The position numbers were made by a program, and so were the translations under genes. From assembly GCA_938088195.1 (NCBI GenBank), contig CALKEO010000002.1, positions 1 through 47,823 on the forward strand: a DNA stretch of 47,823 bases. The letters run 5' to 3'. Of this stretch, positions 1 through 47,823 are shown in pieces. The stretch's first letter is position 1, and every line of letters begins with the position of its first letter. The notes under the pieces are model-generated. The model was not told the origin of the DNA and ran no database searches. It saw nothing but the letters and a program-made list of their open reading frames with translations. The stretch comes from an uncultured Flavobacteriaceae bacterium. Lineage in GTDB: Bacteria; Bacteroidota; Bacteroidia; Flavobacteriales; Flavobacteriaceae.

Positions 1-636
1 TTTGTTTCTAATCATCAAACTTATTTTGCTGATGTAGTAGCTATGTTTCATGTATTTAATGCAAGTTTAAGCGGAAGAGATGACTCAATAAAAAATGTCA
101 CTTACCTTTGGCAACCTAAATTGAATATTTATTACATAGCAGCAAAAGAAACAATGAAAGCTGGCTTGTTCCCAAGAATTCTTGCTTATGTTGGCTCAGT
201 ATCTATTGAAAGAACTTGGCGATCTAAGGGCGAAAATATCAATAGGCAAGTTAAAATGAGTGATATAAGTAAAATAGGCACTGCTTTAAGTGATGGATGG
301 GTTATAACATTTCCTCAGGGTACTACAACTCCTTTCAAACCAATTAGAAAAGGTACCGCACACATAATTAAGAAATACAAACCTATTGTTGTTCCAATTG
401 TAATTGATGGATTTAGAAGATCTTTTGATAAAAAAGGTATAAGAATTAAAAAAAGAAACATATTACAATCTATGGAGATTAAAAATCCTATTGATATTGA
501 TTATGATAACGAATCTGTAGAAAGTATAGTTGAGAAAATAGAATTTGCAATTGAACAACATCCATCATTCTTGAAAGTATTATCAGAAAGTGAAATTCTT
601 CAGATGGAAAAAAACAATAAACATAGAGAGTGGTGA
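1..636 (+). CDS. lysophospholipid acyltransferase (PlsC/LPLAT family), 5' end cut off by window
   Basis: The reading frame is open from base 1, so the true start lies upstream; the Met at 43 is internal. The product would transfer an acyl chain to a lysophospholipid or similar acceptor at the inner membrane. The first visible residues, S-N-H-Q-T-Y-F-A-D, hold the catalytic His/Asp pair of the family. FPQGTTTPFKPIRKG near codons 110-125 corresponds to the FPEGTRS substrate-binding motif. The His-Asp spacing is five residues here rather than the usual four, and Gln replaces Glu in the second motif. No transmembrane segment is visible in the part present. It is followed 45 bases later by a lipoprotein gene on the same strand. 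The family call is secure; the acyl acceptor is unknown. Confidence 0.85.
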   Translation, partial: FVSNHQTYFADVVAMFHVFNASLSGRDDSIKNVTYLWQPKLNIYYIAAKETMKAGLFPRILAYVGSVSIERTWRSKGENINRQVKMSDISKIGTALSDGWVITFPQGTTTPFKPIRKGTAHIIKKYKPIVVPIVIDGFRRSFDKKGIRIKKRNILQSMEIKNPIDIDYDNESVESIVEKIEFAIEQHPSFLKVLSESEILQMEKNNKHREW

Positions 637-648
637 TACAATATTATT

Positions 649-656
649 TAAATTTG
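649..656 (+). promoter_or_regulatory. possible -7 promoter box (TAAATTTG)
   Basis: TAAATTTG fits the Bacteroidota housekeeping -7 consensus TAnnTTTG and lies 25 bases before the start of the lipoprotein gene at 682. No convincing -33 TTG box is seen at the expected distance, so this rests on one 8-base match in AT-rich DNA. Confidence 0.3.
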
Positions 657-681
657 TGTTTAAATATAAAAATTTAAAAAA

Positions 682-1401
682 ATGATTAAAATGTTACAAA
701 ATTTAACTTTTTTCTGTTTACTCTTTACTTTTTTTTCATGTACTAGTTCTAATGAAATTACTATCACTAAAGTTGAAGGTTCTCCCACATATGAAAATGC
801 TAAACTTTCAATGACGGATGTTATTGAGGTTGATAATGAATATTCTTTTTCTTTTGAATTGAGTAATTATGAACTGGGAATTCAAACAAAAAATGATTTT
901 GACTATCTTCTTGCAAATTCAGATAAAGGTCAACATATTCACTTCATTGTTAATAACGATCCATATTCTGCTCATTATTCTTCAAAGTTCACCAAAGAAG
1001 TTCAAGAGGGAGATGTTTTATTAGCATTCTTATCTAGGTCATACCACGAGTCAGTTAAAAACCCTAATGCTTATGTATTGAAGGAAGTTGGTGATAAAAA
1101 TCAAATTGATTTATCTAATGAATTTTTATTTTACAGTAGACCAAAAGGTAAATATGTGGGAGAGGACACCAATAAATTACTTTTAGATTTTTATTTAATT
1201 AATACTGAAATTTCAAGTGAGGGAAATAAAGTTAAGGCAACAATTCAAGATAATGAGTTTATTATCGATGAATGGGTGCCATACTATATTGAAGGATTAC
1301 CAAAGGGTGAAATTACTATTAAATTAGAATTAATAGATTCTAATGGTATTTTAATTGATACTCCATTTAACCCTTCCACAAGGACTGTTACTCTTGAATA
1401 A
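682..1401 (+). CDS. lipoprotein of unknown function
   Basis: The protein has 239 residues. A hydrophobic N-terminus ends in the lipobox-like F-F-S-C at about residue 20, so it is probably a lipoprotein. Two in-frame starts (682 and 691) are equally possible; both precede the signal. The mature part contains Q-H-I-H-F-I-V-N-N near residue 85 and a conserved-looking A-F-L-S-R-S-Y-H-E-S near residue 115, a pattern I associate with uncharacterised flavobacterial exported proteins. The remainder looks beta-rich. There is no recognisable catalytic motif. It lies between an acyltransferase and a DUF3089 hydrolase lipoprotein, with a 63-base gap to the latter, so a cell-envelope role is likely but not shown. 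Confidence 0.7.
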   Translation: MIKMLQNLTFFCLLFTFFSCTSSNEITITKVEGSPTYENAKLSMTDVIEVDNEYSFSFELSNYELGIQTKNDFDYLLANSDKGQHIHFIVNNDPYSAHYSSKFTKEVQEGDVLLAFLSRSYHESVKNPNAYVLKEVGDKNQIDLSNEFLFYSRPKGKYVGEDTNKLLLDFYLINTEISSEGNKVKATIQDNEFIIDEWVPYYIEGLPKGEITIKLELIDSNGILIDTPFNPSTRTVTLE

Positions 1402-1464
1402 TTTGATTTCTTTAATTAAAATCACAATTAAACTGTTTAGCATGATAATTGTAAATAATTAAAA

Positions 1465-2520
1465 ATGAAAAATTTATATTTTATTGTTTTGCTTTTTTTT
1501 AGCTCTTGCGGGCTACTTTCGGAAGCTAATAAACCAATTGAGTACAATAGTTCTATGTTTTCTGATTTCGAAATTTCCGATGCTCCGAATTATAAGTTAC
1601 TAAAATCTTGGGCTGTTCATCCAGAAAATGATATTGATGTTTTATCAGAGTTTAAATCTGAGGAAAAAAAACTTCCTATCGATGTATTTTTCATTTACCC
1701 TACAATGCTTTCTGATAAAAATGACACCTCATGGAACGCAGATATCTATGATGATAAAATACGTAATTATGTTTTAGCATCAACTGTTAAGTATCAATCT
1801 TCAGCTTGGTATTCCACAGGAAATTTATATGTTCCCTTTTACAGACAAGCTCATCTTAGGGTTTTTAGAGAATCGTTTTGGAAAAATGGGGGAGAAGAAG
1901 CGTATGAAATGGCTTATCAGGATGTCAAGGAAGCTTTTAAAACATTTCTTAAAAAATATAATAACAATAGACCCATTATTATAGCAGGCCACAGTCAGGG
2001 CGCAGGCCATGCAAAAAGAATTTTACAAGATTTTTTTGATAATAAGCCACTGCAGAAGAAACTTATTGCAGCCTATTTAATAGGAACTAAAATTACTGAT
2101 ACAGATTTTAATAATATTAAACTGATGAATGACGAAAACGAAACTGGCGGATTTGTTACATGGAATACTTTTAGATTGATGTCTGAAAGAAAAACTAAAA
2201 AGGCGGTTTTTACTGTTTCACCAGAATGGATAGAAGGCGCTTTGTGTTCAAATCCTATTACTTGGAATTCCAGTAAAGTTTCCAATTATAAGGACCACAA
2301 AGGATTTCTTTATTTGAACAGTAAAATATATCCCAATACAGTTAAAATTGAAGATATTGATAGCAAGATTTATGTGAAATTACCTAAAATGGGTGTTTTA
2401 AAGAAATTACTAGTATCTTCAGTCAAAGATTATCACAAAGCAGATATTAATTTGTTTTGGGAAGACATTAGATTAAATTCAATTAAAAGGGCAAAATCCT
2501 ATCTAAGCAAGACCCATTAA
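1465..2520 (+). CDS. DUF3089 alpha/beta-hydrolase lipoprotein
   Basis: The protein has 351 residues with a lipoprotein signal ending F-S-S-C at about residue 15. The mature chain has the DUF3089 hallmarks: F-I-Y-P-T near residue 75, the block S-A-W-Y-S-T-G-N-L-Y-V-P-F-Y-R-Q-A near residues 113-130, and the nucleophile elbow G-H-S-Q-G near residue 175. Length is normal for the family. It should be a serine hydrolase or esterase anchored in the envelope; the substrate is unknown. The stop is 4 bases before the AraC-type regulator gene, so the two may be co-transcribed, although the regulator fits better with the metal genes that follow. Confidence 0.85.
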   Translation: MKNLYFIVLLFFSSCGLLSEANKPIEYNSSMFSDFEISDAPNYKLLKSWAVHPENDIDVLSEFKSEEKKLPIDVFFIYPTMLSDKNDTSWNADIYDDKIRNYVLASTVKYQSSAWYSTGNLYVPFYRQAHLRVFRESFWKNGGEEAYEMAYQDVKEAFKTFLKKYNNNRPIIIAGHSQGAGHAKRILQDFFDNKPLQKKLIAAYLIGTKITDTDFNNIKLMNDENETGGFVTWNTFRLMSERKTKKAVFTVSPEWIEGALCSNPITWNSSKVSNYKDHKGFLYLNSKIYPNTVKIEDIDSKIYVKLPKMGVLKKLLVSSVKDYHKADINLFWEDIRLNSIKRAKSYLSKTH

Positions 2521-2524
2521 TAAA

Positions 2525-3079
2525 ATGAAAGAAATTTTGATAAAAAATATGGTTTGTGATAGATGTATTTTTTCAGTAAATAATATTTTTAATAATCTTA
2601 ATATCGATTATAAATTTATATCGTTGGGTCATTATCAAATTAACAATTTTTCTAAGTCTATTTTTTTAGAACTAAAATCTTCACTAATTGAAAATGGTTT
2701 TGAATTAATTGAAAATGCCAATGAAATGATTTGTTCACAAATAAAATCTCATTTAATTCAGTTCTTGAATACAGATAGTCAATTAAAAGTTTCGATTTCT
2801 AAACTATTGTCTGAAAATTTAAATTATAGTTATAATTATCTGAGTAAAGTTTTTTCAAAAAATGAAAAAATAACAATTGAAAAATATTATTTAAAATTAA
2901 AAATCGAAAAGATCAAAGAATTTTTACATTACAATCAATTAAGTATTAAAGAAATTACATATAAGTTTGATTATAATTCTGTATCCCACATGAGTAATCA
3001 CTTTAAAAAAGCAACTGGACTGTCACCATCTGTATTTAGAAAAAAAAATATAAAAAGAAAGAGCCTTAATAACTTATGA
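2525..3079 (+). CDS. AraC-type regulator with N-terminal CxxC, predicted metal sensor
   Basis: The protein has 184 residues. The C-terminal half, about residues 88-174, is an AraC-family double helix-turn-helix: S-I-K-E-I-T-Y-K-F-D-Y is the second recognition unit, followed by the usual S-H-M-S-N-H-F-K-K-A-T-G-L-S-P-S-V-F-R-K. The N-terminal half starts K-N-M-V-C11-D-R-C14, an M-x-C-x-x-C motif resembling the metal-binding loop of HMA proteins. There is no sugar-binding cupin domain as in classical AraC. Right downstream are a TonB-dependent receptor and two HMA-like proteins, so a role as metal-responsive regulator of that operon is a sound inference. There are 67 bases between it and the receptor gene, with a possible promoter there. 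Confidence 0.8.
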   Translation: MKEILIKNMVCDRCIFSVNNIFNNLNIDYKFISLGHYQINNFSKSIFLELKSSLIENGFELIENANEMICSQIKSHLIQFLNTDSQLKVSISKLLSENLNYSYNYLSKVFSKNEKITIEKYYLKLKIEKIKEFLHYNQLSIKEITYKFDYNSVSHMSNHFKKATGLSPSVFRKKNIKRKSLNNL

Positions 3080-3102
3080 TAAAATTTTGCAATATTTATT
3101 TC

Positions 3103-3110
3103 TAATTTTG
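3103..3110 (+). promoter_or_regulatory. possible -7 promoter box (TAATTTTG) for the receptor operon
   Basis: TAATTTTG matches the Bacteroidota TAnnTTTG consensus in the short gap between the AraC-type regulator and the TonB-dependent receptor, 36 bases before the receptor start. No -33 box at the standard spacing is evident, so the call is tentative. Confidence 0.3.
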
Positions 3111-3146
3111 TAAATAATTAAAAAATTTTCTCATTTATTTTGCAAA

Positions 3147-5375
3147 ATGAACTTTTTTCTTAGAATAATATTTTTATTACTGGTAATTAAATCATATTCC
3201 CAACAATATTTAACTGGAAAAATATCCTACATAAATAAAGAAAATCAAACAATCAATCTTGAGGGAGTTAGCATATTCTGGTTAGATTCTTCAGTTGGTG
3301 TTATTTCTGATCAAAATGGTTTTTATTCCATACCACTTGAAAAATCTACTAATAAACTAGTTTTTAAATCATTAGGGTTTAAAAATGATGTGATAATTAT
3401 AGGTGATCTTAAGGAATACAACCACATTATGACCGAAGATCTTAATGAATTGGATGAGGTAGTACTCTCGAAAAGGAAAAATACAATTCAAAAATCTTAT
3501 TTTAAAACACAAAATATAGTTAATGTTTCTAGTGAAGAGTTATTAAAAGCTGCTTGTTGTAATGTTTCAGAAAGTTTTGAAACAAACCCATCAATTGATG
3601 TAAGTTATTCCAATGCAATTACTGGAGTTAAGCAAGTCAGAATGCTTGGTTTAGAAAGTCCATATTTATTGATAACTGAAGAAAATATCCCCATGGTTCG
3701 TGGTGCTTCCCAAGTTTATGGATTATCATTTATACCAGGACCTTGGGTAGAAAGCATGCAGATTACCAAAGGAACTGGAAGTGTAGTTAATGGATTTGAA
3801 AGTATTTCAGGTCAAATTAATATAGAGCTTAAAAAACCAGTTAATGATGCCCCAATATTTATTAATGTTTTTCGATCAGGTATGGGAAGAAATGAACTTA
3901 ACTTTCACTTGAATAAAAAACTATCTTCGAAAATTAACACAATATTTTTAGTTCATGCTGATAATAATTCAAGTATTCATGACAATAATTATGATGGTTT
4001 TTTAGATCATCCCACTTTTAATGGATTTAATTTATTTAATAGATATCAACTTACTGACTTAGAAAATGGGATTGTTAGTTTTTTAGGTTTGAGATATATG
4101 AAAAATGATAAAGAAGCTGGTGAGGATGCTGCTAATTTGAAATTAAAAAGAATGGCATGGAAAAGTCAAATCAATACAGATAGATTTGATTCAAATTTTA
4201 AATTAGGTTATGTAAACCCAAATATTCCTTATCAATCTGTTGGTTTTCAAATGGCTTATTCCACTCACAATCAAAATTCTTTTTTTGGAATTCGTAATTA
4301 TGATATTAAGCAAAATAGTTTTTACACTAGTTTTCTTTATAATTCTATTATTGGAAATACCTTGAATAAGTTTAAAACAGGTTTAACTTTTTCCTATGAT
4401 GATTTTGAAGAATTTGTTGATTCTAATCAAATAAATTATAATAGAATAGATAAATCAATCGGAGGCTTTTTTGAGTATAGTTATGATAATCTTGAAGATT
4501 TAAGTTTGGTTGCAGGTATTAGATATGACATACACAACACTTTGGGTTCTTTTTTTACACCAAGACTTAACTTAAGGTATCAACCATTTGATAAATCAGT
4601 TTTCAGATTTTCTATTGGTTCTGGACGAAAAGCTTCAAACATTTTTTCTGAGAATCAAGAAATATTTTCTACTGGACGTACTATTAATCTAGTAAATAGA
4701 AATGGTAATTTTTATGGATTAAACCCAGAAAAAGCTTTGAATTATGGATTAAGTTTTAGACAAGGTTTTAATTTGAATAATCAGGATGGAGACATTACCA
4801 TTGATTATTATGTTACTGATTTTGATAATCAAATTGTAGTAGATTGGGAAAATCAGGGTGAGTTAAGTTTTTATAATTTAGATGGTAAAAGTTATGCTAA
4901 AAGTTTTCAAATCGAAGTTGATTATTCAGTTTCAAATAATATAAATTTTAAATCAGCCTTCAAAAATTATAATGTTAAAAAACAATATAATTCTGGTTTT
5001 AAACAAAATCCTCTAACTCCTAAGAATAGGTTTTTTATGAATATTGATTTTTTTTCACCTAAAAATGATAAGGGACAACAATGGAAATTTGATTTCACTT
5101 ATAACCGTGTAGGTAAACAAAGGTTACCAATTCACGCAGACCAGTCTTTATATATGGGTTGGTCTCCATCATACACTTTATTAAATACGCAGTTGACTAG
5201 AGTTTTTTCAGAAAAATTTGAAATATATTTAGGTGGAGAAAATATTGGTAACTACACTCAAAATAATCCAATATTAGATTCCGATAATCCTTTTGGAACA
5301 AATTTTGATAGTACGTTAATATTCGCGCCAATAATCGCTCCTATGCTTTATATTGGAGTGAGATTAAAATTGTAA
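3147..5375 (+). CDS. TonB-dependent outer-membrane receptor, predicted metal uptake
   Basis: The protein has 742 residues. A signal peptide (1-19, ending S-Y-S-Q) is followed by a carboxypeptidase-regulatory-like beta domain (about 20-105), the plug (about 115-230, with V-K-Q-V-R-M-L-G-L and I-S-G-Q-I-N-I-E-L) and a 22-strand-type barrel ending in an aromatic-rich strand, I-G-V-R-L-K-L. The receptor would import a substrate across the outer membrane using TonB energy. The plug contains an unusual vicinal pair, Cys137-Cys138, a possible soft-metal ligand. The two following genes encode HMA-type metal-binding proteins, with an 11-base gap to the first, so a metal ion or metal complex is the likely substrate. 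Copper is my best guess, but nothing in the sequence fixes the metal. Confidence 0.88.
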   Translation: MNFFLRIIFLLLVIKSYSQQYLTGKISYINKENQTINLEGVSIFWLDSSVGVISDQNGFYSIPLEKSTNKLVFKSLGFKNDVIIIGDLKEYNHIMTEDLNELDEVVLSKRKNTIQKSYFKTQNIVNVSSEELLKAACCNVSESFETNPSIDVSYSNAITGVKQVRMLGLESPYLLITEENIPMVRGASQVYGLSFIPGPWVESMQITKGTGSVVNGFESISGQINIELKKPVNDAPIFINVFRSGMGRNELNFHLNKKLSSKINTIFLVHADNNSSIHDNNYDGFLDHPTFNGFNLFNRYQLTDLENGIVSFLGLRYMKNDKEAGEDAANLKLKRMAWKSQINTDRFDSNFKLGYVNPNIPYQSVGFQMAYSTHNQNSFFGIRNYDIKQNSFYTSFLYNSIIGNTLNKFKTGLTFSYDDFEEFVDSNQINYNRIDKSIGGFFEYSYDNLEDLSLVAGIRYDIHNTLGSFFTPRLNLRYQPFDKSVFRFSIGSGRKASNIFSENQEIFSTGRTINLVNRNGNFYGLNPEKALNYGLSFRQGFNLNNQDGDITIDYYVTDFDNQIVVDWENQGELSFYNLDGKSYAKSFQIEVDYSVSNNINFKSAFKNYNVKKQYNSGFKQNPLTPKNRFFMNIDFFSPKNDKGQQWKFDFTYNRVGKQRLPIHADQSLYMGWSPSYTLLNTQLTRVFSEKFEIYLGGENIGNYTQNNPILDSDNPFGTNFDSTLIFAPIIAPMLYIGVRLKL

Positions 5376-5385
5376 TTTTATTATT

Positions 5386-5733
5386 ATGAAATATTTATTT
5401 GTTTTTCTTTTTTTTACAACTTCATTCATTTTTTCTTTTCAAAAAGATGACCCAAAGACAGTGAATTCCACAATCAAAGTTAGTGGAGTTTGTGAAATGT
5501 GTAAGTCTAGAATAGAAAAAGGAACAATCAAACTTAAAGGAGTTAAATACGCAAATTGGGAAATTATTTCTAACAATCTTTCACTTATTTATAATTCAAA
5601 AAAAATTAAACTAGATAGTATTAAAAAGAAAATAGCTTCCTTAGGTCATGATACTGATAAATTTAAAGCACCTATCGATGTGTATGAAAGACTACCTGAG
5701 TGTTGTCATTATAAAACATCATCAATTCATTAA
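5386..5733 (+). CDS. small exported HMA-domain protein with C-terminal Cys-Cys
   Basis: The protein has 115 residues. A signal peptide (about 1-18) precedes a heavy-metal-associated fold. The metal loop is G-V-C36-E-M-C39-K, followed by a helix and A-N-W-E-I, with the typical G-H-D-T-D-K-F-K-A at the end of the domain. The tail L-P-E-C106-C107-H-Y adds a second thiol pair not present in ordinary HMA chaperones. It probably carries a soft metal in the periplasm or at the inner face of the outer membrane. It starts 11 bases after the TonB receptor and 9 bases before a paralogue of the same design, so the three should be one operon. Confidence 0.82.
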   Translation: MKYLFVFLFFTTSFIFSFQKDDPKTVNSTIKVSGVCEMCKSRIEKGTIKLKGVKYANWEIISNNLSLIYNSKKIKLDSIKKKIASLGHDTDKFKAPIDVYERLPECCHYKTSSIH

Positions 5734-5741
5734 AAATAATT

Positions 5742-6164
5742 ATGAAAAAAAATATTAAAATAATAGCTAGTGCTGTATTAATTGGTGGACTAATTTTTAG
5801 TTTTTTATTAGGAACTCCACCGTCAACTTTTTCATTAGAAAAATCTGAACCTAATTCTGAAAAAATACTTGAGCTAATGGGAACAGAAACTTCCTTTGGA
5901 GTGAAAGGAAATTGTGGAATGTGTAAAAAAACAATTGAAACTGCCGCTAAGTCTTTAGATGGCGTTATTAATGCTGATTGGGACGTGAATACTAAACAAG
6001 TTAGTTTAGTTTATGATTCTCAAATTGTAGATTTAATGAGTATCCATAAGGTGATAGCTGGTTCTGGTTATGGAACTGAACTGGTTGAAAACAATATGGA
6101 TTCGTATGAAAATCTTCCACTATGCTGTAAGTATGATCCTAATATGAATGTAAAATCAAATTAA
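5742..6164 (+). CDS. second exported HMA-domain protein with C-terminal Cys-Cys
   Basis: The protein has 140 residues. One N-terminal hydrophobic segment (about 5-25) could be a signal peptide or a membrane anchor. The HMA domain follows at about 48-118 with the loop G-N-C58-G-M-C61-K and the strand A-D-W-D-V. The tail E-N-L-P-L-C128-C129-K-Y repeats the Cys-Cys ending of the preceding gene. The two proteins share the same plan but differ strongly in sequence, so the duplication is old, and they may pass metal between different partners. Its downstream neighbour, 29 bases away, is the Met-rich lipoprotein. The identity of the metal is inferred only as thiophilic. Confidence 0.82.
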   Translation: MKKNIKIIASAVLIGGLIFSFLLGTPPSTFSLEKSEPNSEKILELMGTETSFGVKGNCGMCKKTIETAAKSLDGVINADWDVNTKQVSLVYDSQIVDLMSIHKVIAGSGYGTELVENNMDSYENLPLCCKYDPNMNVKSN

Positions 6165-6193
6165 TTTTTTTTAATTTTAAAAGAAAAAATATT

Positions 6194-6841
6194 ATGAAAA
6201 AAATTCTTTTATTATTATTTACTGCTATTCTTATTGGATGTAATACAGCTGTACCTGCACCAGAAGTTGTAAATACAAATGGTGAGCCAGAAGGTCCGCA
6301 CACTTCAGTTGAATGGAAAATTTGGGCATATAGTACTGCTGCTCCCTCATTTATTGCTGCTAATTGTTCAGTTGTAGATGTTGATGGTACCGTTCTAAGG
6401 GAGGGTACAAATGGTTGGACCGCTATGGCAGCCAACCCTAGAGGAATGGCTGATCCTGAAAATGGATGGAAAGATCCTCATGAGGCTATGCCTATGGTAG
6501 GAGATGGTCCAGCAATGCAATGGGCTATGGCCTATATGGGTGGAAAAACACCAGAAATGGACACTGATGGTTGGGCTTGGATGTTACATGGTGATATGGG
6601 TGAAGATAACAGAAAGCATCTTGTTATCGATGAGGAGGGTGTTGCAAAAGCAAAAGCAGATGGTGAATGGATTGAGTCAGGAGCTCATTTAATGCTTTTA
6701 CCTAAAGATCCTGCATCTCTTGAGGGTCAAACTACTAATTTTAACACTGGTGCCCCATACGTTATGTTTAAGGGTACGGGTTATGATCATTTAATGATTC
6801 CTGTTGAGGGATATTATGATTATCAGGAACCAAAATTATAA
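6194..6841 (+). CDS. Met-rich lipoprotein of unknown function
   Basis: The protein has 215 residues, with a lipoprotein signal ending L-I-G-C at residue 16. The core (about 70-140) is remarkably rich in Met, Trp and His; by eye it holds ten Met residues at 78, 85, 99, 101, 108, 112, 115, 122, 130 and 135, with H97 and H132. The start G-T-N-G-W-T-A-M and the block G-W-A-W-M-L-H-G-D recall a family of uncharacterised exported proteins seen in marine and soil bacteria. Position at the end of the HMA/TonB operon and the Met/His content suggest copper binding, an inference only. Its base composition is visibly richer in G+C than the genes upstream. A strong terminator follows. Confidence 0.7.
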   Translation: MKKILLLLFTAILIGCNTAVPAPEVVNTNGEPEGPHTSVEWKIWAYSTAAPSFIAANCSVVDVDGTVLREGTNGWTAMAANPRGMADPENGWKDPHEAMPMVGDGPAMQWAMAYMGGKTPEMDTDGWAWMLHGDMGEDNRKHLVIDEEGVAKAKADGEWIESGAHLMLLPKDPASLEGQTTNFNTGAPYVMFKGTGYDHLMIPVEGYYDYQEPKL

Positions 6842-6856
6842 AACAAGATCATGTAT

Positions 6857-6886
6857 AAAAAAGCCCTTTTTAAAGGGCTTTTTTTT
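6857..6886. terminator. bidirectional rho-independent terminator
   Basis: A 13-bp perfect inverted repeat (6857-6869 with 6872-6884) has an AAGCCCTTT/AAAGGGCTT core and a two-base loop, with A tracts on one side and T tracts on the other. It lies between the convergent lipoprotein gene (stop 6841) and M49 peptidase gene (stop 6891) and can end transcription from both. Confidence 0.93.
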
Positions 6887-6890
6887 GGTA

Positions 6891-8882
6891 CTAATAGTTT
6901 TTTGAATAATTTATCATTTGTGATGCAAAACTTTTAGGTTGAATTACTTCAACATCAATAATTTCACCATCCTCGTTTTTGATAAGTTTTAGTTCAGGGT
7001 TTATAAAACCGCTGTACGGGGCCGATGTAAATTTTTTATTTCTTTCCAAAACTTCTTTATGAAGTTCTTGATTAACTTTTACTCCATAGTTTTCAATTAA
7101 ATTTTTACCAGCTTCATAATCACCTTCAGATTTAATCCTTTGTATCTCTCTTAATAATTCTCCAAAAAGTGTTCTTAGTTTTTTATAATCATTAATCACA
7201 AAAAATGTTTTATTATCTCTTTTAACTTTTTCAATAACATTATTGTCCTTTCCATTTTCATAAGCCCAAGCTGCTACTAATTGTCGATTTCTCATATGAG
7301 ATTCCTCTATATCATTTCCAAGTTTAATTCTTATTAGTTGAGTAATTAATCCGTTTCTTATGTATCCATCATAACTAGCCCTTCCCATTTCATTCGAATT
7401 AGGAGATATTCCTATTTCTTCTAGTTTTATATCAGAAATATAATAAAGACCCACTAAGTCTGCTCGAGCCTCTTCAAGTGCTGAAGCGTAACTTTTTAAA
7501 GTTTCTTTAGGGGTTCCAATTCCATCATTAATTTGACCGCTAGCATGACCAATTACTTCATGAAGAGCAGTATGCAAATTATCTGCATCCTCCCCATATT
7601 TTTTTTCAAGTTCTATTTCTTTTTCTGAAAAGGCAAATTCACTTAATCTTCCACTGCTTCCTGCATTTCCATAAGCATAAAGAATATTTCCTAAAGAAAT
7701 TGATTTTGAGCCATGTTCGACACGAATCCAATTGGCATTTGGTAAATTTATACCAATTGGAGTAGATGGCGATGCATCACCAGCTTCACCAGCTACATTC
7801 ACAGTATTATATGAAATACCTTTTACATTTTTCTTTTTATGTTCTCTAAGTATTGGAGAATTATCTTCAAACCATTGAGCATTATTTGAAACTGCATCCA
7901 TTTTTTTGCTCATATTGAAATCTTTTATTTGAACCACAGATTCATAGGATCCTCGGTACCCTTTGGGATCATTGTAGACTTCAATAAATCCGTTAATATA
8001 ATCTACATCACCCTCTTTAGTTTCAACCCATACCACATTATATTCATCCCAAATATTTAAATCTCCAGTTTCATAATATTTTATAAGAAGTTCAAGCCCT
8101 TCTTTTTGTTTTATGTTTTCAGCATGCTCTGATGCTTTTGAAAGCCAATAAATTATATTTTTTATTTCATCATTATACATTCCACCCATTTTCCATACCT
8201 TTTCAACAAGTTTCCCATTTTCTTTAACAAGTTTAGAGTTTAAACCTAGAGATATGGGTTTTTTTGGGTTGGGTACTTTTTTTACTTCACTATAATAAAA
8301 ATCTACATCTTGAGCAGTAACGTTAGGGCCATAGAAATTTACTGCAGATCCTTTAATTAAACCCTTACTTTGGTCAAGATTAACTTTTTTTTCATCTTCC
8401 TTGTTAAAAATCACTTCAAAAGCCTCTTTATTAAGTTTGGTATCCGTTTCATTTAATAATTTCTCCAAATAATCTGGTGAAAATCCGGGTCTATGTTTAT
8501 CATTAGAGTAATGGTGGTGAATACCATTAGAGAACCAAATTCTTTTCAAATAAACCTCAAAAGATTTCCAATTTTTAGATAACTTATCACCATGATAATT
8601 TTCATAAATATTTTCTAGAGCTGTTCTTACAGCAATATTATGTCTGTAGTTTTGATCATACATTATGTCTCTCCCAGCCAGTCCCGCTTGAGTCAAATAA
8701 TAGACAAGTTTTTTTTGACTTAAACTTAATTCATCAAATCCAGGTATTTGATATCTTAAAATTTTAATATCTGAAAATTGTTCAGAAAAATAATTGAATT
8801 CAGTTTTATTTTTAATATTTTCTGTACAGGAGATTAAAAATAAAAACAAAAAGAAAAAAGAATATAAATAGGGCTTTTTCAT
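6891..8882 (-). CDS. peptidase family M49 (dipeptidyl-peptidase III-like) lipoprotein
   Basis: The protein has 663 residues. The N-terminus is a lipoprotein signal ending F-L-I-S-C at residue 19. The zinc site is H441-E-V-I-G-H446, the HExxGH form characteristic of family M49, and the third ligand motif E-E-A-R-A-D lies at 470-475, close to the EECRAE of classical enzymes. Length fits bacterial M49 members. It should release dipeptides from the N-termini of short peptides, here on the outside of the inner membrane or at the outer membrane rather than in the cytosol. It lies downstream of tRNA-Arg copy 1 and its terminator, so it probably has its own promoter. The family call is firm; the peptide preference is unknown. 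Confidence 0.88.
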   Translation of the reverse strand: MKKPYLYSFFFLFLFLISCTENIKNKTEFNYFSEQFSDIKILRYQIPGFDELSLSQKKLVYYLTQAGLAGRDIMYDQNYRHNIAVRTALENIYENYHGDKLSKNWKSFEVYLKRIWFSNGIHHHYSNDKHRPGFSPDYLEKLLNETDTKLNKEAFEVIFNKEDEKKVNLDQSKGLIKGSAVNFYGPNVTAQDVDFYYSEVKKVPNPKKPISLGLNSKLVKENGKLVEKVWKMGGMYNDEIKNIIYWLSKASEHAENIKQKEGLELLIKYYETGDLNIWDEYNVVWVETKEGDVDYINGFIEVYNDPKGYRGSYESVVQIKDFNMSKKMDAVSNNAQWFEDNSPILREHKKKNVKGISYNTVNVAGEAGDASPSTPIGINLPNANWIRVEHGSKSISLGNILYAYGNAGSSGRLSEFAFSEKEIELEKKYGEDADNLHTALHEVIGHASGQINDGIGTPKETLKSYASALEEARADLVGLYYISDIKLEEIGISPNSNEMGRASYDGYIRNGLITQLIRIKLGNDIEESHMRNRQLVAAWAYENGKDNNVIEKVKRDNKTFFVINDYKKLRTLFGELLREIQRIKSEGDYEAGKNLIENYGVKVNQELHKEVLERNKKFTSAPYSGFINPELKLIKNEDGEIIDVEVIQPKSFASQMINYSKNY

Positions 8883-8918
8883 AATTAAAATATTGATTAC
8901 AATTTAACTTAAATTTTA

Positions 8919-8948
8919 ATAAAAAACCCCACAACCATGGTGAGGTTT
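8919..8948 (-). terminator. terminator of tRNA-Arg copy 1
   Basis: On the minus strand, AAACCTCAC and GTGGGGTTT form a 9-bp stem (one G-U pair) around a 7-base loop and run into a T tract. It begins 6 bases past the tRNA end. The same stem with a different loop follows tRNA copy 2. Confidence 0.85.
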
Positions 8949-8954
8949 AATTTG

Positions 8955-9028
8955 TGATCGCGAAAGGATTCGAACCTTTGACCGTCTGCTTAGAAGGCAG
9001 ATGCTCTATCCAGCTGAGCTACGCGACC
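8955..9028 (-). tRNA. tRNA-Arg (UCU), copy 1
   Basis: On the minus strand the 74 bases fold as a full cloverleaf. The acceptor stem is GGTCGCG/CGCGATC with discriminator A, the D arm is GCTCAGCTGGATAGAGC, the anticodon stem TCTGC/GCAGA has loop CTTCTAA (anticodon TCT), and the T arm contains GGTTCGAATCC. CCA is not encoded. It is identical to the copy at 11240-11313. Confidence 0.96.
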
Positions 9029-9107
9029 AAATTAGGATGGTAAATTTAAATAAATAGCTTAAACAATTTTTTATAATTTACAACAAATAAATAGTTATAA
9101 ATTTTAA

Positions 9108-11141
9108 TCAGTCTTTTTCATATATCATATCAATTTTTTCAAATAATTTTAACTCGGCAATAAATTGCCAGTCCATATTCAAAGATTGATTGGCTGTATG
9201 GTTGTGTTGGTCTTTGTCTAAAATATAATTTTTTGGTTTATTGATATTTCTAGTTTTTGAGTAAACTAGTTCAAATTCTTTTCTAATTTTAACGAACTGA
9301 TTTTCTAATTCAAAAAGTTTTTCCTTTGACACTTTTCCATTATCATATTGATCCAACAAAAGAAACGCATCATAACTAAATTTTATTAATTTGGCTACTT
9401 GTTCATACACATCCAAAGTGTAATTCCCTCTTATAGTATGTTCTTTTATATAATCAATATCAGTTAAGACGTTTTCAATGTTTTTAGAATGTAATTTAGC
9501 ATTTGATATTTTTTCTTTAAAATTTAGACTCCAAGTTCCTTTATTATTAGTATCTGGCAAATCAATAATATGAGTTTCTAAAGAATTTTTGTTTTTTGAA
9601 ATTTTATTTCTGTGTTTTTTTTCTTTTACAAATAAATTTGGCCAATCTTTTACGGGATTATCTAATTTATCTATGAATTCATGATTAATAAGCTTTGGAG
9701 AAAAGAAACGATGTCTAAAATTTAATTTAAATTCACTAGAGTCTAAATTTTTACCTCCCCAAGTATATTCAGCAAATGCATAAATCCCTCTTTTATACAA
9801 CTCAAAGTGAGGAGAATCATCATCCCAAAGTGTTAGTAGTAAACCGTCGAGTTTTTTATCAACGGATGTTAATGAAAAAGATTTTATCGCCTCAATGTTA
9901 CTGTTATCTTGAGGCATTAAAATCCATCTTGTTTGACCTGCTGTTGCACCCATAACTTTCATGTTATTTTCCTTGTACCAATCAATTGTTTTTAAATTTC
10001 CATTAGCCCAAGGAGAAAAATAATTCCATCGCATGTAAATTAAATTTTTTGGAAAATCATCAATGTATTCAGTTAATTTTTCACTGTTTTTAATCCAAAT
10101 ATTATTTACTTCATCTTTTGTTAATTTGGTATTTCTAGTTACCATCCAAACTCCACCATGTTTTAGATACATATCATCCCAAAAAATAGGAATTCTGTTG
10201 TTTTCCTCAGCAAATTTTGACACTTTTTTAAGCCAAATCAAATTTAATTCAAAACCTTTTTTTCCATCTCTGTCAACAACTTTTACTTCATCTCCTCCAA
10301 CGTGTAAATATTTACCATGGGGAGTAGCTTTTATAGCATCTTGGTATAAATCAAATTGTAACTCATAAGTTTTTGGATTTAAGGGATTAAATGCCCAATC
10401 TTTCTCAGGAACATCTCTTAATTCTTTAAATTTATCATGTTTCAAAATAAAAGAAGCATGACCTAGTCCTTGTACAAGTGGACTAATTTGAATGTTTCTT
10501 TGAAAGGCATATTCACTCAGTTCAATCCACCAATCAATAGTGTAACTATCCTCTGAAGCAACAAGAGGTCTTTTTTTGTATCCCAGTTTATCTTCGAACT
10601 CAACAATTATCCCATTAATTTTAATGGATGCCAATTCATCTATTAAATTAAAATAATATTCTTTTTTTTCTGTGTGGTGTTTAATGTCTAAGTGTATGGA
10701 TCTGTATGAAAGCGATGGAAAATCTTCAATATCAAGAAGAGGTAAATTTATGTTTTGATCTTTTGAATCCTGTAAAAGTTGAGAAAGCGTATTTACGGCA
10801 TAAAATAATCCAGCATTATCTTTTGCATTAATTATTATTTGATTTTCTTTTATGTTTAATAAGTATCCTTCATCTCTAATATTTAAACTACCATCTATAG
10901 AGAATAATATTGTAGAATCAGAATTCTTTCCTTGAACAAAATTTAAAGACCTATCTAATGTGACTGGAAATATGTTGTTATTTTTAGAGTAATAAGTAAA
11001 TATTGAATTATGATTTAAATTGGAATAGGTATTATTAAAATCTATTTTTTGAGCAGATGGTAAGATTTTAAATTTTGTGTTATCAAATTTATTACATGAG
11101 ATTAGCATCAGTATAAACAGTAAATAAATTTTTTTCATCAT
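9108..11141 (-). CDS. GH20 beta-N-acetylhexosaminidase lipoprotein
   Basis: The protein has 677 residues. The lipoprotein signal ends L-I-S-C at residue 16. Residues about 25-140 form the N-terminal GH20b-like domain (A-G-L-F-Y-A-V-N-T-L-S-Q-L-L). The catalytic TIM barrel starts near 145, and H280-V-G-G-D284-E285 is the family catalytic pair: Asp positions the substrate acetamido group and Glu is the acid/base. A substrate-pocket Trp is seen in L-L-L-T-L-W-D-D-D. A C-terminal helical extension of about 200 residues is longer than in minimal enzymes. It should remove terminal GlcNAc or GalNAc from glycans such as chitin fragments at the cell surface. Either of two adjacent ATG codons may be the start. 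The gene stands alone between two identical tRNA-Arg genes. Confidence 0.88.
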   Translation of the reverse strand: MMKKIYLLFILMLISCNKFDNTKFKILPSAQKIDFNNTYSNLNHNSIFTYYSKNNNIFPVTLDRSLNFVQGKNSDSTILFSIDGSLNIRDEGYLLNIKENQIIINAKDNAGLFYAVNTLSQLLQDSKDQNINLPLLDIEDFPSLSYRSIHLDIKHHTEKKEYYFNLIDELASIKINGIIVEFEDKLGYKKRPLVASEDSYTIDWWIELSEYAFQRNIQISPLVQGLGHASFILKHDKFKELRDVPEKDWAFNPLNPKTYELQFDLYQDAIKATPHGKYLHVGGDEVKVVDRDGKKGFELNLIWLKKVSKFAEENNRIPIFWDDMYLKHGGVWMVTRNTKLTKDEVNNIWIKNSEKLTEYIDDFPKNLIYMRWNYFSPWANGNLKTIDWYKENNMKVMGATAGQTRWILMPQDNSNIEAIKSFSLTSVDKKLDGLLLTLWDDDSPHFELYKRGIYAFAEYTWGGKNLDSSEFKLNFRHRFFSPKLINHEFIDKLDNPVKDWPNLFVKEKKHRNKISKNKNSLETHIIDLPDTNNKGTWSLNFKEKISNAKLHSKNIENVLTDIDYIKEHTIRGNYTLDVYEQVAKLIKFSYDAFLLLDQYDNGKVSKEKLFELENQFVKIRKEFELVYSKTRNINKPKNYILDKDQHNHTANQSLNMDWQFIAELKLFEKIDMIYEKD

Positions 11142-11203
11142 TTTTAAAAAATTAATAATTCACAGTTAAAATAACCATTAAATGGCAATATCTAACTTAA
11201 TAA

Positions 11204-11233
11204 ATAAAAAAACCCCACAATTATGTGAGGTTT
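11204..11233 (-). terminator. terminator of tRNA-Arg copy 2
   Basis: The stem AAACCTCAC/GTGGGGTTT on the minus strand is identical to that after copy 1, but the loop differs (6 bases) and a T tract follows. It lies 6 bases past the tRNA and upstream of the GH20 gene. Confidence 0.85.
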
Positions 11234-11239
11234 GGCTTG

Positions 11240-11313
11240 TGATCGCGAAAGGATTCGAACCTTTGACCGTCTGCTTAGAAGGCAGATGCTCTATCCAGCT
11301 GAGCTACGCGACC
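11240..11313 (-). tRNA. tRNA-Arg (UCU), copy 2
   Basis: This has the same 74 bases as the copy at 8955-9028, with a full cloverleaf, anticodon TCT and no encoded CCA. The two copies lie about 2.3 kb apart in the same orientation, with the GH20 gene between them. Confidence 0.96.
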
Positions 11314-11329
11314 TAAAATAAATTGAAAA

Positions 11330-11337
11330 CAAATTTA
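11330..11337 (-). promoter_or_regulatory. possible -7 box for tRNA-Arg copy 2
   Basis: On the minus strand TAAATTTG matches TAnnTTTG and lies 16 bases before the first base of the mature tRNA. Copy 1 has a similar but imperfect TAAATTTA nearby. No clear -33 element was found. Confidence 0.35.
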
Positions 11338-11376
11338 AAAAATAAAGTTAATAGACAGCATTATTTAGTGTCTAAT

Positions 11377-12774
11377 TTAAATGTTGTTTTTTTTCTTTTT
11401 TTTTAAAGATTTTTTTGGAATTTTTAATAAAAATTTTTCGAAACGTTTCATTACAATTAAGTGTACTTTTGCTTGAGTAAACTTATAAATTATCCAGGGC
11501 AATTTAGGAACAAATTCATGGATGGCCGCAATCATGTATTGATCGTTTAAGACTGATCTAAATTCTAACCATCCTAAATCATTTCTTTTTACTAACAATC
11601 CTCCACTAATAAAAAAAAGTTGTCTTTTCTCATCACTTCTAGATTTAATTACTTTTAATTCTAATAACACGAAATTAAAAAATGAAAATTTTACGTATTG
11701 GCCATCAAAATTTGCATCAACCAATCCTGCAAATGTTTTAGTTAACCAGATTGGATATATTCTAGCTATAAACTTTACAGTTCTTTCACTAGGGTTAGCA
11801 ATTCTTTGTACACTTCTCACGGTATTTTTCTCAGAACTTGTTTTTATAAATTCAGGATTCTCAGGAATTTTATCTTTTGGATTTAGTGCCTTTTCTACAC
11901 TGTCCTCAAGAGAGATATAATTAATTTCACAAGTAACCATATTTTCGGGATTTATGGTCATTGTATGCTTTAAACTTTCAATTAGAGGAGATACTAAAAA
12001 TTTACTTGTTCCCGTTATTACACTAACCCATAATTTTGAAAGACCAACTGTAATGAATGATAATGAAAAAATTAATCTTTTTTTATTCATTTTTTTTGCA
12101 GTAATCTTCAATAAATCCATGTACTTTATAATTTGTTTACCTCCAATCTCAAGAGGTTTGTTATAAGTATCCTCATTTCCAATGCACCATTTAATTATTT
12201 GAAGAGCATTTATAATATCAATTGGTTGATTTAAAGATTTTGTCCACTCAGGGCATGCCATTACAGGTAATTTACTGACAAGCTTTTGAACTATTTTAAA
12301 AGACGATCCATTGGGTCCAATTATTATGCCTGCTCTAATAGATGTTAGTGGAGTTAATCGGGATCCTAATGTTTTTTCAACCTCATATCTTGATCTCAAA
12401 TGTTTTGACATAGTTTTTTCATCTTTTGGAAGAATACCACCCACATATATAATTTGTTCTAATTTACATTCTTGAGCAGCTCTTGAAAAATTATCTGCCA
12501 GAAGTATATCGGTATCTTCAAAACTTCCTTGATTCATTCTTGTAGAAGGCTGCATGGAATGTACAAGATATATTCCAATATCAACATTCTCTAAAGCATG
12601 AGTTGTACTCGAAATTGAATAAAGGTCAACTTGTTTCCATTCTATGTCATATTTTTTAGGGTATTTTACTTTATTTCTGCTTAAAGCAATAATATTAAAT
12701 ACATGTTTATATTTTTCAATAAACCATTTTCCAATGAATCCTGTTGCTCCTGCAATCGCAATTGTTTTCTTCAA
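11377..12774 (-). CDS. SDR-type NAD(P)-binding protein with C-terminal DUF2867
   Basis: The protein has 465 residues. The N-terminal Rossmann fold starts at residue 4 with the nucleotide-binding loop G-A-T-G-F-I-G (9-15). Further on are Y-L-V-H-S-M-Q near residue 93 and I-I-Y-V-G-G-I-L, typical of atypical or extended SDR proteins. From about residue 320 the chain (starting F-I-A-R-I-Y-P-I-W) matches DUF2867, a combination also seen in E. coli YbjT-like proteins. The C-terminus is very Lys-rich. It overlaps the DoxX-like gene by 4 bases, so the two are translationally coupled. The substrate is unknown; a reductase or a sensor of quinone or lipid redox state are possibilities. Confidence 0.8.
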   Translation of the reverse strand: MKKTIAIAGATGFIGKWFIEKYKHVFNIIALSRNKVKYPKKYDIEWKQVDLYSISSTTHALENVDIGIYLVHSMQPSTRMNQGSFEDTDILLADNFSRAAQECKLEQIIYVGGILPKDEKTMSKHLRSRYEVEKTLGSRLTPLTSIRAGIIIGPNGSSFKIVQKLVSKLPVMACPEWTKSLNQPIDIINALQIIKWCIGNEDTYNKPLEIGGKQIIKYMDLLKITAKKMNKKRLIFSLSFITVGLSKLWVSVITGTSKFLVSPLIESLKHTMTINPENMVTCEINYISLEDSVEKALNPKDKIPENPEFIKTSSEKNTVRSVQRIANPSERTVKFIARIYPIWLTKTFAGLVDANFDGQYVKFSFFNFVLLELKVIKSRSDEKRQLFFISGGLLVKRNDLGWLEFRSVLNDQYMIAAIHEFVPKLPWIIYKFTQAKVHLIVMKRFEKFLLKIPKKSLKKKKKNNI

Positions 12775-13124
12775 ATTACCATTTCTAAAAGATTAAAAAA
12801 GATATATGCATTTAGTAAAAAATAGAATAAAGAGGGTAAGGACTTTAAAAAACCATCTTTTACCATAATTCTTAAAATAAACCCTAAAAGCATTAAAATA
12901 CTGAGTCCAAATGAGGATAAAAACATGAAAACAGGAATAAAAAAACCAATTATTAGCCCAATACCACCAACAAGCTGAGCTATACCAACAATTATTCTAA
13001 ATTGAGAAATGTGCCATCTTTTAAATTCATCTTTCATTTTATCAGAAAAAAAAGAGAGGAGTCCGTAAAATAAAAAAGATAATGATGAAAAAATCTGTAG
13101 CCAGTTAATAAAACTAAAGTCCAT
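12771..13124 (-). CDS. DoxX-like small membrane protein
   Basis: The protein has 117 residues with four predicted transmembrane helices (about 8-28, 42-64, 66-88 and 95-115). The pattern R-I-I-V-G-I-A-Q-L-V-G-G-I-G-L-I-I-G in helix 2 is typical of DoxX/SURF4-type proteins. The role is unknown; family members are linked to redox or thiol stress. It starts the two-gene minus-strand unit with the SDR/DUF2867 gene and is divergent from the CocE hydrolase gene, with only 31 bases between the two starts. Confidence 0.75.
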   Translation of the reverse strand: MDFSFINWLQIFSSLSFLFYGLLSFFSDKMKDEFKRWHISQFRIIVGIAQLVGGIGLIIGFFIPVFMFLSSFGLSILMLLGFILRIMVKDGFLKSLPSLFYFLLNAYIFFNLLEMVI

Positions 13125-13155
13125 TATAATTAGTGTAATTTATTATATTTAATAT

Positions 13156-15039
13156 ATGAAGAATCTTTATAATATTATTGTTTTAGTTGCGATACTTTTT
13201 ACTCAACAATCATTAAATTCTCAACAAAATATACTTTCAAAAATTCATGAAATAGCTACTATTGAGCAAAAGGTCATGATGCCAATGAGAGACGGTGTGA
13301 GGTTGTCTACCGATATTTATGTACCAAAAACTGACAAAAAAGTTCCAATAATCTTTTCAAGAACTCCTTATAATTTTAATTCTTGGGGTGATGGAGAAGA
13401 AAAAACCAGGACTCATGAAAGAGCCTATGAGGCATTAAAGAGAGGATATGCTTATGTAGTTCAAAATGAGAGAGGCAGGTATTTCAGTGAGGGTAAATGG
13501 GATATTTTAGGAATACCACTTACAGACGGTTATGATGCTTTTTCATGGATGAGTAAACAACCATGGTCAAATGGTAAAATTGGAACATTGGGATGTTCAT
13601 CAACAGCAGAGTGGCAGATGGCAGTTGCAGCACTGGACCATCCTTCTCATGCAGCTATGGTTCCACAGGGTTTTGGTGCAGGTGTTGGAAGAGTAGGAGA
13701 GTTTTTTGAGCAAGGAAATTGGTATAGAGGAGGCGTTGAACAACTTTTGTTTGCTACTTGGTTGTATGGTGTTGAACATGATGAGTTTAAACCAAGAATT
13801 CCGGCTGGAGCAACCCAAGAAGATTTATTACGCATCTCTAGATTCTATGATTTAGCACCAGAAAACCCAAAAGTTGATTGGTCTGTTAAACTAAAACACT
13901 TGCCAATTAAAGATCTTTTAAAAAATGTTGGGGGAAAAAAAGAGATTTTTGATAAAATGATTGTTAGAAAACCAAATGATAAGGATTGGTTTAATGGAGG
14001 CTTATATCATGACGATATGGACTTTGGGGTTCCAAGTTTTTGGTTCGTTTCTTGGTACGACGTAGCAACTTCTCCAAACATTGCTTTATTTAATCACGTT
14101 AGAAATAATTCGTCAGATAGTTTTGTTAGAGATAATCAATATTTAATAATAGCGCCCACTTTACATTGCGGCTTCACAAGAGCTACGGAAAATACAATTG
14201 TTGGAGAAAGAAATTTAGGAGATGCTAGGCTTAATTATGATGAGCAGATTTATGATTGGTTTGATATGATACTTAAAGACATTAAAAATGATTTCAAGGA
14301 AAAAACACCAAAAGTTCAATATTATACCATGGGTGTCAATAAATGGCAGAGTTCTGAATTTTGGCCTCCGCTAAACACGGAAATGACAACATTTTATTTA
14401 AGTAGTAACGGCAATGCAAACACTTTAAATGGTGATGGTAAATTAACATCTCTAAAACGAAAAATAAAGGATAATACAGACTCTTTTTTTTATGACCCTA
14501 TGTCTCCTGTAAACTCAAATGGAGGAGGAGTTTGTTGTATAGGAAATGCTGTAAGTGGAGGTGCTTATGATCAACAGGAAATTGAAACTAGAGATGATGT
14601 TTTGGTTTATACTTCTGAACCATTGAAAAATGGATTTGAGGTCACAGGATTTATTGATTCAACTATTTACCTGTCATCAGATGTGAAAGACACGGATATT
14701 ACTATAAAGCTTATTGATGTATATCCTGACGGTACGGCTTACAACATAGATGAAACAATTCAAAGAGTTAGGTACAGAGAGGGGTTTGATAAAGAAGTTT
14801 TTATGGATAAAGAAAAGGTTTATAAAGTAAATTTATCACGAATGTCTACTAGTAATTTTTTTCAAAAAAACCATAAAATTAGAATAGAGATTTCAAGTAG
14901 TAATTTTCCGAGATTTGCTAGAAACCTTAATACTGGTGGAGATAATTTTGATGAATCTAAAGGAATAATTGCTAACAATAAAATTCATCATTCTAAAAAA
15001 TATCCATCCTCAATTACATTACCAATTGTTAAAAATTAA
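13156..15039 (+). CDS. secreted CocE/NonD-family hydrolase (peptidase S15-like)
   Basis: The protein has 627 residues. A signal peptide of about 22 residues ends S-L-N-S-Q. The alpha/beta-hydrolase domain starts near 35 with [14 protein letters not shown], the standard opening of CocE/alpha-amino-acid ester hydrolases. The nucleophile elbow is G146-C-S148-S, the Q-N-E-R-G-R-Y loop lies near 103-109, and the catalytic His is likely in L-H-C-G-F-T near 335. The C-terminal jelly-roll (about 400-625) ends with the usual S-S-N-F-P-R. It would cleave esters or amides of small molecules or peptides outside the cytoplasm. Length is normal for the family. The gene is divergent from the DoxX unit. Confidence 0.87.
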
Positions 15040-15062
15040 ATTTGGCCATATTGTGATGTTTG

Positions 15063-15078
15063 TTGAACTATTTAACCA
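15063..15078. promoter_or_regulatory. 16-base element, copy 1 (candidate operator)
   Basis: TTGAACTATTTAACCA lies 66 bases before the Gfo/Idh/MocA start codon. The same 16 bases recur at 16484-16499, 63 bases before the GMC gene. The inner 13 bases form an imperfect dyad (9 of 12 paired positions). Confidence 0.45.
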
Positions 15079-15128
15079 TTTACAATAACGATTTATTTAA
15101 TTAAATTGTATTAAAATTATATCATTTT

Positions 15129-16487
15129 ATGAAAAAAAATTCTAGAAGATCATTCATTAAATACACATCTGCGTTATCCTCAGGTCTTTTGATTATACCT
15201 AGTTTGTATGGGTACTCTGCAAATAATAGATTAAATGTTGCAGTAATAGGCGTAGGAGGGAGAGGTCAAGCTAATTGGAGTAGGGTTCCACAAGAAAATA
15301 TAGTAGCTATGTGTGATGTTGATGACAACAGAGCAAAAGATGGTTACAAATTGCATCCAAAGGTTAGGAAATTCAAAGACTTTAGAGTTATGTTTGATAA
15401 GATGCATAAAGAAATTGATGCTGTTATAATAAGCACACCCGATCACACACATTTTGCAGCAACGATGGCTGCCATGGAACTTGGAAAGCATGTTTATGTT
15501 GAAAAACCTTTAGCTCATAATGTTTGGGAGCTTAGAACTTTAAAAAAAGCAGCAAAATATTATGGGATAGTTTCTCAAATGGGAAATCAAGGACATACCA
15601 CCAATGGAATAAGATTAATTAAAGAATGGTATGAAGCAGGAATTTTGGGGCAGGTTAAAGAAGTGCACGCGTGGATAGGTTCATTTAATTTTAGACCTGG
15701 ACATTATTGGACAAAGCCCGAAAGTTTTCCTCCACCCAAACATCCTATACCCGACTATTTAGATTGGGATTTGTGGTTAGGTCCTGCTAAGTTTAGAGAC
15801 TTTAATAGTGCTTATGCTCCAAAATCTTGGAGAGGGTTTTATGATTTTGGTAATGGACAGTTAGGTGATTGGTCATGTCATACTCTTGATGGTCCCTTTT
15901 GGTCCTTAGATTTAGGAATGCCAAAAAGTATCAATGTTGATGTTACCAATCCGATGACTAAACATAATTTTGTTTCTGAAAAATCTATTGTCACATATAA
16001 TTTTGAAAAAAACAAAAAAAGATCACCTGTAACGTTAAAATGGTATGAGGGTGGTTTAAAACCTGAACTTTATAAAGAAATGGGGATAGATAAAATGAAA
16101 TCTTTTGACAGACAGGGTATGGTTATGGTTGGAGATAAAAACTCTTTAATAACAGGTGGAAGACCCAATAATCCTCGTTTAGTAATGTCTGATTCTGATT
16201 GGGATGATTTTAAAAGGAATGCACCTGAAAAAACCATTCCAAGAATTAAAGACGAAACACCAGTTGAAGAATGGGTTCATGCAATTAAAAATGATACATT
16301 GCCTTTATCTAATTTTGAATATGGCGCTAGTCTCACCGAAATGGCAGTACTAGGCTGTTTGGCTCAGCGATTTAATGCCGATTTAGAGTATGATTCAAAA
16401 AATATGAAAATCACCAATAGACCAGATGTTGATCGTTTTATAAAGCCACCTGTGAGAAAAGGTTGGTCATATGGTGACAATTTTTGA
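15129..16487 (+). CDS. Tat-exported Gfo/Idh/MocA-family oxidoreductase
   Basis: The protein has 452 residues. A twin-arginine signal (R6-R7-S-F-I-K plus a hydrophobic stretch to about 28) predicts folded export with the cofactor bound. The Rossmann core begins N-V-A-V-I-G-V-G-G-R-G at 36-46, D-H-T-H occurs at 105-108, and the catalytic motif E125-K-P127 is intact. The large C-terminal domain has the G-D-W-S-C-H-T-L-D signature common in Bacteroidota exported members. Such enzymes oxidise or reduce sugars with tightly bound NAD(P), and some act on 3-keto-glycosides. It lies directly upstream of a GMC dehydrogenase and its small subunit, which fits that chemistry. The exact substrate is not shown. 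Confidence 0.88.
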   Translation: MKKNSRRSFIKYTSALSSGLLIIPSLYGYSANNRLNVAVIGVGGRGQANWSRVPQENIVAMCDVDDNRAKDGYKLHPKVRKFKDFRVMFDKMHKEIDAVIISTPDHTHFAATMAAMELGKHVYVEKPLAHNVWELRTLKKAAKYYGIVSQMGNQGHTTNGIRLIKEWYEAGILGQVKEVHAWIGSFNFRPGHYWTKPESFPPPKHPIPDYLDWDLWLGPAKFRDFNSAYAPKSWRGFYDFGNGQLGDWSCHTLDGPFWSLDLGMPKSINVDVTNPMTKHNFVSEKSIVTYNFEKNKKRSPVTLKWYEGGLKPELYKEMGIDKMKSFDRQGMVMVGDKNSLITGGRPNNPRLVMSDSDWDDFKRNAPEKTIPRIKDETPVEEWVHAIKNDTLPLSNFEYGASLTEMAVLGCLAQRFNADLEYDSKNMKITNRPDVDRFIKPPVRKGWSYGDNF

Positions 16488-16499
16488 ACTATTTAACCA
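16484..16499. promoter_or_regulatory. 16-base element, copy 2 (candidate operator)
   Basis: This sequence is identical to 15063-15078. It overlaps the stop codon of the Gfo/Idh/MocA gene and lies 63 bases before the GMC oxidoreductase start. The near-equal distances in both copies argue for a regulatory site rather than chance. Confidence 0.45.
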
Positions 16500-16546
16500 C
16501 TTTTATCTTACTTTAATTCAATAAATTTGAGTAAACTATTAAATAT

Positions 16547-18238
16547 ATGGAAACCAATTTTGATGCTATTGTAATAGGAACTGGAGTTAGTGGCGGCTGG
16601 GCTGCCAAAGAACTTTGTGAAAGTGGTTTAAAAACTCTTGTATTAGAAAGAGGAAGAATGTTAAAACATGTCGAAGATTATACAACAGCCAACTTAGATA
16701 ACTGGGATTTACCTCTTGGCGACGTTATAACCAATAAAATTAAAGAAAGACAGCCCAAACAAAGTAGAACAGGATATGTTAATAGAGAAACTACTAAGCA
16801 TTTATTTGTTGACGATATCGATCACCCTTACAATGAAGACAAACCTTTTGATTGGATAAGGGGATACCATGTGGGTGGGAGGTCACTTACTTGGGGGAGA
16901 CAAAGTCATCGACTTACAAAATTTGATTTTGAAGGTAATGCTAAAGAGGGTATTGCAGTGGATTGGCCCATAAGATATAATGATGTAGCACCTTGGTATG
17001 ATTATGTTGAAGATTACATTGGTGTTACTGGTGAAAACCTTGGTTTACCACAGTTTCCCAGCGGAAAATTATTGAAGCCTATGGAGATGAATTGTGTAGA
17101 GAAAGTTTTAAAAGATTCTGTAACAAAAACATATGATAATCGATTTGTTACTATTGCCAGAATCGCTCATATTACTGAGGGGACAAAGCCTGGCCTTGGA
17201 AGGGTAAGTTGTCAATACAGAAATCGATGTAGAAGGGGATGTCCATTTGGAGCCTATTTTAGTAGTAATTCTTCGACACTTCCTGCAGCTGAAGCTACTG
17301 GAAACATGACTTTAAGGCCTCACTCAGTTGTTCATGAAATTATGTATGATGAATCAACAAAAAAGGCAACTGGAGTAAAAGTCATCGATGCAGAAACTAA
17401 CCTGACTTATGAATTTAAAGCTAAAGTTATATTTGTTTGCGCCTCAACCGTTGGATCTACTTCAATTTTAATGCAATCAAAATCTAATAGATTTCCTAAT
17501 GGAATGGGTAACGATTGTGAAGAACTCGGTCATAATTTAATGGATCATCATTTTAAAGTTGGAGCGAGAGCTAAATGTGATGATTTTGGTGATAAGTATT
17601 ATACTGGAAGAAGACCAGGTGGAATTAACATACCTAAATTTAGAAATATTGGTGGGTCAACTAATAGAAAAGATTTCTTAAGAGGATACGGATATCAAGG
17701 TGGTGCTAGCAGAGGAAATTATAACGACTTAATTGCCGAATTATCCTACGGAAAAGATTTAAAAGAAGCTGTTTTATCTCCTGGTGGATGGAATGTAGGA
17801 CTTTCAGGATTTGGAGAAATTTTACCATACCATGAAAATAAGATGTATTTAAATTATGATAAGCTAGACAAATGGGGACTCCCAACTGTTACTTTTGATG
17901 CTCATATAAGAGAAAATGAAATAAATATGAGAAAAGATATGAAAAGTCAAGCCGTTGAAATGCTTGAAAAAGCTGGATTTAAAAATGTAAGTAGTACAGA
18001 ATCAAGGTATGATCTAGGATTAGGAATTCATGAAATGGGAACAGCAAGAATGGGTCGTGACCCGAAAACTTCAGTTTTAAATAAATTTAATCAAATACAC
18101 TCAGTCAAAAATGTTTTTGTAACAGATGGATCAGCTATGACATCTGCAGGGAATGTTAATCCGTCACTAACCTATATGGCATTAACAGCCAGAGCTGTTA
18201 ATCATGCAGTAGGTGAATTAAATAAAAAAAATATTTAA
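16547..18238 (+). CDS. GMC-family FAD dehydrogenase, probable glycoside 3-dehydrogenase catalytic subunit
   Basis: The protein has 563 residues. The FAD-binding loop is V-I-G-T-G-V-S-G-G at 9-17, and G-G-R-S-L-T-W-G at 110-117 is the second GMC block. The C-terminus has H-E-M-G-T-A-R-M-G and N-V-N-P-S-L-T around the active site. Three cysteines in R-V-S-C222-Q-Y-R-N-R-C228-R-R-G-C232-P-F match the place where bacterial FAD glucose and glucoside dehydrogenases hold a small iron-sulfur cluster. There is no signal peptide. The next gene, 2 bases away, encodes the gluconate-dehydrogenase-subunit-3 partner with an RR signal, so the large subunit probably leaves the cell by hitch-hiking. It is likely to oxidise the C3 hydroxyl of sugars or glycosides; the substrate is unproven. 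Confidence 0.85.
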   Translation: METNFDAIVIGTGVSGGWAAKELCESGLKTLVLERGRMLKHVEDYTTANLDNWDLPLGDVITNKIKERQPKQSRTGYVNRETTKHLFVDDIDHPYNEDKPFDWIRGYHVGGRSLTWGRQSHRLTKFDFEGNAKEGIAVDWPIRYNDVAPWYDYVEDYIGVTGENLGLPQFPSGKLLKPMEMNCVEKVLKDSVTKTYDNRFVTIARIAHITEGTKPGLGRVSCQYRNRCRRGCPFGAYFSSNSSTLPAAEATGNMTLRPHSVVHEIMYDESTKKATGVKVIDAETNLTYEFKAKVIFVCASTVGSTSILMQSKSNRFPNGMGNDCEELGHNLMDHHFKVGARAKCDDFGDKYYTGRRPGGINIPKFRNIGGSTNRKDFLRGYGYQGGASRGNYNDLIAELSYGKDLKEAVLSPGGWNVGLSGFGEILPYHENKMYLNYDKLDKWGLPTVTFDAHIRENEINMRKDMKSQAVEMLEKAGFKNVSSTESRYDLGLGIHEMGTARMGRDPKTSVLNKFNQIHSVKNVFVTDGSAMTSAGNVNPSLTYMALTARAVNHAVGELNKKNI

Positions 18239-18240
18239 AA

Positions 18241-18879
18241 ATGAATAGAAGAAAAGCACTTAAAAATTTAGGATTAAGTTTAGGAACAATTACGTTATCT
18301 CCTGCAGTACTGAGTTTACTTCAAAGTTGTAAAAATGATTTGGATTGGAACCCTGTATTTTTTAATTCAAATCAAGTGAATATTGTTTCTGAATTATCAG
18401 ATTTAATTATACCATCTGGTGATGATATTCCTGGTTCAAAAGAATTAAATTTAATTAAATTCATTGATCTATATATTCACAATATTTCAAATAAAAAAGA
18501 ACAAGATTTATTAAAAAAATCAATGGATGCATTTTTAAGTGATTGTTTAATAAAATCAAATAAAAATAATATTGATAATCTTGAAAGAAATGATTTAGAC
18601 ACGAGTTTAGAATACTATTTCAAAATTAAAAATAGTTCTCATCGTAAATGGAGGCAGGCTTACAACAAAAATAAAGATGAAAATATTGAGAATAAGACTG
18701 ATTTAAATGAAGCTTTTTCATTTAATTTTTTAAACACTATTCGTCAACTGACTATTACTGCATTTAAAGGAAATGAGTACATAGGTGAAAATGTTTTAGC
18801 ATACGTTCCAATTCCTGGTCAGCAAAAAGGGTGTGTTGATTTACAAGAGACAACTGGTGGGAGAGCTTGGTCATTGTAA
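18241..18879 (+). CDS. gluconate 2-dehydrogenase subunit 3-like small subunit with Tat signal
   Basis: The protein has 212 residues. N-R3-R4-K-A-L-K-N-L-G-L-S-L is a twin-arginine start followed by a hydrophobic stretch and L-L-Q-S-C at 26-30, so a lipoprotein form is possible. The body (about 45-190) has the L-S-D-L-I-I-P-S-G-D-D-I-P-G pattern of gluconate_2-dh3 (PF13618), and the tail G-C-V-D-L-Q-E-T-T-G-G-R-A-W is a typical ending. In known enzymes this subunit folds onto the GMC subunit and carries it through the Tat pore. It follows the GMC gene by 2 bases and precedes an esterase gene by 4. Confidence 0.85.
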   Translation: MNRRKALKNLGLSLGTITLSPAVLSLLQSCKNDLDWNPVFFNSNQVNIVSELSDLIIPSGDDIPGSKELNLIKFIDLYIHNISNKKEQDLLKKSMDAFLSDCLIKSNKNNIDNLERNDLDTSLEYYFKIKNSSHRKWRQAYNKNKDENIENKTDLNEAFSFNFLNTIRQLTITAFKGNEYIGENVLAYVPIPGQQKGCVDLQETTGGRAWSL

Positions 18880-18883
18880 TTTC

Positions 18884-19777
18884 ATGAAAAATTCTTTAAT
18901 TTTTATATTGTTTTTCGTTTCCTATGGATTATTTAGCCAGACTAATTATCCTCCAAAAAATGTTGGCTTTGCAATAGAATATGTCTACAAAAAAACAAAA
19001 GATACTGACCTGAAAGTTTGGGTTTTCAATCCAAAAGGTCATGTGTTGACAAAAAAAAAACCTGCGATAATCTTCTTTTTTGGAGGAGGGTATAGATCTG
19101 GGACACCTGACCAATTTGTTGAGCATGCTAAATATTTAAGTTCCAGAGGAATGGTTGCAATTTTAGCAGATTACAGAGTATCAAGTAGACATGATGTAAA
19201 AGTTATTAATTCTATTTCTGATGGAAAATCTTCAATTAAATGGCTCAAAGAAAATGCTGATATTTTAGGTGTAGATAAAAGTAGGATTGTTGCAAGTGGG
19301 GGATCAGCTGGCGGACATTTAGCTGCTTCAACTGCCTTATTAAATCAATTTGATGACATTAAAGAAATAAATAGCAAATTCAATTCTAAACCAAATGCTC
19401 TAATTCTTTTTAATCCCGGATTAAATTCAAATGAAGAAAGGTGGATTAAAAATCAAAATCAAGTTGAAAGAATTGGTACCAATGATAACTATAGTATATC
19501 ACCTTTTCATAATATTACAAATAATGTACCTCCAACTATAATCTTTCATGGATCTGCAGATAAAACTGTACCTGTGTCATCTGCTGAACTTTTTACAAAA
19601 AAAATGAATGATTTGGGTAATAACTGTAAACTATTTATTTATAAAGATCTTGAACATGGATTTTTTAATTATGGAAGAAATTCTAATGGTCCTTTTGTTG
19701 ATACCATGAGAAAAGTAGACGATTTTCTTGTATCTTTAGGATATATACAATCTCTTCCATCTTTAATAGATAAATAA
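18884..19777 (+). CDS. secreted alpha/beta-hydrolase (esterase, BD-FAE/HSL-like)
   Basis: The protein has 297 residues from the ATG at 18884. A longer frame from a GTG at 18833 overlaps the previous gene and would bury the signal peptide, so the ATG is preferred. The signal peptide ends Y-G-L-F-S-Q at about 18. The oxyanion segment is F-F-F-G-G-G-Y, the nucleophile elbow G-G-S-A-G-G, the Asp lies in G-S-A-D-K-T-V-P, and the His in D-L-E-H-G-F-F. These are the standard triad blocks of carbohydrate-esterase/lipase-like hydrolases. It may deacetylate sugars or esters taken in by the sugar-oxidising neighbours. It lies 4 bases after the small subunit gene, in the same operon. Confidence 0.85.
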   Translation: MKNSLIFILFFVSYGLFSQTNYPPKNVGFAIEYVYKKTKDTDLKVWVFNPKGHVLTKKKPAIIFFFGGGYRSGTPDQFVEHAKYLSSRGMVAILADYRVSSRHDVKVINSISDGKSSIKWLKENADILGVDKSRIVASGGSAGGHLAASTALLNQFDDIKEINSKFNSKPNALILFNPGLNSNEERWIKNQNQVERIGTNDNYSISPFHNITNNVPPTIIFHGSADKTVPVSSAELFTKKMNDLGNNCKLFIYKDLEHGFFNYGRNSNGPFVDTMRKVDDFLVSLGYIQSLPSLIDK

Positions 19778-19779
19778 TA

Positions 19780-20382
19780 GTGAGAAAATTTTTATTTTAT
19801 TTTGTTCTTTTTACAATTTCAGTAAATTATTCACAGGATAAAGAAGATCTTTTTAACCTCATTTCTAATGAAGAAAAAAAAATCGAATTACTCCCTCAAA
19901 AAATGATTTTTACTCAAAGTTTGCTTTGGGGTAAAAAGGGTTTGTTGAGAAAAACACGAATTTCAGAATTAAATCTAGAGAATAGACAAAAAGAATTAAG
20001 ATTAAGAAAGTCAATGCTTACTGCTCATCAGGCAATAGGATATTTAACATTGGCTTCAATGATAGCTCAAGGTATAATTGGAGGGAAGCTGTATAATGGA
20101 GATGAAAGTTTGAGAAGTACTCATAATACTATGGGTAAGGTTGTAAATATTGGTTATTTTACTGGAGCTGGTCTCTCATTATTTTCACCTCCTCCACTTA
20201 TAAATAAAAAGAAATCAAAGGGATTTGATTCAATAAAAGCTCATAAAATATTAGCCACCATTCATTTTTCTGCAATGGTTGCTACAAATCATTATAAACA
20301 CAGAGATAAAAAAATTCATAAAGCATCTGCTTACACTGCTTTTGCTAGCTATGCAACAGCTGTAATTGTCTTAAAATTTTAA
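19780..20382 (+). CDS. four-helix His-rich membrane protein, possibly b561-like
   Basis: The protein has 200 residues with a GTG start 2 bases after the esterase stop. There is an N-terminal signal peptide (1-18), a charged linker of about 60 residues, then four hydrophobic helices (about 80-101, 117-140, 152-172 and 180-198). Histidines sit at 83, 115, 155, 162, 171, 174 and 180, close to helix ends, as in bis-heme cytochrome b561 proteins. The adjacent YceI gene strengthens this, since E. coli has a yceJ (b561-type) and yceI pair. I do not recognise the family with certainty; heme binding is an inference. A possible role is to accept electrons from the upstream GMC dehydrogenase. Confidence 0.6.
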   Translation: MRKFLFYFVLFTISVNYSQDKEDLFNLISNEEKKIELLPQKMIFTQSLLWGKKGLLRKTRISELNLENRQKELRLRKSMLTAHQAIGYLTLASMIAQGIIGGKLYNGDESLRSTHNTMGKVVNIGYFTGAGLSLFSPPPLINKKKSKGFDSIKAHKILATIHFSAMVATNHYKHRDKKIHKASAYTAFASYATAVIVLKF

Positions 20383-20383
20383 T

Positions 20384-20923
20384 ATGAAGAAATTATTTTT
20401 ACTTTTCATTCTAATACCAATTACGAATTGTTTTTCTCAGGAGCAGGAAAGATGGATGTTAAATTCAGAGTCTTCTGTTATTAAGTATGAGGCAAAACAT
20501 TTGCTTCATAAGTGGGAGGGAATAAATGAAAAAATCAAGGGAGTTTTTCTGTTAAAAAATAATGCTGGAAAAATAGCTGTTGCAGCAAACATATCAGATT
20601 TTGATACAGGAATTAGTAATAGAGATTCCAATACACTAAGAGTTTTAAATGCCTTGGAATATCCTCAAGTTAAATTTTATTCTGATAAAATTTTAATTTC
20701 TGAAAATGTTATAAGTTTTGAGGGTGAACTAGATTTCCATGGTGTAAAAATTAAAAAAAATATTGAGGCAAATTATTTCATAAAGAATAGTTCAATAAAT
20801 ATTGAAGGAAATTTTCCAATACAATTAACTGATTTTGACATCAAGCTTCCCTCTTTGATGTTAGTAAAAATGGATAACATAGCTAATATCAAATACAAAT
20901 TAATTTTTGAAATGAATAAATAG
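20384..20923 (+). CDS. YceI-family exported lipid-binding protein
   Basis: The protein has 179 residues. The signal peptide ends T-N-C-F-S-Q at about 19. The mature chain starts W-M-L-N-S-E-S-S-V-I-K-Y-E-A, continues through I-K-G-V-F and V-A-A-N-I-S-D-F-D-T-G, and has R-D-S-N-T-L-R-V-L-N-A-L-E-Y-P-Q-V near 85-100, all parts of the YceI beta-barrel lipocalin-like fold that binds isoprenoids such as quinones. It starts 1 base after the four-helix protein, so translation is probably coupled. A role as quinone or polyprenoid carrier for the nearby redox enzymes is a reasonable but untested idea. Confidence 0.87.
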   Translation: MKKLFLLFILIPITNCFSQEQERWMLNSESSVIKYEAKHLLHKWEGINEKIKGVFLLKNNAGKIAVAANISDFDTGISNRDSNTLRVLNALEYPQVKFYSDKILISENVISFEGELDFHGVKIKKNIEANYFIKNSSINIEGNFPIQLTDFDIKLPSLMLVKMDNIANIKYKLIFEMNK

Positions 20924-20930
20924 TTTTATT

Positions 20931-22238
20931 ATGAAAAAACTTTGTTTATTACTGCTTTTTTTTTCAATTAACTCAGTTGCTCAAAATCCAAACATAGTAT
21001 ATATATTAGTAGATGATCTGGGATATGGTGATTTGAGTTCTTATGGTGCCCAAGATGTTAAAACTCCAGTAATTGATAAGTTAGCTAGTGAAGGTAAACG
21101 CTTTACTAGGGCTTATGCAAATAGTAATGTTTGCTCGCCAAGCAGAGCATCAATTTTATCAGGAAATTATCCTGATAGAGTAGGTGTTCCAGGAGTAATT
21201 AGACAATTTGAAGATAATGATTGGGGAAATTTAAGTAATGATTTTGTTTCTCTTCCTGATGCTCTTAAAAAATCAGGATATAAAACTGCTCTTATTGGAA
21301 AATGGCATTTAGGTTTAGATTCACCTGACATTCCAAATGAAAGAGGATTCGATTTTTTTAAAGGCTTTTTAGGTGATATGATGGATGATTATAATCATCA
21401 TTTAAGAGGAGGTGTTAATTGGATGAGAGAAAATGATATCGAAATTAATCCAAAGGGACATGCAACGGATTTATTTACTCAATGGTCAGTGGATTATATT
21501 AATGAAAATAAAAACTCAAAAAATCCCTTTTTTCTATTTTTAAATTATAATGCCCCTCATTCACCCATTCAGCCACCAAAAAAATGGTTGAATATGGTAA
21601 AAAATAGAGAAACAAAAGCTGATTTAAATCGTCAAAAATTAATTGCTTTTATAGAGCATTTAGACAACTCAATAGAAAAGGTTTTAGTTTCTCTTGAAAA
21701 AAATAACCTTATCAATAATACTGTTATTATTTTTACTTCTGACAATGGAGGTGCATTATATTATTCTGCTTCTAACAAACCCCTAAATGGAGGAAAAGGT
21801 AACATGATGGAGGGAGGAATTAGGGTTCCATGTATAGTAAAGTGGCAGAGCGTTGTTAAACCAGGAATTGTAAAAGAACCTATTATGCTGATGGATTTTT
21901 ATCCAACGCTGATAAATATTTCAAGAAAATATGATAATTTAAAACTACCTTCAAAAAACATTCTTCCTCTGTTAAAAGAAAATATGCTTACATATGAGGA
22001 CAGATATATGGTTTGGGTTAGAAGAGAAGGTCATATTTTTGGTGGAAGAGCATTCTACGCTATATCAGACGGTCGTTATAAATTATTACAAAATTCACCC
22101 TTTGAGCCTTATGTTTTATACGATCTGAATAATGATCCATTTGAAAAAAATCCTATAATAAATAAAGAAGTTAAAAACAGGCTTCAAAAAGAGCTTACAA
22201 AACATATTCAGATATCGGGAAATATTCCCTGGCAGTAA
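20931..22238 (+). CDS. secreted type I sulfatase
   Basis: The protein has 435 residues. The signal peptide ends N-S-V-A-Q at about 18. The metal-binding D28-D29 lies in L-V-D-D-L-G-Y-G-D. The signature C68-S-P-S-R-A-S has the Cys that is converted to formylglycine, and G-K-W-H-L-G and T-S-D-N-G-G-A carry further active-site residues. The chain is on the short side for family S1. It would hydrolyse sulfate esters, typically of algal or animal polysaccharides. No formylglycine-generating enzyme is in the window. It is 7 bases after yceI and 43 before glpK. The substrate cannot be read from the sequence. Confidence 0.9.
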   Translation: MKKLCLLLLFFSINSVAQNPNIVYILVDDLGYGDLSSYGAQDVKTPVIDKLASEGKRFTRAYANSNVCSPSRASILSGNYPDRVGVPGVIRQFEDNDWGNLSNDFVSLPDALKKSGYKTALIGKWHLGLDSPDIPNERGFDFFKGFLGDMMDDYNHHLRGGVNWMRENDIEINPKGHATDLFTQWSVDYINENKNSKNPFFLFLNYNAPHSPIQPPKKWLNMVKNRETKADLNRQKLIAFIEHLDNSIEKVLVSLEKNNLINNTVIIFTSDNGGALYYSASNKPLNGGKGNMMEGGIRVPCIVKWQSVVKPGIVKEPIMLMDFYPTLINISRKYDNLKLPSKNILPLLKENMLTYEDRYMVWVRREGHIFGGRAFYAISDGRYKLLQNSPFEPYVLYDLNNDPFEKNPIINKEVKNRLQKELTKHIQISGNIPWQ

Positions 22239-22281
22239 ATCCTGATTGAAATTTTTGAATGCCTTTTAAAAAAACATTAAT

Positions 22282-23757
22282 ATGAAAAAATATATATTAT
22301 CAGTTGATGCTGGAACAACGAGCTCTAGGGCTATTCTATTTGATAAAAAAGGAAATCAAATATCAATTTCTCAATTTGAGTTTAATCAGTTTTTTCCAAA
22401 AGAGTCTTGGGTTGAACATGATCCAATTGAAATTTGGGAAACTCAATTAAAAGCCATTAAAAGTGTCATTAAGAAATCAAAAATTAATGTTGATGAAATT
22501 GATTCAATCGGAATTACCAATCAAAGGGAAACAACAGTTATATGGAATAAAAATACTGGCCAACCCGTATATAATGCAATTGTATGGCAAGATAGAAGAA
22601 CAGCTTTCATTTGCGATGAATTAAAAGCCAACGGATTTGAAAAATCATTTTATAATAAAACAGGATTGGTATTGGATGCTTACTTCTCAGGAACTAAAAT
22701 CAAATGGATATTAGACTCTGATCCACAAGTTCGCGAACTAGCCAATAGTGGAGATTTATTATTTGGTACAATTGATAGTTGGTTGATTTGGAATTTAACT
22801 GGTGGAAAATGTCACATGACCGATTATTCAAATGCCAGTAGAACATTAATGTTTAATATACATACCCTAAAATGGGATAAGGAATTACTTTCAATTTTAA
22901 ATATTCCAAACACCTTATTACCTGAGGTTGTTGATAGCTCAAAAAAAATAGGTTTCAGTGAAAAATCAATTTTAGGATCTGAAATTCAAATTTGTGGTGT
23001 AGCCGGTGACCAACAAGCTGCGTTGTTTGGACAAATGTGTATCAATCCAGGTGATGTTAAAAATACTTATGGAACAGGATGTTTTTGTATGATGAATACA
23101 GGGACAAAGGCAGTAAAATCAAATAATAAAATGCTGACAACTATTGCATGGAAAATTGGAAAAGAAACAATATACGCTTTGGAAGGAAGTGTTTTTATTG
23201 CAGGTGCTTTAGTACAATGGTTGAGAGATCAATTAAATATTATTAAAGATTCCTCTGAAATTGAAACATTAGCTAGTTCTGTTAAGGACAGTGGTGGAGT
23301 TACTTTTATTTCTGCTTTATCTGGTTTGGGTGCTCCTTACTGGAATCCAACTGCTACTGGAGCAATTATGGGTATAACTAGAGGAACTCAAAAAGGACAT
23401 ATTGCTAGAGCAGCTTTAGAAGCTATTGCATTACGTTCACTTGAAATAATCACAGAAATGGAAAAGGATTCAGGAACAAAATTTAATAAATTAAAAGTAG
23501 ACGGGGGGGCAAGTAATAATAATCTTCTAATGCAAATTCAATCAAACTTTCTAAAAACAACTGTAGTTAGACCAAGGACAACTGAAACAACAGCACTTGG
23601 AGCCGCTTTTTTAGCTGGTTTAGGCTCAGGATTTTGGTCATCTATTGAAGAGATTAAAGATCTTTGGAAAATTGATAAAGTATTTAATCCATCCGACAAC
23701 AATAATGATCAATTAGTGCTAAATAATTGGAAAAAAAGAATTAAAAAAATTCAATAA
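22282..23757 (+). CDS. glpK: glycerol kinase
   Basis: The protein has 491 residues, close to the usual length of about 500. It phosphorylates glycerol with ATP to sn-glycerol 3-phosphate in the cytosol. The FGGY-kinase start S-V-D-A-G-T-T-S-S-R-A-I-L-F-D is at 4-18, W-Q-D-R-R near 103, the G-V-A-G-D-Q-Q-A-A-L-F-G block near 240 and the late G-L-G-A-P-Y-W near 355, all typical of GlpK. It leads a tight run with glpD (2-base gap) and glpF (2-base gap), a full uptake-and-oxidation route for glycerol. There is no obvious regulator nearby. Confidence 0.95.
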   Translation: MKKYILSVDAGTTSSRAILFDKKGNQISISQFEFNQFFPKESWVEHDPIEIWETQLKAIKSVIKKSKINVDEIDSIGITNQRETTVIWNKNTGQPVYNAIVWQDRRTAFICDELKANGFEKSFYNKTGLVLDAYFSGTKIKWILDSDPQVRELANSGDLLFGTIDSWLIWNLTGGKCHMTDYSNASRTLMFNIHTLKWDKELLSILNIPNTLLPEVVDSSKKIGFSEKSILGSEIQICGVAGDQQAALFGQMCINPGDVKNTYGTGCFCMMNTGTKAVKSNNKMLTTIAWKIGKETIYALEGSVFIAGALVQWLRDQLNIIKDSSEIETLASSVKDSGGVTFISALSGLGAPYWNPTATGAIMGITRGTQKGHIARAALEAIALRSLEIITEMEKDSGTKFNKLKVDGGASNNNLLMQIQSNFLKTTVVRPRTTETTALGAAFLAGLGSGFWSSIEEIKDLWKIDKVFNPSDNNNDQLVLNNWKKRIKKIQ

Positions 23758-23759
23758 AA

Positions 23760-25244
23760 TTGAATAGATCCTCCAATTTAAAATTACTTAATAATAAAAT
23801 ATTTGATTTTATAATTATTGGTGGAGGAGCAACTGGACTAGGATGCGCTTTAGACGCCTCTTCAAGAGGATGTTCTGTATTATTGGTTGAAAAACATGAT
23901 TTTTGTAAAGGTACATCTTCAAGAAGCACCAAACTTATTCATGGAGGAGTAAGGTACTTAGAAAAAGGTCAATTCTCTTTGGTTTATCAGGCTTTAAAAG
24001 AAAGAGATATTTTATATCAGAATGCCAGTCACCTAGTTAATGAAGTAGGTTTTTTAATTCCTACGTATAATATATTTTATAAAATTTATTATTGGCTTGG
24101 ATTAAAATTATATGATTTAATTTCAGGGAATAAGATTTTCAACAAATCTAAAATGATTGGAAAAAAAGAAGCCATTTTTTTGGTTCCAAACATTGAAAGA
24201 GATAAGTTAAACGGTGGTATTGTTTATTACGATGGACAATTTAATGATTCGAGAATGGGATTAGATATAGCTTTGACTGCTTCGGATAACAACGCGGTAC
24301 TTATTAATTATATGTCCTTTGAATCGTTTATTAAAAATAAAAAAAACAATATAATTGGTGTTAATACGACAGATATATTGACTGGGAATGTATATAAAGT
24401 TTTTGGACAAAAAATTATCAATTGTACTGGGGTTTTTTCCGATTCTATTTTAAGAAAGGATTCTTTTAATTCAAAACCTTTAATAAAACCTAGCCAAGGA
24501 ATTCATTTAGTAGTAGAAAAAAAATTTTTAAAAGGAGATTTCGGAATACTTGTTCCTAAAACTTCAGACGGAAGAATACTCTTTGCTGTTCCATGGCTGG
24601 GACATGTACTGCTTGGAACAACAGAAACTGACATTGATAAACCAGTAATTGACCCAAGTCCAAAAAAAATAGAAATTGATTTTATTTTAAATACAATAAA
24701 TAAGTATATGGAAATTAAGCCAAAAAAAAGTGATGTGAAGAGTGTTTTTGTAGGCTTAAGACCTTTAATTTCTTCAAATAAAAAAGGCAAATCTAAAGAT
24801 CTTTCAAGAACTCATAAAATTATTATTAGTTCCTCAGGTTTAGTTAGCGTTGTTGGAGGGAAATGGACAAATTACCGAATTATGGGGAAAGAGGTTATCG
24901 ATTTATCATTAAAAAAAATGGATCAAAAGTTTGTTAAATCTAAGACCGAGACACTAAAAATAAAAAACGGACTTAGTAAGGTTGATTTAAAGGAAAAATC
25001 CTTAAGTAAGAATTTTTATCTGTCAAAAAGTCAAATAATTCACTTTGTTAGAAATGAAATGGCAATTAATATCGATGATATTATGTCACGTCGTTCTCGT
25101 TGTTTATTTTTAAGTAGTGAAGAAAGTGAAATGATTGCACCAAAAGTAGTTAAAATCATGTCTGAAGAACTTTCAAAAAACCAAGATTGGATAGATGAAC
25201 AGTTAATCAGATTTAATAAGCTAATTAAACTTTATAAAATATAA
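23760..25244 (+). CDS. glpD: glycerol-3-phosphate dehydrogenase (FAD-dependent)
   Basis: The protein has 494 residues. It oxidises sn-glycerol 3-phosphate to dihydroxyacetone phosphate and passes electrons to the quinone pool at the inner membrane. The dinucleotide loop is F-I-I-I-G-G-G-A-T-G-L-G at about 17-28. G-T-S-S-R-S-T-K-L-I-H-G-G-V-R-Y-L-E follows near 50-67, and the C-terminal DAO_C-type helical domain runs from about 395. The chosen start is TTG at 23760, 2 bases after the glpK stop; no upstream ATG fits, and the FAD loop position agrees with it. The weak start may set the GlpD:GlpK ratio. Confidence 0.94.
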   Translation: MNRSSNLKLLNNKIFDFIIIGGGATGLGCALDASSRGCSVLLVEKHDFCKGTSSRSTKLIHGGVRYLEKGQFSLVYQALKERDILYQNASHLVNEVGFLIPTYNIFYKIYYWLGLKLYDLISGNKIFNKSKMIGKKEAIFLVPNIERDKLNGGIVYYDGQFNDSRMGLDIALTASDNNAVLINYMSFESFIKNKKNNIIGVNTTDILTGNVYKVFGQKIINCTGVFSDSILRKDSFNSKPLIKPSQGIHLVVEKKFLKGDFGILVPKTSDGRILFAVPWLGHVLLGTTETDIDKPVIDPSPKKIEIDFILNTINKYMEIKPKKSDVKSVFVGLRPLISSNKKGKSKDLSRTHKIIISSSGLVSVVGGKWTNYRIMGKEVIDLSLKKMDQKFVKSKTETLKIKNGLSKVDLKEKSLSKNFYLSKSQIIHFVRNEMAINIDDIMSRRSRCLFLSSEESEMIAPKVVKIMSEELSKNQDWIDEQLIRFNKLIKLYKI

Positions 25245-25246
25245 TT

Positions 25247-25978
25247 ATGGATATATTATTTGCAGAATTTATTGGAACAACAATACTTTTACTTTTAGGT
25301 ATAGGGGTTAATGCAAATACCTCCTTAAAAAACACTATTGGAAATAATGATTCTGCATGGGTTTTAGTAACCATGGCATGGGGACTTTCTGTTTTTATTG
25401 CTGTTTTTATCACAGGACAATTTAGTGGTGCTCATTTAAACCCTGCAGTTACTATCGGTCTAGCTTTTGCTGGAAAATTTTCCTGGGCACTTGTTCCTAC
25501 ATACATAATTGCTCAGTTTCTGGGAGCAATTTTTGGAAGTTGGTTAGCATATATTATTTATATAGATCACTACAGGTTAACAAGCGATGAACAAACTGTA
25601 AGAGGTTCTTTCTGCACTGGACCAGCAATAAGAAATTATAAAAATAATTTTTTCAGTGAGTTGGTAGGTACTTTTGTTTTAGTTTTTGCAATCTTTTTTA
25701 TTGTTGAGCCAAACATTGAAATTGATGGTGATGTTGTCAATTTTGGATTAGGAGCTTTGGATGCTCTTCCTGTTGGAATTGTCGTTTGGGTAATTGGTAT
25801 GACTCTTGGCGGAACAACAGGATTTGCTATCAATCCAGCAAGAGATTTTGGACCTAGACTAATGTATTCTTTACTTCCTAGAAAGAACAAACAACCAGAT
25901 TGGGGATATAGCTGGATTCCAGTTTTTGGTCCATTAGTTGGAGCAACTCTAGCCGCATTGTTGTATAATAGTTTGTAA
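25247..25978 (+). CDS. glpF: glycerol uptake facilitator (aquaglyceroporin)
   Basis: The protein has 243 residues with six membrane helices and two half-helix motifs, N65-P-A in A-H-L-N-P-A-V-T-I-G and N196-P-A-R-D200 in the second half. The Asp after NPAR is the usual mark of glycerol rather than pure water channels. It admits glycerol down its gradient, where GlpK traps it. It starts 2 bases after glpD. A TIP30-like gene follows within 3 bases. Confidence 0.94.
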   Translation: MDILFAEFIGTTILLLLGIGVNANTSLKNTIGNNDSAWVLVTMAWGLSVFIAVFITGQFSGAHLNPAVTIGLAFAGKFSWALVPTYIIAQFLGAIFGSWLAYIIYIDHYRLTSDEQTVRGSFCTGPAIRNYKNNFFSELVGTFVLVFAIFFIVEPNIEIDGDVVNFGLGALDALPVGIVVWVIGMTLGGTTGFAINPARDFGPRLMYSLLPRKNKQPDWGYSWIPVFGPLVGATLAALLYNSL

Positions 25979-25981
25979 TTG

Positions 25982-26644
25982 ATGAATAAAGAAATTATAC
26001 CATGTGTGGCGGGCTCAACTGGACTGGTTGGTTCCTTTTTATTAAAAAATCTTACTAAATCTTATTCTCAAGTAGTTTCAATCACAAGAAGAGAGTTTAT
26101 TCATAATTCATCAAATATTAAGAATGTTGAGATAGATTTTGATAATATCGAAAACGAAAATATTTTTAATAATAATAATCATTTATATATAGCCTTAGGT
26201 ACAACAAGAAAAAAGGCTGGTAGTGACAAAAATTTCATAAAAGTAGATTACGATTATTGCATTAATTTAGCTAGAAAAGCAGTTGAAAGTGGAGTGAAAA
26301 GAGTTTCTGTCGTATCATCTGTTGGTTCTAATCCCAAATCTACTTTACTATACCCCAAAACAAAAGGTCTGATGGAACAAGAGTTGTCTAAATTACCTTT
26401 TGAACATATTAGTGTTATGAAGCCAGGATTAATTTTAGGAGACAGGCTAGAAACTAGGCTTGTAGAAAAATTTGCTAAAATTTTATTTTCTCTAATAAAT
26501 CCTTTTCTTTTCGGAGGATTAAAAAAATATAAATCTATCCATGCCGATGTAATATCAAAAGCAATGATTAATCAAATGGTTAAAGGTGATTCTGGTTTTT
26601 TTTGTTTTGAATACGCTGAATTAGTTGAAAGCATAAAAAAATAA
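25982..26644 (+). CDS. TIP30-like NAD(P)-binding Rossmann protein
   Basis: The protein has 220 residues from the ATG at 25982. A TTG three bases upstream is in frame but less likely. The nucleotide loop is A-G-S-T-G-L-V-G at 10-17. The chain continues with L-Y-I-A-L-G-T-T-R-K-K-A-G, V-S-V-V-S-S-V-G-S-N, and Y-P-K-T-K-G-L-M-E near 120, where Tyr and Lys are the YxxxK-type pair. This resembles the HTATIP2/TIP30 branch of atypical SDRs. Enzymatic activity is not certain for this branch. It closes the run of genes with glpKDF, though a link to glycerol use is not evident from its sequence. Confidence 0.8.
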   Translation: MNKEIIPCVAGSTGLVGSFLLKNLTKSYSQVVSITRREFIHNSSNIKNVEIDFDNIENENIFNNNNHLYIALGTTRKKAGSDKNFIKVDYDYCINLARKAVESGVKRVSVVSSVGSNPKSTLLYPKTKGLMEQELSKLPFEHISVMKPGLILGDRLETRLVEKFAKILFSLINPFLFGGLKKYKSIHADVISKAMINQMVKGDSGFFCFEYAELVESIKK

Positions 26645-26700
26645 TATTTTCTAAAATTATTTATTGTTATTTATTTGCTAAGGAATATTATCTTTATTGT

Positions 26701-29700
26701 ATGAGGAAATTGTTTTTTTCTTTCTTTTTATTGATAAGTGGTTTGATTTATTCTCAGTCAAACTCCTCTCCAATCGCAACCGACGTTTACACATCAACAA
26801 AAAAAAATACAGAGCTATCAGTGCATCTTGTTGGTTCTGACAGTGATATTTCAGATAATTTAACCTATTCAATTGTTTCAATTTCTACACATGGCACTTT
26901 AAAAGATCCACTTAACGGAAATGCAATATTGGTAGCAGGAAGCACCTTGTCTAGTAACGGCAATGTGGTCACATTTGTTCCAGGATCAAGTAAGTACAGC
27001 TCCTACATTGAATCAGGAACAACTTCATTTACATACAAAGTAAATGATGGCATAGATGACAGCGCAGAAAAAATAGTTTACATAAAAGTTTTTGACGATT
27101 TTTTAGCATCACCATCTTTAAAAGGTTCTGAGATAACTGGTGATAATCCTGGTGATAGTTTTGGTCAATCAATAGCCATGAGTGAGAATGGTGATTTAAT
27201 GGCAGTTGGAGCTCCTTTGTTTGGTTCAGGAGATAAGGGAAGTGTTAAAGTTTTAAAATATACTAGTGGCTCAGGTTGGGCTGCTCATGGTAATGTTATC
27301 GAAGGAGCAAGTGATGGTGATAAATTTGGATCAGGTGTTTCATTAAATGGTGACGGTTCAGTTTTGGCTGTTGGCGCAGCTTATGCAAATTCAAATAGGG
27401 GACAAGTAACAATTTACAGTTATAATTCTGGGACTAACAACTGGGATTTAATAGGAACAATTGATGGAACAAATATTGCTTCACCAAAGTCTATTTCTGA
27501 ACAATTTGGGAATGACGTGAGATTAAGTAAAGATGGTAAAACATTAGCTGTTAGTGATTTGTGGCACGATTCGGGATCTAAAATAAATTCAGGAAGAGTG
27601 GTTGTTTACAGATATCAATCAGGAACAACATGGAATATTTTAGGATCCAGTTCTGAAATTTCTGGAGAAAGTGGCGATAATTTAGGTTGGGCAGTTGATT
27701 TGAGTTCCAATGGAAATATTTTAGCAGTAGGCGCTCATGAAAACGACACAGGAAAAAATGTTGGAGGTCAAGTCAAAATTTTCCAATATAATGGCTCAAC
27801 AGATACTTGGGAAAATAAAGGGATTATTTACCCTACTGATCAAATTTCAAATGAAAGATTTGGTTCCTCAGTTGACTTAAATTCTAGTGGACTGATAGTT
27901 GCTGTAGGATCGAGATACGATAAACCAAATTCTAAGACAGCTGAAGGATCTGTTAGTGTTTATAATTGGCTGAGCGGAACCACATGGAATCGCTTAGGTT
28001 CAGAAATTAAAGATGAAGTTGGAAACGGTGACGACGCCAAATTTGATTATTTTGGTTCTCACGTATCAATAAACAATCCTGGAACCATATTAGGGGTTGT
28101 TGCTCCAGGTTTTGATGGGAATAAGGGCAATCTTAGATTATACAGCTATGATTCAGAATTATCTCGATGGACTCAAATTCCATCAACTACTTTTACCATT
28201 CCTGGTGAAAATGCTTCTGATTATACCACAGGGAGTGGAGACGAGGCAAAAGGTCAAAAAGTATTTATTAGTGGCGACGGTTCTTCTGTAGCTTTAGGAG
28301 CTGATTTGAATGACAGCGGCGGAACAGATTCGGGACATGTGAGGGTTTATAACCTTTATACAGTTCAACAAATTCCCTCTGCAGATTCTCAAACAGTTGC
28401 TTTCCCTTTATATGAGCAACTTACCTCCTCGTTAGAAATTGAACTTAAAGCTTCCGATTCAGATAGTGGTCCAAACAACTTAGGTTATGTTATTACCGAA
28501 CTTAATACTGCCAAATTATATGAGGGAAGTACAGAAATTTCATCTTCGGATATTCCTTATTCTTTAACTGGAAATAAAGTTAAATACAATAGTAATTCTG
28601 ATACAGTAGTAAATGATTCATTTAAGTTTGTTGCTCATGATGGTGATGGTGGTGCTTCCAGTGTTCCTGCAACAGTTTCACTAACCGTTATCCCTGATAA
28701 TGATAAACCTGTATCAATTGCTGATAATAAAACCACGGATGAAGATACTGTATTAGATATAACTTTAACTGCCACTGATGTAGACTCGCCAGCAAGTGAC
28801 TTAACCTATACAATAGACACTTTTCCCTTAAATGGTATCTTAAAACAAGGGGGTTATGAAGTTACTGCTAATTCAACTGCTATTTGGAATGGGCCCAATA
28901 CAACATTTACTAAATCAGGTGGGTCAGATCCAACACTACAAGCCAATCAAGACCGTCTTACTGGAGAGGTATGGATAACAAGGGGAAATGATGGTGGTCA
29001 AATATTTAATATTATGGCAGAAAGTGTTTACAATAAAACAAATAGCCCTACGGGAACAAAATGGGCGATAGGAACATTAGATCAAGTCTCGACTTTAACA
29101 TTTTCAAAATTTAGAGCAGCGGTAGGACAACCTAAAGATGTTGTTGGCAAAAATTTAGTAATGTATCTTGAAAATGATAACATCTACTTAAGTGTTAAAT
29201 TTACATCTTGGTCAACTAATAAAAATGGTGGCTTTGCCTATGAAAGAAGTACACCAGGTGCTGATTTTACCTACACACCAAATCCTAATTTTTCAGGGTC
29301 TGACTCATTTACTTTCAAAGTAACTGATAAAGGAATTAATTCAAGTACAGATACTGATGTTGAAATTAGCGATCCAGCCACAATATCAATAAATGTCAAT
29401 AATACAGATAATGACCCTCCCTTGGCTGAGAACAAATCAGTCTCTGCCAGTCAAGATACAGAAACAGCAACGATAGCTCTTGTTGCATCAGATCCTGATG
29501 ATGACGATTCATCATTAGTTTTTTCAATAGCTACCCTTCCAAGCAATGGAATTTTAAAAGATGGAGGTACTGAAATTACTGGAGCTGCAGATATCTCAGC
29601 TGCATTAACTTACTCACCAAATAATGGTTACACAGGAAGTGATTCTTTTACTTTTACAGCAAAAGATGATCAGTCAGCCACAAGTACAGCGGCCACAGTT

Positions 29701-32700
29701 TCTATTTCTGTTTCAGATTCTAATGACCCCCCTGTTGCTACAGCAAAGTCAATTACAGTAAATGAAGATGTGGAATCTGAAACCATTGTTTTAGAAGCTA
29801 CTGATCCTGATGCCTCCGACACATCATTTACCTATTCTATTGCAACTTTACCAGCAAATGGTACATTAAAAGATGGGGGAACAGTAATTACAAAAGCTGG
29901 CGATATTTCAGGCACTTTAACCTATATTTCTAATAATAATTATGTTGGAAATGATTCTTTTACATTTACAGCAAAAGATGACGAATCTGCCGAAAGTTCT
30001 GCAGCAACTGTTTCAATAACAGTTAATAATGTGAATGACCCGCCGGTTGCTCAAAATCAGTCGATTACAACAAGAGAGGACACTACTACTAGCCCTGTGA
30101 TTACTTTGTCAGCAACCGACCCTGACACATCTGACGATACTTTTACATACACCATTAAGCTGTTACCAACTAAAGGAATCTTAAAAGATGGTTCTACAGA
30201 AATTACAGCAATAGGAACTGAGTTAAGTGGAGCAACTTTGACTTACACTCCTGACTTAAACTACAATGGAAATGATTCGTTTAATTTTTCTGCCAAAGAC
30301 GATGAAAGCGCTGAAAGCGCAGATGGAAGTGTTTCATTGACTATTACACCTTGGAACGATCCACCTGTTGCCATTCAACAAAACTTGAACACTGGTGAGG
30401 ACACCTCACTAAATATAACTGTTTCAGGGACAGATGTTGATGGCGACGACTTGACTTATTTCTTGTACTCACTTCCAATAAATGGGACTTTAGAGCAAGG
30501 TGGAACTACTATAGTCGATGCTGATTTACCAAAAACTTTGACCTCCTTGGATTTGACCTATGTTCCAAATGCTGGCTATAACGGATCAGACACTTTTAAA
30601 TTTAAAGCTAGAGATTTGACTTACGAGTCATTTTCTACAGCCAATAATATGGTTGTGATAAATGATGGTGGAACACCAGTTACCTATGAAACAGAATATG
30701 GAAAAACATATTTTTTAATACAATCCACTCCAACAAAAATGGACTGGCCTGAAGCCAAAGCAATAACTGATTCTTATTACGGAGCTAGAATGTATGTTCC
30801 TTTAAATGCCGAAATGGAAAAATCTGTTTACGATGCTTTACAGTCAATGAGTAGACTAGACGGTCCTTTTTGGATGGGTCTTTTTCAAGACAGAAGTGCT
30901 ACGGATTATTCTGAGCCAAGTGGTGGTTGGTATTGGGTAAATGGAAATAAATTAGGGGATGGATATACCAATTGGCATGCTGGAGAACCCAACGACGCTG
31001 GAGATGAAGATTATGGACAATTTAATTTTGGTGGTTTTGGAATTGAATGGAATGACATGTCTGTGGGAAATGGACAATCTTATGCTATGTTTGAATTTAC
31101 TGCAGAGGACAGTACCGCCGAAATAAATATCAATATTACAGAAGTTAATGATCCACCTGTAGCAAATAATCAAAGTGTTGAAACCAATGAAGATATTCCA
31201 TTAACAATTAAACTTACAGGAAGTGACCCTGAGAATGATCCATTAACATATCTTATAAAGTCTTTACCAACTTATGGAAAATTAAAAGAGGGAGGAAATG
31301 AAATTCTAGCTTCTGAATTACCAAGATTACTTCCTGCAGATTCCTTATCCTACCATCCAAATGCTGATTATAATGGAAGTGATTCCTTTGATTTTATGAT
31401 CAATGCTAACTTTTTAAATGCCTTTTCAAAAGCAAATGGTTTAAAGTTTATTGAAAAAAATGGGGAACCTGTAACTTTTGATAAGCCTAAGGGAAAAACT
31501 TATTTTTTAATACAAAACGAAACAGGCCAAGCTGGATTTAATCCCATTGATTGGCCAGATGCTAGGGATCTTGCAAAAAATTATGAGGGGGCAGAAATGT
31601 ATATAGTTAAGGATGAAACTATGGAAAAGATGGTATGGGACGCGCTTACAGAAATGGGTTTAACAAGTGGACAGCTTTATTGGATGGGTCTTTATCAAGA
31701 CAGAACCGTTTCAGACTATATCGAACCTGGAGACGAAAGTCAAAATTTTGGTGGATGGCGATGGACCGACGGAACAAAATTACTTGGTGGCTACACCAAT
31801 TGGAAAAGTGGAGAACCTAATGAAGCTGGTCCTGAAGACTATGGCCAAATAAATTTTCATGGAACTGGGGAGTGGAACGATATGAGAATTGGTTCCGGAC
31901 AATCATGGCCACTGTTCGAATTTGCTATCACAGGAAGTTCAGAAAGTAATACAGCCAAAATATCAATTAATGTCAAATCTGTTAATGACATGCCTGTAGC
32001 CGATTCTATCAACCTAAGTACACTTGAAGAAACACCACTAGATATTACTCTTAATGCTACTGATCCAGAGGGTGTGTTACTTATGGATTATGTGGTCAAG
32101 TCTTTACCAGCAAATGGTGATCTAAGTGAAAATAATGTAACTATTACAACTGCTGATTTACCTAAAACTTTATCTGGAAAAAACTTAACCTTTGTACCAA
32201 ATGATGATTATAACGGAACAGAATCTTTTGATTACTATGTTATTGACAAAAATTGTCCTAATACCAATTCATCGACATTAACAGTTTCAGGAGATTTTAC
32301 TGCCTCGGCAAGTGGAAATAATCCTATGGTTATTCCACCACAAAATATTAAGGGAACAGCTAGTGTTAATCAAAAGCAAGTAGATATTAAATTTAGTGTG
32401 GGACAAGGTGATATATTTCAAAGTTGTCAAATTAAGTTAGATGTTAGAAGTTTTGATGATGGGTTACAATTTACAATTGATGGAGTCAATCTTTTAAGTT
32501 TTTCACAACAACATTGGGACCCTGCATTTGGCGCGAGTACTACTGAGTTTAGTGGTAATGGAAGATTTGCCACATCGGGTAGTCTTTGGGCACCATGGAA
32601 TGGCGATGGAAATCCAAAATTAGAAATTGCTTCTGGAAAGATCAAATTAATGGTTGATACTAAAAATGGAACGCGTGAAGATGTTTTACCTTTTATGGAC

Positions 32701-35652
32701 ACATCAAGAACTAATTGGGCATTAGTTTCAAACTTTACTTATGATTGCGAGGCTGGATTTAATTTATTAATTGGAAATCATAACGGAGGAGGAGGAGCCG
32801 GTGGTATCGATGCTGATTTAACAGTTGAGGCTTTCATAGTTCCATGTGAGGAAAGCAATGTAGCTAAAGTCACTATGATAGTTGATCCGGTGAATGATCC
32901 ACCTGAGTCAGATCCTCAAACTGTTGATACGGATGAAGATTTGGCTGTAGATATTACTCATGTTGGAAGAGATAAAGATTTAGTTGATATTTTTACTGTC
33001 CACACACAAATGGGTGCTGATATTCCTCAAACAGGACAAATAGGAGAGTCTTTAGCACTTTCTTCTGATGGAAATAGAATAATTCTTGGAGAATGGAATC
33101 CGGCATCTGGAAATGCTAAGGTCTTTGATTGGGATGGAACAAACTGGAAACAAGTAGGAGCAAGCATTGATGGAAGTTCAACTGGTGATATTTTTGGAGA
33201 AAACGTTACTATTTCTAGTGAGGGTAACAGGGTAGCGGTAGCAGGTCCTAAAAATGATAATGCAAGTGGTAGTGATGCGGGTCATGTAAAAGTATATGAT
33301 TACGACGGATCTAAATGGAACCAAGTTGGATCAGAAATAATTGGAAATGCAACCAACGATTACTTAGGTTATCGTGGGATGCATCTCTCAGGTGATGGTA
33401 ATGTGCTTGTCATAGCTTCTTTCAGAGGAGGTTATGTTAACACTTACCAATGGAATGGAACAGATTGGATAAAATCTGCTACTATTTCGATTAGCAAAGG
33501 AAGTACTGAATCACCTGGACAAGTATACTTATCTATTGATGGCAAAAGACTAGCCATAGGGGTTACTGCCAATGGATCAAAAGGTCAAGTGAGTATTTAT
33601 GATTGGAACGGAATCGATACTTGGAATCTTTACAAAACAATTGATGGAACAGTTGGACGTTTTGGAAATACAATCGACCTTACAAGAGATAGTAAAAAAA
33701 TAGCTATCGGCGAGCATGATTCTTCAAGTGTTAGTGTATATGATATTTCTGGACCAAATCCGGTTAGAACAGGAGTTGATATTCCCTATGGAAATCAATC
33801 TAGTTTTTGGAGATACATCTCCCTTTCAGATGATGGAAGTAGATTAGGTATTCCTATAATGGCAAGCAAATTAGGTGTATTTGATTGGGATGGATCCTCA
33901 TGGAAACAATTAGGAGAAGATATTATTTCAACAGGCTTAACTGGTGAATCGTTTGACATGTCAGCTAACGGAAAAATAATGGCAGGAGGAGGACACGATG
34001 GTCCAAACAAAATATTTAATATTTTAAACCTTTCTTATATAATTACTACCTATCCAGCCAATGGAATCTTAAAAGAAGGTTCTAAAACTATAACCCCTTC
34101 TGAACTTCCTTATATTTTAAAAGGAACGGATGCTACTTATGTGCCTAACTCAGGATTTTTTGGTCAAGACAAATACAATTTTAAGCTTAATGATGGTAAG
34201 GCAGACAGTACGGACAAAGTGAGTGGATTAAGAGAAGATTCACAAGTAACTATTAATATTAAAGAATTTGTTTTAGAACTTCCTGGTAATTATACTTTAA
34301 CACCAACTGAGACATGTAAGGGTTCAGACTTTGGAATAATTGATATTGAAGTGGCTGCAACATCTTACAAAAAAACTGCTTCTGGACCTGATATTCCGAT
34401 CACATACAAAATAAGTATTGAAGGAAAGGGAGAGTTGGCGACAATTACATCACCAGATAAAACCGCTCAAATTAAAAATTTACCAGAAGGTAAACATAAA
34501 TTAATTTTTAAAGTTGTTGAAGAACCAAAATATGAAGAAGTTATAGAGTTTGAAATTATTGGAACCGATCCACCAGTAGCTTATCCTGTTACAAAGTTAG
34601 AAGCATGTGATGATACAGCAGATGGAGATGATACAAATGGTAAGGTAGATTTTGATACATCTACTGTCTTAACTAGTCTTCTCAAAAATCCTACAACGGG
34701 CGTATTACAAGATGAAAAATTATTTGATATTGCGTTCACTTATTTTGATGAAGCTTCTGCGACAAATGTAACTGCCGCAACACTTCCTAATCCTTTTTAC
34801 TCATCGGCACAAACAATTTCTGTCAAGTTTACTAGTAAAGCCAACGGAAGTTGTATTGCTAACCAGACCATAGACTTACAAGTCAATACACTACCAGTTT
34901 TTGAAAGAATAGAAGATGTTAAAAGTGTTTGTACAAATCTTGATCCAGTTACTATTGGGGTGGCTTCCAAAGACAGTAGAAGTTATACCTATACTTGGAC
35001 AAGAAATGGAACAGATTTTCCTCCAAATATTACTGGAGTTGATAGTAGTATTACTATTGGATTAGGAGGAGAGTATGTAGTTACTGCAACTACTACTGAT
35101 GGAACAAACTGTTCTCAGTCAATGACTATTCAAATAAAGGAATCTAGTATAGCTAATTTGCAGAAAAAAGATATTGAAATTAAAGATTTGCAACCAGGGC
35201 CAAACAATACGGTTACTGTTTTAACAGGAACTCTTGGAATTGGCGATTATGAATTTGCAATTGATGATGTTACAGGTCCTTACCAAGATTCACCTATATT
35301 CGAAAATGTAAGACCAGGAAATCATATTGTATATGTTAGAGACAAAAACGATTGTGGTATTGCAAAAATTAATATTATAGTTATTGGTTATAAAAAGTTT
35401 TTTACTCCAAACGGTGATGGGTTTACTGATAAATGGAATATCATAGGAATTACCCCCGATAATTTACCTCAATCTAATATTTATATTTTTGATAGATATG
35501 AAAAGCTATTAAAGGAGTTAGATCCTCTTTCTGATGGTTGGGATGGGACTTTCTTAGGAAATCCAATGCCTCAAACGGATTATTGGTTTAAGGTTCTCTT
35601 ACAAGACGGAAGAGAATTAAAAGGACATTTCAGTTTAATAAGAGGTTGGTAA
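26701..35652 (+). CDS. giant T9SS-exported surface protein with lectin and beta-propeller domains inserted in cadherin-like repeats
   Basis: The protein has 2983 residues. The signal peptide ends L-I-Y-S-Q at 19. A cadherin-like (Big_9/tandem-95) repeat lies at about 22-130, a beta-propeller of FG-GAP-like blades at about 138-557, and then nine more cadherin-like repeats at about 558-2523. Repeat 3 holds a foreign domain at about 724-854. Repeats 7 and 8 each hold a C-type lectin (about 1335-1468 and 1599-1744, each with E-P-N and W-N-D calcium/sugar motifs). Repeat 9 holds a 200-residue domain (about 1851-2054), and repeat 10 a second beta-propeller (about 2097-2443). Ig-like domains follow, and the last 85 residues (F-F-T-P-N-G-D-G-F-T-D-K-W-N) are the gliding-motility type B sorting domain. 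It should be an outer-surface adhesin; the ligands are inferred. Confidence 0.9.
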   Translation: MRKLFFSFFLLISGLIYSQSNSSPIATDVYTSTKKNTELSVHLVGSDSDISDNLTYSIVSISTHGTLKDPLNGNAILVAGSTLSSNGNVVTFVPGSSKYSSYIESGTTSFTYKVNDGIDDSAEKIVYIKVFDDFLASPSLKGSEITGDNPGDSFGQSIAMSENGDLMAVGAPLFGSGDKGSVKVLKYTSGSGWAAHGNVIEGASDGDKFGSGVSLNGDGSVLAVGAAYANSNRGQVTIYSYNSGTNNWDLIGTIDGTNIASPKSISEQFGNDVRLSKDGKTLAVSDLWHDSGSKINSGRVVVYRYQSGTTWNILGSSSEISGESGDNLGWAVDLSSNGNILAVGAHENDTGKNVGGQVKIFQYNGSTDTWENKGIIYPTDQISNERFGSSVDLNSSGLIVAVGSRYDKPNSKTAEGSVSVYNWLSGTTWNRLGSEIKDEVGNGDDAKFDYFGSHVSINNPGTILGVVAPGFDGNKGNLRLYSYDSELSRWTQIPSTTFTIPGENASDYTTGSGDEAKGQKVFISGDGSSVALGADLNDSGGTDSGHVRVYNLYTVQQIPSADSQTVAFPLYEQLTSSLEIELKASDSDSGPNNLGYVITELNTAKLYEGSTEISSSDIPYSLTGNKVKYNSNSDTVVNDSFKFVAHDGDGGASSVPATVSLTVIPDNDKPVSIADNKTTDEDTVLDITLTATDVDSPASDLTYTIDTFPLNGILKQGGYEVTANSTAIWNGPNTTFTKSGGSDPTLQANQDRLTGEVWITRGNDGGQIFNIMAESVYNKTNSPTGTKWAIGTLDQVSTLTFSKFRAAVGQPKDVVGKNLVMYLENDNIYLSVKFTSWSTNKNGGFAYERSTPGADFTYTPNPNFSGSDSFTFKVTDKGINSSTDTDVEISDPATISINVNNTDNDPPLAENKSVSASQDTETATIALVASDPDDDDSSLVFSIATLPSNGILKDGGTEITGAADISAALTYSPNNGYTGSDSFTFTAKDDQSATSTAATVSISVSDSNDPPVATAKSITVNEDVESETIVLEATDPDASDTSFTYSIATLPANGTLKDGGTVITKAGDISGTLTYISNNNYVGNDSFTFTAKDDESAESSAATVSITVNNVNDPPVAQNQSITTREDTTTSPVITLSATDPDTSDDTFTYTIKLLPTKGILKDGSTEITAIGTELSGATLTYTPDLNYNGNDSFNFSAKDDESAESADGSVSLTITPWNDPPVAIQQNLNTGEDTSLNITVSGTDVDGDDLTYFLYSLPINGTLEQGGTTIVDADLPKTLTSLDLTYVPNAGYNGSDTFKFKARDLTYESFSTANNMVVINDGGTPVTYETEYGKTYFLIQSTPTKMDWPEAKAITDSYYGARMYVPLNAEMEKSVYDALQSMSRLDGPFWMGLFQDRSATDYSEPSGGWYWVNGNKLGDGYTNWHAGEPNDAGDEDYGQFNFGGFGIEWNDMSVGNGQSYAMFEFTAEDSTAEININITEVNDPPVANNQSVETNEDIPLTIKLTGSDPENDPLTYLIKSLPTYGKLKEGGNEILASELPRLLPADSLSYHPNADYNGSDSFDFMINANFLNAFSKANGLKFIEKNGEPVTFDKPKGKTYFLIQNETGQAGFNPIDWPDARDLAKNYEGAEMYIVKDETMEKMVWDALTEMGLTSGQLYWMGLYQDRTVSDYIEPGDESQNFGGWRWTDGTKLLGGYTNWKSGEPNEAGPEDYGQINFHGTGEWNDMRIGSGQSWPLFEFAITGSSESNTAKISINVKSVNDMPVADSINLSTLEETPLDITLNATDPEGVLLMDYVVKSLPANGDLSENNVTITTADLPKTLSGKNLTFVPNDDYNGTESFDYYVIDKNCPNTNSSTLTVSGDFTASASGNNPMVIPPQNIKGTASVNQKQVDIKFSVGQGDIFQSCQIKLDVRSFDDGLQFTIDGVNLLSFSQQHWDPAFGASTTEFSGNGRFATSGSLWAPWNGDGNPKLEIASGKIKLMVDTKNGTREDVLPFMDTSRTNWALVSNFTYDCEAGFNLLIGNHNGGGGAGGIDADLTVEAFIVPCEESNVAKVTMIVDPVNDPPESDPQTVDTDEDLAVDITHVGRDKDLVDIFTVHTQMGADIPQTGQIGESLALSSDGNRIILGEWNPASGNAKVFDWDGTNWKQVGASIDGSSTGDIFGENVTISSEGNRVAVAGPKNDNASGSDAGHVKVYDYDGSKWNQVGSEIIGNATNDYLGYRGMHLSGDGNVLVIASFRGGYVNTYQWNGTDWIKSATISISKGSTESPGQVYLSIDGKRLAIGVTANGSKGQVSIYDWNGIDTWNLYKTIDGTVGRFGNTIDLTRDSKKIAIGEHDSSSVSVYDISGPNPVRTGVDIPYGNQSSFWRYISLSDDGSRLGIPIMASKLGVFDWDGSSWKQLGEDIISTGLTGESFDMSANGKIMAGGGHDGPNKIFNILNLSYIITTYPANGILKEGSKTITPSELPYILKGTDATYVPNSGFFGQDKYNFKLNDGKADSTDKVSGLREDSQVTINIKEFVLELPGNYTLTPTETCKGSDFGIIDIEVAATSYKKTASGPDIPITYKISIEGKGELATITSPDKTAQIKNLPEGKHKLIFKVVEEPKYEEVIEFEIIGTDPPVAYPVTKLEACDDTADGDDTNGKVDFDTSTVLTSLLKNPTTGVLQDEKLFDIAFTYFDEASATNVTAATLPNPFYSSAQTISVKFTSKANGSCIANQTIDLQVNTLPVFERIEDVKSVCTNLDPVTIGVASKDSRSYTYTWTRNGTDFPPNITGVDSSITIGLGGEYVVTATTTDGTNCSQSMTIQIKESSIANLQKKDIEIKDLQPGPNNTVTVLTGTLGIGDYEFAIDDVTGPYQDSPIFENVRPGNHIVYVRDKNDCGIAKINIIVIGYKKFFTPNGDGFTDKWNIIGITPDNLPQSNIYIFDRYEKLLKELDPLSDGWDGTFLGNPMPQTDYWFKVLLQDGRELKGHFSLIRGW
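28372..34269 (+). repeat. nine cadherin-like (Big_9) repeats, five with inserted domains
   Basis: The unit pattern is V-A-x-x-Q-S ... E-D-T ... I-T-L ... D-P-D ... L-T-Y-S-I ... L-P-x-N-G-x-L-K ... L-T-Y-x-P ... Y-x-G-S-D-S-F-T-F ... A-T-V-S-I ... N-D-P-P. Starts are near 28372, 28711, 29421, 29731, 30043, 30367, 31159, 31999 and 32905. The uninterrupted units are about 103-113 codons long; the interrupted ones are about 235-455 codons. Confidence 0.85.
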
Positions 35653-35724
35653 AAATCTTTTGTTCTTAAATATTTCAATTCCATTTTTCTATTAACTTCG
35701 CAGCATTAAAAATTAAGTAGTTTA

Positions 35725-37611
35725 ATGCTCAATATTCACAACCTTTCTGTTTCTTTTTCTGGTGAGTATTTATTTGAAGAGATTTCTTTTAAACTTATTT
35801 CAGGAGATAGAGTTGGTTTGATTGGTAAAAATGGTGCTGGTAAATCAACCTTACTGAAATTGCTTTCTAAAGAAATGGAATTAGATTCAGGTTCGATTGC
35901 TTTTGAAAAGGACGTGAAAACTGGGTTTTTGAAACAAGATATTGATTTTGACAAGGGTAGATCTGTTTTAGATGAAGCTTACCAAGCATTTGAGGAAATT
36001 AAGAAAATCGAAAAAAAACAAAATCAAATTAATAGAGAGCTTGAAGAAAGAACAGATTATGAAAGTGAATCATATTTGGAACTGATAAATGAACTTGGTG
36101 AAACATCAGACAGATATGAGTTAATTGGAGGATATAATTACCAGGGACAAACCGAAAAAATTCTTCAAGGTTTAGGATTTAAAAGAGAAGATTTCGATAA
36201 AAAAACCGATACATTTTCAGGGGGATGGCGAATGAGAATAGAACTGGCTAAACTTCTTCTTCAAAATAATGATTTACTTCTTCTAGATGAGCCCACTAAC
36301 CACCTTGATATTGAATCAATAATATGGTTGGAACAGTTTTTAAAAACTTTCCCTGGCGCAGTCGTTATTGTTTCTCATGATAAAATGTTTTTAAATAATG
36401 TAACAAACCGAACCATTGAAATTTCACTAGGAAGAATTTATGATTTTAATAAACCTTATTCTAAATATCTAGTTCTTAGAAATGAAATTAAAGAACAACA
36501 GATAAGCGCACAAAAAAACCAGGACAAGCAAATTCAGCAAACTGAAAGATTAATTGAAAAATTTAGAGCAAAAGCCTCAAAGGCTTCTATGGCACAGTCT
36601 TTAATAAAAAAAATTGATAAAATTGAAAGAATAAAGGTTGATAAGGACGATAATAGTGTAATGAAGTTACGCTTTCCAATTTCAATTAGACCTGGAAAAG
36701 TAGTTGCGGAAATTGAAGGTTTGTCCAAAAGTTACGAATCCAATCAGGTACTTTCTGATATTGATTTGCTTATTGAAAGAGAAAGTAAAATAGCTTTTGT
36801 TGGACAAAATGGACAAGGTAAATCTACTTTAGCCAAAATGATCGTTGGAGATATTAATGGAAGTGGACTAATGAAGCTCGGGCATAATGTTCAAATAGGA
36901 TATTTTGCTCAGAATCAAGCAGAATATTTAGATGGTTCTAAAACAGTTTTAGACACCATGATTGATGCGGCAAACGAGAAAAATAGAAGCAAGGTTAGGG
37001 ATATTTTGGGTTCGTTTTTATTTCAAGGGGATGACGTTGAAAAGTTTGTTAGAGTTCTCTCAGGTGGTGAAAGAAATCGTTTGGCTTTAGCCAAAATGCT
37101 TTTACAGCCTTTAAATGTTTTAGTGATGGATGAGCCAACAAACCATCTCGATATTAAATCAAAAAATGTTTTGAAACAGGCACTTCAAAATTTTGACGGT
37201 ACTTTAATTGTAGTTTCTCACGACAGAGATTTTCTTCAAGGTTTGACCAATAAAGTTTATGAATTTAAGAATCAAAAAATCAAAGAGCATTTGGGTGATA
37301 TTGATTATTATTTAGAACAAAGAAAAGTGGATGATTTTAGATCAATTGAAAAAAAAGATAAAACACCTAATTCAAAGAAAAAAACAAAAAAAAACGATTC
37401 TTTAAATCAGTCAATAAAAAAGAAAATTAATAATATTGAGAGTAAGATTTCTAAACTTGAAAAAGACATTTCTGTTATAGATATTGCCCTTGAAAATGAT
37501 TACGAAAAAACTATTGCTCAAGCTGATTTCTTTTCAAAATATGAAAATATGAAAAATGAGTTGGGAGATTTGATGAAAAAATGGGAAGATTTAACAATCA
37601 AGTTAGAATAA
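35725..37611 (+). CDS. ABC-F family ATPase (Uup/YheS/EttA type)
   Basis: The protein has 628 residues with two ABC domains and no membrane helices. The first Walker A is G34-K-N-G-A-G-K-S-T, with signature F-S-G-G-W-R-M-R and L-D-E-P-T-N-H-L-D. A Lys/Gln-rich linker lies at about 245-300. The second Walker A is G-Q-N-G-Q-G-K-S-T, with L-S-G-G-E-R-N-R and M-D-E-P-T-N-H-L-D. A C-terminal Lys-rich coiled coil runs from about 545 to 628. Members act on the ribosome rather than as transporters. It lies between two giant adhesin genes but has its own 72-base leader; the neighbourhood does not explain it. It is more likely a housekeeping factor than a resistance gene. Confidence 0.93.
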   Translation: MLNIHNLSVSFSGEYLFEEISFKLISGDRVGLIGKNGAGKSTLLKLLSKEMELDSGSIAFEKDVKTGFLKQDIDFDKGRSVLDEAYQAFEEIKKIEKKQNQINRELEERTDYESESYLELINELGETSDRYELIGGYNYQGQTEKILQGLGFKREDFDKKTDTFSGGWRMRIELAKLLLQNNDLLLLDEPTNHLDIESIIWLEQFLKTFPGAVVIVSHDKMFLNNVTNRTIEISLGRIYDFNKPYSKYLVLRNEIKEQQISAQKNQDKQIQQTERLIEKFRAKASKASMAQSLIKKIDKIERIKVDKDDNSVMKLRFPISIRPGKVVAEIEGLSKSYESNQVLSDIDLLIERESKIAFVGQNGQGKSTLAKMIVGDINGSGLMKLGHNVQIGYFAQNQAEYLDGSKTVLDTMIDAANEKNRSKVRDILGSFLFQGDDVEKFVRVLSGGERNRLALAKMLLQPLNVLVMDEPTNHLDIKSKNVLKQALQNFDGTLIVVSHDRDFLQGLTNKVYEFKNQKIKEHLGDIDYYLEQRKVDDFRSIEKKDKTPNSKKKTKKNDSLNQSIKKKINNIESKISKLEKDISVIDIALENDYEKTIAQADFFSKYENMKNELGDLMKKWEDLTIKLE

Positions 37612-37667
37612 CTTTCTGATAATTTAAGTATCTTTATACGTTGCATGTTCTCGTGTAATTATATCAA

Positions 37668-38645
37668 ATGAAAAAGCTTTTTTTTATTTTTATACTATCA
37701 ATAAACTGCGGATTTTCTCAAGATCCAGTATTTACACAATTCTATAACATTCCTGAATCAATGAATCCTGCTTTTGCTGGTGGAGGAGGCGGCTCAGAAA
37801 TTGGAGTATTAAACAGAACACAATGGCCAGGGTTAGATTATTCTTTAAATAGTCAGTTTTTTTATTTTGATAATTATATAGAAAGATACAATAGTGGACT
37901 TGAACTGACCATTCTAAATCAAGTAGAAACAGTCACAAGGTTCAATTATACTCAAATAGGTTTAAATTATTCCTACAGAGTACAACTAAATAACGAATGG
38001 TTTTTTTATCCTGGTTTATCTGTAGGTTTTGGAAATAAAGATTATGCATTTAATAATTTAGTACTTGAAGATCAAATACTGATCAACTCAGGAATTATAA
38101 ATTTTGATTCTAAGGATCCTTTTTTACTAAATGAAAGCAAAAGTATTTTAGATATTGGAGCTGGATTTATAATTTTTAACGAAAACATTTGGTTTGGAGG
38201 AAGCTTTAAGCACTTAAACACTCCTGATATTTCTTTTGAACCTGAGGGTGATGTCAAACTAAAGCCTTTTATCTCCATTCATGGAGGATATAAATTACCT
38301 TTAAATCAAAGATTTTCTAGATCAGAAATGAATTTATATTTCAACTTTAATTACATGAACCAAAATGAGTATGATAGGTTAGATATTGGTTCCAAATTTC
38401 AAATCAATGATTTTACAATTGGTGCTTTTGGAACTTTAGCTCCAACCTCTGTTCAAAATGATTCTCATAAGTTGACATCTGTCAACTTTATAACGAACTT
38501 TGATTACAGGCAATTTAGTTTTGGATATTCTTATGATTTAAACATAAGTAGCCTTCAGAAAACTAAAGGAGTTTTTGAGATTTCAGTTTCATATAAATTT
38601 GATTCATTGTTTAACGATAACCCCATTCCATGTGGATGTAAATAA
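37668..38645 (+). CDS. PorP/SprF-family outer-membrane protein of the type IX secretion/gliding system
   Basis: The protein has 325 residues. The signal peptide ends N-C-G-F-S-Q at about 17. It continues D-P-V-F-T-Q-F-Y-N-I-P-E-S-M-N-P-A-F-A-G, the standard start of PorP/SprF proteins, and then alternating beta strands of an outer-membrane barrel with an ending G-V-F-E-I-S-V-S-Y-K-F. In Flavobacterium johnsoniae SprF is needed for delivery of the adhesin SprB. Here the gene lies 6 bases before a SprB-repeat giant, so it is probably the dedicated partner of that protein. The order (sprF-like first) is the reverse of the F. johnsoniae locus. Confidence 0.9.
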   Translation: MKKLFFIFILSINCGFSQDPVFTQFYNIPESMNPAFAGGGGGSEIGVLNRTQWPGLDYSLNSQFFYFDNYIERYNSGLELTILNQVETVTRFNYTQIGLNYSYRVQLNNEWFFYPGLSVGFGNKDYAFNNLVLEDQILINSGIINFDSKDPFLLNESKSILDIGAGFIIFNENIWFGGSFKHLNTPDISFEPEGDVKLKPFISIHGGYKLPLNQRFSRSEMNLYFNFNYMNQNEYDRLDIGSKFQINDFTIGAFGTLAPTSVQNDSHKLTSVNFITNFDYRQFSFGYSYDLNISSLQKTKGVFEISVSYKFDSLFNDNPIPCGCK

Positions 38646-38651
38646 TAGTAT

Positions 38652-41600
38652 TTGAAAAAAATAATTAACATATTAATATTAATTTTTTTTGTAGGATCAT
38701 TTACAAGTCTTACTGGCCAAACCTATGTTAAAACCTCTGAAAATATTTTACAGTATACTGCTGATCAGACTACAAACCATATTTTTACTATGTCAAAAAC
38801 AGGAGGTAATTACAATCCTATTATTGTCACTGTTAATTTAAATAAAGCAGAATTTACAAATACTGGTGATAATTCTAAAGTGGGTTGGGGGACTGGTAAT
38901 AATATTCCAGCCTCATGGGATTTTGAGATTACAAATGTAAATAATGGAGCTACAATTGAAGCTGGAAATAAAAGTTTTAAATTTTCTGGTGATCCAATCG
39001 TTGATGTAACTGTTAATGTAAGGGTGTTTGATTCTGGTGGAACTACTATTCCAGGTTTAGCATCTATCACATTAACTTATAGATTAGAAGGGATTTTTAC
39101 TCAGAGTGAATCTACATTTATAGCGTGTTCGGGTAATTTAAAAATTGTAGTAAATGAGGTGTCTATTGGAACTCAAAGACCGTGTGCGGGTACAGATGGA
39201 GATCCAAAATATAATATAAAAGTTTTTAATGCTGGGACAACTACATTAGTAACCGAAGTTTCACAAACAAGTAATGAATTTTTAATTCCATTAGAAATTG
39301 GTGATTATGATTATGTGATAACTGATGGTTGTGGAAGGACCTTTTCGTCTGGATACGATATAACTGATGCGCCTGAGATTGGGGCGTCAGTGATTTTTGC
39401 AGGAAAGGAATGTTCGACTGATACTGATACTAAAGCTATTTTGAAGGTTCAAGGAACTAAAAGACCGCTTTCTTGGGTATTAGAGAAAAAAAATGGAGAT
39501 AATTGGGATGCAGTATTTACTAATTTAAATGTTGGTGGTAATGCATCTAGCACCTCAGATATTACAGCATCTGGAACAGGGTCTTTTACTCTTTCTATCA
39601 ATGGTCTAACTAGTGATGGTGTTTATAAATACACCTTTACCGATGCTAATACATGTGTTAAATCTACTGAATTTAATGTAGCAACACCCTCTCCTTTATC
39701 CCATCTGCTGGTGGAATCTGAAGTAGCTACTAAACGAGATTTAAATTGTAGTGGTGATGTTGATGGGAAATTGACTTTCACTGGAAGCGGAGGTTGGACC
39801 CAACCTTTTAGTGGCAATACTATCAACCCTATTAATTGGGGATCTGGATATACTTTTACTCTTATCAATGCAGATACAGGCGCTGAGGTCGGAGTAGTTA
39901 ATTCTAGTTCGTGGTTCAATTTTGCAAAAAATGGTAGTAATGAGCAAATAGGATGGGAAGCTACATTTGATAACCTTCCACCAGGAAATTATAAATTAAA
40001 ATTAAAAGAAAGTGTCGCCACCAATACGGATGCTGATCCTGATGTAATTTTTGGATGTGAAGTATTATTTCCTGACACCTATACAATCGCTGCACCTTCA
40101 GTATTGTCAGTTACTGGAACAAAATCTGATATTAGTTGTTTTGGCGATGATGATGGTAGTATTGATTTAACTGTTAGTGGAGGAACTCCTGCATATACAA
40201 TCGCTTGGACAAAAACAGGAGATGGAACATTCAGTGCATCAACCCAAGACTTAACGGGACTGACACCTGGAGAATATAATGTAACTGTCACTGATTCTAA
40301 AAATTGTAGTCAATCAACAAGTTTTACAATTATTGAACCTGCTCAGCTTGCCGCAGAATTAGACACAACGGTTGCTACAGCAATTGATTGTTTTGACAAT
40401 AATGGAGTAATTAAAGCAGATATTACAGTTTCTTCAACAGCTCCATTTACTTATGTAATAAATGGTACTGATTATAATGGAAATAATGTGAGTGCTTCCA
40501 GTGGAGAAACAACGAATACTTCTAATAGTTTTTCCGTTAAAGCAGGAGTTTATTCTGTAACTGTAACTGATGCTCGAGGCTGTGCGGTAACTACTGCTCA
40601 GCGAACATTAACACAACCTGCTAGTGGAATGGCTGTTACTGGAACTGTTAGTGCTGATTTTAATGGTTTTGAAAATGGAGACGGATTACATATGTCGTGT
40701 AATGGAGGAAATAATGGAGAAATTGATTTAACTGTTAGTGGAGGAACGGCTGGTTACAGCTACGCATGGACAGCGGTATCAGGGTCAGGTTTAGATGCAT
40801 CTTCTGAAGATCAAACAGGCTTAACAGCTGGTGTTTATGAAGTGGTTGTAACTGATAGTACTGGATGTACAGTTTCCAGAAGATATGTTGTATCAGATCC
40901 AGCTCCTTTAACAATTCCAATAAATGACATGGCACCTGGTGATAAAGGAAATTACACTTTTTTGGGAGAGCTGGGGACAAGTAAGTATTATTTATCTAAT
41001 GCAACACTAACTTACATGGAAGCAAGAGACATTGCTGCTAATCTTGGTGGGTATTTGGTTTCAATAAAAACACAAGCAGAAAATCAATGGCTAATTGATA
41101 ATTCTCCCGAGCAAAACTTTTGGTTAGGATTGGATGATATTAGAGAAGAATCAAAAGTAGGAGGAGTAGTTGATAAAACAAAATATAGATGGAATGATGG
41201 AACGAGTTTGGATTGGGAAGGATTCCCTGGCGGTGAACCCAATGATGCCTCAAAGGATATTACTACTAATTCACCTGGGGAGGACTATATTGAATTCAGT
41301 GATGGCTCTTGGAATGATATTTTTCACAATGTAAAGAGAAAGTTTGTAATTGAATTTAATCCAACTCAGATTCCAGATTTTAATGGAAATAGTATTTCAT
41401 GTTTTGGTGGAACTAATGGATCCATTGATTTTATTGTTACAGGTGGAACCACACCCTATACTTATGCATGGACCACAGCAGATGGTTCAGGATTAGATGC
41501 TACTTCTAAAAGTCAAACAGGGCTAGGTGCTGGTACTTACTCAGTCACGGTAACTGATAGTACTGGTTGTGCCAAGTCAATTGATTACACTATTACTCAA

Positions 41601-44600
41601 CCCAATGAGTTACTAATGGCTTTTGACGATACAGTCAGTTCAGCGATTAATTGTTTTGGAGATAATGGGACTTTAAAAGTCGATATTAGTCAGGAGTCTG
41701 TGGCACCTTATACTTACTTGTTAGAGGGAACTGAGCTTGTTAGTGGTAATTTGGTTTCTCAAAGTCTTACCAATCAAACGGTTTTAACTCAATCATACAA
41801 TACTTTAAAGGCAGGTACTTATAAAGTAACTATTACCGATGCCAATGGTTGTGTTAAAGTAACACCTGAAAAGACTCTTACTCAACCTACAGATGGTCTA
41901 TCAATTTCCGAGGTTGTATCAGTTCATAATGGATTTAGTATTACATGTAACGGAGCTAATGATGGATCGATTGATTTGACAGTAGCTGGAGGAGCGGTAA
42001 ATTATACTTACGCATGGACTACAACTGATGGTTCAGGTTTAGATGCTGCAGTAGCCGATCAAACAGGGCTTGGACCTGGAACTTATAAAGTAGTTGTTAC
42101 TGATAATAACTTATGTACAATTGAAAAAACTTATACTTTAACTGAACCTACAGCATTAGCAATTACAGAGACTGTTTCAAGCCATAATGGGTTTGAAATA
42201 ACATGTAACGGAGCAAATGATGGTTCCATAGACATCACTGCCAGTGGAGGAACATCTGTTTATACTTATTCGTGGACAACCGCCGATGGTTCTGGTTTGG
42301 AGGCAGCTGTAGCTGATCAAACTGGTCTTGGACCTGGAACTTATAAAGTTGAAATTACCGATTCTAATAATTGTAAAATTGATAAAACATACACAATTAC
42401 CGAACCTGGTGCTTTAAGTTTATCGCAAAGTAGTTCCGATTTTAATGGTTTTGATGCAAGTTGTAGTGGAGGAGTGGATGCTACAATTGACTTAACCATA
42501 ACAGGTGGCGCTCCCACTTACACTTATGCATGGACTACCGCGGATGGTTCGGGTCTTGATGCGACAGCAGAAGATCAATCAGGCTTATCAGCTGGAACTT
42601 ATGACGTTACGGTAACAGACCTTAATGGATGTCAAATATCGGATAGTTTTACAATCACTGAACCTCCTCCAATTGTATTAACATCAATATTATCTGATTT
42701 TAATGGTTTTAATATTAGTTGTAATGGAGAATCTGATGGTTCTATAAATATTACTGTTTCTGGTGGGACCATATCAGGTGGAGATACCGATTACACATAT
42801 GAGTGGACAACTTTAAACGGAACGGGGCTTAATGCTTCTATTGCAGATCAAACTGGTTTATCTGCAGGAACTTATACTGTTAAAATTACTGATTCAAATA
42901 ATTGTTCTTTAACAAGATCTATAGAAATTCTTCAAGCAGATCCGATTAATATCACAGGTGTTTTATCTGATTATAATGGATATAATGTAAGTGTAAAAGG
43001 CTTATCAGATGGTTTTATAAATATTACACCTGTTGGTGGAAGTGGAGGTTATATCTACGAATGGTCAACAGCTGATGGAAGTGGATTGATTGCAGGAGAG
43101 CAAGACCAAACAGGGCTTACAATTGGAACTTACACTTTAAAATTAACTGACTCCAACGGATGTAATACAACCAAATCATTTACACTTATTGAACCGACTG
43201 AACTTATAATTGATTTAGGAACAGATCCGACTAATATTCTTTGTTTTGGAGACAAAACAGGAGTTTTAAAAGCTATTATAACGCAAGAGTCTGTTCCTAC
43301 ATATAAATACACTCTTAATGGTACTGATTATGAGGGTAATGTAATTTTAGAAACAGTTTCAAGTATCACTGCACTTAATCACACTTTTTTTGTAAAAGCA
43401 GGAATCTATTCTATAACAGTTGAGGATTTAAATGGTGGTAAGAAAACATCAGTTCAGCGTACATTCACTCAGCCAGCCGCTCCATTGGCGATTTCTGAAA
43501 CGATTTCTGATTTCAACGGTTTCAATATAAGTTGTACAGGAGCTTCAGATGCAACAATTGATTTAACAGTTACAGGTGGAACAATTACAGGAACTTTATA
43601 TAATTATACTTGGTCGACTTTAGATGGATCTGGTCTACAACCTAATATTGAAGATCAAACAGGTTTGGGACCAGGAACCTATAATGTTTTAATAGAAGAT
43701 GAAAATGCTTGTACGATAACAAAAACATACATAATTAATGAACCTGAATTAATTGATTATAAATTGGATGCTAAAAATGATATTTCTTGTTTTGGAGCCA
43801 ATGATGGGTCTATTAATATTACTGTAACTAAAGGAACAGGCGTTTATAATTATGCTTGGACTACAGATAATGGAGTTGGACTTGACCCAACTGCCGAGGA
43901 TCAATCTGGCCTATCCGCTGGAAAGTATAAATTAATTTTAACTGATGGTTGCCAAACACTTCAGTATATATATGAAATTGAAGAACCTGCTGTTTTGACA
44001 ATCGGTTTAGACGAAAAAGTAGATATTTTATGCTTTGGAGATTCTACTGGAAAAATATTAGTTACTGTTACAGGAGGAACGTCTCCATACAATTACGAGT
44101 GGATTGATAATTTTGGAAATAAATATAATAGAGATATTGGTAATGTATTTAACACAGGAAATCTTAGTAATATTCCTGTAGGTATTTATGATTTGACAGT
44201 TACTGATAAAAACGGATGTATAGAAACGTTAAAAGTTGAGCTTAAAGAACCCGAAGAATTAAAAATTGATTTTAATAAAGTTGATGTGTCGTGTTTTAAT
44301 GGAAACGATGGATCAATTGATGTTAATCCGACAGGTGGTGTAGCTCCTTACACTTACACATGGAGTGATTTTGGTAATGGAAAATTAAGAACTGATTTAG
44401 TGGCAGGAAAATATACTGTAACAGTTACTGACGATAATAATTGTGAAAAGTCTGTGGAAATAGAAATTAAATCAGCTCCTCAGTTTAATATTACATCAGT
44501 TGTTACTCCAATTACGTGTTTTGGGGCAAATGATGGTTCTATAAAATTAACAATTGATGGTGGTAAAGCTCCAATTTCACTGGAATGGGCTGATGATCCT

Positions 44601-45728
44601 CAAGCTGGAACGACGCGATCTAATTTGAAATCTGGAGTCTACTCCGTTCTTTTAAAAGATTCGAGTGGATGTGAAATTAATGAGATTTACACAATTTCTG
44701 AGCCTGCAAAATTACAATTATCAGCTATAAAATCTGATGCTTTAGATTGTGACGATCCTAATAGTGGTGCTATAGATTTACAAGTTATCGGAGGAAATCC
44801 ACCATATACTTACTCTTGGTCTAATGGGGAGACGACTGAAGATTTAACTGATGTTTCTGCAAACAATTATAGTGTAATTGTTACAGATGACAAAGGTTGT
44901 ACTGTTGAAAAAGCTTTTTCTATAGTAAGACCTTTTGAACTTAAAATTGATCTGACATCAAACCTTCGAGTTATTTGTGAAACTAGAGACGTGTACTTAG
45001 TTAATAAAGTAACAATTGAAGGGGGAGTTTTCCCATACACTGTTAAATGGTCATCTGGAGATGTATCAGGATCTAATGGTGAAATTATGGAAACCAACGT
45101 TGAGGGATCATACTCTGTTGAGGTCACTGATAACAATGGCTGTACTAAAACACAAATATTTGATGTAGTATTACCTAAACTAGGTTATCCAGAATTTGAT
45201 TACACTTCATTTTATTGGCAAACATTTGGTGCATTAACTTTTAATGACCCTATTACCTTTACTAATAATTCCACAGAAAGTTTTTTAAGTGTTTCTTGGG
45301 ATTTTGGTGATGGTAATTCATCTGATGAAAATGACCCTGTTCATTCATACGAAAAGAAAGGTTCCTATGATGTCACTCTTTATGTAACTTATTTTTCAGG
45401 GTGTATTTATGAAATAAAGAAAACTATTTATGTGGGAGATTCATACGAAATTGAATTTCCTAACGCATTCACACCTAACAGTGATGGATTAAATGATACA
45501 TTTAGGCCTGTTTATTATGGGTTTAAATCTGTTGATTTACAAGTTTTTGATACCTGGGGAACTTTAATCTACAGTGAAACAGCTGAAGGAGCAAATATTA
45601 TGACGGGGTGGAATGGTATGTTAAATGGTAAACCAGCTACAAATGGGAATTATATTTTCCAAGTTAGTGGAGAAGCTTTTAACGGAGAATCTGTTCTAAA
45701 AAACGGACCATTCACGCTACTTAGATAA
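38652..45728 (+). CDS. giant SprB-repeat adhesin with C-type lectin and T9SS type B C-terminal domain
   Basis: The protein has 2358 residues. The start is TTG at 38652, 6 bases after the PorP/SprF stop, in frame with a signal peptide ending L-T-G-Q at about 23. Residues about 24-485 are Ig-like domains. About 18 SprB repeats of roughly 75-95 residues follow to about 2175, with the core C-F-G-x-N-D-G-S-I-x-L-x-V-x-G-G ... Y-x-V-x-V-T-D-x-N-G-C ... I-T-E-P. A single C-type lectin (about 770-905, E862-P-N and W887-N-D) sits after the third repeat. A PKD domain (V-S-W-D-F-G-D-G-N) and the sorting domain (F-P-N-A-F-T-P-N-S-D-G-L-N-D) close it. By analogy with SprB it should be a mobile surface adhesin used in gliding. 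Confidence 0.92.
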   Translation: MKKIINILILIFFVGSFTSLTGQTYVKTSENILQYTADQTTNHIFTMSKTGGNYNPIIVTVNLNKAEFTNTGDNSKVGWGTGNNIPASWDFEITNVNNGATIEAGNKSFKFSGDPIVDVTVNVRVFDSGGTTIPGLASITLTYRLEGIFTQSESTFIACSGNLKIVVNEVSIGTQRPCAGTDGDPKYNIKVFNAGTTTLVTEVSQTSNEFLIPLEIGDYDYVITDGCGRTFSSGYDITDAPEIGASVIFAGKECSTDTDTKAILKVQGTKRPLSWVLEKKNGDNWDAVFTNLNVGGNASSTSDITASGTGSFTLSINGLTSDGVYKYTFTDANTCVKSTEFNVATPSPLSHLLVESEVATKRDLNCSGDVDGKLTFTGSGGWTQPFSGNTINPINWGSGYTFTLINADTGAEVGVVNSSSWFNFAKNGSNEQIGWEATFDNLPPGNYKLKLKESVATNTDADPDVIFGCEVLFPDTYTIAAPSVLSVTGTKSDISCFGDDDGSIDLTVSGGTPAYTIAWTKTGDGTFSASTQDLTGLTPGEYNVTVTDSKNCSQSTSFTIIEPAQLAAELDTTVATAIDCFDNNGVIKADITVSSTAPFTYVINGTDYNGNNVSASSGETTNTSNSFSVKAGVYSVTVTDARGCAVTTAQRTLTQPASGMAVTGTVSADFNGFENGDGLHMSCNGGNNGEIDLTVSGGTAGYSYAWTAVSGSGLDASSEDQTGLTAGVYEVVVTDSTGCTVSRRYVVSDPAPLTIPINDMAPGDKGNYTFLGELGTSKYYLSNATLTYMEARDIAANLGGYLVSIKTQAENQWLIDNSPEQNFWLGLDDIREESKVGGVVDKTKYRWNDGTSLDWEGFPGGEPNDASKDITTNSPGEDYIEFSDGSWNDIFHNVKRKFVIEFNPTQIPDFNGNSISCFGGTNGSIDFIVTGGTTPYTYAWTTADGSGLDATSKSQTGLGAGTYSVTVTDSTGCAKSIDYTITQPNELLMAFDDTVSSAINCFGDNGTLKVDISQESVAPYTYLLEGTELVSGNLVSQSLTNQTVLTQSYNTLKAGTYKVTITDANGCVKVTPEKTLTQPTDGLSISEVVSVHNGFSITCNGANDGSIDLTVAGGAVNYTYAWTTTDGSGLDAAVADQTGLGPGTYKVVVTDNNLCTIEKTYTLTEPTALAITETVSSHNGFEITCNGANDGSIDITASGGTSVYTYSWTTADGSGLEAAVADQTGLGPGTYKVEITDSNNCKIDKTYTITEPGALSLSQSSSDFNGFDASCSGGVDATIDLTITGGAPTYTYAWTTADGSGLDATAEDQSGLSAGTYDVTVTDLNGCQISDSFTITEPPPIVLTSILSDFNGFNISCNGESDGSINITVSGGTISGGDTDYTYEWTTLNGTGLNASIADQTGLSAGTYTVKITDSNNCSLTRSIEILQADPINITGVLSDYNGYNVSVKGLSDGFINITPVGGSGGYIYEWSTADGSGLIAGEQDQTGLTIGTYTLKLTDSNGCNTTKSFTLIEPTELIIDLGTDPTNILCFGDKTGVLKAIITQESVPTYKYTLNGTDYEGNVILETVSSITALNHTFFVKAGIYSITVEDLNGGKKTSVQRTFTQPAAPLAISETISDFNGFNISCTGASDATIDLTVTGGTITGTLYNYTWSTLDGSGLQPNIEDQTGLGPGTYNVLIEDENACTITKTYIINEPELIDYKLDAKNDISCFGANDGSINITVTKGTGVYNYAWTTDNGVGLDPTAEDQSGLSAGKYKLILTDGCQTLQYIYEIEEPAVLTIGLDEKVDILCFGDSTGKILVTVTGGTSPYNYEWIDNFGNKYNRDIGNVFNTGNLSNIPVGIYDLTVTDKNGCIETLKVELKEPEELKIDFNKVDVSCFNGNDGSIDVNPTGGVAPYTYTWSDFGNGKLRTDLVAGKYTVTVTDDNNCEKSVEIEIKSAPQFNITSVVTPITCFGANDGSIKLTIDGGKAPISLEWADDPQAGTTRSNLKSGVYSVLLKDSSGCEINEIYTISEPAKLQLSAIKSDALDCDDPNSGAIDLQVIGGNPPYTYSWSNGETTEDLTDVSANNYSVIVTDDKGCTVEKAFSIVRPFELKIDLTSNLRVICETRDVYLVNKVTIEGGVFPYTVKWSSGDVSGSNGEIMETNVEGSYSVEVTDNNGCTKTQIFDVVLPKLGYPEFDYTSFYWQTFGALTFNDPITFTNNSTESFLSVSWDFGDGNSSDENDPVHSYEKKGSYDVTLYVTYFSGCIYEIKKTIYVGDSYEIEFPNAFTPNSDGLNDTFRPVYYGFKSVDLQVFDTWGTLIYSETAEGANIMTGWNGMLNGKPATNGNYIFQVSGEAFNGESVLKNGPFTLLR
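40108..45178 (+). repeat. array of about 18 SprB repeats, interrupted once by a C-type lectin
   Basis: Fifteen or so repeats are of the common type with G-G-x-x-x-Y-T-Y-x-W. Three (40345-40620, 41605-41890 and about 43198-43476) are of a second type with N-G-x-L-K-x-D-I and a longer middle loop, ending in T-Q-P instead of E-P. The lectin lies at about 40960-41370. Nucleotide identity between units is only moderate. Confidence 0.85.
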
Positions 45729-45738
45729 TTTTTTTAAA

Positions 45739-47823
45739 ATGAAAAAAAATTTATTTTTCTTTTGCTTTTTAGTGATTCCAAATCTTAATTTTTCCATTTC
45801 TAATATTTTATTTAATTCAGCTCCAACGGCAACTCCTCAGTCTGATGTCCAAGCATTTGAACAAACAAAAGTCTCATTAACATTAAATGGAACAGATCCA
45901 GATGATGATTCGTTAACTTATATTCTGCATAAAGCACCTTCAAATGGAAGAGTTACTGATCCTAATAATAACGATAAAACAATATTTGCTGGTTCTATAA
46001 TTACAACAGATAAAATAGATTATACAAGTACTTCGGACAGTGCTGCTACTGATTTTTTTGAATTTAAAGTATTTGATGGAAAATTACTGAGTGATGCAGC
46101 TAAAGTGTCTTTAAACATTCTTTTGGAAAACGACACGCCAGTTGCTAACAATCAAACCGTTGAACTTACTGAAAATACTCCTACTTTAATAACGCTAACA
46201 GGTTCAGATCCTGATAAAACCACTCCCTCTGTTTTCAAAATCGAAAAATTACCAGTGACAGGAACACTAACTGATCCTGGTAATAATGATAAAGTAATTT
46301 CTGCTGGAGATTATATAGCTGGTAGCAAAGTAACATACACTGGCCAAGACACATCAACATCTGATTCATTTTTATTTAAAGTTAATGATGGAATTGTTGA
46401 AAGTTTGGTTGGTACTGTTTCAATTGTTTTAATAATTACTGATGCACCTGACGCTACAGCCCAAAATGTTCAAGTAACTGAACAGGTTGATCATACCATC
46501 ACACTTACTGGATTTGACAAAGAAGGTGATGATTTAAATTTTATAATAAATTCACTACCCACAAGTGGTTTATTAAAAAATAGCGGTTCTGTCATAACTG
46601 TAAATGATTTACCTAAAAATATTACTGGAACTGATGTGGTATACACAAGCACATCAGACATAGCAACTGCGGATTCTTTTACTTTTCGTTCAAATGATGG
46701 GATATCAACTAGTTTTTCAGCTAAAGTTAGTATTTCGATTACTCCCGTGAATGATAAACCTTTAGCTACTGACCAATTTAATGTTACAGCTTTTGAACAA
46801 ATTGCAAAAGAAATTAGTTTAGTAGCAGTTGATCCTGATGGTGATGAGATAACTTACTCGTTGGTAGATTCTCCTCAAAATGGAAATGTTACGATAAATA
46901 AAAATATTGCCACTTATACAAGTTCATCAGATACTGCTAAAGAGGATAGTTTTACATTTTCAGCTAGTGATAACATTCTAAAAAGTGAAAAAGCTACTGT
47001 TACTATTAATATTATTCAAATTAACGATGTTCCCGTTGCTTATTCACAAAATGTTTCAGTTGTTGAAGATCAATCAATTGATATTACATTAAACGGGATT
47101 GATGATGATAAAGATGAATTTACATTTTCAATAATAGGAAATCCAATCAATGGAGAAGCAACTTTAAATAACAACAAAGTTGTTTATAAGCCTAAAGCAG
47201 GTTATTTTGGGTCTGACTCTTTTATTTTTGAAATTAATGATGGTACAGATAGCAGTGATCCAGCTTCTGTAACTATTACTATAACTAGTAATGACTTTGA
47301 TGAGGATGGTGTTCTCAATAAAGATGATCAATGTCCTAATACACCCTTAGGCTCCAAAGTCAATGCTAAGGGTTGTCGCTTTTTTGAAATGCCTGCTAAT
47401 AATTACAGAATTAAAGTAACAAGCAGCTCATGTATTAATTCCAATGATGGTTCAATTGAACTAACGGTTCTAAATTCTGCTTACGACTACAGTGTTTCAC
47501 TAACTGGAAATAATAACCCTATTGCCATAACTGGCGAGAACAAGACAGCATCTGTGACAGGTTTGTCTAAGGGTGATTACACGGTTTGCTTTACTGTAAC
47601 CGGCCAAGCGGACTACGAACAATGCTTTGATGTGACTATTAGCGAGCCCAAAGCACTTAGTGCCTTTATTGATGTGGATAATGATAATCGATCGACCACC
47701 ATCCAACTAGGCGGCTCTAACCACTACAATGTTGATATTAATGGTGAAAGGTTTAAAGTAACAGGGGATAACTTTACTAGCAGCCTTAAGACAGGATTGA
47801 ATAGTATTAAGATAAGCACAGGA
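45739..47823 (+). CDS. third giant surface protein: cadherin-like repeats plus thrombospondin type 3 repeat, 3' end outside window
   Basis: The frame is open from an ATG at 45739, 10 bases after the previous stop, to the last base (695 codons), so the gene continues beyond the window. A hydrophobic start of about 22 residues is the likely signal. Five cadherin-like units follow (ends near 46140, 46450, 46760, 47040 and 47290, each with A-x-x-Q ... D-P-D-x-D ... S-F-x-F). Then come a calcium-binding thrombospondin type 3 segment D-F-D-E-D-G-V-L-N-K-D-D-Q-C-P-N-T-P (about 519-548) and a SprB-like unit S-S-S-C-I-N-S-N-D-G-S-I-E-L ... F-D-V-T-I-S-E-P. It is probably co-transcribed with the SprB-repeat gene and is probably another T9SS substrate; its sorting domain would lie outside the window. 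Confidence 0.87.
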   Translation, partial: MKKNLFFFCFLVIPNLNFSISNILFNSAPTATPQSDVQAFEQTKVSLTLNGTDPDDDSLTYILHKAPSNGRVTDPNNNDKTIFAGSIITTDKIDYTSTSDSAATDFFEFKVFDGKLLSDAAKVSLNILLENDTPVANNQTVELTENTPTLITLTGSDPDKTTPSVFKIEKLPVTGTLTDPGNNDKVISAGDYIAGSKVTYTGQDTSTSDSFLFKVNDGIVESLVGTVSIVLIITDAPDATAQNVQVTEQVDHTITLTGFDKEGDDLNFIINSLPTSGLLKNSGSVITVNDLPKNITGTDVVYTSTSDIATADSFTFRSNDGISTSFSAKVSISITPVNDKPLATDQFNVTAFEQIAKEISLVAVDPDGDEITYSLVDSPQNGNVTINKNIATYTSSSDTAKEDSFTFSASDNILKSEKATVTINIIQINDVPVAYSQNVSVVEDQSIDITLNGIDDDKDEFTFSIIGNPINGEATLNNNKVVYKPKAGYFGSDSFIFEINDGTDSSDPASVTITITSNDFDEDGVLNKDDQCPNTPLGSKVNAKGCRFFEMPANNYRIKVTSSSCINSNDGSIELTVLNSAYDYSVSLTGNNNPIAITGENKTASVTGLSKGDYTVCFTVTGQADYEQCFDVTISEPKALSAFIDVDNDNRSTTIQLGGSNHYNVDINGERFKVTGDNFTSSLKTGLNSIKISTG
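45823..47290 (+). repeat. five cadherin-like repeats in the third giant gene
   Basis: The five units are about 90-105 codons each and show the same overall plan as in the 2983-residue protein, but without inserted domains. They often have a Y-T-S-T-S-D strand in place of Y-x-P-N. Confidence 0.8.

What the first reader, a model, noticed from the sequence alone, without database searches (positions are those of the whole stretch)
28711..34269. Cadherin-like repeats used as sockets for whole guest domains
In the 2983-residue protein, five of nine consecutive cadherin-like (Big_9) repeats are split by a complete foreign domain, and the repeat sequence resumes afterwards exactly where it left off. 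Three guests lie in the same loop, between the Y-x-G-S-D-S-F-x-F strand and the final A-x-I-S-I-x-V strand: C-type lectin 1, C-type lectin 2 and the 200-residue Cys-containing domain. One lies after L-K-x-G-G-x-E-V-T, and the second beta-propeller lies after the D-x-D block, before L-S-Y-I-I. The intact repeats 4-6 show what the uninterrupted form looks like. This would be a rigid stalk displaying different binding heads at fixed positions, a modular design I do not know as a described system. The alignment was done by eye.
Basis: partly seen in the sequence, partly recalled or inferred. Interest (0 to 1): 0.8.

Follow-up and report, generated by a model that had tools for sequence, protein, structure and literature searches.

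The report
Adhesin with domains plugged into repeats
A flavobacterium's giant, probably cell-surface protein carries five separate domains, two of them lectin-like, each plugged into a loop of one repeat of its stalk, and close relatives carry some of these repeats empty or with a different domain plugged in.

Summary
In the 2983-aa protein (26701-35652 +), repeats R2, R6, R7, R8 and R9 of nine consecutive Big_9/cadherin-like repeats are interrupted by complete domains. With the guest removed, all five hosts pass Pfam's Big_9 cut-off. In a splice control, 0/1540, 1/1815, 0/1783, 11/1799 and 0/1323 background pieces did as well as the true second part. The best evidence is natural: relatives in the genus carry the R2, R8 or R9 repeat uninterrupted, or R2 with another guest; in one genome two neighbouring genes differ by presence or absence of guests, with flanks 81-99% identical. 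Guest A and the Cys guest also exist as small separate proteins. The lectin-like guests keep an EPN/WND motif and the C-terminus is a type IX secretion signal, so a multi-headed surface adhesin is the likely function (inferred). The design is not undescribed: RTX adhesins project ligand-binding domains from 'split' Ig-like domains. Secretion route, loops and changing socket occupancy differ here. Verdict: real; a new variant of a known kind.

The parts
26701..35652 (+). Giant T9SS-type adhesin gene (2983 aa)
26767..27099 (+). R0, intact N-terminal Big_9 repeat (aa 23-133)
27100..28371 (+). Propeller 1, FG-GAP_2 (aa 134-557), in series, not nested
28372..28704 (+). R1, intact repeat (aa 558-668)
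28705..28872 (+). R2 host, first part (aa 669-724; borders good to a few residues here and below)
28873..29253 (+). Guest A (aa 725-851), D-E loop; family that mostly begins IWxG and ends YERS; small separate proteins elsewhere
29254..29415 (+). R2 host, second part (aa 852-905)
29416..30357 (+). R3, R4, R5, intact repeats (aa 906-1219)
30358..30621 (+). R6 host, first part (aa 1220-1307)
30622..31104 (+). Guest CTLD1 (aa 1308-1468), F-G loop
31105..31152 (+). R6 host, last strand (aa 1469-1484)
31153..31422 (+). R7 host, first part (aa 1485-1574)
31423..31932 (+). Guest CTLD2 (aa 1575-1744), F-G loop, with EPN/WND motif
31933..31989 (+). R7 host, last strand (aa 1745-1763)
31990..32247 (+). 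R8 host, first part (aa 1764-1849)
32248..32850 (+). Cys guest (aa 1850-2050), F-G loop, begins KNC and ends PCE; no Pfam model above cut-off
32851..32898 (+). R8 host, last strand (aa 2051-2066)
32899..32994 (+). R9 host, strands A-B (aa 2067-2098)
32995..34023 (+). Propeller 2 guest (aa 2099-2441), B-C loop
34024..34272 (+). R9 host, rest (aa 2442-2524)
35389..35610 (+). CHU_C type IX secretion signal (aa 2897-2970)

Best explanation
The protein is a type IX-secreted, cell-surface adhesin whose stalk of Big_9/cadherin-like Ig domains carries five extra domains as true domain insertions. Each host Ig domain closes around its guest, so the guest's two ends leave one loop side by side and the guest projects sideways while the stalk continues. 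The guests sit in the F-G loop (CTLD1, CTLD2, Cys domain), the B-C loop (propeller 2) and the D-E loop (guest A). In a seven-strand Ig fold these three loops share one pole (recalled topology, not measured), so all heads would emerge at the N-terminal end of their repeat. The two lectin-like heads probably bind sugars with calcium through their EPN/WND site; the other heads probably bind other surface ligands. Over evolution a socket can be empty, filled, or filled with another guest, and socket-plus-guest units also exist as separate small secreted proteins. Shown: nesting by sequence, guests as independent domains, occupancy differing between relatives, secretion signal. Inferred: surface display, ligand binding, stalk stiffness.
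For: Nesting: profile halves in order, splice control, Big_9 cut-off passed by 5 of 5 guest-removed hosts. Occupancy in the genus: R2 empty in G011, guest A in G000 and G012, guest B in G007, G013, G016, G017. R3 intact in five genes but holding an LVIVD propeller in G007 (208.5 bits); against G017 the DNA is 81.7% identical in the R3 first part and 89.2% in its second part + R4. In G016, gene 1 has empty R8 and R9 and the neighbouring gene 2 has both filled: R8 first part 93.7% identical, R8 last strand + R9 first part 80.7%, from the R9 right junction on 99.4% over 1632 bp. Guest A in small separate proteins; the Cys guest alone, and socket+CTLD and socket+propeller units. CTLD in a second host type, Ig_7, recognised after removing the guest in 3 of 5 tested. 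AlphaFold strand order: six before and one after the guest in R6, R7, R8, two before and five after in R9, against seven in intact R5, leaving aside one 3-residue strand each in R7 and R9. E, P, N, E, W, N, D invariant in 10 of 10 CTLD rows; the profile finds CEL-I, mannose receptor and DC-SIGN. CHU_C 35.3 bits, cut-off 27.
Against: No coordinates were available, so closure of each host was not seen directly; pTM is 0.62 and 0.42, so domain packing is uncertain, and part of the Cys guest is poorly predicted (pLDDT about 36-38). The R6, R7 and R8 last strands are short and weak or absent in the profile scan, and for R6 and R8 1 of 1815 and 11 of 1799 background windows did as well. R9 passes Pfam's cut-off by only 0.3 bits. 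The uninterrupted R8 of G007, G008, G017 and of the G011 C1 gene could be a replaced repeat rather than an emptied one. CTLD1 is 0.9 bits under Pfam's Lectin_C cut-off. Two of five hosts of the second type gave no family after guest removal. No binding data. The genomes are draft assemblies, and several copies (G011, G016 gene 2) are broken by stops or frame breaks.
Confidence: 0.82

Rival explanations
1. The guests are ordinary domains in series; the 'second halves' are stray strands or remnants of other repeats.
For: In R6, R7 and R8 the second part is one strand plus linker, weak or absent in the profile scan; R6 and R8 had 1 and 11 background windows as good. Propeller 1 in the same protein really is in series.
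Against: Guest-removed hosts pass Big_9; relatives have the same repeat uninterrupted at the same place, with flanking DNA 81-99% identical in one genome.
Confidence: 0.04
2. The guests are not binding heads but spacers, protease-resistant shields, enzymes or parts needed for assembly; the protein may act in gliding, matrix or cell-cell cohesion.
For: Propeller 2, the Cys guest and guest A have no known ligand; PDB sequence searches gave nothing convincing for guest A and nothing for the Cys guest.
Against: The CTLDs keep the calcium-sugar motif in 10 of 10 rows, and in RTX adhesins ligand-binding domains are recognised by this architecture (PMC12077191, passages).
Confidence: 0.2
3. The mosaic arises from assembly chimerism of metagenome bins.
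For: The genus members whose record titles are known are nearly all labelled MAG, and some copies carry frame breaks.
Against: The same junctions recur in separate assemblies: G012 is 96% identical through R2 into guest A, and G003 and G011 repeat R7-R9 at 61-63% identity, in G011 on a 497 kb contig.
Confidence: 0.02

Closest known systems
Split (Ig-like) domains of RTX adhesins (AhLap, FrhA; MpIBP)
   Same: A ligand-binding domain with adjacent ends buds out of an Ig-like domain that is discontinuous in sequence, within a long Ig-type stalk (PMC12077191, PMC10865825, passages seen).
   Different: Those are type I secreted with an RTX C-terminus. The FrhA sugar-binding domain and the AhLap RTX domain leave after the first host strand; here the F-G, B-C and D-E loops are used, with five sockets in one stalk, a type IX signal, C-type lectin-like domains and a propeller as guests, and socket occupancy that differs between close relatives.
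GhpA of Aureispira (grappling hook protein)
   Same: Its fragments are among the Foldseek matches of the R5-R7 model; a giant Bacteroidota surface protein (recalled).
   Different: TM-scores are 0.19 or less; no nested guests were examined and its paper was not read.
SprB-type gliding adhesins
   Same: Large T9SS proteins of Flavobacteriaceae (recalled); a SprB-repeat protein with its own CTLD lies downstream in the window.
   Different: No SprB repeat was reported in the gene described here.
Animal-type C-type lectins (CEL-I, mannose receptor, DC-SIGN)
   Same: CTLD profile match at E 3.9e-9 to 3.4e-7; EPN and WND motifs.
   Different: The bacterial domains are nested in Ig hosts, and the rows show no cysteine (by eye).

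Membership tests
RTX-adhesin split-domain system | Ig-like domain discontinuous in sequence, closed around a second domain | tested here: met
   by sequence; model strand order agrees; no coordinates
RTX-adhesin split-domain system | Projected domain is an independent fold | tested here: met
   separate guest A and Cys guest proteins; CTLD in another host; propeller recognised by Foldseek
RTX-adhesin split-domain system | Projected domain binds a ligand | not testable with these tools
   motif only, for the CTLDs
RTX-adhesin split-domain system | Type I secretion with C-terminal RTX beta-roll | tested here: not met
   C-terminus is CHU_C, type IX; no RTX family among the seven reported
Pfam Big_9 (PF17963) | Guest-removed hosts reach the curated cut-off of 23.6 bits | tested here: met
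   48.6, 52.4, 54.5, 34.0, 23.9 bits
Pfam Lectin_C (PF00059) | Guest reaches the cut-off of 22.6 bits | tested here: inconclusive
   CTLD2 22.9 (over), CTLD1 21.7 (under)
T9SS substrate with CHU_C signal (PF13585) | C-terminal CHU_C domain over cut-off 27 | tested here: met
   35.3 bits, aa 2897-2970

The most novel reading that the evidence does not exclude
The repeats are conserved acceptance sites of a head-shuffling system: giant adhesin genes and a bank of small head + lipoprotein units share near-identical tails, so recombination moves, empties and refills sockets, letting a flavobacterium change which surfaces it sticks to.
Probability: 0.25. Interest if true: 0.75.

Novelty: new variant of a known kind. 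Interest (0 to 1): 0.55.

Why it matters
It extends the split-domain principle from type I secreted RTX adhesins to a type IX secreted Bacteroidota adhesin. It also offers natural filled, empty and other-guest versions of one socket, with both states side by side in one genome, which makes the question of how whole domains get into and out of an Ig fold testable. The rule is practical too: removing a guest can reveal host domains that profile searches miss (Ig_7 in L064: no family in the interrupted stretch; full-length match after removal).

Tried and rejected
Pfam and PDB sequence searches gave no identity for guest A or the Cys guest, only weak hits below cut-off; the one Foldseek search of the model that holds the Cys guest is dominated by propeller matches. 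Guest B (80 aa of it) had no match in the phage collection. I considered reading the shared tails (G016 99.4% over 1632 bp, L061 98.3% over 1090 bp, L073 97.6% over 1154 bp) as proof of targeted recombination at socket borders, and rejected that as proof: gene conversion must stop where homology stops, so breakpoints at guest borders are partly expected. Of seven unit pairs compared, L061 and L073 had such long near-identical tails, L078 was 100% over only 81 bp at a contig end, and the other four were 70-82%. The CTLD downstream in the SprB-repeat protein lies at or near a repeat boundary (by eye) and is not counted as nested. Paper searches for a T9SS or Bacteroidota description of nested or split adhesin domains listed none that I recognised by title and start of abstract; most subscription papers are not held, so this is weak evidence of absence.

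Full report
1. What is there. The window is one whole contig (47823 bases) of a 1.53 Mb, about 80% complete draft genome. Record titles of close relatives read Flavobacteriaceae, Flavobacteriales, Cryomorphaceae or Bacteroidetes, nearly all labelled MAG; that they are marine is my inference from isolate names. The gene at 26701-35652 encodes 2983 aa: signal-like N-terminus (by eye), Big_9 repeat R0, FG-GAP propeller 1, nine repeats R1-R9, tail, CHU_C type IX signal.

2. The split repeats. A profile from 19 intact repeats, none of them split, finds both parts of R2, R6, R7 and R9 in order and the first part of R8; the second parts of R7 (2.9 bits) and R6 (-0.1 bits) are weak on their own and the R8 last strand is not found. 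The splice control gives 0 of 1540 (R2), 1 of 1815 (R6), 0 of 1783 (R7), 11 of 1799 (R8) and 0 of 1323 (R9) background windows at or above the true second part. With the guests left out, 5 of 5 hosts exceed the Big_9 cut-off.

3. The guests are independent domains. Guest A: 8 of 296 genomes of the order, this one included, have a match. Apart from the window itself nine copies were read: small lipoprotein-like or secreted proteins and parts of larger proteins; 8 of 9 begin IWxG and 9 of 9 end YERS. The Cys guest was found in 1 of 296 genomes of the order, the window's own, but in separate open frames of 319-332 aa (one cut at 257 aa by a contig end) in other members of the genus. CTLD matches limited to the guest (aa 1575 to about 1748, or 1307 to about 1468) lie in another type of giant protein, where by eye the CTLD splits a different Ig-like host. 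In L064 no Pfam family is found in the interrupted stretch, but Ig_7 appears full-length after the guest is left out; this holds for 3 of 5 such hosts tested and 2 of 5 gave no family. By eye, 17 of the 39 loci scanned show Ig_7-like nesting and 6 more a similar one without Pfam support; the other 16 are the window and its own kind (5) or unclear, in series, weak or without a match (11).

4. Sockets differ between relatives. Of 22 genus genomes 11 match at E <= 1e-30, most of them incomplete. R2, 7 genes covering it: guest A in 2 (G000; G012, whose contig ends inside the guest), empty in 1 (G011), another guest of about 90 aa (guest B) in 4. R3, 6 genes: intact in 5, with an LVIVD propeller at the B-C site in 1 (G007). 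R7, 9 genes: CTLD in 9. R8, 9 genes: Cys guest in 4, none in 5, one of which (G016 gene 1) keeps the two flanking cysteines as a seeming scar. R9, 9 genes: propeller in 8 (three of them in broken frames), empty in 1 (G016 gene 1). Some 'empty' R8 repeats may be replaced repeats. G016 is the cleanest case because both states are neighbours: R8 first part 93.7% identical DNA, R8 last strand + R9 first part 80.7%, and after the propeller 99.4% over 1632 bp.

5. Separate head units. In 8 of 9 contigs listed, and in this genome (L039), a small secreted protein with one socket plus CTLD, or one socket plus propeller, or the Cys guest alone, lies next to or near a 241-255 aa lipoprotein-like gene; the ninth contig (L078) ends there. 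Within L061 and L073 a CTLD unit and a propeller unit share 98.3% and 97.6% identical tails, which begin at (L073) or a few residues after (L061) the right edge of the CTLD.

6. Structure. AlphaFold models of aa 1760-2524 (mean pLDDT 79.7, pTM 0.62) and aa 1108-1762 (81.9, 0.42) give seven strands in intact R5, six before and one after the guest in R6, R7 and R8, and two before and five after the propeller in R9, leaving aside one 3-residue strand each in R7 and R9. Foldseek finds propellers over about 350 columns and, for the second model, cadherin and Ig arrays at low TM-score. Strand letters A-G are my assignment. That the B-C, D-E and F-G loops share one pole is recalled from Ig and FN3 folds.

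7. Function. The presumed lectin calcium ligands are invariant in 10 of 10 rows (that these are the calcium ligands and that EPN is mannose-type is recalled). A surface-exposed, multi-headed adhesin is the best reading; ligands are unknown.

8. Known or new. Published split domains in RTX adhesins use the same principle (passages). Graham 2024 (Proteins 92:933), cited there, is not held and was not read. Type IX route, loops, number of sockets, guest kinds and differing occupancy are the differences. I file it as a new variant of a known kind, not as an RTX adhesin.

Noticed in passing
window 38652-45728: SprB-repeat protein of 2358 aa with a Lectin_C domain at aa 786-899 at or near a SprB repeat boundary, preceded by PorP/SprF (37668-38645).
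   Followed up: partly
window 45739-47823: Another Big_9 array protein, cut by the contig end.
   Followed up: no
L039, L055, L056, L058, L059, L060, L061, L073, L076: Small secreted head proteins with a shared C-terminal domain, next to or near a 241-255 aa lipoprotein-like gene; function unknown.
   Followed up: partly
L057 (G016), about 11012-15664: Second giant adhesin gene directly after the first, broken into four frames; decay or sequencing error not resolved.
   Followed up: partly
G000:C6, C61; G016:C3, C1; others: The guest A family has several copies in this genus, many in short open frames.
   Followed up: partly
window 9108-11141 and 6891-8882: GH20-like and M49 peptidase-like genes upstream of the adhesin.
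   Followed up: no
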